Assembly (NCBI RefSeq): GCF_016653405.1
Contig: NZ_NHSN01000011.1
Span: 1 to 44,313 of the forward strand
Direction: 5' to 3'
DNA: 44,313 nt
Source of the DNA: Halorhodospira halophila
GTDB taxonomy: Bacteria; Pseudomonadota; Gammaproteobacteria; Nitrococcales; Halorhodospiraceae
Of this stretch, positions 1 through 44,313 are shown in pieces. Each line of letters opens with the position of its first letter. Position 1 is the stretch's first letter. The notes under the pieces were generated by a model. The model had not been told where the DNA came from, searched no databases, and saw only the letters and a program-made list of their open reading frames with translations. Both the position numbers and the translations under genes were made by a program.

Positions 1-908
1 GCGTGTTGGAAGGTCGCCGCGAGCCAGTCCCCGCGCAGGGCCCGGGGGTCGAGCAGGACCGGCTCACGGGTCTGGTTGGTCAGCCGGACCGCCGTGACGT
101 GGTACCCACCCCCACGCCAGGCGGCGACCGGTTCGGCTTCGACGTGAGCGCCACGGACCAGGGCGACAGTCCCATCCTCAACGCCCACCGAGCGGATCCC
201 GGGATGCCCGGGCCTGAGTCGATCAGGTGCGTAGAGGTTCTGTGCGGCGTAGCGTGTGAGCGTGACGTAGTCCAGGACCGGCGCTTGCCCATCGGCGGAC
301 TCCGCCTCGGAAGGCCCCTCGGGGTCAGCTGCCGCCTCACGCTCCTCGCCGTGGACGATCAGCTCACGGCGCGGCCCATCCTCACGCGCCTCCAGATCGA
401 GCATGAAGGACCGTCCGGTGTGCGGCTCCTCGACCAGCACCCGTGTCGCCTCGAAGGCTTCGGTCGGCTGGAGATAGAGCACGCCTTCGCGGGAAAGGAC
501 ACGCAGACGATCTTCGAGAGCCGGCGGCACGCCGACCCGGGCCTGATCGGCCGGCAGGCGCACGATCCGCTCCCCATCGACCGGCAGGATGACCCGGATC
601 GGGGTGCCATCCCAGACCACACGCTCCGGCGCGGCACCATCCTGAGCGGCCCGCTTTTTCGGGGTCGCAACCGTTCCGGCGGCATCGCTGCCCGGCTCCG
701 GACCGTCTACGCCAGGCGCCTCACCGTCCTGCTGCTGAGCCGCTCCGCTGGCACCGGATCCATCCTCCGAAGCGCCCTCCGGGCGCTGCTCAGTCTCGGG
801 ATCGGTCGTGAACTCCGGCACGGGCAGCGAGAACCCGTCATCCCCGGCCACCGCGTAGGTCGGGGCCAAGGCGAGGATGAGGGCGCTGGCTAGCGTTCGG
901 GCTCGCAC
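1..908 (-). CDS. TIGR03749-family ICE conjugation protein (PFL_4704-like, TraK-like), 3' end cut by window
   Basis: A GTG start at 908 follows a GGAGGT Shine-Dalgarno six bases upstream, and the frame stays open for 302 codons to the window edge. The product has an N-terminal signal peptide (about residues 1-22). A Glu/Gly/Ser-rich linker with no clear fold follows (about 23-95). A beta-rich domain then contains RVGVPPALEDRLRVLSREG. A second conserved part holds LTRYAAQNLYAP and, at the cut end, LLDPRALRGDWLAATFQH. These last motifs match my recollection of TIGR03749 proteins of PFGI-1-type ICEs, periplasmic T4SS components thought to resemble TraK. It overlaps the end of the upstream lipoprotein gene by 19 bases, which suggests coupled translation. 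The long acidic linker is unusual and may reflect a halophilic host. Confidence 0.75.
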   Translation of the reverse strand, partial: MRARTLASALILALAPTYAVAGDDGFSLPVPEFTTDPETEQRPEGASEDGSGASGAAQQQDGEAPGVDGPEPGSDAAGTVATPKKRAAQDGAAPERVVWDGTPIRVILPVDGERIVRLPADQARVGVPPALEDRLRVLSREGVLYLQPTEAFEATRVLVEEPHTGRSFMLDLEAREDGPRRELIVHGEEREAAADPEGPSEAESADGQAPVLDYVTLTRYAAQNLYAPDRLRPGHPGIRSVGVEDGTVALVRGAHVEAEPVAAWRGGGYHVTAVRLTNQTREPVLLDPRALRGDWLAATFQH

Positions 909-1183
909 CGTTCACCTCCGATGTAGTAGATGATCTGCTCGGGAGCGCGCGAGAGATCCGCCCACACCTGGCGGCGCCCCTCGAGGACCTCCTCGCAGGA
1001 AGGCTCCGGGGATGCCTCTGCGTCATCCCCCTCGGCGCGCTGCTTGTCAGCCGACTCGCTCGCTTCCCCCTCCTCGGCCTTCGGCTTTTCGGACGCCTGT
1101 TCGGGCGAAGACGGCGTGCTGGAACAGCCCGCCATCACGATCAGCCCTGCCAGCAGGGCCCCTGTCGGATGGAACCACCTCAT
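890..1183 (-). CDS. Small putative lipoprotein of the ICE conjugation operon
   Basis: This 97-residue product starts at the ATG that overlaps the previous gene's stop (ATGA). An N-terminal hydrophobic stretch ends in the lipobox-like LIVMAGC, so Cys20 would be lipidated after signal peptidase II cleavage. A low-complexity Glu/Ala/Ser-rich spacer follows, then a short C-terminal part with two cysteines (SCEEVLEGRR and GGERCEPER). I do not recognise the family. T4SS operons of this ICE class usually contain a small lipoprotein, comparable in role to VirB7 or TraV, and position and targeting fit that. The role is inferred. Confidence 0.65.
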   Translation of the reverse strand: MRWFHPTGALLAGLIVMAGCSSTPSSPEQASEKPKAEEGEASESADKQRAEGDDAEASPEPSCEEVLEGRRQVWADLSRAPEQIIYYIGGERCEPER

Positions 1184-2082
1184 GGGCCAGCCTCCTCGAC
1201 TTGCAGCGCATGCAGGGTGCCGTCCTGGTGGCGCAGGACCGCGACCTCGGCCTCTGGATCGACCGAGCTCACCCGCCAACTCGTCTCGCCCACGGCCTCG
1301 CCGGAGCGATAGCGCCCGGTCTCTCCGTCATGGGCCAGGATGACCAGTGCGGACCCGGCCCAATGCTCGAAGCCGAGTAGACGGGCATCCTCGAGCCTCG
1401 GGTTCTCCGGTGCCTCCTCCAGGGTGGTGAGCCGCTCATCCAGCGCGTCGAGCCGGTCCTCGCTGACCCCGGGGATCTGTTGCTCCAGGGCCTCGAGCTC
1501 TGCGGCCAGGTCCCCGGTTTGCTGCTCCAGTTGAGCGACGCGATCGACCGACGGCAGCCCTGTCAGTGCCTCCTCATGCGCAGCCAGGGCCTGCTCGATT
1601 TCCTGCAGCCCGGACTCCTGAGCCTGCTCCAAGGCATCGATTGCCTGTTCCTGCTCCGCCGCCACCTCCTGCAGCTGATTCTCGAGCTCCTGCTCCAGGG
1701 CCTGGACACGCTGCGCAACCTGGGCCAGCTCCGGGGCCGGCGCGGTATCCTCCTCGTCGTCCCCACCGGCGCCGAGCACGGCTCCAAGGACGACGAGCAC
1801 GACGAGAACACCTGCGCCAGGGAGGGCGAAGCGTTTGAGGCGAGCGCCGGTGCCGGTCGCGGCTGCCTGGTGTTCCTGGCCTTCCTCGCTTGCGCCATCA
1901 CCGAAGATGGATGCCTCGAGGTCCGCTCCGTGGTCGGGTTCATCGGGCGAACCAGGATCCGGGGTCTCGACGCTCCTGGGGCCCGCGGATGCCTCGTGCG
2001 GCTCGCCCGCCTGCGCGTCGGTCTGGCGCTCGCCTTCGGAAGTATCGGGGTGTTGCCGCTGGGTTTGCTTTCGCCGGCTCAT
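1180..2082 (-). CDS. Single-pass membrane protein with long coiled coil, ICE conjugation operon
   Basis: The 300-residue protein begins at an ATG overlapping the upstream stop (ATGA). Residues 1-84 are hydrophilic, acidic and presumably cytoplasmic. One transmembrane helix spans about 86-106. A Gln/Glu/Leu-rich coiled coil runs from about 117 to 225, and a compact beta-type domain (about 231-300, with LLGFEHWAGSALVILAHD) closes the protein. That layout is typical of bitopic inner-membrane proteins that reach into the periplasm in secretion or pilus machines, such as PilP/GspC-like or TraB-like scaffolds. I cannot assign a family. Its place between PilL-like and TIGR03749-like genes argues for a T4SS envelope role. 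Confidence 0.7.
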   Translation of the reverse strand: MSRRKQTQRQHPDTSEGERQTDAQAGEPHEASAGPRSVETPDPGSPDEPDHGADLEASIFGDGASEEGQEHQAAATGTGARLKRFALPGAGVLVVLVVLGAVLGAGGDDEEDTAPAPELAQVAQRVQALEQELENQLQEVAAEQEQAIDALEQAQESGLQEIEQALAAHEEALTGLPSVDRVAQLEQQTGDLAAELEALEQQIPGVSEDRLDALDERLTTLEEAPENPRLEDARLLGFEHWAGSALVILAHDGETGRYRSGEAVGETSWRVSSVDPEAEVAVLRHQDGTLHALQVEEAGP

Positions 2083-2759
2083 TGGGTCACCTCGTCAAAC
2101 CACGACTCAGCCTCATCCGGATCGCCGGCCTCGATCTCCTCGGTGTCGGGGATCTCCAGCTTGGCGCCGGCCATCAGCAGATTCGGGTCGCCGCCGATGA
2201 AGGCCTGGGGGTTGGCCTCGTAGAGGGCCTGGCTCGCCACCTTCGGATGCCTTGGCGCGACATGAGCCGCGATCTGGTAGAGGCTGGCGCCGCGGGCAAT
2301 TGGCCCGAGGGTCCCCGGTTCCTCCGGGTCGTCCCGATCGGCCGCGAGCCGCTCCGCATTGGCCTCCGCCCCCTCCCGGTACGGCGGCTTCGGTTCATAG
2401 GTCACCGCGCGCGCGACCGGGTCGGTAAGAAGTCGCCAGGGAGCACCAGCGAGGGTCTTGAGGGCCTCCTGCAAGGGCATAGGCCCGAGCTCCCGGTGGG
2501 CCTCGGGCAGCGGGCGACTGGTCAATACGGACGTTGCCGCCAGCTCCAGGAACTCGTAGCCGCTCGGCTCAAGAAGATGCTCCAGGGCATCCCCGACGGT
2601 CGTCACCTCCTGTGGAAAGACGACCTGGACGCTGGTCTTGAGCGGCTCCAGCTCCGCATCCATAGGATCAGGGTCCAGACTGGAGTAGCGCCCCACCTGT
2701 TCTCCGGCTATGCTCGGCCCAGCGATCGTGAGTAGCGTTGCGAAAAGGACGGCACGCAT
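2079..2759 (-). CDS. pilL: PilL-like ICE protein (TIGR03748) with C-terminal FimV/LysM-type domain
   Basis: The 226-residue product starts at an ATG preceded by a strong Shine-Dalgarno (AGGAGG). A signal peptide occupies about residues 1-18. Residues about 22-140 resemble the conjugative PilL N-terminal family of PFGI-1-class elements: GRYSSLDPDP, VTTVGDALEHLLEPSGYEF, LPEAHRELGPMPLQEAL and a segment ending TLAGAPWRLL. The C-terminal part (about 150-205) looks like the LysM-like core of FimV, with GASLYQIA, ANPQAFIGGDPNLLMAG and AKLEIP, and probably contacts peptidoglycan. It is the first gene of a minus-strand operon with 4-base overlaps to the next genes. Full PilL proteins are usually longer, so this may be a compact variant. 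Confidence 0.75.
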   Translation of the reverse strand: MRAVLFATLLTIAGPSIAGEQVGRYSSLDPDPMDAELEPLKTSVQVVFPQEVTTVGDALEHLLEPSGYEFLELAATSVLTSRPLPEAHRELGPMPLQEALKTLAGAPWRLLTDPVARAVTYEPKPPYREGAEANAERLAADRDDPEEPGTLGPIARGASLYQIAAHVAPRHPKVASQALYEANPQAFIGGDPNLLMAGAKLEIPDTEEIEAGDPDEAESWFDEVTQ

Positions 2760-3259
2760 CTGCTGGCCCCTCCTCTTGCCCGTACCTGCGTGGTTCAGCG
2801 TGCCGAGAGAGCACCGCAGAATGTCGCCAAAAAGCAGAATCCCCTGACGAGACTTCTGGCTGTGCGCGTGGGCGACAGGCCGTGAAAGGCCACAAGCTTA
2901 TAAAAGGTGAGCGGAATGGAAGGGAGACGGAACGGTACGGGGCCTACCCGGGGATGAAATTCTTAAACGGGTCAAAGGGTCAGCGGGGTGATACCCTTGC
3001 GCGCTAAGGCACCTGAAAGCCCACCCCCTCCCGAGTAAGGGATTACAATGCAAAAAGGGCCAGCGTGCCTCGCAGAGAACGCAGACCCCAGACGCTAACG
3101 GCGCAGCGGATGCGGAAGTGAACGCCTCGCAATGGTTGAAGACCGCACCACCTTGGGCCGCCTTCAGCTCTTCAGCGTCTTCTACGTCTTAAGCCTCTAG
3201 GTCTCCGGTATTTTTTCGTTGAGGATCGGAAATAGATTCCTAACCCGTTGAGGAACGTC
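2760..3259. other. Intergenic region upstream of the pilL-like operon
   Basis: I see no convincing gene here. The strand-minus Shine-Dalgarno of the pilL-like gene lies at the left edge, and its promoter must be in this stretch, but I could not pick out a clear -35/-10 pair. At the right edge are integron-like core motifs: GTTGAGG at 3218 and 3247, and TCCTAAC at 3238. A short open frame on the plus strand (2738-3007) overlaps the start of the pilL-like gene and has no family likeness. Confidence 0.5.
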
Positions 3260-3508
3260 ATGACGACCCCTATTTCAAATGACTCAACAAACCCGTCTAC
3301 TGACCGACCAACGGGCAACCAGATCGCGGCTGAGATTGCCGCGGAGGCGACCCTGCTGTTGGCTCTATACTACTCACCCGACAGCAATGGGGGGGCGATG
3401 AAGACTAACACCCCCGGCGACCCAGCTGAAGTCCAAAAGAAAGCTGAAGCAATCTACAAACGGCTCTTGATTATCGCCCATCAGGAAGGCTTTGACCTAC
3501 ACACCTAA
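3260..3508 (+). CDS. Small hypothetical protein, plus strand
   Basis: An 82-residue product from an ATG with a good Shine-Dalgarno (GAGGA, 6 bases upstream); an in-frame TTG four codons earlier is less likely. The sequence is soluble, with a polar Ser/Thr/Asn-rich start, a helix containing IAAEIAAEATLLLALYY, and a second helix with PAEVQKKAEAIYKRLLIIAHQ. I recognise no family. It is oriented opposite to the ICE genes on both sides and ends one base before the target duplication of the left 135-bp repeat. Base composition is more AT-rich than the chromosome. It may be a cassette remnant or ICE cargo. Confidence 0.5.
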   Translation: MTTPISNDSTNPSTDRPTGNQIAAEIAAEATLLLALYYSPDSNGGAMKTNTPGDPAEVQKKAEAIYKRLLIIAHQEGFDLHT

Positions 3509-3513
3509 CTGGG

Positions 3514-3648
3514 GCTATCCAACTCTGTGTGGGTGACACCTTCATCAGGTCAGGCCGCGTCAGCACTAGATGTTGTGCGATAGGGTCACGCCGGCGGACG
3601 GCTACCCCGCTACAAGCCGCTGACACCCACACGATTCGCGAAGGGGCC
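3514..3648 (+). repeat. 135-bp repeat, left copy (inverted relative to the copy at 10511-10645), MITE-like
   Basis: The sequence matches the reverse complement of 10511-10645 along its whole length. The middle 100 or so bases are identical and the few differences are near the ends. The two ends resemble each other as imperfect terminal inverted repeats: reading inward, both contain an AATCnGTGTnGGTG-like block. The copy is flanked by CTGGG on both sides (3509-3513 and 3649-3653), consistent with a 5-bp target duplication. I infer a short non-autonomous transposable element. It contains no gene of its own but supplies the last codons of the small gene to its right. Confidence 0.85.
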
Positions 3649-3804
3649 CTGGGTGTACTCGCTTCTAAGCAGCCCGGCTAGATTATCGATCCAGTCACTA
3701 CTGAGCTGCGAGTGCAACTGCCCGCCACTGATACTGGTATCGGCCTTAAGCCAGTCCTTGCGAATATCCAGCAGTGCCTGCTTCATTGCTTCTTCGATAT
3801 CCAC
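3610..3804 (-). CDS. Small hypothetical cassette gene, C-terminus replaced by the 135-bp repeat
   Basis: A GTG start at 3804 has an AGGAG Shine-Dalgarno about ten bases upstream. The 64-residue product is mostly helical (MDIEEAMKQALLDIRKDWLK at the start) and matches no family I know. Its last codons (GPFANRVGVSGL) lie inside the inserted repeat. Removing the repeat and one CTGGG copy gives an uninterrupted frame ending in EYTQLGV, so about 54 residues are original. It follows the attC site at 3851-3928 on the same strand, as expected for the last visible cassette of the array. Function unknown. Confidence 0.5.
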   Translation of the reverse strand: MDIEEAMKQALLDIRKDWLKADTSISGGQLHSQLSSDWIDNLAGLLRSEYTQGPFANRVGVSGL

Positions 3805-3850
3805 CAGGTCGAGCTCCTATATCTTAGGATATCGTATTCATCGTAATGCC

Positions 3851-3928
3851 GCCCAACCTCGAAGCTCAGCCGACAGCGTAAGCGGGCAAAGCCCGCTGTA
3901 GTCGGTCGGCTGGAGCGCAGTGTTAGAG
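3851..3928 (-). other. attC: attC recombination site (78 bp) of the beta-flower cassette
   Basis: On the minus strand the site starts with CTCTAAC and ends with GTTGGGC. Between them are long inverted arms (CCAGCCGAC near one side and GTCGGCTG near the other) around a central GCGGGC/GCCCGC stem, so a folded single-strand hairpin is easy to draw. Orientation agrees with the flanking minus-strand genes. Confidence 0.85.
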
Positions 3929-3944
3929 GTCATTTTCTGAGAAC

Positions 3945-4376
3945 TCACGGTTCGCCTTGCTTGAGGAACGAACGACACGGTAACTCTCCCCATTGTTGCG
4001 AAAAGAGCGGGCGCAGTGGAGCTAGTTCTTTCAAACTTTTGAGCGGCTTTAGCGACTTCACACTCTTGACCGGTTCAGGCTGCGGATTTGAGAAAACGCT
4101 TTCTACTGCACACGCTGCATCGCCCTCGTGACCACGAACGATTCCATCTACAAACCAACCTAGGTGATTTCCATTGAATCCGTAGACATGAAAGTCACGA
4201 CCGCTGTCTCGGACAAGGTATGCGACGGGTTCGCCTGACCATAGATAGATAGTCAGATCATCGTCGGCGACGATGTACGCGGCCGCACGGCCTTCTCCGT
4301 CGAAAAGCGAGATCTCGTCTTGCGCGACCACAACGGAGCACACGAACGTCAATAGGCAAACAGCGATTATTTTCAT
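3945..4376 (-). CDS. Secreted 4-fold beta-flower-type protein, integron cassette
   Basis: The 143-residue product has a cleavable signal peptide (about residues 1-18, ending VVVAQ). The mature part carries four short, similar beta units: ISLFDGEGRAAAYI, LTIYLWSGEPVAYLV, DFHVYGFNGNHLGWFVDG and a weaker fourth. This resembles the 4-fold beta-flower family named in recent databases, for which I know no function. The C-terminal third (KSVKSLKPLKSLKEL) is a Lys/Leu repeat and then irregular. The ATG lies only four bases from the upstream attC core, whose GAGG probably acts as ribosome binding site. Single-gene cassette, followed 16 bases later by its attC. Confidence 0.65.
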   Translation of the reverse strand: MKIIAVCLLTFVCSVVVAQDEISLFDGEGRAAAYIVADDDLTIYLWSGEPVAYLVRDSGRDFHVYGFNGNHLGWFVDGIVRGHEGDAACAVESVFSNPQPEPVKSVKSLKPLKSLKELAPLRPLFSQQWGELPCRSFLKQGEP

Positions 4377-4380
4377 ATGA

Positions 4381-4441
4381 CCTCAACGACAGGCTGAGGC
4401 GCGCGAGCCTTGCGAGCGTCGCCTCAAGCCACTAGTTAGGA
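4381..4441 (-). other. attC: attC recombination site (61 bp) of the TIR-SLATT cassette
   Basis: On the minus strand it starts TCCTAAC, five bases after the SLATT stop codon, and ends GTTGAGG. Inverted arms GGCTTGAGGCGA and GCGCCTCAGCC flank a short GCTCGC/GCGAGC stem. It is the 3' boundary of the two-gene TIR-like/SLATT cassette. The last core base (G instead of a pyrimidine) deviates from consensus. Confidence 0.8.
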
Positions 4442-4446
4442 ACCAG

Positions 4447-5319
4447 CTACTCATGCTGCCTCGCTACCCACTGAGTATGCTCTCGAGAGAACGCCAGTTC
4501 TGACTCATTAACGAACTCCGAAAAGTCATTTTCCGTCTCGACCTCATACAGTCTATTGAGCGTAATCCCAATTTCGTGTGCCGTGAGCGTATACGACGAC
4601 GCAAGTTCGCTGAACTTCCTAATCTGCATCCAGCCGATCAAAGACGCTGCGAGCACGATTAGCGGATCGGTCGGCGCATGCTCCCAACCGGGCTGGGTGA
4701 TACGTATCAGCACGGTGAGTATTGCTATGACATAAACGATCAAAGTCACCCCGACCCAACGTCGAAATGCCTTCTTGTTATCTCTCGCACGTCGGTTATA
4801 CCAATCTCTTTGCTCCTGTATCCGATATTCCTTGTAATACTGCTTGCGCTCTTCGATTCCCCTTTTCCGAACCTGATCCATCGCGTGAGTCACTTGATCT
4901 TCGGCTGAGGAACCAGACGCTAATTCTTCACCGACTTCTCGGTTAGCCTTCAAGATCTCCCGCAAATAATTCCGAAATTCCGCTCTCGGCTCTTGGATAC
5001 TCTCGGCGTCGAGGAACGGGTCGGCCCGCATCATATAGCGCCACGTGGATGTCTTGACCGACTCCGCAAGAGCTCGGCATCGATACCATGTTTGCTCAGG
5101 CTTCTTGAATGAACGAACCACGAGCATTGTCGCGGCGAGCACGAATACGAGGGCATAACCAACATCGTAGTACGCACTGGTATACCACTGGAGTCCCAGG
5201 ACTGCAGCAAGGAACAGCAGGGTATATTCTGCCCGCACGAGATTCAGGTACTTGCTTTGTGCCGTATTGGAGGCCTTGTCAGCGTCCAAGTACAGCGCCG
5301 GGTAATTGCCTTTGTCCAT
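4447..5319 (-). CDS. SLATT-type (DUF4231-like) four-helix membrane effector, second gene of the TIR cassette
   Basis: The 290-residue protein has two hydrophobic hairpins: helices at about 32-49 and 53-69, then 188-206 and 218-234. A charged cytoplasmic helical region of about 115 residues lies between them. The N-terminal half (YLDADKASNTAQSKYLNLVR, ESVKTSTWRYMMRADPF) and the C-terminal half (YKEYRIQEQRDWYNRRA) fit the paired SLATT_3/SLATT_1 architecture. These are 2TM domains predicted by Burroughs and colleagues to be pore-forming effectors in nucleotide-signal conflict systems. It begins two bases after the TIR-like gene's stop, so the two are surely co-translated. I infer it acts on the host membrane once the TIR-like partner signals. 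Family assignment is from pattern recognition only. Confidence 0.75.
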   Translation of the reverse strand: MDKGNYPALYLDADKASNTAQSKYLNLVRAEYTLLFLAAVLGLQWYTSAYYDVGYALVFVLAATMLVVRSFKKPEQTWYRCRALAESVKTSTWRYMMRADPFLDAESIQEPRAEFRNYLREILKANREVGEELASGSSAEDQVTHAMDQVRKRGIEERKQYYKEYRIQEQRDWYNRRARDNKKAFRRWVGVTLIVYVIAILTVLIRITQPGWEHAPTDPLIVLAASLIGWMQIRKFSELASSYTLTAHEIGITLNRLYEVETENDFSEFVNESELAFSREHTQWVARQHE

Positions 5320-5321
5320 GG

Positions 5322-5729
5322 CTACCGCAGCCTGCGTATCGCCTGGACGATTGAGCCGGTATTCCAGTTCACCAGTTCGTCCGCGGCCGATCTGACCGCA
5401 TCAGGTACTCGTTGTCCACCGCGCTGGCGTACACCCAATATCGGCTTATCTAACGCACTCGCAACGTTTATCTCGAACTGAATCCAATCGCTGTGCGCGA
5501 CATACATGCCAGCAATAATTACCACGACCTGCGCTGGTCGAATTTGCTGCCGTAGCTCTTCCTTGAGCTGCTCTTTGTTCATTCGGTCGAATTTCTTGTC
5601 CTCCGGAATCGAGTAGTTGATGTACGCAAAATTGTTCGCGTTATCGAGAAGTTTAATCATACTCTCGTAGCGTTCCCCGTATTTCCACGCGTGGCTAATG
5701 AACAAGCGGTATGGGTTCAGAGTTGGCAT
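5322..5729 (-). CDS. TIR-like (MTH538/DUF1863, ThsB-type) protein, first gene of the cassette
   Basis: The 135-residue product is a single domain. The start RLFISHAWKYGERYESMIKL matches the TIR-like FISHxW beta-A strand. A segment IPEDKKFDRMNKEQLKEELR leads to QQIRPAQVVVIIAGMYVAHS. DWIQFEI then holds the likely catalytic Glu86, followed by KPILGV and NWNTGSIVQAIRRL. This order is typical of Thoeris ThsB proteins, which make cyclic ADP-ribose-like signals from NAD after phage infection. No ThsA is nearby; a SLATT membrane gene takes its place. ATG at 5729 has a clear AAGGAG Shine-Dalgarno. Function as the sensor and signal producer of a two-gene defence module is inferred. Confidence 0.8.
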   Translation of the reverse strand: MPTLNPYRLFISHAWKYGERYESMIKLLDNANNFAYINYSIPEDKKFDRMNKEQLKEELRQQIRPAQVVVIIAGMYVAHSDWIQFEINVASALDKPILGVRQRGGQRVPDAVRSAADELVNWNTGSIVQAIRRLR

Positions 5730-5785
5730 ATACCGTTCTCCTTTTGATTGCCGTTGCCGGGGATTGCCGTATATCGTCTCTTTTC

Positions 5786-5857
5786 GCCTAACGCCTTCAC
5801 TCAGCCGTCGTCAGCCCGCGTAGCGGGTTGATAGTCGGCTGCAGTGACTTGTTGGGC
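5786..5857 (-). other. attC: attC recombination site (72 bp) of the UDG-like cassette
   Basis: On the minus strand it starts GCCCAAC and ends GTTAGGC, both perfect cores. Inner arms CTGCAGCCGAC and GACGGCTGAGTG pair around a central CCCGC/GCGGG stem. It has the typical look of integron attC sites. The last 18 or so codons of the UDG-like gene run into it. Confidence 0.92.
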
Positions 5858-6592
5858 ACGTTCTTGCACGATGACCTTCGATTTACCAGCAAGCAACTGA
5901 TCTATAAACGTTCGTATAGCCTGTGCGCACCGATATGCATAGGGCACGTTGTACATTCGTGCGGGATGCTGAGGTGAACGGACCACAAGGACTTGTGAAA
6001 GTGGGCCTTCGCCGTCAATTCGACAACCCTGCATAGACCTATGAGCGCGCCCTTTTTCGTTAATTTCGATAAAAGCGGATACATCCGGACAAGATATTGT
6101 GTATCCGGCATCTTTAAGCGTGCGAATGAGTAAATCGAAGGATTGTTGCTCCATTGCGACAATGACGCGTGGGCGTATCTGCACTAGTACTTTCAAAACC
6201 GATGATGCACCACTTTGCATTCGGTCCGCGGGAACAGAGGCAGCATCTGGGTTTTGCTGCCAATGAAAATTCACAAAAGTATATAGTTTGGATCCGCCAG
6301 CCGCTAGGGACAACCCAACAATGGTTTCAACGAGTGGCTTTAGCGATGCTCTGAAGCCAGCGCTCCACTCACTGAATGGTTCTAAGAACGGCGTATCCCA
6401 TAGCGGTGCTCCGCTGTCCATAACTCGCGCTCGATTTGGGGTTACCCTTTCGCCACCGCCAGGACTCGGGCCTACAAAGACTAGCCAACCAAGTGCTGAG
6501 CCGTAGCAGCCCTCAGGCCAAACGTACTTCGGGTCACCCTCGATGCGCATGCGCTCCAACCGCTTAGCAGATTCTTCATTCAGCAATGTCAT
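5801..6592 (-). CDS. Hypothetical protein with uracil-DNA-glycosylase-like motifs, integron cassette
   Basis: The 263-residue product contains a series of motifs in the order seen in the UDG-like superfamily. These are VFVGPSPGGGE (39-48; compare the GxxPGxxE loop), NFHW (108-111), RPRVIVAMEQQSF (140-152; compare the central RPxVIVALG strand) and VVRSPQHPAR (203-212; compare the His-Pro-Ser loop). This is distant likeness, so a base-excision enzyme, a nucleic-acid or nucleotide binding role, or a defence role are all open. The C-terminal 18 residues are encoded by the attC site, a frequent feature of cassette genes. It is the first cassette after the lone GTTGGGC core. Confidence 0.55.
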   Translation of the reverse strand: MTLLNEESAKRLERMRIEGDPKYVWPEGCYGSALGWLVFVGPSPGGGERVTPNRARVMDSGAPLWDTPFLEPFSEWSAGFRASLKPLVETIVGLSLAAGGSKLYTFVNFHWQQNPDAASVPADRMQSGASSVLKVLVQIRPRVIVAMEQQSFDLLIRTLKDAGYTISCPDVSAFIEINEKGRAHRSMQGCRIDGEGPLSQVLVVRSPQHPARMYNVPYAYRCAQAIRTFIDQLLAGKSKVIVQERAQQVTAADYQPATRADDG

Positions 6593-6612
6593 TTGATATT
6601 CACTATTCTCCC

Positions 6613-6619
6613 AGCGCCC
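6613..6619 (-). other. Lone integron core site upstream of the first cassette (possible attI or attC remnant)
   Basis: GTTGGGC on the minus strand, 21 bases before the first cassette's ATG, is where a recombination core is expected. No matching RYYYAAC partner with inverted arms is seen to its right, so it is either the edge of an attI-type site or a broken attC. Confidence 0.35.
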
Positions 6620-7083
6620 AACAGTGGTATCGACAGATTCTGTGTATCCCGATCAGGCGTAATTCTGTATTTCCGGCTGCGCCAAGACGCGCGCAGAGAT
6701 TAATTGAGCGGTTCGGTGCAATAACAATGGGTTGCTCAGCGAAACGGCGGCCTGGGCGGCGGAAATGCTTGCAAGACACCTAGGGGCCCGCGTGGCCGCG
6801 GTTCTGCGTACGGCAGGTCCGAGAGGTACACCCTCGAGGCGTCCCCAAGGGTAGGTGGTGTGGCGAGCTCCACGCGCAGTCGTCCGTTGACATGTTGGCC
6901 AGTGAAGCACCTTACAATGTCGGGCTGCAAGAGCGCGCGCCACCTGGCGCGGAACGCTTAAGCGCGCGGGTTGAAAGACGGAGGGCCGCCAAGTCTCAGC
7001 GGCTCGGCGAATTCTGTGTAAACTCTTGGGGTTGACCCCTTGAGGCGGATCCCTGACCGTTGGCCCCGAGGAGGTATGCAACC
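6620..7083. other. Apparently gene-free stretch between the cassette array and the DUF192 gene
   Basis: Frames here have no recognisable product and none resembles an integron integrase, which would be expected on the plus strand in this position. A 7-bp inverted repeat with a 2-base gap (CGCGCCA/TGGCGCG, 6936-6951) is the only structure I noticed. A good ribosome binding site for the DUF192 gene (GAGGAGGT) closes the region. Confidence 0.4.
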
Positions 7084-7551
7084 ATGACCCTCCTAGTCCC
7101 CCTGGCCCTAGCCCTAACGCTTCTCCTTGACCCCTTTTCCGATTCGTACGGGGTCGAGGACTTACCGACGGCCATGGCTGTAGTCGGCGGAGAACCTATC
7201 GAAGTCCGAATCGCCAACACGCGGACGGCTCGAGCCCAGGGGTTCCAGCATGCAAGCCCGGAGCAGCTGAGCACAGAACGGGTCCTCTTCATTTGGACCG
7301 AGCCTCACCGACCGAGCTTTCACATGCATAACGTATCCGCGCCGTTGGACATTGCCTGGATTGCCGAGGGAGAGATCATCGCGATCGAGCGGATGACCCC
7401 AGGCGAACAAGGATACCGCCCCCCTGAGCCTGTTGATGCCGCGCTGGAACTCGCACCCAAACAGACGGAGACCATCGGCATAGAACCGGAAACCCAGATC
7501 GAGATCCCTCGAATTGCGTGCTCCGACGATTCCGACCTCTCACCCCACTGA
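7084..7551 (+). CDS. DUF192 family exported protein
   Basis: The ATG at 7084 has a strong GAGGAGGT ribosome binding site; an upstream in-frame TTG would place it inside the coding region, so it is rejected. The 155-residue product begins with a hydrophobic signal or anchor (about 1-17). The conserved DUF192 core follows: VRIANTRTARAQGFQH, VLFIWTEPHRPSFHMHNVSA, PLDIAWIAEGEIIAIERMTP and VDAALELAPKQTETIGI. DUF192 proteins are small beta-rich extracytoplasmic proteins of uncertain function. The C-terminus (RIACSDDSDLSPH) is extra. High GC, unlike the adjacent cassette genes, so it does not belong to the array. Confidence 0.8.
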   Translation: MTLLVPLALALTLLLDPFSDSYGVEDLPTAMAVVGGEPIEVRIANTRTARAQGFQHASPEQLSTERVLFIWTEPHRPSFHMHNVSAPLDIAWIAEGEIIAIERMTPGEQGYRPPEPVDAALELAPKQTETIGIEPETQIEIPRIACSDDSDLSPH

Positions 7552-7721
7552 TCGTGAACAACCCATGAGAACCCGTCCATGCTGGCCCTGCCGAGTCTTA
7601 GTCCCTACCCAAAACATCTGCTGCGGCCCGAAGGAAGGCGATCAGGGCACGGGCGGGAAGGAGCATCGCTAGGCAGTTGCGGGCCTCATGTTCTCAGCGT
7701 ATCGGGCACTTTGCGCCAGTC

Positions 7722-9059
7722 TCACCGGTTGGGAAGGTGGAGGACGACCTCGAGGCCGTGCGGAGCGCGGTTGCGCGCATGCACCACGCCGCCGAGCGTC
7801 TCAGCCGCATGGCACGTGATGGCCAGGCCGAGGCCGTGCCCGCTGCGGCGGCCGGAAGCCAGGCGCCGGAACGGCTCGAAGATCCGCTGCAGCTCCTCCT
7901 CAGGAACCCCGGGGCCTTCGTCGCGGACCCGGATCGCGACGCCCTCGCCCCCCACCTCCCAGGTCACGGTCACGGCGCTGCCCTCCGGGGTATGCTGCAG
8001 GGCGTTGCGCACGGCGTTCTCGATCGCGGCACGCAGCAAGTAGCGATCCGCCTGCACGGTGGCCTCCGGGCCCGGGACGACAGTCACCGAGCGCCCCTCG
8101 CTCCCCTCGTCTGGATCGCCGCGGAGCTCGTAGCGGGCGTCACGCGCGATGGACTCGACCAGGCCGGGCAGGTCGATCGGCTCGGGCGTGATCTCCGCGG
8201 CCCCTGCCTCCAGCCTCGCCAGGCTCAGGATCTGCCCGATCAGGCGATCCAGGTGCTCAAGCTCGTGCTCCATGCGTGCCAGATGGCCCGCCTGGCGCTC
8301 GCCGTCCTGCTGACGGGCCAGCTCCAAAGCGGTCTGGAGCCGCGCCAACGGCGACCGCAACTCGTGGGAGAGATCCCGCAGCAAGTGCCCGCGCGACTCG
8401 ATCAGGTAGGCAAGCTGGTCCGCCATGCGGTTGAAGTCTCCGGCGAGCGCCTGGAGTTCGTCCCCGCCGCCCGAGGTGGTCCCGGCGCGGGCGGAGAGAT
8501 CGCCCTGGGCCAGGCGCTGGCTAGCCCGGCGAATGCGTCGTACCCGTTGGCTGAGCCGGGCGGCGAGCAGCGCCGCCAGGGCTGCTGTGATGGCGAGGGC
8601 CAGCCCTGCGCCGACCCCCGGTGGCAGGTCGGCCAGCCCCGCCGGGGAGCCCACGGCTACCAGGTGCCGCTCCCGCCCGTCGCCCAGCTCCAAGGACACC
8701 GCGCGGTAGGGATGGCCTTCGACCCAGCCGGAGGCCGCTCCGTCCAGATCCGCCTCCTCGAGCGCCTCCTGCAGGGGGTGGGGCCCGCGCCGCTGCCCCT
8801 GGGGAGAGAGGCCCGGCGCCTGCGGCACGATCCGCAGCCGCGGCGCCTCCCCCCGCTGCAGGCCGCGCAGGTAGGCGCGGACCTCGCGATCGCGGGCCTC
8901 GGCCGCCAGCTCCTCCAGCTCTTCAGCGTGCGCTTGCAGTTCCGCCGCCTCGGGCAGGGCGGCGCCGCTCCAGTGGGCGTAGACGGCCGCCAAGGCCCCG
9001 CCGACAGCGCTCATCGCCACCCAGAGCCAGAGGAAAAGCTTGAGGAAGAGTCGGCTCAT
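7722..9059 (-). CDS. CpxA/OmpR-group sensor histidine kinase
   Basis: The 445-residue protein has a first membrane helix at about 8-26. A periplasmic domain of roughly 120 residues, rich in Glu and Ala, follows. A second helix spans about 149-169, then HAMP and a dimerisation/phosphoacceptor helix with LLRDLSHELRSPLARL (His232). The ATPase domain has the N box (ENAVRNALQHTP), G1 (DEGPGVP), F box (IFEPFRRL) and G2 (GHGLGLAI). The H-box pattern is CpxA-like. It overlaps the response regulator stop by 4 bases (ATGA), so the pair is co-translated. The signal is not evident; envelope stress or metal are typical for this group. High GC and chromosomal style, yet inside ICE cargo. Confidence 0.9.
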   Translation of the reverse strand: MSRLFLKLFLWLWVAMSAVGGALAAVYAHWSGAALPEAAELQAHAEELEELAAEARDREVRAYLRGLQRGEAPRLRIVPQAPGLSPQGQRRGPHPLQEALEEADLDGAASGWVEGHPYRAVSLELGDGRERHLVAVGSPAGLADLPPGVGAGLALAITAALAALLAARLSQRVRRIRRASQRLAQGDLSARAGTTSGGGDELQALAGDFNRMADQLAYLIESRGHLLRDLSHELRSPLARLQTALELARQQDGERQAGHLARMEHELEHLDRLIGQILSLARLEAGAAEITPEPIDLPGLVESIARDARYELRGDPDEGSEGRSVTVVPGPEATVQADRYLLRAAIENAVRNALQHTPEGSAVTVTWEVGGEGVAIRVRDEGPGVPEEELQRIFEPFRRLASGRRSGHGLGLAITCHAAETLGGVVHARNRAPHGLEVVLHLPNR

Positions 9060-9766
9060 CTCGCGTTTCCTCCAGCCGGAGCGTCGGCAGGAATCAGCTG
9101 GTAGCCCGCTCCACGGCGGCTGATGATGCGTGACCCGCCCTCGGGCAGTGGTCCCAGCTTGCGGCGCAGATTGCTGATGTGGGTATCGATGGCGCGGTCG
9201 TAGGCCCCTAAGGGGCGGTGCAGGGCTTCCTCGCTCAGGCGCTCGCGGGAGACCACCTCGCCGGCGTGGCGCAGCAGCACGGCGAGCACGGCCATCTCCG
9301 CCCCGGTGAGCGTGACGGGCTCACCCTGGCACAGGAGCTGCCGTCGGCCCCAGTCGAGTTCGAGATCGCCGGCACGCAGCACCGAAGCCTCCTCGCAGGA
9401 GGGCGGCTGCGCGCGGCGCAGCAGGGCGCGGATGCGAGCGAGCAGAACCCGGGGGTTGCAGGGCTTGGCGAGGTAGTCGTCGGCGCCGAGCTCCAGACCT
9501 ACGACCGTATCCGTATCATCGCCGCGGGCGGTGAGCATGAGCACCGGTACACTGTGCTCCCGGCGTATCTCCCGGAGCAGCTCGAAGCCGTTGCGGCCGG
9601 GGAGCATGACATCCAGCACGATGACCGCCGGCGCCGCGGCGGCGAGCTGCTGCTCCGCCTGCCCGGCGTCCTCGGCGGCCGCCACCTCGAAGCCCTCTCC
9701 CTGCAGGTACTCCGCGAGCAGCTCCTGGAGAGCCGGGTCATCGTCGACGATGAGGATGCGTGCCAT
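9056..9766 (-). CDS. OmpR/CpxR-type response regulator
   Basis: The 236-residue protein has a receiver domain (1-118) with acidic pocket DDD at 8-10, phosphoacceptor Asp52 (VIVLDVMLPG), Thr79 and Lys101 (LAKPCNPRVLLARIRALLRR, a CpxR-like join). A C-terminal winged-helix DNA-binding domain (about 130-230) ends RRGAGYQLI. It is first in a two-gene operon with the kinase. The divergent gene at 9973, which encodes a secreted repeat protein, shares the 206-base intergenic region and is the most obvious candidate target, as cpxP is for CpxR. No clear CpxR box (GTAAA repeat) was found there. Confidence 0.92.
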   Translation of the reverse strand: MARILIVDDDPALQELLAEYLQGEGFEVAAAEDAGQAEQQLAAAAPAVIVLDVMLPGRNGFELLREIRREHSVPVLMLTARGDDTDTVVGLELGADDYLAKPCNPRVLLARIRALLRRAQPPSCEEASVLRAGDLELDWGRRQLLCQGEPVTLTGAEMAVLAVLLRHAGEVVSRERLSEEALHRPLGAYDRAIDTHISNLRRKLGPLPEGGSRIISRRGAGYQLIPADAPAGGNAR

Positions 9767-9972
9767 GGGCCTCCATTCTGCCTTGCTTCCGTCTCTACTG
9801 CGCGCCTCGATGCAGCCGCCCTGGATAGCGTCCTTGACCTTTCTTGGCAGATCTTGTGCTGCGCTAATCCCACGGCGGTCCCCGGAGGAGAGAGAATCGC
9901 ACCTGTGGCCTTAGTCATGTCGAGACCGACGGGTCATGCGGTACCGATTTTCAAGCCAGAGGAGAATGTGTC

Positions 9973-10410
9973 ATGACACGACCCAGTAGGCGATTCCCCA
10001 AGCTTATGGCACTGGCCATGGTGTTGGCTTTCGGCCTGCCGGCGCCGGCACTGACCGCCGGGTCGGATGATGCCGAGCCTTCGCAGGCCGGACAACAAGC
10101 CGCTTCAGAGCGGCAGGCGTCGGGCCGCGGCGAGGGTGGCGCTCATGCCGAGGATGCCACTGGCCAGGGCCGGGGTGAGGGCCAAGCCGGGCGGCGCGAT
10201 GGCGATGCCGCCGGAAGGGGCGGTGAGGGTCGCGGTGAAGGAGACCCCCGCGCCGAGGACGCTACCGGCCAGGGTCGGGGTGAGGGCCAAGCCGGGCAGC
10301 GCGGTGGCGATGCTGCCGCACGGGGCGGTGAGGGTCGCGCGGAAAGTCGCCGCGGAGCTGGCGATGGCCAGTCCGAAGGTCGCGGTGCAGGTCAAGGCCG
10401 CGGTGACTGA
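9973..10410 (+). CDS. Secreted low-complexity Gly/Arg/Glu-rich protein with 35-residue tandem repeat
   Basis: The ATG has a matching AGGAG Shine-Dalgarno and is followed by a convincing signal peptide (about residues 1-29, ending APALTAG). The mature 116 residues are almost free of hydrophobic and aromatic residues. They include two copies of a 35-residue unit beginning AEDATGQGRGEGQAG (residues 59-93 and 94-128). I know no family; the chain must be disordered. It is transcribed divergently from the response regulator. Other frames through this repeat are also open, but only this one has a start with signal peptide and ribosome binding site. Confidence 0.6.
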   Translation: MTRPSRRFPKLMALAMVLAFGLPAPALTAGSDDAEPSQAGQQAASERQASGRGEGGAHAEDATGQGRGEGQAGRRDGDAAGRGGEGRGEGDPRAEDATGQGRGEGQAGQRGGDAAARGGEGRAESRRGAGDGQSEGRGAGQGRGD

Positions 10411-10510
10411 GTGAGCCACGGCCAGTGCGCGCTTTCGGGGAGTGTGCCACTAAATCGTGCTGCGGACCTCCAAGCGGTTGTCCGCAGCTCTTGTGGATAT
10501 GACACATCCC

Positions 10511-10645
10511 GGCCCCTTCGCGGATCGTGTGGGTGTCAGCGGCTTGTAGCGGGGTAGCCGTCCGCCGGCGTGACCCTATCGCACAACATCTAGTGCTGAC
10601 GCGGCCTGACCTGATGACGCCGTCACCTACACAGATTTGGATAGC
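10511..10645 (-). repeat. 135-bp repeat, right copy (inverted relative to 3514-3648)
   Basis: This is the reverse complement of the left copy with only a handful of mismatches, all near the ends. It starts GGCCCCTTCGCG and ends GGATAGC on the plus strand. Unlike the left copy, its flanks (ATCCC and GCCTG) show no target duplication, so it may be older, or may have been rearranged by recombination between the two copies. Together they bracket about 7.1 kb of cargo. Confidence 0.85.
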
Positions 10646-10711
10646 GCCTGAACGACCTGCACCGCTGCGCCACACCAGGATGGGTCCCGTATTTATAGGC
10701 TTCACAATCCA

Positions 10712-10999
10712 TCAACGCTCGCCTGAACCGTTATTGCGTAACGTGGGCTTGAGGTCGAGGAAGGCATCCTGCGCCGGTCCATCGAGGGTATTCAGGACGT
10801 GCGCAACGGCTTCCTCAAGGACCCACTCGAGCACGGCGCGCTGGGTCATGCCGTGGTGGACGGCCAGGCGCTCAAGGTTGAGCTTGGCCCTGAAGTGGAC
10901 CATGGCGTTGATGCGCTCCAGCATCTCGACGTCCTCATCAAGGCCCTTGAGATGACGCTGACGATAGGCTCGTTGTCTCTCGGCATTCGAAGAGGCCAT
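10712..10999 (-). CDS. Small basic protein at the end of the ICE maintenance operon
   Basis: A 95-residue product from an ATG with a purine-rich GGGGGGA upstream; a longer frame to 11071 would overlap the helicase-loader gene. It starts ASSNAERQRAYRQRHLKG, a basic helix frequent in small plasmid and ICE proteins. A helical segment with AKLNLERLAVHHGMTQRAVLEWVL follows, which could be a ribbon-helix-helix or helix-turn-helix region. Last gene of the parA-led minus-strand operon. DNA binding is inferred only. Confidence 0.55.
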   Translation of the reverse strand: MASSNAERQRAYRQRHLKGLDEDVEMLERINAMVHFRAKLNLERLAVHHGMTQRAVLEWVLEEAVAHVLNTLDGPAQDAFLDLKPTLRNNGSGER

Positions 11000-11012
11000 C
11001 CCGTCCCCCCTA

Positions 11013-11786
11013 TCACCGTTTACCGCTCCGGTAGCTGGCCCAAGTGAAGGCCAGAGCTGTGCCGTCCTCAAGCAGCCGATCGATGACGCGCTCGCCTAGA
11101 ATCTGCGTCAAGTCCTGGCATCCGAGGTTCGAGATCACGACGGTCGGCCGCATGTCCGAGTACCGCCGGTTGAAGATCTCAAAAAGCACCATGCGCTCAT
11201 GCTCGGAGCCGGTCTGAGCGCCCACCTCGTCGAGGACCAACAGCGGCAAACCAGCGAGCCAGTCGAACACGTCCTGCTCGGTCTGCTCACTCGTCCGGTC
11301 ATAGGTTCGGCGCACCTGACGCACCGCGTCGGAGACGGTGGCGTAACGTGCCTGCCGCTGGTGCGCAGCAATGACATAGCGCGCGATAGCACAACCGAGG
11401 TGGGTCTTTCCGGTACCCACCCCACCAGAGAGGATGAGGTTCGTCCCATTCTGGAGGCGCTCGGGAAAGGTCTCCGCATAGCGGCGGCAGGCTTCACGCA
11501 CCCGAACCGCTGCGTCCGCTTCGGCGTCAAAAGCCTCAAACGAGGCATCTTGATACCGCCCCGGGATGCCGGCCAACCGGATCATCGTCTGGGTACGCTG
11601 CTGACGTCTCTGCTCCATGTCCTCCCGCCGCTGGCGCTGGCGTTTCGCGTCCAGGCAGTGCGGACACCCCCCGCCGACCCAGCGATCACCCAGCCAGGTG
11701 TAGATGGCGGTGTACTGGCCGTGATCAGGGCAGTACTCCTGCTTCTCACGATGGTGGCTATTTAGAGCGTGCGCGATGCTTTGCAT
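11013..11786 (-). CDS. DnaC-like AAA+ helicase loader of the ICE
   Basis: The 257-residue protein has an N-terminal Cys/His cluster (YCPDHG at 18-23, GGCPHC at 39-44), probably a zinc ribbon. A Gln/Arg-rich helix and an AAA+ domain follow: Walker A GGVGTGKTHL (121-130), Walker B LPLLVLDEVGAQ, sensor region TVVISNLG and an arginine-rich end (GERVIDRLLEDG). Such proteins load DnaB-type helicase in phages and plasmids. It follows the phage O-like gene by eight bases, with the Shine-Dalgarno overlapping that gene's stop. The pair probably starts replication of the excised ICE using the host DnaB. Confidence 0.85.
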   Translation of the reverse strand: MQSIAHALNSHHREKQEYCPDHGQYTAIYTWLGDRWVGGGCPHCLDAKRQRQRREDMEQRRQQRTQTMIRLAGIPGRYQDASFEAFDAEADAAVRVREACRRYAETFPERLQNGTNLILSGGVGTGKTHLGCAIARYVIAAHQRQARYATVSDAVRQVRRTYDRTSEQTEQDVFDWLAGLPLLVLDEVGAQTGSEHERMVLFEIFNRRYSDMRPTVVISNLGCQDLTQILGERVIDRLLEDGTALAFTWASYRSGKR

Positions 11787-11794
11787 AATCCCTC

Positions 11795-12769
11795 CTACCA
11801 GTCGGGGTCCGTTTCAAAGCCCGCAGCCGCGAACACATCAACCTCGGCTTGGTAGCTCTTCTGCGACGTATGCTCATCGAGCGTGGTGCGCGGAGCCGCT
11901 CCACCGGACCCTCGGCCACGCTCGATGGCCTCTTTCCAGCGTTCCTCCCGTAGGTAATTGCCTGGGTTGGGGATATAGCCACCGATCCAGCGCCGATCCT
12001 CTAACTGCCTGCATGCGATGTCGCTGAGGATGGCGTCGATCTGCCAGCGCAGCCCGCGCGAGCGGAAGATTTCGTAGGCCTCACGCCGTTTGACCTTCCT
12101 CGGGTAGGCCGTCCAGAACCGCTCAAAGACCTCGCGGTCATTGGCTTTGGGAGCATCGGCGCTGTGCTGGGCGGAGGCCGAGAGCGTCCCAGCAAGGCCA
12201 GCTTCACACACCCCTGCGCCCCCCGACCGAGAGGCCCCCTCGGTGTGTAATGGAGCTTCTCTCCGGACACCGGATACCGGAGGTGTGTTGGCTTGGATCT
12301 GCACCGGGGATGTCGGGTTAGGGTCGGGATGCCTGTCGGGTTGAGACCGCGACTGCCCATCACATGCGAGCCGGGTCTTGTCGGGATCTGTGTCGGGTTC
12401 GCTATGCCGGGTTTGTGTCGGGTTTGTGCCGGGTTTTTCCCGCTCAGACGAGTCCGTATGGGCCAACGGACAGTGGAAGATGAGCCGCTTCCCTTGGGTA
12501 CACTCGACCGTTAACCCCGACCGGTTCAGCCAATCCACCGAGCGCCTTACGGCGGATTTGCTCGGTGTGCCGGTGCCGGTCAGGCCCTGGTGCGGCTCGA
12601 CATGGCAGGCTTCGCGCAGTGATTGCCAGCTGATACGCCGCTGCACACCGACCAGGCCCGTCCGGTAATCCATATACGGTCGGATACCGAGGATGTAGAC
12701 ACGGAGCGCCAAGCTCGGGAGCCCCGCCAACGCCTGGAGTTCCTCCTGGGTCAATTTGATGGCACTCAT
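11795..12769 (-). CDS. Phage O/DnaT-like replication initiation protein of the ICE
   Basis: The 324-residue product starts at the ATG whose A is shared with the preceding stop (TGATG). The N-terminal part (1-110) looks like a winged-helix replication protein: LALRVYILGIRPYMDYRTG, VQRRISWQSLREA and SAVRRSVDWLNRSGLTVEC. A Pro/Ser/Asp-rich linker of about 100 residues follows. The C-terminal module has FERFWTAYPRKVKRREAYEI and WIGGYIPNPGNYLREERW, typical of phage O-like and helicase-interacting replication proteins. It is encoded directly before the DnaC-like loader, an order known from lambda O/P-type modules. Role in ICE replication is inferred. Confidence 0.8.
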   Translation of the reverse strand: MSAIKLTQEELQALAGLPSLALRVYILGIRPYMDYRTGLVGVQRRISWQSLREACHVEPHQGLTGTGTPSKSAVRRSVDWLNRSGLTVECTQGKRLIFHCPLAHTDSSEREKPGTNPTQTRHSEPDTDPDKTRLACDGQSRSQPDRHPDPNPTSPVQIQANTPPVSGVRREAPLHTEGASRSGGAGVCEAGLAGTLSASAQHSADAPKANDREVFERFWTAYPRKVKRREAYEIFRSRGLRWQIDAILSDIACRQLEDRRWIGGYIPNPGNYLREERWKEAIERGRGSGGAAPRTTLDEHTSQKSYQAEVDVFAAAGFETDPDW

Positions 12770-13323
12770 CAGTGCCCTCCCTCGACCGCCGGTTCGGCCC
12801 GCCCCCTTGAGGCGTAGTCCCGCTGGATGGCTTCGGCTTCCTGTACGAGCTGCCACACAGCCTGCGCAGGAACGCGGCACTTCTGGGCAACTCGCAGATA
12901 CCGCTTCGCATCGGGTAGGCCGTGGTGCTGTTGCCAGGACTGCCAGACGACGTCGGCCCGTTCCGGCTGCAGACGGGGTGGGCGCCCCTGGTGCCGAGAC
13001 ACCCCCAGCGTCCGGCGACGACGGGCCACCTCCGCAGGTGTCATCCCGAAAAGCGCTTCCATCATCGCCCCGTGGGCATGGTGGCGGATCAGTTCATCGG
13101 CAAGTTCGTCCTCCTCGGCACGACGACGAGCGCGCTCGATAGCCGCCGCCAGACGCTCGGGATGAACGTGGATATCGAGAAAGTACCGAGCTTGTGACAG
13201 CAGGTAGAGATACTCCCGGAAGGTCAATTTCTCGATCTGCTGCACGCTGCCTTGTTCCTGCTTGCACTCGAGGGCATGCAGAATCGCCTCGTGTGCGAGC
13301 TTGGTCGGGCTCATTGTCCTCAT
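12769..13323 (-). CDS. DUF2857-type ICE protein
   Basis: The ATG at 13323 overlaps the parB stop (ATGA), giving 184 residues. Conserved-looking parts are TFREYLYLLSQARYFLDIHV in the N-terminal half, ELIRHHAHGAMMEALFGMTP, and an HTH-like AEVARRRRTLGVSRHQGRP. The C-terminal half contains VWQSWQQHHGLPDAKRYLRV. This resembles the DUF2857 family that follows parB in PFGI-1/SPI-7-class ICEs. Its function is unknown; the HTH-like part suggests a regulatory or flagellar-FlhC-like DNA-binding role. Confidence 0.7.
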   Translation of the reverse strand: MRTMSPTKLAHEAILHALECKQEQGSVQQIEKLTFREYLYLLSQARYFLDIHVHPERLAAAIERARRRAEEDELADELIRHHAHGAMMEALFGMTPAEVARRRRTLGVSRHQGRPPRLQPERADVVWQSWQQHHGLPDAKRYLRVAQKCRVPAQAVWQLVQEAEAIQRDYASRGRAEPAVEGGH

Positions 13324-14912
13324 GGCTCGCCCTCCCATAGGTTCATGTTGCGTTCGAGTGCGGCGTTGCGTAGTTGACGGCAGAGCCGTAACAGCTGGAT
13401 GAAGTCCTGAATATCGGTCTCGGGTACCGATGGGTTCGACCAGAAGTCCATGGCGATTTGGACGTAGCCTGGTGAACCCATGCGACTGCGGACAGTGCCG
13501 GGGCTGCTGTTGACGATTTGCGGTAGGTCGTAATGACCAGGTAGATGCGCTCTCCGGGCATCGGTGGCCAACGCTTCGGAGAAAGCAAGTAGGGTCCACC
13601 AGATCCACTTCCGAGCGGGGTGCTGGGAGCCGGCGTCAGGGGCCTCCGGCAACTCAACCAGGTAGCCGACCCCGTGATCCCAGGAGTGCACGCATCGATC
13701 GAGTTCGTAACGCCTCGCGATACTGTGTGCCAGCCGATAGATGTGCTCGCGCAGATCAGGAACGGACTCGCCCTCTACGACCTCATCATCGGAGGTCGTC
13801 TCTGGGCGGAACTCAGGCTCCGGACTGTTCAGAGCTGGTTCCGGTTCGAACGGGGCGGACTCCTCCAGGTCCCCTTCGTCTTCTGCAGCGACCGGGGTGC
13901 ATGCTGCGGCTGTCTTATCGTCAGGCGCCGTGTTTTCCGACTCCATGGCACCTGACCGAACCATTCCTTCCGGCGCATCATCGTGATCAGCATCCAATAC
14001 GGAGGTGGACTGATCCTCCATACGATCGATGCGTCCCGGCAGCGGATGGCCGCTCAAAACGGTGTCCAGTTCATAACGCACAGCGCGCTGGTCGATTCCC
14101 AGCGCCTCCGCCATCCGGGCTACCAGTTCATCTCGACCTTCCTCCGGATCCCAGTCGGGAGCGTCGGTATGGGCGAGCGCCTGCTCCCAGAGAATGTCGA
14201 AATCCTCCGCATCCCGCTGGTAATGACTCCAGACTTCCTGTGCCGCAGCGTAGATCTTCCTGATGTGGTCGAGCGTTTTTGCGCCAAGGCTGTTCAGCGC
14301 CTCCGGGATCGCAGCCAGTAGGTGCTGCGCCGCGAACTCATACCGGAGCAGGTGACGCTTGCTGATCGTGTATCCGAGCCCGTGAAGCCGAGCAATGAAT
14401 GCATTGCGGCTGAGCTTCTCGCCCGACTCCGCCTCTAGGTGGCCCCGGAGGTGTTCCAGGGCAAGGGCCTTATCAATCAAGGCGAGCTCGCCTCGGAGCT
14501 CGTTCTCGACCAGGTGGCTGGTCAGAACCGTAGTCTCACCCTGCCAAGGGTGGTAAAGGCAGTGGACCCGCGCGAAGGCTTCATCCCCGGTCTCCGCAAA
14601 AAGTTCGCGGAGAATGCGCAGGCGGGTATTGCCGCCGGCGCAGATCGTGTAGTGCTCGTCGCCAGGGCGACGGGTCACATCCAGGCTGTTATTGAGCCCC
14701 CGCTGCGCCGCAATCGACTGCTTGATCTCTTCATAGCGGGGGTTCTCCAAACGGCGTGGGTTGTCCTGGTACTCGAGGATCTGCTCGATCGATAGCACCA
14801 GCTGGGTCACGGTAACCGGGTCACCCGGCTGATCCAGGCTGTGCTCCCGGGTACCGTAGTGCCCTTGCCACAGGCCCTGTCGGACCTTTTCAGTCAAACC
14901 GCGTTTTGCCAT
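13320..14912 (-). CDS. parB: ParB-family partition protein of the ICE (TIGR03764-like)
   Basis: A 530-residue protein starting at MAKRGLTEKVRQGLW; the frame extends upstream but only this ATG is sensible. The ParB/Srx domain (about 40-160) includes LEYQDNPRRLENPRYEEIKQ, CAGGNTRLRILREL and HLVENELRGEL. An HTH-type region (about 175-215) with NAFIARLHGLGYTISKRHL comes next. A long acidic linker (about 320-400) and a helical C-terminal domain (YVQIAMDFWSNPSVPETD) follow. The size and layout match the large ParB proteins of PFGI-1-class ICEs. It lies 37 bases downstream of parA and should assist stable inheritance of the excised element. Confidence 0.88.
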   Translation of the reverse strand: MAKRGLTEKVRQGLWQGHYGTREHSLDQPGDPVTVTQLVLSIEQILEYQDNPRRLENPRYEEIKQSIAAQRGLNNSLDVTRRPGDEHYTICAGGNTRLRILRELFAETGDEAFARVHCLYHPWQGETTVLTSHLVENELRGELALIDKALALEHLRGHLEAESGEKLSRNAFIARLHGLGYTISKRHLLRYEFAAQHLLAAIPEALNSLGAKTLDHIRKIYAAAQEVWSHYQRDAEDFDILWEQALAHTDAPDWDPEEGRDELVARMAEALGIDQRAVRYELDTVLSGHPLPGRIDRMEDQSTSVLDADHDDAPEGMVRSGAMESENTAPDDKTAAACTPVAAEDEGDLEESAPFEPEPALNSPEPEFRPETTSDDEVVEGESVPDLREHIYRLAHSIARRYELDRCVHSWDHGVGYLVELPEAPDAGSQHPARKWIWWTLLAFSEALATDARRAHLPGHYDLPQIVNSSPGTVRSRMGSPGYVQIAMDFWSNPSVPETDIQDFIQLLRLCRQLRNAALERNMNLWEGEP

Positions 14913-14949
14913 ATGCGCCTCCGGCACTCCGAGCCAGACCGTAAGTCGG

Positions 14950-15771
14950 CTAGACGTCCTCGAGGTGCGGGAAAAGCTCTCGAGTGAGAGCCCGCATGGT
15001 CTCGAGCGCTGCGGGGGTCGGCCCGTCGCGCCTGGGCTCCCATTGGTGCACCGGGATCTGCCGGGTAGCCGCCTCTCGGTAGGCCACGGTCGCCGGCACC
15101 GTGGTTTCGAGGATGGTGATCTGCCCCTTGCTGGGCTCGTAGGTCTCGCGGCGCAGCTCTTGGGCAATGGCCCGGGCATCCGCTGTACGATCCATCCGAT
15201 ATAGCAGGCCGCGCAGCGGAGCGATGGGTGCACCAAGCGCCGCCATGGGCTTGAGGCGGTCGATCATCCCGAGCGTCCCACGAGCGAACTCGCGCGCAGA
15301 GAGAATCTCCGGTGGTATCGGCGAGAGGAGCATATCCGCCGACAGGACGGCGGCGTCCTGGAGTGGACCGACGGCCCCTTGGGTGTCGATCAGCACCACG
15401 TCATAGATATCGTCGTACTCACTCAGGATGTGCCGGAGACGAACCCGGCCATCGGGGGTGTGCAGGATCCAGTTCTGAAGAGCACCATCCGGATCATCAC
15501 TAAGAACCAGATCGAGCAACCCGCCGCCATCACTATCGATCTTCGTGGTGCTGACAGTACTGCCGGTCTCACCCTCGGTGATGAGCGCCGTCAGGCCTCG
15601 GGAAGAGGGTGGGTCATGGATCGGGAAATAGCTGGACAGGGTTGGTTGGATGTCTGCATCGACGAGCAGCACACGCTGACCGCGGTCGGCCAGATAGGCA
15701 CCAAGGTTCGCGGTAACGGTGGTCTTTCCGACGCCGCCCTTGGTGGAACAGACACAGAGTTTGATTGCCAT
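14950..15771 (-). CDS. parA: ParA/Soj-type partition ATPase at the ICE end
   Basis: The 273-residue P-loop ATPase has the deviant Walker A KGGVGKTTVTANLGAYL (11-27), VLLVDADIQPTL (switch) and DVVLIDTQGA (Walker B). In pKLC102/PAPI-1-type elements the soj gene next to the attachment site is needed to keep the excised circle. It leads a minus-strand operon running away from the tRNA-derived end. A perfect palindrome covers its Shine-Dalgarno (see 15777-15808), which may limit translation or bind a regulator. Confidence 0.93.
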   Translation of the reverse strand: MAIKLCVCSTKGGVGKTTVTANLGAYLADRGQRVLLVDADIQPTLSSYFPIHDPPSSRGLTALITEGETGSTVSTTKIDSDGGGLLDLVLSDDPDGALQNWILHTPDGRVRLRHILSEYDDIYDVVLIDTQGAVGPLQDAAVLSADMLLSPIPPEILSAREFARGTLGMIDRLKPMAALGAPIAPLRGLLYRMDRTADARAIAQELRRETYEPSKGQITILETTVPATVAYREAATRQIPVHQWEPRRDGPTPAALETMRALTRELFPHLEDV

Positions 15772-15776
15772 GTTGC

Positions 15777-15808
15777 CTCCCCTCCGCTTGTATCAAGCCG
15801 GAGGGGAG
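15777..15808 (-). promoter_or_regulatory. Palindrome over the parA ribosome binding site
   Basis: CTCCCCTCCG (15777-15786) and CGGAGGGGAG (15799-15808) are perfect complements, and the loop can extend the stem with CTTG/CAAG. On the parA mRNA the GGAGGGGAGG strand is the Shine-Dalgarno, five bases before the ATG. It could be an mRNA hairpin that hides the start, or an operator or parS-like site for the ICE partition proteins. Confidence 0.6.
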
Positions 15809-15875
15809 ATGTATTCGCAGTTTACGAGATGGCCCAAGTGTTGTTGGCAAGCCGTTAGTCAACGGGCCATTCCGG

Positions 15876-15921
15876 ACTCTTAATCAGTAGGTTCAAGGTT
15901 CGAGTCCTTGGCGGCCCACCA
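15876..15921 (+). other. ICE attachment site: 3' half of a tRNA-Lys(CTT) gene
   Basis: The sequence reads from the anticodon loop (CTCTTAA, anticodon CTT) through a well-formed T arm (CAAGG, loop TTCGAGT, CCTTG) to acceptor strand GCGGCCC and ACCA. To its left the expected 5' half is degenerate: the anticodon stem fails to pair, and there is no proper D arm or GGGCCGC acceptor strand. This is what an attR copy left by integration into tRNA-Lys should look like. The intact gene should lie at the other ICE end. Confidence 0.8.
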
Positions 15922-16403
15922 GCTTCGCTACCGTTGGCAACCCTACGTATGCCAAGGTAGATACCGAGCCAGGGGCGAGCCCGCTTGACTCCCCGTTGGC
16001 GGGCTCCGAAGAGCCGGTGGTGCCACACCGGCTCTTCTCCCACTTCCTTGTGACCCCTGGGCGAGCAGCATTTGCAACGTTCGAACCGCTTCGAGGTCCG
16101 AACTGCGTCTCCGCTCAAGTCGCCTAGATACACCTCCCCGTTTCACTTGCTGCAGCACACCCCGGATGCGCCGCAGCCGTCTTCGTTTCCCATCACCGCA
16201 TGACTACGCGTTCCAGTCACTCCCCAAGCGTCTCTTACTAATTCCGCCGTTGCCCCCTCCTCTCCTGCCCGACTCCCCGCGGGTCCGGGCAAGACCATCT
16301 ACCAAACCGTGCCGCAGCGCTCCGCCTCTAGCCGCTATCCGGCTTAGGAGGCGTTGATCAGTGGAGGTACGGCCTGCTGATCCATGCTGCCCGCCTCGGC
16401 GAG
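15922..16403. other. Gene-free flank between the attachment site and dgkA
   Basis: No supported gene. Two hairpins lie close to the tRNA remnant (15977-16037, described separately). The rest, including several short Arg/Pro-rich frames, has no recognisable product, Shine-Dalgarno or family motif. Confidence 0.5.
15977..16037 (+). terminator. Two adjacent hairpins downstream of the tRNA-Lys remnant
   Basis: The first has stem GAGCCCGC/GCGGGCTC (15977-15984 with 15999-16006). The second has a perfect 12-bp stem GAAGAGCCGGTG/CACCGGCTCTTC (16008-16019 with 16026-16037) and a six-base loop. No long T run follows. They probably served as the 3' end signal of the original tRNA-Lys transcript. Confidence 0.4.
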
Positions 16404-16784
16404 TCAACCTAGCAACACCAGCAGCCAAAGAACCACGGCATTGACGATCGCCATGAACACCGCTGCCGACCCCAGATCCTTGGCGCGCTCGGCCAGCGAA
16501 TCCCAGTGCTCGCCGGCGCGGTCGACAGCGGCTTCGATACCGGAGTTAAGCAGTTCCGCCACCAGGATCAGCAGAAGACTGCCGACCAGGATCGCGCGCT
16601 CGGCACCGTCCGCCCCTAGCATCAGGGCCAGCAGGCCGAGGGGCGGAATCACGACCATCTCCTCCCGGAACGCAGGCTCCTGACGCCAGGCGGCCTGCAA
16701 CCCCCGCCAAGAGTTACGCAGGGCGCGCGCCATGCGCGGCACCCCGTGACGGCGGGATCGGCTCTGCTCGTCGCGCGGCATCAC
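16404..16784 (-). CDS. dgkA: Diacylglycerol kinase
   Basis: An inner-membrane enzyme that phosphorylates diacylglycerol to phosphatidic acid, recycling lipid from membrane-derived glucan synthesis. The 126-residue protein contains ALRNSWRGLQAAWRQEPAFR and the family signature ELLNSGIEAAVDR. Three hydrophobic helices follow the usual plan. The first ATG gives a 17-residue basic extension before MARALRNSW; the second start would match the usual length better. It lies alone at the chromosomal side of the ICE junction. Confidence 0.9.
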   Translation of the reverse strand: MMPRDEQSRSRRHGVPRMARALRNSWRGLQAAWRQEPAFREEMVVIPPLGLLALMLGADGAERAILVGSLLLILVAELLNSGIEAAVDRAGEHWDSLAERAKDLGSAAVFMAIVNAVVLWLLVLLG

Positions 16785-17047
16785 TCAGGCACTCGTAGTT
16801 GGGAGAGCATCCCAGCATGATGCCGCAAAGAAACCGCCCGCGGCAAAGTGCCGCACGATGTGTTGGTTTTCGGGGCTTCGACTATATTCAATCCGCATGC
16901 CGTCATGTCCCGGCATTGCGCAATCCAACAACCATGGCAGGAAACGAACGTGAAAGGACTTCGGCTTTTTGGTGGTTCCACCCTCAGCCTTTTGATCGCT
17001 GCCTCTCCCTCCCTCGCGGGCGCCGCCTCCTTCTCGGGACCGTATCT

Positions 17048-18966
17048 CCCAAGTTAAACAGGTAACGGCCGGTTGAGCCCGGGTACTAGCGGCGGCTCTC
17101 TTTGCGCGTCAGAGACTTATTGCGCGCCACACCGTGAGAGGCTGTAGTGCCAAACATCATTCGCAAGGGTTTGCCTGGCCAGCGGAAAAAGCGGCATAAT
17201 GTGAAGCCATGTTTATCCGCAGGTCGCGCTCCAACGGTCGAGAGTACCTTCGCCTGGTGGAAAGCTACCGGGATGAGCAAGGACGTACCCGCCACCGACA
17301 GGTCGCCCAGCTCGGCCGCGCGGATCAGCCGGCGACCCAAGAGAAGATCGAAGGCCTGATCCAGAGCCTTCAGCGCCACGCCGGCATGGAGGGCGTAGAC
17401 GCTGATGGCGTGCGTTTTGACCCGGCCCGTTCGCTCGGCCCGGCGTGGCTGCTGACCGAACTCTGGCAGGAGCTGGGTTTCGATCGCGCCCTACGCCGCG
17501 CGTTCCGGTCCTCGTACCGCGAGTTCGACCTGGAGGCGGTTGTTCGGCTGCTAGTCTTCAACCGGCTCTGCGACCCGAGCAGCAAACTTGGCGTGCTGCG
17601 CTGGCTCGAGCGCGTGCATCTGCCTGGAGTCGACACCCGAGACCTCCACTACGCCCAGCTGCTGCGCGCCATGGACGCGCTGATCGAGCACCGCGAGGCC
17701 GTCGAGAAGGCGAGTGCCGGGCTTCTCAAGCCGTTACTCGACCAGGAGCTGAGCGTTGTGTTCTACGACATCACCACCGTCCGGATCCACGGTGAGAAGG
17801 AGCTTGGCGACGATCTGCGTCAGTATGGTCATAGCAAGGACGTCGCCGGTACTGCCCGGCAGTTCGCTCTCGGCGTTGTGCAGACGGCTGATGGGCTGCC
17901 GATCGCCCACGAGGTCTTCGAGGGTAATGTCGCCGAGGCAAAGACCCTGGCGCCGATGCTCCGTCGGCTGCTCAAGCGTTACCAGCTCCAGCGAGTGGTC
18001 GTTGTCGCTGACCGGGGCCTGCTGAGCCTGGATAACGTCGACACCCTCGAGGCGCTGGCTGCCGATGAGGGTCTGGCCATCGACTACATCCTTGCCGTTC
18101 CGGGGCGGCGCTATGCCGAGTTCACCGATGTTATGGCCGAGCTGCATCCGCGGCTTGCCGACGCCGCCGAGCAGTCCGGGAAGGAATCGGTCACCGAGAC
18201 CACCTGGCAAGGCCGCCGGTTGGTCGTGGCGCATAATCCGGAGCGCGCACGGGAGCAGACGCGGGCGCGGCGGCGCAAGATCGAGCGCATCGAACAGATC
18301 GGCGAGGCCTTGGCCCAGCGGCTCGATAACCAGGATGCCGGCCGCCCAGGCCGCGGGCGCCGCTCAACGGATCGCAGCGCCCATCGGCGCTTTCACCAGA
18401 CCGTGCTGCGCCACCAGATGAGCAGTATCGTCAAGGCGGACCTCGGTGCCGAACAGTTCCGTTACGACATCGACGACGAAGCGTGGACAGCCGCCGAACG
18501 CCTCGACGGCAAGCTGCTGCTGGTCACTAGCCTGGAGGCGTGGGACGCGCAGGCGATCGTTGAACGTTATCGCTCCCTAGCTGATATCGAGCGCGGATTC
18601 CGGGCACTGAAGAGCACCCTGGATATTGCCCCGGTCTACCACCGGTTGCCCGAGCGTATCCGCGCCCATGCGCTGATCTGTTTCCTCGCCCTGGTCCTCT
18701 ACCGGGTGCTGCGCATGCGCCTGAAGGCCAAGGACTCCGCCTTCAGCGTCGAGCGCGCCCTGGAGGCGCTGGAGACCGTGCAAAGGCACGCGGTCGAGAT
18801 CAACGGAGAAGCCCACACCGGGGTCTCGATCTCCCCAGAGCAGCGACAGCTCTTCCAGGAACTGGAGGTGAAGCCGCCGAGCCAAGCGAACGTCAGCGCG
18901 TAGTGCCAAATTTTAAGTGCGCTCCCGGCGCATCAATGAGTTATACGCGCGGCTGTTTAAGTTGGG
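17048..18966 (+). mobile_element. IS1634-family insertion sequence (1,919 bp)
   Basis: The left end reads CCCAAGTTAAACAG and the reverse complement of the right end reads CCCAACTTAAACAG, an inverted repeat with one mismatch in 14. GTATCT stands directly outside both ends (17042-17047 and 18967-18972), a 6-bp target duplication consistent with the family. The transposase fills most of the element. The intact ends and exact duplication argue that insertion is recent. Confidence 0.92.
17209..18903 (+). CDS. IS1634-family DDE transposase
   Basis: The 564-residue protein is full length. Catalytic acidic residues can be placed in VVFYDITTV (first Asp), VVVADRGLLS (second Asp) and ERYRSLADIERGFRALKS (Glu in a Y-R-E-K-like signature). 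The start MFIRRSRSNGREYLRLVESY is typical of the family. It is on the same strand as the split porin gene. No frameshift or stop is visible, so the element may be active. Confidence 0.93.
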   Translation: MFIRRSRSNGREYLRLVESYRDEQGRTRHRQVAQLGRADQPATQEKIEGLIQSLQRHAGMEGVDADGVRFDPARSLGPAWLLTELWQELGFDRALRRAFRSSYREFDLEAVVRLLVFNRLCDPSSKLGVLRWLERVHLPGVDTRDLHYAQLLRAMDALIEHREAVEKASAGLLKPLLDQELSVVFYDITTVRIHGEKELGDDLRQYGHSKDVAGTARQFALGVVQTADGLPIAHEVFEGNVAEAKTLAPMLRRLLKRYQLQRVVVVADRGLLSLDNVDTLEALAADEGLAIDYILAVPGRRYAEFTDVMAELHPRLADAAEQSGKESVTETTWQGRRLVVAHNPERAREQTRARRRKIERIEQIGEALAQRLDNQDAGRPGRGRRSTDRSAHRRFHQTVLRHQMSSIVKADLGAEQFRYDIDDEAWTAAERLDGKLLLVTSLEAWDAQAIVERYRSLADIERGFRALKSTLDIAPVYHRLPERIRAHALICFLALVLYRVLRMRLKAKDSAFSVERALEALETVQRHAVEINGEAHTGVSISPEQRQLFQELEVKPPSQANVSA

Positions 18967-19825
18967 GTATCTGGCCCTTGGCGCGGGTGTGCTGACCTCG
19001 CAGACCTACGAGACCAAGCTGCGCGATACCAATGGTGATAGATACGACACCACCTATGGGCAGGAAGACTGGGCCTCGAGGTTCGATATTGTCTTCGGCT
19101 TCGGAGAGCGCATCGGTGACCTTTACCTGGCCACGGAGTTCAATTACACCGTCGGCAACCTGGATGGCGATATCATCTCTGCGCGAAATAACCAGGGGGA
19201 TCGCGCCGAGTTGAGCGTCGACGCCGGCGACGGTCTCGGCGTCTCCGTGCGGGTGGGGCGGATGTTCACGGATACCACCCTCGGTTACGCCAAAGTCACC
19301 TACCAACAGCGTGAGCTTGAGTTTACTGGGAATTACCGCCTCAACAACTCTAGCGGACACGAATCAGAGGACGAGGACTTCGCCGGATTCGGCGTGGGGC
19401 TCGGTTTCGAGTATGTCCCACCGGACAGCCCGCTCGGCATCCGCGCCGAGGCCATGCGTATCGATTTCGGCGATGAGACCTTCTCCGATGACTTCAAGGT
19501 CGACCTGGTCGAGCACAGCTTCAATCTCTTCGCCTCCTACCATTTCTGACCGTTTGCCCCTCCACCAAAGCCCTGGATCCGGCAGCAAGCGGTTCACTTC
19601 GCTTGCTGCCGGGTCGCTACGCCCCAATCCGGCACGCTTGGATCAGACGCCTTCACCCATCCTGAACACGCACGGCTTCATCGGCCCGTCCAGCCATGAG
19701 CATCATCGGGTGGGATTGGCCCCACCACCCCGCCATCCGGCATCATGACCGGAGCCGGTGGCGGCGGTATGCGCACGCACCGGCACCGACCGAGCACTCA
19801 CAGGTTCAGGGAGCGGATCGGACCC

Positions 19826-20824
19826 ATGCACTGCATCCAGATGACCGCTGTTGGCGACCCGGACGTATTGCAACCCGCGCAGGTGCCGACCCCGGAGCCG
19901 GGTCCCGGGCAGGTGCGCGTGCGCCTGGCCGCCGCCGGCATCAACCCGGTCGACGCCAAGGTCCGGGCCAACGGCCTCTTCAACCCCGATGCACAACCAC
20001 CGGCGATCCTCGGCTGCGACGGCGCCGGGACCATCGACGCCGTGGGCCCCGGCGTGGAACAGCTCGCCCCCGGTCAGCGGGTGCTGTTCATGAACGGCGG
20101 GATCGGCCTGGAGCCGGGCAATTACGCGGAGTACACGGTACTCGACGCACGCTTCGTCACCCCCACCCCCGACGCCGTCGATGACGTCCACGCCGCAGCC
20201 ATGCCGCTGGTCGCGCTCACCGCCTGGGAGGCCTTATTCGACCGGGTCGCTCTGCAGAAGGGCGAGCGCGTGCTGATCCACGCCGGCGCCGGCGGCGTAG
20301 GCCATGTGGCCATCCAACTCGCCCGGCAGGCGGGCGCCCGGGTCATCACCACCGTCAGCGATCCGGCCAAGGCGGAGATCGTCCGCGAACTGGGCGCCGA
20401 GGCGGTGATCCATTACCGGGATGACGACTTCGTCGACGCAGTGGAACACTGGACCGCCGGCGAGGGCGTGGACGTAGTGCTCGACACCGTAGGCGGCGAG
20501 GTCTGCACCCGGTCGCTCCACGCCCTCGCCACCTACGGCCGGCTCGTCACCATCCTCGCCCTGCCCGAGGACCTGGACCTGCACCATGCGCGCGTGCACA
20601 ACCTCACGCTGGTCCAGGAGCTGATGCTCAGCCCCATGGTTCTGGGCCGGGACGATCTGCGCATCCACCAGACCGGGATCCTGGCCGAGTGCGCCCAGCG
20701 CATGGCGGCGGGGTCACTGCAGGTGCGTGTTCAGGAGACGTTCCCAATGGCCGAGGCAGCCGCGGCTCATCGGCGGCTCGAGGCCGGCGGCCTGACCGGC
20801 AAGCTGGTGCTGACGCTGCCCTGA
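19826..20824 (+). CDS. Zinc-independent quinone oxidoreductase (medium-chain dehydrogenase family)
   Basis: The 332-residue enzyme begins at MHCIQMTAVGDPDVLQPAQV; the frame opens earlier but an AGGGAG site precedes this ATG. The GroES-like half (1-125) includes VRVRLAAAGINPVDAKVR and LGCDGAGTIDAVGPGV. The NADPH-binding half has GERVLIHAGAGGVGHVAIQLA (Rossmann AxxGxxG) and DVVLDTVGGEV. The catalytic and structural zinc ligands of alcohol dehydrogenases are missing, as in quinone oxidoreductases (QOR/zeta-crystallin). It may reduce quinones or enones in the cytosol. No operon partner is certain, although a DUF429 gene follows 25 bases later. Confidence 0.88.
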   Translation: MHCIQMTAVGDPDVLQPAQVPTPEPGPGQVRVRLAAAGINPVDAKVRANGLFNPDAQPPAILGCDGAGTIDAVGPGVEQLAPGQRVLFMNGGIGLEPGNYAEYTVLDARFVTPTPDAVDDVHAAAMPLVALTAWEALFDRVALQKGERVLIHAGAGGVGHVAIQLARQAGARVITTVSDPAKAEIVRELGAEAVIHYRDDDFVDAVEHWTAGEGVDVVLDTVGGEVCTRSLHALATYGRLVTILALPEDLDLHHARVHNLTLVQELMLSPMVLGRDDLRIHQTGILAECAQRMAAGSLQVRVQETFPMAEAAAAHRRLEAGGLTGKLVLTLP

Positions 20825-20849
20825 TGCTCCGCAGGAGGACCACCGTCCG

Positions 20850-21680
20850 ATGAGGCACGACCAGCCAGCGCAGCGGCCCCTGACCGTCCTCGGCGTGGAC
20901 TGCGCCGTCCAGTCCAAGCAAGTGGGGCTGGCCCTCGGGCACTGGGATGGCCGCGGGCTTCGAGTCGAGCGGGTTGCGCTGGGTTCCGCCTCGCGCAGTG
21001 CGGCTCAGATCGCACTGGAGTGGCTCGCCGACCACACCCACGCGCCGCTGCTCGCCCTCGATGCGCCCCTCGGGTGGCCGCAGCCACTCGGTCAGCAGCT
21101 GGCGCAGCACCGGGCTGGCGACGCGCTGGGCGCCGACGCCAGCGAACTCTTCAATCGGGTGACGGACCGCTTCGTCCACCGGCAAATCGGCAAGAAACCC
21201 CTGGATGTCGGTGCCGACCGCATCGCGCGGACCGCCCACGCCGCCCTGGCGTTCGTCGACAAACTCAGATGCGAGCGCGGCTGGACCCTGCCAATGCGCT
21301 GGAGCCCCGGCGAGCTGCAGCAAGGCGACGCCGCTGCCGGCGGCCTCATCGAGGTCTACCCCGCCGCCACCCTGCAGGCCCACGCTATACCCGCCAAAGG
21401 CTACAAGGGTCGTGATACCGAGGGCAAAACGGCCCGTGAACGCATCGCCTGCGCCATGGCTCAGATGCTGGGTGGGTCGTTCGAGATCCCGGAACTGGCC
21501 ACCCGCTCCGACGGCCTGGATGCCGTGCTCTGCCTGCTCGCAGCTCGGGACTTCCTCCTCGGCGAGGCGATGCCCCCGGCCGAGATCGACGAATCCCTCA
21601 ATCGGGAAGGGTGGATCTGGGTGCGCACGCCGCCCCCTGGGAACGACCGACGTACGTCTGCGCCGCCCACCACCCCTTGA
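20850..21680 (+). CDS. DUF429 family protein
   Basis: The 276-residue product shows the DUF429 pattern. It has an RNase H-like opening (TVLGVDCAVQSKQVGLALG), LLALDAPLGWPQPLG, FNRVTDRFVHRQIGKKPLDV and ADRIARTAHAAL. A late segment, IEVYPAATLQAHAI, precedes ATRSDGLDAVLCLLAARDFL. These acidic positions suggest a predicted nuclease-like fold, but no function is established. The start ATG lies 25 bases after the oxidoreductase stop, so co-transcription is likely. Its end overlaps the -35 element of the hsp20 promoter. Confidence 0.85.
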   Translation: MRHDQPAQRPLTVLGVDCAVQSKQVGLALGHWDGRGLRVERVALGSASRSAAQIALEWLADHTHAPLLALDAPLGWPQPLGQQLAQHRAGDALGADASELFNRVTDRFVHRQIGKKPLDVGADRIARTAHAALAFVDKLRCERGWTLPMRWSPGELQQGDAAAGGLIEVYPAATLQAHAIPAKGYKGRDTEGKTARERIACAMAQMLGGSFEIPELATRSDGLDAVLCLLAARDFLLGEAMPPAEIDESLNREGWIWVRTPPPGNDRRTSAPPTTP

Positions 21681-21704
21681 AAGGTCGTGCCGAACGACCT
21701 ATAT
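21676..21704 (+). promoter_or_regulatory. Sigma-32-type heat-shock promoter of hsp20, with palindrome in the spacer
   Basis: CTTGAAA (21676-21682) and ACCTATAT (21697-21704) with a 14-base spacer fit the heat-shock consensus (CTTGAAA / CCCCATnT). A perfect 7-bp inverted repeat, AGGTCGT/ACGACCT with a 5-base loop (21682-21700), occupies the spacer and could bind a regulator. The 5' untranslated part is about 85 bases. Confidence 0.65.
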
Positions 21705-21796
21705 CGCGGGGTGGGCGAGGAGCGATCGAACGAAAGCGACAGCCAAGGCAAGCAGGTTCGGGCAAACGGGTCGTCGGAACAAAAGGAGGTGAGACT

Positions 21797-22315
21797 ATGG
21801 TGGCACGTCGCAACCTCTTCCCGGTGGCCAACTCGGATCTGCACAACCGCGCCGCGAACCGGGATCTGGCGGCACGCGACCCCTTCACGGCGCTGCAGTC
21901 TGAGATGATGCGTTTCTTCGACGACCTGCGCCGCGGGGTCGAGGATCCGCTCGCCCAGATCGGCCCGGACATGACAGCGCCGCGGATCGACGTCCAGGAA
22001 GACAGCAGCAACCTGTACGTTGTCGCGGAGCTGCCCGGCATGACGGAGAACGACGTCGAGCTGACGTACAACGATGGCGTCCTCCGCATTGCCGGCGAGA
22101 AGCGGGTCGAGCACACGGACTCGGGCGAGTCAGACCGGCAGGTCCACGTCACGGAGCGTTCCTACGGGCGTTTTGAGCGGCAGATCCCGCTGAGTCGCGC
22201 CATCAACGAGGAACAGATCAACGCCTCGTTCCGGGATGGCGTGCTGACGATCACACTGCCCAAGGCCGAGGAGGGTCAGCAGGGTCGCCGCATCGAGGTC
22301 CAGAGGGCCGCCTAG
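21797..22315 (+). CDS. Hsp20/alpha-crystallin small heat-shock protein
   Basis: The ATG at 21797 follows a near-perfect AAGGAGGTGAG site. The 172-residue protein has an N-terminal arm (1-60) with ALQSEMMRFFDDLRRGVEDP. Its alpha-crystallin domain (about 63-158) holds RIDVQEDSSNLYVVAELPGM, DVELTYNDGVLRIAGEKR, RSYGRFERQIPLSRAI and ASFRDGVLTITLPKAE. A short tail ends RRIEVQRAA, which contains an I-x-V anchor. It holds unfolding proteins as an ATP-independent chaperone. A sigma-32-like promoter and a terminator make it a single-gene unit. Confidence 0.95.
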   Translation: MVARRNLFPVANSDLHNRAANRDLAARDPFTALQSEMMRFFDDLRRGVEDPLAQIGPDMTAPRIDVQEDSSNLYVVAELPGMTENDVELTYNDGVLRIAGEKRVEHTDSGESDRQVHVTERSYGRFERQIPLSRAINEEQINASFRDGVLTITLPKAEEGQQGRRIEVQRAA

Positions 22316-22354
22316 GGCCCGCGCCCTCCTCCTCGCCCGAGTCCCGCACCACGC

Positions 22355-22388
22355 ACGGGCGCCTCCGCGGCGCCCGTTTCTTTTTCGC
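22355..22388 (+). terminator. Rho-independent terminator of hsp20
   Basis: Stem ACGGGCGCC/GGCGCCCGT (22355-22363 with 22369-22377) with a 5-base loop, followed by a T-rich run (TTTCTTTTT). It separates hsp20 from the convergent radA gene. Confidence 0.88.
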
Positions 22389-22438
22389 CCGGGGCCGTCG
22401 GTGCGCGCAGCCGAAAAGCCCCCGCGCGGCGCCCCTCC

Positions 22439-23788
22439 TCAGCCCATCAGGGCGGTGATCGCCTCCTCCAGACGGCGCACCGGGTGGAGTTCCATGCCCG
22501 CCACCCCGTGGCGGGGGGCATTCTTGGCCGGCACCACCGCCCGCGTGAAACCGTGCTTGGCCGCCTCGGCCAGGCGCTCCTCGCCACCGGGGACGGGGCG
22601 CACCTCGCCGGCCAGACCGAGTTCCCCGAAGACCACCGAGTCCCGCGGCAGGGGCCGATTGCGCAGGCTCGAGAGCACCGCCGCCAGCGCCGGCAGGTCG
22701 CCCGCCGTCTCCTGGACACGCACGCCGCCGACCACGTTCAGGAAGACATCCTCGCCGGCGGTGCTGATCCCGCCGTGGCGCTGGAGAACCGCCAGCAGCA
22801 GCGCCAGGCGGCTGCCGTCCAGGCCCACGGCCACGCGGCGCGGCTGACTCCCGGCGGAGTCGGCCACCAGCGCCTGCACCTCAAGCAGCAGGGGCCGACT
22901 CCCCTCCCGGGTCACCAGCACCGCGCTGCCCGGCACATCCTGATCGTGACGGGAGAGGAAGATGGAGGAGGGATTGCGCACCTGGCGCAGGCCGTCCTCG
23001 GCCATGGCAAAGACGCCGAGCTCGTTGGCGGCGCCGAAGCGGTTCTTCACCGCCCGCACCACGCGGTAGCGGCTGCCCTGATCGCTCTCGAAGTAGAGCA
23101 CGGTGTCTACCATGTGCTCGAGCACTCGCGGCCCGGCCAGGTGCCCCTCCTTGGTGACGTGGCCGACCAGGATCACCGCCATGCCGGTGGTCTTGGCCAG
23201 ACGCACCAGCTGCGCCGCGCTCTCGCGGACCTGGGAGACCGACCCCGGCGCCGAGCCAAGCGCCGCAGTGTGGAAGGTCTGCACCGAGTCGAGCACCAGG
23301 GCCCGGGGGCGGATCCGCTCCGCTGCCGCGACGACCTCCTCGACCGCCGTCTCGGCCATCAGCTTCATGGCGTCATCCGCCACGCCCAGGCGCTGCCCCC
23401 GCAGCGCCACCTGCTGGAGCGACTCCTCACCGGTGGCGTAGAGCGCCGGGTGCTCGCGGGAGAGGGCCGCCAGCGTCTGCAGCAGCAGGGTCGATTTACC
23501 GATCCCCGGCTCGCCGCCGATGAGCACCACCGACCCGGGCACCAGACCGCCGCCGAGGACTCGGTCCAGCTCAGCCACGCCGGTGGCCAGCCGCGGCTCC
23601 GGCGCGGTCGATACCTCGGCCAGCGTGGTGATCTCCGTGCCCCGGCCCACCCGGCCACCGCCGGATGCGGCCGGCTGTGCGATCTCCTCGAGCGTATTCC
23701 AGGCGCCACACTCCGGACACTGACCCGCCCATTGCGGTTGCTCCGCGCCACAGTCCGAGCAGAGAAAACGCCGGCGGCTGCGGGCCAT
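22439..23788 (-). CDS. radA: DNA repair ATPase RadA (Sms)
   Basis: RadA drives branch migration in recombination. The 449-residue protein has an N-terminal C4 zinc finger (C10, C13, C24, C27), RecA-like ATPase with Walker A GGEPGIGKST (91-100), and the RadA motif KNRFG (248-252). A Lon-like C-terminal domain (about 290-449) contains FLNVVGGVRVQETAGDL and RDSVVFGELGLAGEVRPV. Its ATG shares a base with the alr stop (TGATG), so it is the last gene of the rpsF-rpsR-DUF2232-rplI-dnaB-alr-radA group. Confidence 0.97.
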   Translation of the reverse strand: MARSRRRFLCSDCGAEQPQWAGQCPECGAWNTLEEIAQPAASGGGRVGRGTEITTLAEVSTAPEPRLATGVAELDRVLGGGLVPGSVVLIGGEPGIGKSTLLLQTLAALSREHPALYATGEESLQQVALRGQRLGVADDAMKLMAETAVEEVVAAAERIRPRALVLDSVQTFHTAALGSAPGSVSQVRESAAQLVRLAKTTGMAVILVGHVTKEGHLAGPRVLEHMVDTVLYFESDQGSRYRVVRAVKNRFGAANELGVFAMAEDGLRQVRNPSSIFLSRHDQDVPGSAVLVTREGSRPLLLEVQALVADSAGSQPRRVAVGLDGSRLALLLAVLQRHGGISTAGEDVFLNVVGGVRVQETAGDLPALAAVLSSLRNRPLPRDSVVFGELGLAGEVRPVPGGEERLAEAAKHGFTRAVVPAKNAPRHGVAGMELHPVRRLEEAITALMG

Positions 23789-24882
23789 CAGGACGCCCCC
23801 GTATCCACCGGCTCGCGCCGAACCCGGGGCGGCATCCGGCAGAAGAGCTCGTAGGCAATGGTGCCGCAGGCGTCGGCCACCTCCTCGGCGCGCACCGCGC
23901 CGCCCCAGAGGATCGCGGGATCCCCCTCGGTCACCCCTTCGAGGCCACGCAGGTCCACCGCCAGCAGGTCCATGGAGATCCGCCCCACCAGCTGCGTCCG
24001 CCGCCCGGCCACCTCCACCGGCGTGCCGCTCGGCGCATGGCGCGGATACCCGTCGCCATAGCCCACGGAGATAACCCCCACCGGCATGCTCTCAGGACAG
24101 CACCAGGTCGCGCCGTAGCCGACCGCGTCACCAGCCTGCAGATGCCGCACCGCCACCACCTGACCGCGAAACGCCATGGCCGGTTGCAGCGCGGGCTGAT
24201 CTGCCCGGCCATCCACGAAAGGCGATGCGCCGTAGAGCATGATCCCCGGACGCACCCAGTCGTAGTGGCTTGCCGGCCAACCCAGCACACCGGCCGAATT
24301 GGCCGCCGAGCGTGGCCCCGGTAGACCTTCACAGGCGGCTTCAAAGGTGGCCAGCTGCCGCTCGGTGGCCAGGTTGCCCCGATCATCGGCACACGCCAAG
24401 TGGGTCAGGAAGCCGACGTCGGCCCGCACGCCCGGGGCCTCGGTCAGACGGCGCCAGACCGCCTGGACCTCCTCCGGCGGGAAGCCGAGCCGGTGCATAC
24501 CGCTGTCGACCTTCACCCAAACCGTCACCGGCGAGGCCAGCCGAGCCTGCGCCAGCGCCTCCACCTGCCAATGGGTGTGAATGACCAGCTCAAGATCCGC
24601 AGCCGCCGCCCGCTCCAGATCCTCGACCCGGAAAGGTCCTTGGAGGAGGACGATACGCTCGCGGAACCCGGCCCCGCGCAGCGCTTCGGCCTCCGTGGCG
24701 TCGGTGACGGCCAACGCCTCCGCGTGCCCGCTCAACGCCCGGGCCACATGGGTCAGGCCGTGGCCGTAACCATCGGACTTGATCACGGCCATGACCCGCC
24801 GCCCGGGAGCTGCTTGGCGCGCAACCCGGAGATTGGCCTGCAGGGCACTCAGATCCACCGTGGCCCGCGCTGCCCGGCTCAC
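23788..24882 (-). CDS. alr: Alanine racemase
   Basis: A PLP enzyme converting L-alanine to D-alanine for peptidoglycan. The 364-residue protein has the cofactor lysine in VMAVIKSDGYGHG (Lys35; SDG replaces the more common ANA) and the catalytic tyrosine region VGYGATWCCPE with SVGYGDGYPRH after it. VDSGMHRLGF and a C-terminal beta domain with QLVGRISMDLLAVDL complete the fold. It overlaps dnaB by four bases (ATGA). Confidence 0.97.
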   Translation of the reverse strand: MSRAARATVDLSALQANLRVARQAAPGRRVMAVIKSDGYGHGLTHVARALSGHAEALAVTDATEAEALRGAGFRERIVLLQGPFRVEDLERAAAADLELVIHTHWQVEALAQARLASPVTVWVKVDSGMHRLGFPPEEVQAVWRRLTEAPGVRADVGFLTHLACADDRGNLATERQLATFEAACEGLPGPRSAANSAGVLGWPASHYDWVRPGIMLYGASPFVDGRADQPALQPAMAFRGQVVAVRHLQAGDAVGYGATWCCPESMPVGVISVGYGDGYPRHAPSGTPVEVAGRRTQLVGRISMDLLAVDLRGLEGVTEGDPAILWGGAVRAEEVADACGTIAYELFCRMPPRVRREPVDTGAS

Positions 24883-26693
24883 CCCGGAATCCCCCCACCG
24901 TAGACGTCCTCGATGTAGTTCTCGAACCGGGTGAACTCGCCCAGGAAGGTGAGCTTGACCGTACCGATCGGCCCCTGGCGCTGCTTGGCGATGATCAGCT
25001 CGGCCACGCCCTTGTCCGGGGTATCCTCGTTGTAGACCTCATCCCGGTAGATGAACGCAATCAAGTCCGCATCCTGCTCGATGGCGCCCGAGTTGTGACT
25101 GACGATACTGTCTGCCACCCAGGATGCCGGCCCGGGCACGGTCAAATCGTAGACATCCTCTTCGCCATCCGGTTCGACAGCGACCAGGGAATCCCAGAAC
25201 AGATCGCTCTCCTGATGCCTTTGCGGCTCGGACGCAGTCCGGGCAATCGCGATGCGGTCATCGGCGCTTAGCTCATCAACCCGTTGCCAGCCCGAAGCCG
25301 TCAGTAAGCGGTGCCGTCCTGTAGCCCGTAGCACCCGTCCGCTCGCCAGCTGAACACGGTAGACCGGACGCCGACCAACACACCAAACCTTCTCCGCCCT
25401 CGCGCGTACCAACCGATGGCGCTCGTTGACGGCAATGACCTCTGGCTCCTCTCCAACCAGTTCAGAGATGGGTGTGCGCCGCCCATCGGCGAGGAGCACC
25501 GGGGTATCACCGGTCACGCACTCCCTCAAATCCGACATGATCGGCCGCTTGTTCGGCCGCTGCTCCAGCGAGCGGTTGAGCTGCGACAGGGCGATGACCG
25601 GTGTGTTGAGTTCCTTGGCCAGCGCCTTCAGGCCGCGGGAGATCTCCGAAAGCTCGCCGGCGCGGTTCTCCCGGAACCCGGGGATCTGCATCAGCTGCAG
25701 GTAGTCGATGACGATCAGCCCGAGCTCATCGTGCTCCCGCTGCAGCCGCCGAGCGCGCGCGCGTATCTCTGTAGGCGTCAGCCCCGGGGAGTCGTCGATG
25801 AACAGCGGCGCCTCGGCGAGCAGGCTCATCGTCGAGGTCAGCCGCGGCCAGTCGTCGTCCTGCAGCTTGCCTGAGCGCACCCGCTGCAGGTGCACACGCC
25901 CGAGCGAGGCCAGCATGCGCATCGCCAGGGCATCCGCCGGCATCTCCATGGAGAACACCGCCACGGGCTTTTTCAACTGCATGGCCACGTGCTCGACCAT
26001 GTTCATGGCCACGGTGGTCTTGCCCATGGACGGCCGCCCGGCGACGATCACCAGATCGCCATCCTGGAGCCCGGAGGTCAGGTGATCGAGGTCGTCGAAG
26101 CCGGTGGCCAGACCGGTGACGGCCTCTTGGGTGTTGTAGAGGGTATCGATCCGATCGATGACTTGCGGCATGAGCTGCCGCATCCCGACGAAGCCCTGCC
26201 GGTGGCGGCCGGTCTGCTCGGCGATCTGGAAGATGGTCTGCTCGGCGTAGTCGAGGAGATCCTCGCTGCTGCGCCCTTCCGGGCGGAAGGCCGCCTCGGC
26301 GACATCGGAGCCGGCGCGGATCAGCTGCCGCAGTACCGAGCGCTCGCGGACGATATCCGCATAGGCGCGGATGTTCGCCGCCGAGGGGGTCTCGCGGGCA
26401 ATACCCCCGAGATAGCTGAGGCCACCGGCCTCTTCGAGCCGGCCCTGCTTGCGCAGCCACCCGGAGAGGGTGACCACGTCCATGGGGTGATTCCCCTCCG
26501 CGAGCTCGCCCATGGCCCGGTAGACCAGGCGATGCTCGCGGCGGTAGAAATCCTCCTCGTGGAGACGGTCGGCGACCTGATCCCAGGCGGCGTTGTCGAG
26601 CATCAGCCCGCCGAGCACCGCCTGTTCCGCCTCCAGGTCGTGCGGCGGAACCTTCAGGGCCTCGGAGTCCGAGGCGGATCCGTCACCCTGCAC
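24879..26693 (-). CDS. dnaB: Replicative DNA helicase DnaB, interrupted by a mini-intein
   Basis: The 604-residue precursor unwinds DNA at the replication fork after splicing. The N-terminal domain (about 15-120) begins PPHDLEAEQAVLGGLMLDN. The RecA-like domain has Walker A GRPSMGKTT (219-227), LIVIDYLQLM (Walker B), and LSQLNRSLEQRPNKRPIMSD. The intein occupies residues 392-534, after SDLRE. The C-extein resumes SGAIEQDADLIAFIYRDEVY and ends YIEDVYGGGIPG. Without the intein it is 461 residues, normal for DnaB. It lies between rplI and alr, and is also the likely target of the ICE's DnaC-like loader. Confidence 0.97.
   Translation of the reverse strand: MQGDGSASDSEALKVPPHDLEAEQAVLGGLMLDNAAWDQVADRLHEEDFYRREHRLVYRAMGELAEGNHPMDVVTLSGWLRKQGRLEEAGGLSYLGGIARETPSAANIRAYADIVRERSVLRQLIRAGSDVAEAAFRPEGRSSEDLLDYAEQTIFQIAEQTGRHRQGFVGMRQLMPQVIDRIDTLYNTQEAVTGLATGFDDLDHLTSGLQDGDLVIVAGRPSMGKTTVAMNMVEHVAMQLKKPVAVFSMEMPADALAMRMLASLGRVHLQRVRSGKLQDDDWPRLTSTMSLLAEAPLFIDDSPGLTPTEIRARARRLQREHDELGLIVIDYLQLMQIPGFRENRAGELSEISRGLKALAKELNTPVIALSQLNRSLEQRPNKRPIMSDLRECVTGDTPVLLADGRRTPISELVGEEPEVIAVNERHRLVRARAEKVWCVGRRPVYRVQLASGRVLRATGRHRLLTASGWQRVDELSADDRIAIARTASEPQRHQESDLFWDSLVAVEPDGEEDVYDLTVPGPASWVADSIVSHNSGAIEQDADLIAFIYRDEVYNEDTPDKGVAELIIAKQRQGPIGTVKLTFLGEFTRFENYIEDVYGGGIPG
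25092..25520 (-). other. Mini-intein in DnaB (143 residues, no homing endonuclease)
   Basis: Block A starts with Cys392 (CVTGDTPVLLADGRRTPISE) and block B is RATGRHRLLTASGW. Block F is DVYDLTVPGPASWVADSIVSHN, counted as residues 513-534 (22 residues, given here as two parts: DVYDLTVPGP and ASWVADSIVSHN). The first extein residue after it is Ser535. The His-Asn end and +1 Ser are the residues needed for splicing. There is no room for a LAGLIDADG domain between blocks B and F. The insertion point near SDLRE is the one used by many known DnaB inteins. Confidence 0.93.
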
Positions 26694-26725
26694 CGTCTCC
26701 TCCCCGGGTTACCCCCGGCTGGCGA

Positions 26726-27178
26726 TCAGGACTCGTCGCCCTCGACCACAACCTTCACCGTGCCCTCGACGTCGGTGTAGAGCGACACCTGCACGTCGTA
26801 CTCGCCGGCCACACGGATCGGCCCCTCGGGCATGCGCACCTCGCGCCGGGCCAGCTCGACACCGGCCTGCTCGGCGGCGTTGGCGATATCCGCCGGGCCC
26901 ACCGAGCCGAACAGCTTGCCCTGCTCGCCGACCTTGGCCGCGATGGTCAGAGTCAGCTCCTGGAGCTGCTCCAGGCGGGCCTGGGCCGCCTGCTCGGCCT
27001 CCCGGGCGGCCTTCTCGAGCTCGGCGCGACGCTCCTCGAAGTAACGGATGTTCTCCTCCGTAGCCATCTTGGCCTTGCCGTACGGCAGGAGGTAGTTGCG
27101 GCCGTAGCCCGGACGCACCCGGACGCGATCACCCAGGTCCCCCAGGTTCGACACCTTTTCCAGAAGAATCAGTTCCAT
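26726..27178 (-). CDS. rplI: 50S ribosomal protein L9
   Basis: A 150-residue protein starting [19 protein letters not shown]; the ATG three codons earlier is not needed, since L9 normally begins with this strand. [15 protein letters not shown] is the rRNA-binding signature. A long helix (about 40-75) links to the C-terminal domain with [15 protein letters not shown]. It lies between DUF2232 and dnaB in the conserved rpsF cluster. Confidence 0.97.
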
Positions 27179-27217
27179 GCCTTGCACCTCGATCGTTCGT
27201 ATTCGGTTGTGACGGCG

Positions 27218-28099
27218 CTACTGCGAGGACGTCCCGCCGCCGAGTCTTCGCCGCCACTGGAACAGCGCATCGCCGATCCCCACCAGCGCCAGCGGGCGGA
27301 ACAGCAGTGGCGCCAGCACATACACCGGCACCAGCCACCCACCGCTGAGCCCCCGCGCCGCGACGATGGCGTGGCTGAACGCAATCGCCTGGACCACAAA
27401 AGCCGCGCCGGTGACCAGCGCCAGGTCGGTGATCAGACTTGGGCCGGCGAACAGCCCCCCGAGCCAGAGCACCAAGGCAACCAGCGCCGCCTCGCGCCCC
27501 AGATCCAGGGCGTGAAACTCCGCGCGCAGACCGCCCGGATTGAACAGCAGCGCCTGCAGCCCCCGGCCGATGAGCAGCCCGGCGAGGACGACCAGCATCA
27601 GATTCACCGCCCAAAGACCGGTCATCACCGGCAGCAGCTCGTCCTGCAGCAGGACCCCGGCCTCGCCGCCGAGTTCCGCCTCACCGCCGGCGACGGCCAG
27701 GAAGGCCTCGACCACCGAGCGCCAGTAGGCCGCCGGGTCCGGCACCACCAGATGGAACCCGATCACGGCAACCGCGCCCAGGCCCATCCACAGCAACAGG
27801 GTGAGCGGCAGGGAGAAGCTCCGGCGCAGCACCTCGGCAAGCAGGAGCACCGGCACCCACTGCTCGAGGATCAGTCGCAACGCGGGCTCGCCCGTTCCCA
27901 GCGCGGCGAACATCAGCGCAAACAGCGCAGCCCCCGCCATGGCGCCGACCACCACACCCTGGCGCAGCCCGTCGCGCAGGGTCACCAGCGCCAGGGCGCC
28001 GGCGGCCAGGACGGAGAGCAGCGGCAGCAGTGCCGCTGCCACCATGACCGTGGCCGCCTGGAACGGCCCGCGCAGAATGAAGGCGGCGAACGCCTTCAC
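27218..28099 (-). CDS. DUF2232 integral membrane protein
   Basis: The 293-residue protein is almost wholly hydrophobic, with about eight membrane helices (for example AATVMVAAALLPLLSVLAAG and LIGRGLQALLF). Genes of this type occupy the same place between rpsR and rplI in many gammaproteobacteria and are assigned to DUF2232. Resemblance to energy-coupling S-component-like membrane proteins has been suggested for such families, but no function is established. Confidence 0.85.
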   Translation of the reverse strand: MKAFAAFILRGPFQAATVMVAAALLPLLSVLAAGALALVTLRDGLRQGVVVGAMAGAALFALMFAALGTGEPALRLILEQWVPVLLLAEVLRRSFSLPLTLLLWMGLGAVAVIGFHLVVPDPAAYWRSVVEAFLAVAGGEAELGGEAGVLLQDELLPVMTGLWAVNLMLVVLAGLLIGRGLQALLFNPGGLRAEFHALDLGREAALVALVLWLGGLFAGPSLITDLALVTGAAFVVQAIAFSHAIVAARGLSGGWLVPVYVLAPLLFRPLALVGIGDALFQWRRRLGGGTSSQ

Positions 28100-28108
28100 G
28101 GCCCCGGC

Positions 28109-28333
28109 TCAGTGACGGTCCGTGTACGGCAGCAGCGCCAGGAAACGGGCGCGCTTGATCGCCCGCGCCAGCTGGCGCTGGTAGCGCGCGCTGGTGCCGG
28201 TGATCCGGCTCGGCACGATCTTGCCGGTATCGGTGATGTAGTTTTTCAGCGTGTTGAGATCCTTGTAGTCGATCTCCTTCACGCCCTCCGCGGTGAACTT
28301 GCAGTACTTACGGCGCCGGAAGAAACGTCCCAT
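28109..28333 (-). CDS. rpsR: 30S ribosomal protein S18
   Basis: A 74-residue basic protein of normal length with [40 protein letters not shown] and [20 protein letters not shown], all classic S18 segments. It binds S6 in the 30S platform and lies 49 bases after rpsF. Confidence 0.98.
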
Positions 28334-28382
28334 GGTCTAGCTCCTCGTTGATCGTCGGTGTCGGCGGGCGCGTGGCGCGGTT

Positions 28383-28742
28383 TTACTCCGCGTCCTCGGA
28401 CTCCTTGCGGTCCTCGCGCTTCTCGTTGCCCTTGGCCAGCGGCGACGGCTCGGTGACGGCCTCGTCGCGGCTCAGCACCAGGTTGCGGATGACCGCGTCG
28501 TTGAAGCGGAAGGCGGAGGTAAGCTCGTCGATCTCATCCTTGCCGCACTCGACGTTCATCAGCACGTAGTGGGCCTTGATCAGCTTGTTGATCGGATAGG
28601 CCAGCTGCCGACGACCCCAGTCCTCCAGGCGGTGCACGGTGCCGCCGCTGGACTCGACGATGCTGCGGTAGCGCTCGACCATGGCGGGAACCTGGTCGCT
28701 CTGGTCCGGGTGGACCATGAAGACAATCTCGTAGTGTCGCAT
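28383..28742 (-). CDS. rpsF: 30S ribosomal protein S6
   Basis: A 119-residue protein with [40 protein letters not shown] and LNVECGKDE-type elements (here [15 protein letters not shown]). The C-terminal tail is charged ([12 protein letters not shown]). It is the first gene of the ribosomal cluster that continues through radA, and pairs with S18 in the small subunit. Confidence 0.98.
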
Positions 28743-28837
28743 CCATCACTCCTTACGGTTATTCGAGCCGCAGGCTCAAACAGCCTCCACCCCCACGGAT
28801 GTGAGGCAAGGTTGCACCTTGGGTTAAGCGGGCAAGT

Positions 28838-29656
28838 CTACCCGAGATCGCCGCCCTGTGGAAAGCGCTGACGGACAGCCTCGAAAAGTAGGACGCCCGC
28901 GGCCACGGACACGTTGAGGCTTTCCATCGTACCGGGCATGGGGATCGCCACCAGTGCGTCACAACGCTCCCGGGTCAGCCGCCGCAGGCCCTCGCCCTCG
29001 CCGCCGAGGACCAGCGCCAGCGGGCCGCGCAGATCGATCTGATAGCAGCTGCGCTCCGCCTCACCAGCGGCCCCCACGGTGTAGACCCCAGCCGCGCACA
29101 GCTGCTGCAGGGTCCGCGCGAGGTTGGTTACCTGGAAGAAGGGGATGCGCTGAACCGCGCCGGCGGCGGTCTTGTGCACTGCCGGGCTCAGCGCCGCCGC
29201 CCGGTCCCGCGGCGCCACCACGCCGTGGGCGCCTGCCGCCGCGGCGCTGCGCATGCACGCGCCGAGATTGTGCGGATCCTGAACCCGATCGAGCACCAGT
29301 AGCAGCGGCTCGGGCTCGGTGGCCAACAGATCCGCCAGCTCCCCTTCGCCGCGGGCTGGGGTACCGCTGTAGCGCAGGATGACGCCCTGGTGGTTGCCCC
29401 CTTCAGCCATCTCATCGAGCGCCCGCCGATGCACGCGCTCGACGCTCACTCCCTGGCGGTCCAGCTTGTCGAGCAGGCGCTCGAGCCGGGCATCCCGTCG
29501 ACCGCGCTCCACCCACACGGCTTCGACGCCGGCGGGATCGTAGGCGGCAGCCTCGCGCGCGGCGTGTTGGCCGTAGACCAGTTGAGCCCCGTCCTCGGCG
29601 GTGTCCGCAGCCGCGGACCCCTTGCCGCGGCTACGGCGTCGTCTGCCCTGTGCCAT
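28838..29656 (-). CDS. rlmB: 23S rRNA (guanosine-2'-O-)-methyltransferase RlmB
   Basis: A SpoU-family enzyme methylating G2251 of 23S rRNA. The 272-residue protein has an L30e-like N-terminal domain (about 24-100) starting LVYGQHAAREA. The knotted catalytic domain shows the three SpoU motifs: DPHNLGACMRSAAAAGA, LVLGGEGEGLRRL and IPMPGTMESLNVSVAAGVLL. A basic N-terminal extension (AQGRRRRSRGKGS) is extra. Its ATG follows rnr by five bases; the two are a standard pair. Confidence 0.96.
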   Translation of the reverse strand: MAQGRRRRSRGKGSAAADTAEDGAQLVYGQHAAREAAAYDPAGVEAVWVERGRRDARLERLLDKLDRQGVSVERVHRRALDEMAEGGNHQGVILRYSGTPARGEGELADLLATEPEPLLLVLDRVQDPHNLGACMRSAAAAGAHGVVAPRDRAAALSPAVHKTAAGAVQRIPFFQVTNLARTLQQLCAAGVYTVGAAGEAERSCYQIDLRGPLALVLGGEGEGLRRLTRERCDALVAIPMPGTMESLNVSVAAGVLLFEAVRQRFPQGGDLG

Positions 29657-29661
29657 GACCG

Positions 29662-32136
29662 TCAGTTACTGCGATCGCTACCACTGCGGCGCCGTCCGGA
29701 GCGCCGGCTCCGGCTGCTGCGGCGGCTCTTACCGCTGCCGCCCCCCTCCTTCTGCGATTCGTCGCCCGACTCGCCGCCCTTGGCGGCCGTTTTGCGCTTC
29801 CCCCCGCCCTCGGACTTGGCGGATTTCGACGACCCGCTGCCGGACGGGCCGGCGCCGGAAGCCGACTTGCGGCCGCGGTTCGTACCGCCCTTGCCGCGCT
29901 TGCCCGACTTACGGCTGCCATCCAGAGGCTCGCCGTCAGCGTCCACCGGATGAGCGACCATCTCCAGATCGATCTTGCGGTCGTCCTTCTCCACGCGAGC
30001 CACGCGCACCCGGACCCGGTCGCTGAGCCGGTACTCCTTGCCCGTCCGGTCACCGACCAGCCGGTGTCCCACCGAGTCGTAATGGAAAAAGTCGCTCTCA
30101 AGATTGGTGATGTGCACCAGACCGTCGACGTAGACCCCCTCCAGCGAGATGAACAGCCCGAAGGAGGTGACCGCCGCGATCACCCCGATGAACTCGTCAC
30201 CCAGGTGGTCCGAGAGATACTCACACTTGAGCGTCATCTCGGCATCCCGCGTCGCCTCATCCGCCCGGCGCTCGGCCATAGAGCAGTGCTCACCGAGGGT
30301 GACCAGATCGTTGTGGGTCACCGGGAAACTGCGCCCGCGGTGACCGTCGATCACATGGCCGATGCCCCGGTGGACCACCAGGTCGGGGTAGCGGCGGATC
30401 GGCGACGTGAAATGCGTATAGGCGTCCAGCGCCAGCCCGAAGTGACCGGCGTTGTCCGGCCGGTATTCGGCGGCCTGCATCGACCGCAGCAGGACGGTCT
30501 CGATGAGGTGGCGATCGGGGCGCTCGCGGGCCTGCTCCATCACCCGGCCGTAATCCTTGCCCGTGGGCTCTTCACCGCCACCGAGTTCAAGCCCGGCCTG
30601 GGCCAGGAACTCCTTGAGCTGCTCGAGCTTCTGCTCGCCGGGGCGCTCGTGGACCCGGTAGAGCGACGGCACCTTGTTCTTGGTCAAGAACTTGGCCGCG
30701 CAGACGTTGGCCGAGATCATGCACTCTTCAACGACCTTGTGGAAGTCGTTGCGCTCCGTCGGTTCGACGGAGACCACACGCCCCTCGTCATCGAAGTGCA
30801 TCTGCGTCTCGGTGGTGTCGAAATCGATGGCACCCCGCTCCTCACGGGACTTGCGCAGCGTCTTGTAGAGGTTGTGCAGGTTGCCCAGGTGACGCACCAC
30901 GTCCTCGCCGATGGCCGAGCGCGCCTTGCGGTCGCCGTCGACCACCGCCGCCGCGGCCTGGTCGTAGGTCAACCGCGCCGCCGACTGGATCACCGCACGA
31001 TAAAAGCGCGAGCGCAGGACCTTGCCGTTGCCCTGCAGGAGCATGTCGCAGACCATGGCCAGTCGATCGACCTTCGGGTTCAGCGAGCACAGCCCGTTGG
31101 ACAGGGCCTCGGGGAGCATCGGCACGACCGATCGCGGGAAATAGACCGAGCTGCCACGCAGTCGCGCCTCCTGATCCAGCGCGGAGCCGGGGCGCACGTA
31201 GTGGGACACGTCGGCGATGGCGACCACCAGCCGCCAGCCCTTGGCGGTGGGCTCACAATAGAGCGCGTCGTCAAAGTCCTTGGCATCGGCGCCGTCGATG
31301 GTCACCAGCGGCAGCCGACGCAGGTCGGTGCGCCCCTGCTTGTCGGCCTCGGGGACCTCCTCACCGAAGGCGGCGACCTCCTCTTCCACCTCGGCCGGCC
31401 AGTCCATCGGGATGCCGTGGATGCGCGCGGCCACTACATCCTCTTCACCGACGTGGATCGTCCGCCCGAGCACCTGAGTAATGCGGCCAATGGGCTGTCG
31501 ACGCTCGTTGGGCTGGGCCAGGATCTCGGCCACCGCCAACTCGCCGTCCTCGGCCCCGCCGCGCCCGTCCGGCGTCAGCAAAACGTCCTGCTGCAGCCGC
31601 TTGTTCTCCGGCACCAGGAACCCCACCCCGTGCTCCTCGAAGAACCGGCCGGTGATCTGCCGATTGCCGCGCTCAAGGATCTCGACGAGCTCACCCTGCG
31701 GCGTACCGTGCTCGTCGCGGCCGGTGATGCGCACGATGGCCCGGTCGCCGTGGAGCAGGCAGCGCATCTGGCGCGGTGACAGGGCGATCCGATCGCCGGT
31801 ACCATCCGGCAGCAGGAAACCGGAGCCGTCCGGTCGCCCCATGACGCGGCCGCGAACCAGCTCACTGTGATCCACGACCAAGTACCCGCGGCGGCGATTG
31901 CGCACCAGCTGCCCGTCACGCTCCATGGCGCGCAGCCGGCGGCGCAGCGCCTCATGCTGATCCGGGCTCTCCAGCCCCAAGGCCTCGGCGATCTCGCGCC
32001 GACCCAACGGGCGACGGTGGGCGGCCAGGAGCTCCAGCAGATACTCCCGGCTGGGGATCGGGTTCTCGTACTTGGCCTGCTCGCGCTCCTGATACGGGTC
32101 GCGCTTGGGGGGTCGCTTCTTGGTTTGCTTCGCCAT
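29662..32136 (-). CDS. rnr: Ribonuclease R
   Basis: An 824-residue 3'-5' exoribonuclease of the RNB family, which degrades structured RNA. An HTH domain (about 30-95) with RREIAEALGLESPDQHEAL precedes cold-shock domains. The RNB catalytic domain contains the metal-binding TIDGADAKDFDDALYCE. Further on are SIRRYPDLVVHRGIGHVI-type sequence (here FTSPIRRYPDLVVHRGIG) and an S1 domain (FIGVIAAVTSFGLFISLEGV). The last 85 or so residues are a Lys/Arg/Gly/Ser-rich tail. First gene of rnr-rlmB. Confidence 0.97.
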   Translation of the reverse strand: MAKQTKKRPPKRDPYQEREQAKYENPIPSREYLLELLAAHRRPLGRREIAEALGLESPDQHEALRRRLRAMERDGQLVRNRRRGYLVVDHSELVRGRVMGRPDGSGFLLPDGTGDRIALSPRQMRCLLHGDRAIVRITGRDEHGTPQGELVEILERGNRQITGRFFEEHGVGFLVPENKRLQQDVLLTPDGRGGAEDGELAVAEILAQPNERRQPIGRITQVLGRTIHVGEEDVVAARIHGIPMDWPAEVEEEVAAFGEEVPEADKQGRTDLRRLPLVTIDGADAKDFDDALYCEPTAKGWRLVVAIADVSHYVRPGSALDQEARLRGSSVYFPRSVVPMLPEALSNGLCSLNPKVDRLAMVCDMLLQGNGKVLRSRFYRAVIQSAARLTYDQAAAAVVDGDRKARSAIGEDVVRHLGNLHNLYKTLRKSREERGAIDFDTTETQMHFDDEGRVVSVEPTERNDFHKVVEECMISANVCAAKFLTKNKVPSLYRVHERPGEQKLEQLKEFLAQAGLELGGGEEPTGKDYGRVMEQARERPDRHLIETVLLRSMQAAEYRPDNAGHFGLALDAYTHFTSPIRRYPDLVVHRGIGHVIDGHRGRSFPVTHNDLVTLGEHCSMAERRADEATRDAEMTLKCEYLSDHLGDEFIGVIAAVTSFGLFISLEGVYVDGLVHITNLESDFFHYDSVGHRLVGDRTGKEYRLSDRVRVRVARVEKDDRKIDLEMVAHPVDADGEPLDGSRKSGKRGKGGTNRGRKSASGAGPSGSGSSKSAKSEGGGKRKTAAKGGESGDESQKEGGGSGKSRRSSRSRRSGRRRSGSDRSN

Positions 32137-32220
32137 TTTCTATTCCTTGGATCAATCCCGGGAGGATACGCCAGCGGGCCGGGCCTCCACAAAGGATTCC
32201 GACCGCCTCGCGATGGCCTG

Positions 32221-32250
32221 TTGACACCTGCCCGGGGGCGCCGTTACAGT
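32221..32250 (+). promoter_or_regulatory. Sigma-70 promoter of tRNA-Leu
   Basis: TTGACA (32221-32226) and TACAGT (32245-32250) are separated by 18 bases, and a G/C-rich discriminator-like stretch leads to the tRNA 35 bases later. Confidence 0.7.
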
Positions 32251-32285
32251 CTTGCGCACTCGCTGACGAGGTCTTCAGCGGGCAT

Positions 32286-32372
32286 GCCGAGGTGGCGAAA
32301 TTGGTAGACGCGCTAGCTTCAGGTGCTAGTGGGGGAAACCCCGTGGAGGTTCGAGTCCTCTCCTCGGCACCA
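32286..32372 (+). tRNA. tRNA-Leu (anticodon CAG)
   Basis: Acceptor arms GCCGAGG and CCTCGGC pair fully and the gene encodes ACCA. The anticodon arm is CTAGC, loop TTCAGGT, GCTAG, giving CAG. The long variable arm (TGGGGGAAACCCCG) marks a class II tRNA. The T arm has GGTTCGAGTCC. It is complete and lies alone between purA and rnr. Confidence 0.98.
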
Positions 32373-32412
32373 ATTTCCCCAAGCTTCTGAGCCACACGGC
32401 TCGGAAAGTCGA

Positions 32413-32450
32413 AAGCCCCCGGGAGGCATCCTCCCGGGGGCTTTTTTGTT
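32413..32450 (+). terminator. Rho-independent terminator of tRNA-Leu
   Basis: A strong stem AAGCCCCCGGGAG/CTCCCGGGGGCTT (32413-32425 with 32431-32443) with a 5-base loop, followed by TTTTTT. It ends the tRNA transcript and separates it from the convergent purA. Confidence 0.95.
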
Positions 32451-32567
32451 GCCGGGTCAAAACCCAGTGTCGCCGCTGACCCCTCGCGGGGAATGGTCAG
32501 CGGCGCTGGATGCATCGGATCACTGGGGAGGCGTCGAAGCCAAGGCGCAGAGCCCGCGCCGGGCGGA

Positions 32568-35043
<2,476 letters not shown>

Positions 35044-35044
<1 letters not shown>

Positions 35045-35235
35045 TAACCTCGCACCCAGTAGAGCAGCAGAACGCCCACCCCCATGGACAGGAGGCCGAC
35101 GGTCCGCAGGCTTCGATCATCCATCTCGGCGGCCTGCAGGAACACCCGGCGCAGGGCGCCGGGATTCGCTGCAGGGAGGATGCCCTCGATCACCAGCAGG
35201 AGGGCGATCGCGGTGAGCAGGTCACCCATCTCCAC
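35044..35235 (-). CDS. DUF2065 small membrane protein
   Basis: A 63-residue protein with two membrane helices (LLTAIALLLVIEGILPAANP and LRTVGLLSMGVGVLLLYWVR). This family regularly sits between hflC and hisZ or purA. Function unknown; a link to HflKC is suggested by position only. Confidence 0.88.
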
Positions 35236-35253
35236 GGCGATCCCCCCTCTCGG

Positions 35254-36162
35254 TCAGTCCTGATCGGGGGACCCGAGCTCGCCGTTCATCCCCGGCAGCT
35301 GCTCGCCGCCGTCGAAGAAGCGGAAGAACTGCGAGTCCGGCGACAGGACGAACAGATCGTCCTCACCCTGGAAGGACTCGCGATAGGCCCTGAGGCTGCG
35401 CTGGAAGGCGAAGAAATCCGGCTCCTGGCTGTAGGCGCTGGCGTAGATCTCCGCCGCGGTGGCATCACCCTCACCACGCAGGGACTCACCGTCCCGGTAG
35501 GCCTCGGCGAGGAGCACCGTCCGCTGACGGTCGGCGTCGGCGCGGATGCGCTCGCCGGCCTCCTCACCGCGGGCGCGGATCTCGCGGGCGACCCGCTCAC
35601 GATCCGCCACCATGCGGTCGAAGATCGAGTCGGTAACGTCCTCGGGCAGATCGATGCGCTTGAGGCGCACATCGAGCACCTCCAGCCCCAGGCTCTGCGC
35701 CGCCTCGGCGGTGGTCACGCGCAGGATGTCCATGATCTGCACGCGCTCGCCGGAGATGATGTCCTGCACCGTGCGCTTACCGAACTCGGCACGCAGGGCA
35801 TCGCGGATGATCTCGCGCAGGCGTTGGTTGGCCCGCTCCGGCTCACCACGGACGGTGGTGTAGTAACGCTCGGCATCATCCACGCGCCACTTCACGAAGG
35901 AGTCGACGATCAGGTTCTTCTGCTCCACCGTCAGGAACCGTTCCGGCTCCTCGTCCAGGTTCTGCACCCGGGCGTCGAACTTGCGGACGTTGTTCACGAA
36001 CGGGGTCTTGAAGTGGAGCCCCGGATCAAAGTCCGACTTGATGATCTCACCAAGCCGGAACTTGAGCGCGACCTCCTTCTCGGAGACGGTGAACACCGAG
36101 AAGTAGCCGAGGATCGCGGCCACCACCAGCAGGGGCAACACGACGTTCTTCAGGATTCGCAT
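35254..36162 (-). CDS. hflC: FtsH protease modulator HflC
   Basis: A 302-residue SPFH/prohibitin-like protein anchored by an N-terminal helix (about 7-26, NVVLPLLVVAAILGYFSVFT). The SPFH domain has KEVALKFRLGEIIKSDFDPG and SFVKWRVDDAERYYTTVRGE. A coiled coil with ARGEEAGERIRADADRQRTV follows, and the end is FFRFFDGGEQLPG-like. With HflK it forms the periplasm-facing ring that restrains FtsH. It overlaps the hflK stop by one base. Confidence 0.97.
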   Translation of the reverse strand: MRILKNVVLPLLVVAAILGYFSVFTVSEKEVALKFRLGEIIKSDFDPGLHFKTPFVNNVRKFDARVQNLDEEPERFLTVEQKNLIVDSFVKWRVDDAERYYTTVRGEPERANQRLREIIRDALRAEFGKRTVQDIISGERVQIMDILRVTTAEAAQSLGLEVLDVRLKRIDLPEDVTDSIFDRMVADRERVAREIRARGEEAGERIRADADRQRTVLLAEAYRDGESLRGEGDATAAEIYASAYSQEPDFFAFQRSLRAYRESFQGEDDLFVLSPDSQFFRFFDGGEQLPGMNGELGSPDQD

Positions 36163-37349
36163 CAGCGCGTCCCCCTATCACGGAGCGCCTCTCGTGCTCG
36201 CTGCGTCGGCGAGATGGCGTCCCGTTCCTGCGGTACATCGATATTGGATTCGCCGGCAAACGCCGTCGTGCCACTCCGGCGATCCATGAGCTTGTCCAGC
36301 GGCAGGTACATCAGCGACTGGCTGGACTCGGAGTCGAGCATCACCTTGGGCACGCGCCCGAGGATCTCCTCCATGGTCTCGAGGTAGATCCGCTGACGCA
36401 TCAGCGACGGTGCGTTGCGGTACTCGGCCACCAGCGCCTCGAAGCGGGCCGCGTCACCCTCGGCCTGGGCGATAACCTGCTCGCGGTAACCGTCTGCTTC
36501 CTCGAGAATGCGCGCCGCCTGGCCCTGGGCCCGCGGGATCAGCTCATTGGCGTAGGCCTGGGCCCGGTTGATGGTGCGCTGCTCGTCCTCCCGGGCGCGG
36601 ATGGCGTCCTCGAAGGCCGGCTGCACCGGCTCGGGGGGCTGGATATCCTGGACCGCCACCTGCACCACTTGCAGCCCGGTGCGGTACTCGTCCATCACCT
36701 CCTGGAGCAACCGCCCGGTCTCCTGCGCCACCTCGGTGCGGCCTTCGGTGAGCACATACTGCAGTTCACGCTTGCCGATGATCTCGCGCACGGCACTCTC
36801 GGTGACCTGCTTGAGGGTCTGCTCCGGCAAGCGGAAGTTGAACAGGTAGAGGAAAGGATCATTGACCTCGTACTGCGCCGCGATCCGCACATCGACGATG
36901 TTCTCGTCGCGGGTGATCATCAGCGCCTCGGCCGGCACGGGACGGGCCCGATTCTGCATCGACTCGTAGCCGACCTCGGCGATGCGCCGCTGGTCGACAT
37001 TGACCCGCTCGATCTGGCCGATGGGGCGCGGCCAGTGCCAGTGCGGCCCGGGCTCCGTCGTATCGGAGTGGCGACCGAAGGTCAGCTCCACCCCGCGCCA
37101 GCCCTGGTCGACGATATAGATGCCGGATAGCATCCAGACCACGAAGGCGCCGAGCGCCAGCAAGCCGATGCCGGTTGCGCCGGGCCCGCGGGAGGGCCCG
37201 CTGGGCATGCGCCCGCCGAACAGGCCCTGCAACTGCTCACGCAACTTGCGGAAGACCTCATCCAGATCGGGCGGCCCCCCACTGCCGCCGCCTTTGGGGC
37301 CGCTGCCCCAGGGGTCGCGGCTGCCGCCGCCGGGCTCATTCCACGCCAT
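36162..37349 (-). CDS. hflK: FtsH protease modulator HflK
   Basis: The 395-residue partner of HflC. A Gly/Pro-rich cytoplasmic start (AWNEPGGGSRDPWGSG) precedes one membrane helix (about 59-77, GIGLLALGAFVVWMLSGIYI). An SPFH domain with VDQGWRGVELTFGRHSDTTE and GPHWHWPRPIGQIERV and a coiled coil with ELIPRAQGQAARILEEADGY follow. Normal length for the family. Confidence 0.97.
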   Translation of the reverse strand: MAWNEPGGGSRDPWGSGPKGGGSGGPPDLDEVFRKLREQLQGLFGGRMPSGPSRGPGATGIGLLALGAFVVWMLSGIYIVDQGWRGVELTFGRHSDTTEPGPHWHWPRPIGQIERVNVDQRRIAEVGYESMQNRARPVPAEALMITRDENIVDVRIAAQYEVNDPFLYLFNFRLPEQTLKQVTESAVREIIGKRELQYVLTEGRTEVAQETGRLLQEVMDEYRTGLQVVQVAVQDIQPPEPVQPAFEDAIRAREDEQRTINRAQAYANELIPRAQGQAARILEEADGYREQVIAQAEGDAARFEALVAEYRNAPSLMRQRIYLETMEEILGRVPKVMLDSESSQSLMYLPLDKLMDRRSGTTAFAGESNIDVPQERDAISPTQRAREALRDRGTR

Positions 37350-37439
37350 TCGGGACTCCGTATGTGACTAAGACGATCCGCCGTCAGGTCGGTCGAACGG
37401 TCAGATTCTAGGGAGCTGCCCCGCCAACCGCAACCGAAG

Positions 37440-38720
37440 TCAGGTAGGGACAACCTCTCCGCGCGGCAGCCCCTCACGGACATGGAGCCTTTCCAGCTCA
37501 TGCACGGGGAGCTCCACCTCCAGAGCGAGCTGGCCGTCGTCGGCGCAGTGCTCCTCGATGACACAGCCGAGCCGGAACAGCTGGGCACGCAGGCGCCCCT
37601 GATCCGGCCGCAGATGGACACGGCGCCGGGTGCGCTCCGGGCCGAGCCGCTCGGCCACCGCCTCGAGCAGGGCTTCCACCCCCTCACCGGTGGCCGCCGA
37701 GATCCGTACGCCGGTCACCAGGCCTTCGTCGTCCTCGATCCGGCCCGGCGCCAGGGCGCAGGTATCCACCTTGTTGTAGACACGCAGCGTGGGCACCGCA
37801 TCGGCACCGAGTTCCGCGAGGACCGCCTCCACTTGCTCGATCTGGTGCTCGCGCTCCTCGGCCCCGGCGTCGATGACGTGAAGAAGCAGATCCGCGTCGG
37901 TGACCTCCTCGAGGGTCGAGCGGAAGGCCGCCACCAGATCGTGGGGCAGCCGGCTGATAAAGCCCACCGTATCCGAAACCACCGCCGCCGAGCCACGGGC
38001 CAGCTCCACGCGGCGCCACGAGGGATCGAGTGTCGCGAACAGCCGATCCTCGGCCAGGCGCTGTGAGCCGGTAACGTGATTGAACAGGGTGGACTTGCCG
38101 GCGTTGGTATAGCCGACCAGCGAGACCACGGGCAGCTCGCGCTTGCGCCGGGCCTTGCGGCCCTGCTCACGGGTTCGGCGCACCTTGGCCAGGCGCCGTT
38201 CGATCTGCTGGATGCGCCCGCCGATGAACCGGCGGTCCATCTCCAGCTGCTTCTCGCCCGGGCCACGCAGGCCGATCCCGCCTTTCTGCCGCTCCAGGTG
38301 GGACCAGCCGCGGACCAGGCGACTGGCGACGTGCTTGAGCTGCGCCAGCTCCACCTGGAGCCGGCCCTCGAAGGTTCGCGCCCGCTGCGCGAAGATATCC
38401 AGGATCAGCCCGGTGCGATCGAGCACACGGCAGCCCAGGTCGGTCTCCAGGTTGCGCTCCTGAGCCGCCGACAGCGGCTGGTCAACCAGCACCAGCCCGG
38501 CGTCCAGTTCGCGCACCCGCTCGGCCAGCTCGGCGACCTTGCCGCGGCCGATGAAGGTCCGCGGATCCGGGGTGTCGCGTCGGTGGCGAAAGCGGCCCAC
38601 CACCTCGGCGCCGGCGGAGTCACCCAGCGCCTCGAACTCCTCCGCGGCGTCCAGGGCGTCCCCTGGAAGCCGGACGTGCAGCACCACGGCCCGTTCGCCC
38701 CCAGAAGGCCGGGCGAACAG
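37440..38720 (-). CDS. hflX: GTPase HflX, probable CTG start
   Basis: A ribosome-binding GTPase that splits stalled ribosomes. The N-terminal domain has GRGKVAELAERVRELDAGLV and QLAQLK-type segments (VELAQLKHVASRLVRGWSHL, GGIGLRGPGEKQLEMDRR). The G domain shows G1 GYTNAGKST, G3 DTVGFI and G4 NKVD. No ATG, GTG or TTG lies at the expected start. The CTG at 38720 aligns exactly with the usual MF..R..GE.AVLVH start and gives 426 residues, the length of E. coli HflX. The nearest upstream standard start lies inside hfq. Confidence 0.9.
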   Translation of the reverse strand: MFARPSGGERAVVLHVRLPGDALDAAEEFEALGDSAGAEVVGRFRHRRDTPDPRTFIGRGKVAELAERVRELDAGLVLVDQPLSAAQERNLETDLGCRVLDRTGLILDIFAQRARTFEGRLQVELAQLKHVASRLVRGWSHLERQKGGIGLRGPGEKQLEMDRRFIGGRIQQIERRLAKVRRTREQGRKARRKRELPVVSLVGYTNAGKSTLFNHVTGSQRLAEDRLFATLDPSWRRVELARGSAAVVSDTVGFISRLPHDLVAAFRSTLEEVTDADLLLHVIDAGAEEREHQIEQVEAVLAELGADAVPTLRVYNKVDTCALAPGRIEDDEGLVTGVRISAATGEGVEALLEAVAERLGPERTRRRVHLRPDQGRLRAQLFRLGCVIEEHCADDGQLALEVELPVHELERLHVREGLPRGEVVPT

Positions 38721-38748
38721 ATCCGCCGGACCGCTACCCTTGCGCTGA

Positions 38749-39021
38749 TTAGTTATCGCTTGCCTCCTCGCCGACGACCGCCTCGGCGGATGCCTCTTCG
38801 CCCTGCTGCGGCAGGCGCACGCGCCGTGCCGGGACGATGGTCGAGATGGCGTGCTTGTACACCATCTGGTTGACGTTGTTGCGCAACAGCACCACGAACT
38901 GATCGAAGGACTCGATCTGCCCCTGCAGCTTGATCCCATTGACCAGGTAGATCGAGACCGGAACCTTTTCCTTGCGCAGGGTATTCAGAAAGGGTTCCTG
39001 CAATGACTGCCCCTTCGCCAT
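38749..39021 (-). CDS. hfq: RNA chaperone Hfq
   Basis: A 90-residue Sm-like protein that helps small RNAs pair with mRNA. It has [20 protein letters not shown], Sm1 ([20 protein letters not shown]) and Sm2 ([13 protein letters not shown]). The C-terminal tail is short and acidic ([16 protein letters not shown]). Its place between miaA and hflX is standard. Confidence 0.98.
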
Positions 39022-39103
39022 GACGATTCGCCCCCAATGATTGTTGTTGTTATGACCCGCGAACCCCGCCGCAGGGGCGCCACTTGCTCATGGGAAAAGT
39101 GTA

Positions 39104-40036
39104 TCACACGCCCCCGAGGGCCCCGGTGACATAGCTGTGAACCCGCGCCTCCAGCCCGTCGCCCGCCGTGAACCGGACTCCGTCGTCCTGCCCGCGCAAC
39201 CAGGTGATCTGGCGCTTGGCGTACTGACGCGTGGCGCGCAGCCCCCGGCGGATCATCGTGGGGTGGTCGCAGGCGCCTTCCAGGTAATGCCAGACTTGCC
39301 TGTATCCGACCGCACGAATCGCCGGGAGTTCCTCGCCCAGATCGCCGCGGCGGTGCAGCGCCACCACCTCGCCCACCAGCCCGGCGGCGAGCATGGCCCG
39401 GAAACGGGCCTCGATGCGCCGGTGCAGCCAGGCACGCTCCGGCGGCTCGAGGATGACCTTCAGCGGCGCCTCGTCCAGCCCCGGCAGCCCCGGCTCGCGC
39501 TGGACCTCGCTCAGCGGTCGGCCGGTGAGCCGGTAGACCTCCAGCGCCCGCTGGATGCGCTGGCTGTCGTTGGGGTGCAGCCGTGCGGCACTCTCCGGAT
39601 CCAGGGCCCACAACCGCCGATGCAGCGCCTGCACGCCGTGGGCCGCCTCCTCCGCCGCCAACTCGGCGCGGATCCGGGTATCCGCCGGCGGCATGGGTGA
39701 GAGCCCGTGCTGAAGCGCCTGGAAATAGAGACCGGTCCCACCGACAAGCACCGGCAACCGCCCGCGGCCGCGGATGGCGGCGATGGCCGCCTGGGCGTCG
39801 CGGGCGAACTCCGCCGCCGAGTAGCGCTCGACCGGGTCGCGGATGTCGATCAGATGGTGCGGGCAGCGCGCGCGCACCGCGCGGGAGGGCTTGGCGGTCC
39901 CGATATCCAACCCTCGATAGATCTGCGCCGAATCGACACTGACGATCTCCCCGCCCAGCCGCTCGGCCAGGGAGAGGGCCAGCTCGCTCTTGCCGACGGC
40001 GGTAGGCCCCATGATGAAGACCACCGGCGCCGCCAT
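39104..40036 (-). CDS. miaA: tRNA dimethylallyltransferase MiaA
   Basis: Adds a dimethylallyl group to A37 of tRNAs reading UNN codons. The 310-residue protein starts MAAPVVFIMGPTAVGKSELA, with the P-loop GPTAVGKS. SVDSAQIYRGLDIGTAKPSR, GTGLYFQALQHGLS and NDSQRIQRALEVYRLTG follow. The ATG overlaps the mutL stop (TGATG); an earlier in-frame ATG would lie inside mutL. Confidence 0.97.
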   Translation of the reverse strand: MAAPVVFIMGPTAVGKSELALSLAERLGGEIVSVDSAQIYRGLDIGTAKPSRAVRARCPHHLIDIRDPVERYSAAEFARDAQAAIAAIRGRGRLPVLVGGTGLYFQALQHGLSPMPPADTRIRAELAAEEAAHGVQALHRRLWALDPESAARLHPNDSQRIQRALEVYRLTGRPLSEVQREPGLPGLDEAPLKVILEPPERAWLHRRIEARFRAMLAAGLVGEVVALHRRGDLGEELPAIRAVGYRQVWHYLEGACDHPTMIRRGLRATRQYAKRQITWLRGQDDGVRFTAGDGLEARVHSYVTGALGGV

Positions 40037-41904
40037 CACCGCCCCCGCATGAACAGCCGCGCCAGCGCCTCGTCGTCGAGCACGGTGTAGGTGGGCCGGC
40101 CGTGGTTGCACTGTGCCGCCCGCGGGGTGCGCTCGATATCACGCAACAGGGCGTCCATCTCGGCCCGCTCCAGGCGGCGCCCGGCGCGCACCGAGCCGTG
40201 GCAGGCCATCTGCGCGAGTAGCGCGTGCACCCGGTCCTCCACGCCACCGCCCGCCCCTTCCGCCTCCAGCGCCGCCACCGCGTCGCGGACCAGCGCCGCC
40301 GCGTCGGCCTCGGCGAGCAGCGCCGGCACCCGGTGCACCCGCACCGACTCCGGGCCGGCCCGATCCACCTCCAGACCGGCCTGCGCCAGGGTGGCTGCGT
40401 GCAGCTCCACCCGCTCGGCTTCGGCGGGGGGCACCGGAACGCTCACCGGCACAAGCAGCGACTGGGTGGCGATCCCCGAGGCCGCCAGCTGCGCCTTCAT
40501 CCGCTCGTAGACCACTCGCTCGTGGGCGGCGTGCATGTCCACCACTACCAAGCCCCGCTGGGACTCGGCAAGGATGTAGGCGTCACGGATCTGCCCCACG
40601 GCGTGGCCCAGCTCCGGCTCGGCCTCCTGCCGGGTGGCCGGATCCCCCGGGGTGGCTGGCTCTGCGGGGGCAGCCGGTGCCCCCGCGCTCCCCGGGGTAC
40701 CGGCGGGCGCACCGGCGCCACCGCCATAGAGCTGCCGGGCCTCAGCCAGGGGCAGCCCCAGCTCCGCGGTGCCACCCTGCGATCCGTCGGCCCCGGCACG
40801 CGGCGCTACAGCCGACGCCGCCCCCGGGGCCGTGCCAACACCGGCGGACGGGGCCCTACCAGGCGAACCCGTCGCCGCGGGTGCCGCCGCGCCGGCCGGA
40901 TCCACCGTCGCCAGGGCGTCGGCAATCCGCCGTGCCAGGAAGTCGTGCACCGTGCGCCCGTCACGGAAACGCACCTCGTGCTTCATCGGGTGGACGTTGA
41001 CGTCGACCCGCGCCGGATCCATCTCCAGGAAAAGGACATAGGCGGGGTAGTGGTCCCGGTAGAGGCAGTCGCTGTAGGCCTGGCGAATCCCGTGAGCCGC
41101 CCCCCGGTCACGCACCAGCCGCCCGTTGACGAACAGATACTGCAGATCCCCCTGGCGCCGCGCCGCGGTGGGCAGCCCCAGCCAGCCGCTGAGTTGCAGC
41201 CCGGCGCCCTCCAGCTCCACCGCCAGGGCGTGATCGGCGAAGGCACGCCCCAGCAGCTCGGCAAGGCGCTCGTGGCGCTCCGTCTCACTGACCGCCGGGG
41301 CCACCGACCACAGCCGCCGCCCCTGGTGGGCGAGCGAGAAACCGACATCGAACCGGCTCAGCGCCAACCGGCGCAGCGCCTCCTGGACGTGGTAAAGCTC
41401 GGTTCGCTCGGTGCGCAGGAACTTGCGCCGCCCCGGGGTGTTGTAGAAGAGATCATCGACGGTGACGGTGGTCCCCGGCGGCTGGGCCACCGGCTCCGGC
41501 GCGCCCAGCGCCCCACCGTCGCACCGCAGCTGATAACCGAGCTCGTCGTCGGCGGTGCGCGAGGCCAGGGTCAGCCGCGAAACGGCGGCGATACTCGGCA
41601 GCGCCTCGCCGCGGAACCCGAGGCTGGCGATCCGCTCCAGCTCCTCGAGGCCGGTGAGCTTGCTGGTCGCGTGCCGACGCAGGGCCAGCTCCAGCTCCCC
41701 GGGCGGGATGCCGCCGCCGTCGTCGGCGATGCGGATACGCTGCTTGCCGCCGCGCTCGATCTGCACCTCGATGCGCCCGGCGCCGGCGTCAAGGCTGTTC
41801 TCGACCAGCTCCTTGACCACCGACCCGGGGCGCTCGACCACCTCGCCCGCGGCGATCTGGTCGATCAGATTATCCGGCAGGGGGTGAATGCCGCGCGTAC
41901 TCAT
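40036..41904 (-). CDS. mutL: DNA mismatch repair protein MutL
   Basis: A 622-residue protein that links MutS to the strand-nicking step. The GHKL ATPase has LVENSLDAGA, IRIADDGGGIP and SLGFRGEALPSIAAVSRL. NTPGRRKFLRTERTE and a transducer domain come next. A variable Ala/Gly/Pro-rich linker (about 335-430) leads to the dimerisation domain. That domain keeps DMHAAHERVVYE, a D-x-H-A-x2-E-x4-E metal-binding type motif of endonuclease-active MutL proteins (as in Pseudomonas and Neisseria), with Met instead of Gln. This would imply that the host does not use the MutH route. Confidence 0.97.
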   Translation of the reverse strand: MSTRGIHPLPDNLIDQIAAGEVVERPGSVVKELVENSLDAGAGRIEVQIERGGKQRIRIADDGGGIPPGELELALRRHATSKLTGLEELERIASLGFRGEALPSIAAVSRLTLASRTADDELGYQLRCDGGALGAPEPVAQPPGTTVTVDDLFYNTPGRRKFLRTERTELYHVQEALRRLALSRFDVGFSLAHQGRRLWSVAPAVSETERHERLAELLGRAFADHALAVELEGAGLQLSGWLGLPTAARRQGDLQYLFVNGRLVRDRGAAHGIRQAYSDCLYRDHYPAYVLFLEMDPARVDVNVHPMKHEVRFRDGRTVHDFLARRIADALATVDPAGAAAPAATGSPGRAPSAGVGTAPGAASAVAPRAGADGSQGGTAELGLPLAEARQLYGGGAGAPAGTPGSAGAPAAPAEPATPGDPATRQEAEPELGHAVGQIRDAYILAESQRGLVVVDMHAAHERVVYERMKAQLAASGIATQSLLVPVSVPVPPAEAERVELHAATLAQAGLEVDRAGPESVRVHRVPALLAEADAAALVRDAVAALEAEGAGGGVEDRVHALLAQMACHGSVRAGRRLERAEMDALLRDIERTPRAAQCNHGRPTYTVLDDEALARLFMRGR

Positions 41905-41913
41905 GCGCGCATT

Positions 41914-43224
41914 CTAAGGGATGACCAGTGTGCTGCCAGCGCGGATCTGATCCCCGGAGAGGTCGTTGACCTCGCGCAGGCGCTCGGTGCTGACCTCGTA
42001 CCGCTGCGCAATCACCGACAGGTTCTCACCGCGCTGAACCTCGTGCTCGCGCTGGCCGTTCTGGCCTGCATCGGCCATGCGCAGCTCAGGGAGGATGTGG
42101 CGCTCGGCGTACTCGCGTACGCCGGCGACGATCCCCTCGGCCAGGTCACGCTGATAGCTGCGGGTGTTCAGCCGGCGCTCCTCCTCGGGGTTGGTCAGAA
42201 AGCCCAGCTCGATGAGCAGCGAGGGCATGTCCAGGGACTTGAGCACGGCAAAACCGGCCTGGTCGACGCGGTTGCGCAGCAGATACGCGTGGCGGTCGAG
42301 CTGGGGCAGCAGGTACTCACCCATCTCCAGGCTCGCCTCAATCGTGTGCCCCCGGGAGAGGTCCACCAGCACCGAGGCCACGGTGTCGTCCTTGTCCTCC
42401 AGCGAGACCCCACCGATGAAGTCGGCCGCATTCTCCCGCCGCGCCAGCACCCGCGCCTGCTCCGAGGTGGCCCCGTCCAGGGACAGCGCGTAGACCGAGG
42501 CGCCCTTAACGTTGGGATTCTCCGCCCCATCAGCGTGAATGGAGAGGAAGATGTCGGCGTTGCCCTCCCGGGCGACCCGGGTGCGGTCGCGCAGGTTCAT
42601 GTAGTAATCGCCCTCGCGAACCATCAGCGGCCGCAGGCCCTGGGCCTCCTTCATCAGGTCGTAGAGCTGGCGGGAAACCTCCAGGACCACATCCTTCTCG
42701 AAGGTCCCGTCGGGGCCGATGGCGCCGGGGTCGACCCCGCCGTGGCCAGCGTCGATGGCGACGATCACCTCGCGTGTCTCGCGCTCCGAGGCGGAGCGCA
42801 CCGCCTGCCGGCGCTCGCCCTGCTTGCCGCCCAGATCCACCACCAGGCGCTGGCCGCCGTCGTCGCCGCCGCCGATCACGAAGCTGCGCGCCTCCACCTC
42901 GCGGCTGACGTCGAGGACCACGCGCAGCCCGCCGCCTTCCTGCCGGCCGGTGCGGATTCCATCGAGCACCCCGCCCCGCGGCAGATCGGCAGCACCGAGT
43001 TCGACGCCTTCGAAGTCGATCACCACCCGGTGCGGATCCGGCAGGGTGAAAACCCGATGCTCCGGCACCTGATCCAGGTCGAAGACCACCCGGGTGCGGT
43101 CGTCCTCATCGGAAAGCCGCACATTGTCGATAGTCGCGGCCGGCGCCGCATGGGCCGCCAGCAGCCCGATCAGCAGCCCGATCCATGCCAGGCCATAGCC
43201 CCGCCTCAACGCTCCTCCTCGCAC
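41914..43224 (-). CDS. N-acetylmuramoyl-L-alanine amidase, AmiB/AmiC type with LysM
   Basis: A periplasmic cell-wall hydrolase acting in daughter-cell separation. The 436-residue protein has a signal peptide (1-29). Its AMIN domain (about 30-135) includes TRVVFDLDQVPEHRVFTLPD. The Amidase_3 catalytic domain has zinc and catalytic residues in VAIDAGHGGVDPGAIG, EKDVVLEVSR, FLSIHADG and LLIELGFLTN. A C-terminal LysM (HEVQRGENLSVIAQRYEVST) closes it. The middle helix region suggests EnvC/NlpD-type control. It is encoded nine bases before mutL, the usual order. Confidence 0.95.
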   Translation of the reverse strand: MRGGALRRGYGLAWIGLLIGLLAAHAAPAATIDNVRLSDEDDRTRVVFDLDQVPEHRVFTLPDPHRVVIDFEGVELGAADLPRGGVLDGIRTGRQEGGGLRVVLDVSREVEARSFVIGGGDDGGQRLVVDLGGKQGERRQAVRSASERETREVIVAIDAGHGGVDPGAIGPDGTFEKDVVLEVSRQLYDLMKEAQGLRPLMVREGDYYMNLRDRTRVAREGNADIFLSIHADGAENPNVKGASVYALSLDGATSEQARVLARRENAADFIGGVSLEDKDDTVASVLVDLSRGHTIEASLEMGEYLLPQLDRHAYLLRNRVDQAGFAVLKSLDMPSLLIELGFLTNPEEERRLNTRSYQRDLAEGIVAGVREYAERHILPELRMADAGQNGQREHEVQRGENLSVIAQRYEVSTERLREVNDLSGDQIRAGSTLVIP

Positions 43225-43319
43225 CTCGTGGTCGCCCGTTGCTGCCTCTCAAGGCTATGCCGGGCGCCGGCCGGCTTCAAGGGTTTTTTCCCGATAGACG
43301 AGAAGATAAGGAGCAAAAC

Positions 43320-43787
43320 TCAAGCGCTACCTGAATCCAGCGCCGCCACCGCTCCGCGGCCTCGCGCCGTCTCGGCGCGGACCGTCGCACGCCGTGCGGC
43401 GCCGACGTACCCCAACGTCACCGACAGATCCGCGGGCGGCAGCACCCCGGCGCCGCGCCCCGGCCACTCGACCAGCGCCAGCGTCCCCGTCGCCTCGATC
43501 TCCTCGACGCCCAGGAAGTAAAGCTCCTCGGGGTCGGCCAGGCGGTAAAGATCCAGGTGTAGGACGGACCCGGCGGCCGTGGCGTAGGGCTCGAGCAGCG
43601 TGTACGTGGGGCTGCGCACCGGGCCGGCCACCCCGCGGGCGCGCAGCAACCCGCGGGCCAGGGTGGTCTTGCCCGCTCCCAGGTCGCCGTGCAGGTAGAC
43701 CACCCCCTCGGAGAGCACCGCGGCCAGCGCCGCCCCCAGGGCTTCGGTGGCCGCGGCGTCGGCGAGATCACACTGCCACATGCTCAC
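43320..43787 (-). CDS. tsaE: tRNA threonylcarbamoyladenosine biosynthesis protein TsaE
   Basis: A 155-residue P-loop ATPase of the t6A complex. YLHGDLGAGKTTLARGLL contains Walker A (34-41), and PVRSPTYTLLEPYA, LHLDLYRLADPEELYFLGVE and LALVEWPGRGAGVLP are typical. It overlaps nnr by four bases (ATGA) and precedes the amidase gene, as in many gammaproteobacteria. Confidence 0.97.
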   Translation of the reverse strand: MSMWQCDLADAAATEALGAALAAVLSEGVVYLHGDLGAGKTTLARGLLRARGVAGPVRSPTYTLLEPYATAAGSVLHLDLYRLADPEELYFLGVEEIEATGTLALVEWPGRGAGVLPPADLSVTLGYVGAARRATVRAETARGRGAVAALDSGSA

Positions 43788-44313
43788 GCCGCCGCCTCCC
43801 CCTCGGCGAGAACCGCCGGCAACCAGCCGAGCAGGTCGCTGGCGAGCAGGCCGCGCTCACCGCCCAGAGCCGCAGCGGCCCGCTCCCCGGCCCGGCCGTG
43901 GACGTGGGCCGCCACCGCCGCCATACGGGCCCGATCGGCCCCCGGACACTGGGCCCACAGCCCGGCCACCACCCCGGTGAGCACATCCCCCATGCCGCCG
44001 CTGGCCATCCCCGGCGTCCCGGCGCTGGCCAGATAGCGCGCTCGACCGTCGTCGACCAGGGTCCCCGCCCCCTTGAGCAGGGCCACCGCCTGCCACCCCG
44101 AGGCCAGCTCGCGCACGGCGGCGAAGCGGTCAGCGGCGATCGCCGTGGTGTCCCAGTCGGCGCCGAGCAACCGCGCCGCTTCACCGGGGTGCGGCGTCAG
44201 CACAGCGTCGGCCAGCGGCCGCCCGTCGGCGGCGAGCAGGTTGAGCCCGTCCGCATCGACCACGCGGGGGCGGGCCACATCCCGGCAAGCCGCCCACATC
44301 GCACGCCCCCAGG
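43784..44313 (-). CDS. nnr: NAD(P)H-hydrate repair enzyme Nnr (dehydratase part), 5' end cut by window
   Basis: The visible C-terminal part (about 175 residues) is the ribokinase-like ADP-dependent dehydratase domain. It includes VVDADGLNLLAADGRPLADA, LTPHPGEAARLLG, VALLKGAGTLV and SGGMGDVLTGVVAGL. The reading frame stays open to the window edge, where the epimerase half should follow. It restores damaged NAD(P)HX. It is the first visible gene of the tsaE-amidase-mutL operon. Confidence 0.93.
   Translation of the reverse strand, partial: WGRAMWAACRDVARPRVVDADGLNLLAADGRPLADAVLTPHPGEAARLLGADWDTTAIAADRFAAVRELASGWQAVALLKGAGTLVDDGRARYLASAGTPGMASGGMGDVLTGVVAGLWAQCPGADRARMAAVAAHVHGRAGERAAAALGGERGLLASDLLGWLPAVLAEGEAAA

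Follow-up and report, generated by a model that had tools for sequence, protein, structure and literature searches.

PFGI-1 of Pseudomonas fluorescens Pf-5 is described as a 115-kb element with DnaB and a pil operon, bounded by a 49-bp repeat that includes 45 bp of tRNA-Lys, with the integrase 335 bp away (PMC2647930). For PAPI-1-like ICEs, a tRNA-Lys site and a 48-bp repeat are reported, with the parA operon at one end and TraI-Int at the other (PMC6945700). Tandem ICEclc-type elements, two of one kind side by side, are described in P. aeruginosa (PMC10732049), and ICEclc has oriT1 and oriT2 (PMC6561031).

The window analysed here, a stretch of 44,313 nucleotides, is the entire contig C11 of a Halorhodospira halophila genome (G000; 2.86 Mb in 45 contigs). 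It holds an ordinary ICE boundary of a known class. From sequence comparison, window positions 15875-15921 are very probably the attR of a PFGI-1-class ICE, and the flank beyond them is most likely the relic of a second ICE in tandem.

15875..15921, plus strand: attR core of the ICE, the 3′ 47 bases of tRNA-Lys(CTT), an exact match to the intact gene on contig C10
15875..15932, plus strand: 58-bp exact direct repeat shared with C10 (37767-37824), containing the 47-base core
14950..15771, minus strand: parA (Pfam AAA_31/CbiA, ParA family), its start 103 bp from the repeat
15772..15874, no strand assigned: parA-side arm of the element, with no tRNA 5′ half (Rfam score and random-stretch test)

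The core extends from the anticodon stem and loop to the CCA of the tRNA. An 18-base core probe gave one exact match in the window and one with 3 mismatches, where 0.06 would be expected by chance. When the own genome was searched with a 63-base probe, two of the 5 matches listed were strong, one in the window and one on C10 (49 of 49 bases). The C10 copy belongs to an intact tRNA-Lys(CTT) gene at 37738-37813, the last of a Pro-Arg-His-Lys tRNA cluster, and joining the C10 and C11 flanks in sequence gives a single intact tRNA-Lys. The final 11 bp of the 58-bp repeat, past the core, are shared probably because both flanks are left ends of ICEs.

A tyrosine recombinase with an open frame of 332 aa is read toward the tRNA on C10, and its stop codon lies 319 bp from the intact gene. 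The first-pass annotation, which had been made from the window alone, was right that a tRNA-Lys 3′ half abuts a parA-led operon. The integrase and the intact tRNA-Lys of identical 3′ sequence that it forecast, to be sought by a genome search for a tyrosine recombinase beside tRNA-Lys(CTT), were found on a separate contig. Its placement of the element in the pKLC102/PAPI-1/PFGI-1 family agrees with the NCBIfam PFGI-1 models, the published anatomy of PFGI-1 and the gene order of plasmid pUM505. The same annotation had described a degenerate 5′ half of the tRNA on the parA side, and this part did not hold. ARAGORN calls a tRNA-Lys at 15849-15921, and likewise at the joined circle junction. The Rfam tRNA model gives 18.1 bits there, against a gathering score of 29 bits, and when 5000 random 40-base segments were drawn from the element, 333 resembled the true tRNA 5′ half as well as or better than 15835-15874 does. 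A decayed 5′ half at the junction was therefore rejected, the similarity being within chance, and we take the 5′ side of the junction to be the element's own sequence. This arm is alike in a sibling ICE of another genome (G007) and largely different in G006.

Two observations concern other surroundings of this tRNA gene. The genes clpX and agcS lie on the opposite side of the C10 tRNA-Lys cluster and on the opposite strand when compared with G001 (both genes) and G008 (clpX); this comparison, which covered C10 from 20000 to 37813, suggests a possible rearrangement breakpoint near the tRNA-Lys/ICE site. In G003 (C69, 3748-3800), there is a further partial tRNA-Lys copy with unrelated neighbouring sequence, which may represent a different element using the same tRNA.

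On the window side, a parA-led operon with a ParB of the class stands at the att end opposite the integrase end. Leftward from the repeat, parA is followed by these genes, with other genes between the ATPase gene and PilL2:

13320..14912, minus strand: parB of PFGI-1-class ICEs (TIGR03764, 244 bits, cut-off 143.75)
12769..13332, minus strand: DUF2857 protein (PF11198)
11795..12880, minus strand: conserved parA-operon protein, unnamed, in no Pfam or NCBIfam family, with relatives in G006 and on contig C44
11013..11786, minus strand: DnaC/IstB-like ATPase of the helicase-loader type (domain match)
2079..2759, minus strand: PilL2 of the PFGI-1 class (TIGR03748)
1180..2082, minus strand: conserved ORF adjoining the TIGR03749 gene, with a homologue 95.7% identical on contig C36
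3..908, minus strand: TIGR03749 integrating conjugative element protein (NCBIfam match), cut by the contig end

The matches to TIGR03749, TIGR03748 and TIGR03764 in the window all exceed the NCBIfam cut-offs. So do the matches on C10 to TIGR03760 and TIGR03761: behind the integrase are a MobH/TraI_2 relaxase (TIGR03760, NF041494), a PH-domain protein, a PFL_4669 protein (TIGR03761), ssb and the start of topB, within which the contig ends. The ICE occupies 7.0 kb of C10 and 15.9 kb of C11, and its middle, where its transfer genes would lie, falls in an assembly gap. Its two ends are on separate contigs, and we infer that they belong to one element. In the low-G+C cargo of the window (2760-7000, G+C 0.54), a ThsB-like TIR protein (PF08937, PADLOC ThsB) directly adjoins a protein with two SLATT effector domains (SLATT_3 and SLATT_1), both lying within 4447-5729 on the minus strand; the two may constitute a defence pair resembling Thoeris, in which the effector would be a membrane protein. 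With this locus, the phototrophic halophile genus Halorhodospira gains a PFGI-1-class ICE of which both ends are seen. Literature searches, read at the level of titles and abstracts, gave no earlier description of an ICE in this genus, and the main text of the SL1 genome paper (PMC3746430) does not contain the words 'integrase', 'conjugative' or 'genomic island'.

This arrangement suggests the following course of events. The tyrosine recombinase would insert the ICE into the 3′ half of tRNA-Lys(CTT), so that the integrase end would rebuild the tRNA and the parA end would keep a 47-base duplicate. If the two copies recombined, the ICE would come out as a circle, with traI-int reading toward att and parA, and an intact tRNA-Lys would remain at the site. 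The circle would be held by ParA/ParB and transferred by MobH and a type IV secretion system. Beyond attR would lie about 400 bp of the integrase-side end of a second ICE, a tandem neighbour later deleted down to its att side, a structured block and a scrap of its integrase. The att copies, the gene order at each end, the relic and the double layout of G006 described below are read directly from the DNA, whereas excision, transfer and the order of events are deduced from them.

The transfer step of this course depends on genes that are only partly placed. The genome has two ParBs of the class (C11 and C44), two relaxases of the class (C10 and C44) and two matches to TraC (TIGR03744), which have equal scores and lie only on C36 and C44. 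When C10, C36, C44 and C11 were compared for end overlaps, no clean chain was found. C36 and C44 share 8,634 identical bases (100%), and a 95% copy of window 1-2437 is present on each; either the elements exchanged the identical stretch recently, or the identity is an artefact of the assembly. C44 represents a second element, which lacks an integrase at the usual position and has parA and traI as neighbours. It may be circular and plasmid-like, because its contig ends carry two parts of a pilL gene. One of these ends also has sequence resembling the transposase of the window, which we take to be IS1634-like.

It is therefore conceivable, although rather unlikely, that the element is an ICE by descent that is no longer self-transmissible, being either integrated and immobile or only mobilisable. 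The TraC genes on C36 and C44 could not be placed in the tRNA-Lys ICE. No TraC was found in G007, the genome with the sibling ICE and a draft that is 93% complete, or in G006, whose counterpart element has only fragments of an integrase and in which the TIGR03760 relaxase was not found either. On the other hand, the integrase frame in G000 is open over 332 aa, both the relaxase and PilL score above their cut-offs, and TraC occurs twice in the genome. The integrase of the sibling ICE in G007 is 98% identical, which points to recent movement.

For the flank beyond attR, the first-pass annotation had called this place the right end of an ICE. That holds for the att site, while it overlooked that the DNA beyond is most likely another ICE end, in relic form.

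15933..16318, no strand assigned: probable relic of a second, related ICE, from its integrase side (DNA similarity to C10)
16247..16318, minus strand: integrase gene scrap, 3′ end (DNA match; protein trace weak)

The flank matches the integrase-side end on C10 at 85.0% over 447 columns with the repeat included (E 3e-121), or 83.5% over 406 columns from CCACCA on, and the similarity extends about 400 bp beyond the repeat, to about 16318. Over its last 72 bases, the DNA match to the 3′ end of the integrase gene beats all of 1000 dinucleotide shuffles; at the protein level, the scrap is short and weak (E 0.04). A far end of this second ICE or a third tRNA copy was not found in the own genome, which has two strong tRNA-Lys copies only.

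Comparison with other genomes supports a separate origin of this flank. The sibling ICE in G007 has an integrase 98% and a parA 99% identical to those here, and its end (G007:C57) is identical over window 15841-15921 but differs after CCACCA. Because the sibling has a different right flank, the flank in the window is not part of the ICE. In G007, the intact tRNA-Lys lies on contig C4 with no integrase next to it. In G006, presumably H. halophila SL1, the layout is double: a left end carrying part of an integrase lies behind the intact tRNA-Lys (690405), and a second left end, also with a piece of integrase, lies 31 kb on behind a 3′ tRNA copy (721363), which itself stands behind a parA 95% identical to that of the window. 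These two left ends are direct copies, 98.1% identical over 523 bp. The G006 element looks decayed, because TraC and the relaxase of the class were not found there.

Left ends are closer within a genome (82.9% in G000 and 98.6% in G006) than between G000 and G006 (63-66%). Such a pattern would be given by conversion or lineage-specific duplication, so that the two similar ends might have arisen within one ICE, for example by homologous recombination between ICE copies, with no second insertion. We consider this improbable. Independent tandem insertions of each lineage's own ICE yield the same pattern of identities, and in both genomes the second copy is placed exactly behind the 3′ tRNA copy, as site-specific insertion predicts. 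In our reading of the identities, each lineage underwent its own tandem insertions. Insertion at this site seems to have happened more than once, because the flank looks like the leftover end of an older element. With the present ICE, the relic behind it, the double layout in G006 and the sibling ICE in G007, one tRNA-Lys has apparently been occupied repeatedly.

Similar stubs were seen in three other genomes. In G001 (C74), a stretch resembling an ICE left end (69-73% over 67-100 bp) lies right behind tRNA-Lys, without an integrase. In G004 (C93), a stub begins at CCACCA at the start of the contig (97.5% over 121 bp), and the tRNA is absent from the contig. A stub in G007 (C4) is doubtful, as it was seen with the tRNA in one comparison and was absent in another. 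These stubs may be footprints of lost ICEs.

Within the relic there is a block with predicted secondary structure.

15965..16068, plus strand: block of about 100 bp with an outer stem and two hairpins, inside the relic (covariance model, 116 bits)

The outer stem is CCAGGGG/CCCCTGG. All 8 aligned copies preserve the second hairpin. Pairing in the first hairpin fails at four cells of the alignment close to the loop, and in some copies the base of the outer stem does not pair. Of 28 predicted pairs, 3 change on both sides. The case for the block is thus carried by conservation and not by covariation, because the covariation energy term is only -0.12. A covariance model was built from the 8 copies, including those of the window relic, C10, C44 and G016, and on these four of its own members it scored 116, 116, 91 and 82 bits, respectively. 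Outside the training set, it scored 74 bits in G004, 70 bits in G002 (C19) and 25-29 bits at four Thioalkalivibrio loci. In G016, the block lies between a tRNA-Thr and an integrase 49% identical to that here, with a relaxase gene behind. In Thioalkalivibrio, at the same place beside tRNA-Thr(CGT), a T run comes after the second hairpin. On C44 and G002:C19, where no integrase separates parA from traI, the block stands 100 and 93 bp upstream of parA, respectively.

A DNA search detected the block in 6 genomes out of 54 from the order; G002 was missed there, although the model finds it. By the model with strict filters, it was found among 369 genomes of the class in the own genome only. A model search of 21 sources gave nothing up to E 1 in the stretches of G001 (C74) and G007:C4 or in three plasmid stretches. 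Among viral contigs, one pattern gave 10 loci, none showing the second hairpin on visual inspection of the flanks, and the sole tblastn match was to DnaB. As a known RNA the block was rejected, with 28.4 bits for 6C RNA against a gathering score of 47, and 17.7 for PhotoRC-I against 45. In window 15700-16400, a search for sigma-70-like promoters and T-run terminators gave none of either.

The persistence of the block where the integrase is absent suggests a role in the circle, in whose predicted form it would lie between traI-int and parA. We propose tentatively that it may be a working part of the circular element, as a candidate oriT, parS or insulating RNA element/terminator. If so, the rebuilt tRNA-Lys would receive ready-made stem-loops with each integration, and this would favour the survival of dead ICE stubs behind tRNA genes. 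The block is a testable candidate cis site (oriT or parS) for MobH-type ICEs of this group.

That the block is borne by ICEs also argues against the least probable reading of the flank, in which 15933-16318 would be native DNA downstream of tRNA-Lys and the ICE left end a captured copy of it, with one ICE and no relic: the weak similarity behind tRNA-Lys in G001, where an integrase search found nothing, and the start of G004:C93 at CCACCA are in its favour, but no such similarity was found behind tRNA-Lys in G008, G002, G003 and G009 or past the tRNA in G010, the block is part of an ICE left end at a different tRNA, the tRNA-Thr of G016, and of the two elements without an integrase there, the flank similarity runs into integrase codons, and the sibling ICE has another right flank. 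The flank is thus best read as the relic of a second ICE.

Past the relic, further accessory DNA was found.

16404..16784: dgkA, past the relic
17209..18903: DDE transposase, past the relic

Among 9 genomes of the genus, dgkA was found in the own genome; the other 8 had no good match, one of them giving a poor match with stops. Homology to the G006 flank resumes patchily from about 19.3 kb and firmly from about 19.7 kb. The G+C content is 0.59-0.65 over 15876-19700 and 0.70 beyond. An island edge set at the direct repeat would fall at 15.9 kb, while the accessory DNA seems to reach about 19.3-19.7 kb.

Among the known systems compared, the integrases of the Thioalkalivibrio and G016 loci at tRNA-Thr(CGT) are 47-49% identical to the integrase here and have the tRNA about 275-320 bp from the integrase 3′ end. 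Their target is tRNA-Thr and not tRNA-Lys as here, and the block is better matched in G016 (82 bits) than in Thioalkalivibrio (25-29 bits). Plasmid pUM505, which belongs to the PAPI-1/pKLC102 family, has the order mobH-int-[apparent tRNA-Lys(TTT) 3′ half]-parA, which is the order predicted for the excised circle of the ICE here. ARAGORN calls no tRNA in that stretch, as expected of a tRNA half, and Lys(TTT) is our own reading. The best ungapped match of pUM505 to the window core is 24 of 33 bases, the integrase here is 28% identical to that of pUM505, and the model search did not find the block in the pUM505 stretch. In the ICEclc-type tandem there are two elements, while only a stub of some 400 bp represents the second element in the window.

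A close likeness is to PFGI-1 itself. PFGI-1 has a DnaB-type helicase near parA, whereas a scan of the operon proteins here gave the DnaC/IstB-like ATPase; we did not count the DnaB feature as defining the class. PFGI-1 has a pil operon (pilLNOPQRSTUVM in the pKLC102/PAPI-1/PFGI-1 subgroup), of which only PilL2 was seen here, as any other pil genes would fall in the assembly gap, and the host here is a purple sulfur bacterium. Both elements use a tRNA-Lys site, with a repeat of 49 bp including 45 bp of tRNA in PFGI-1 and of 58 bp including 47 bp here, and with an integrase at 335 bp and 319 bp, respectively. Both have relaxase, parA/parB, ssb and topoisomerase genes, and the NCBIfam models named after PFGI-1 match the proteins here. 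The boundary layout of the ICE here is also the same as that of PAPI-1, ICEPae1161 and pKLC102 of P. aeruginosa.
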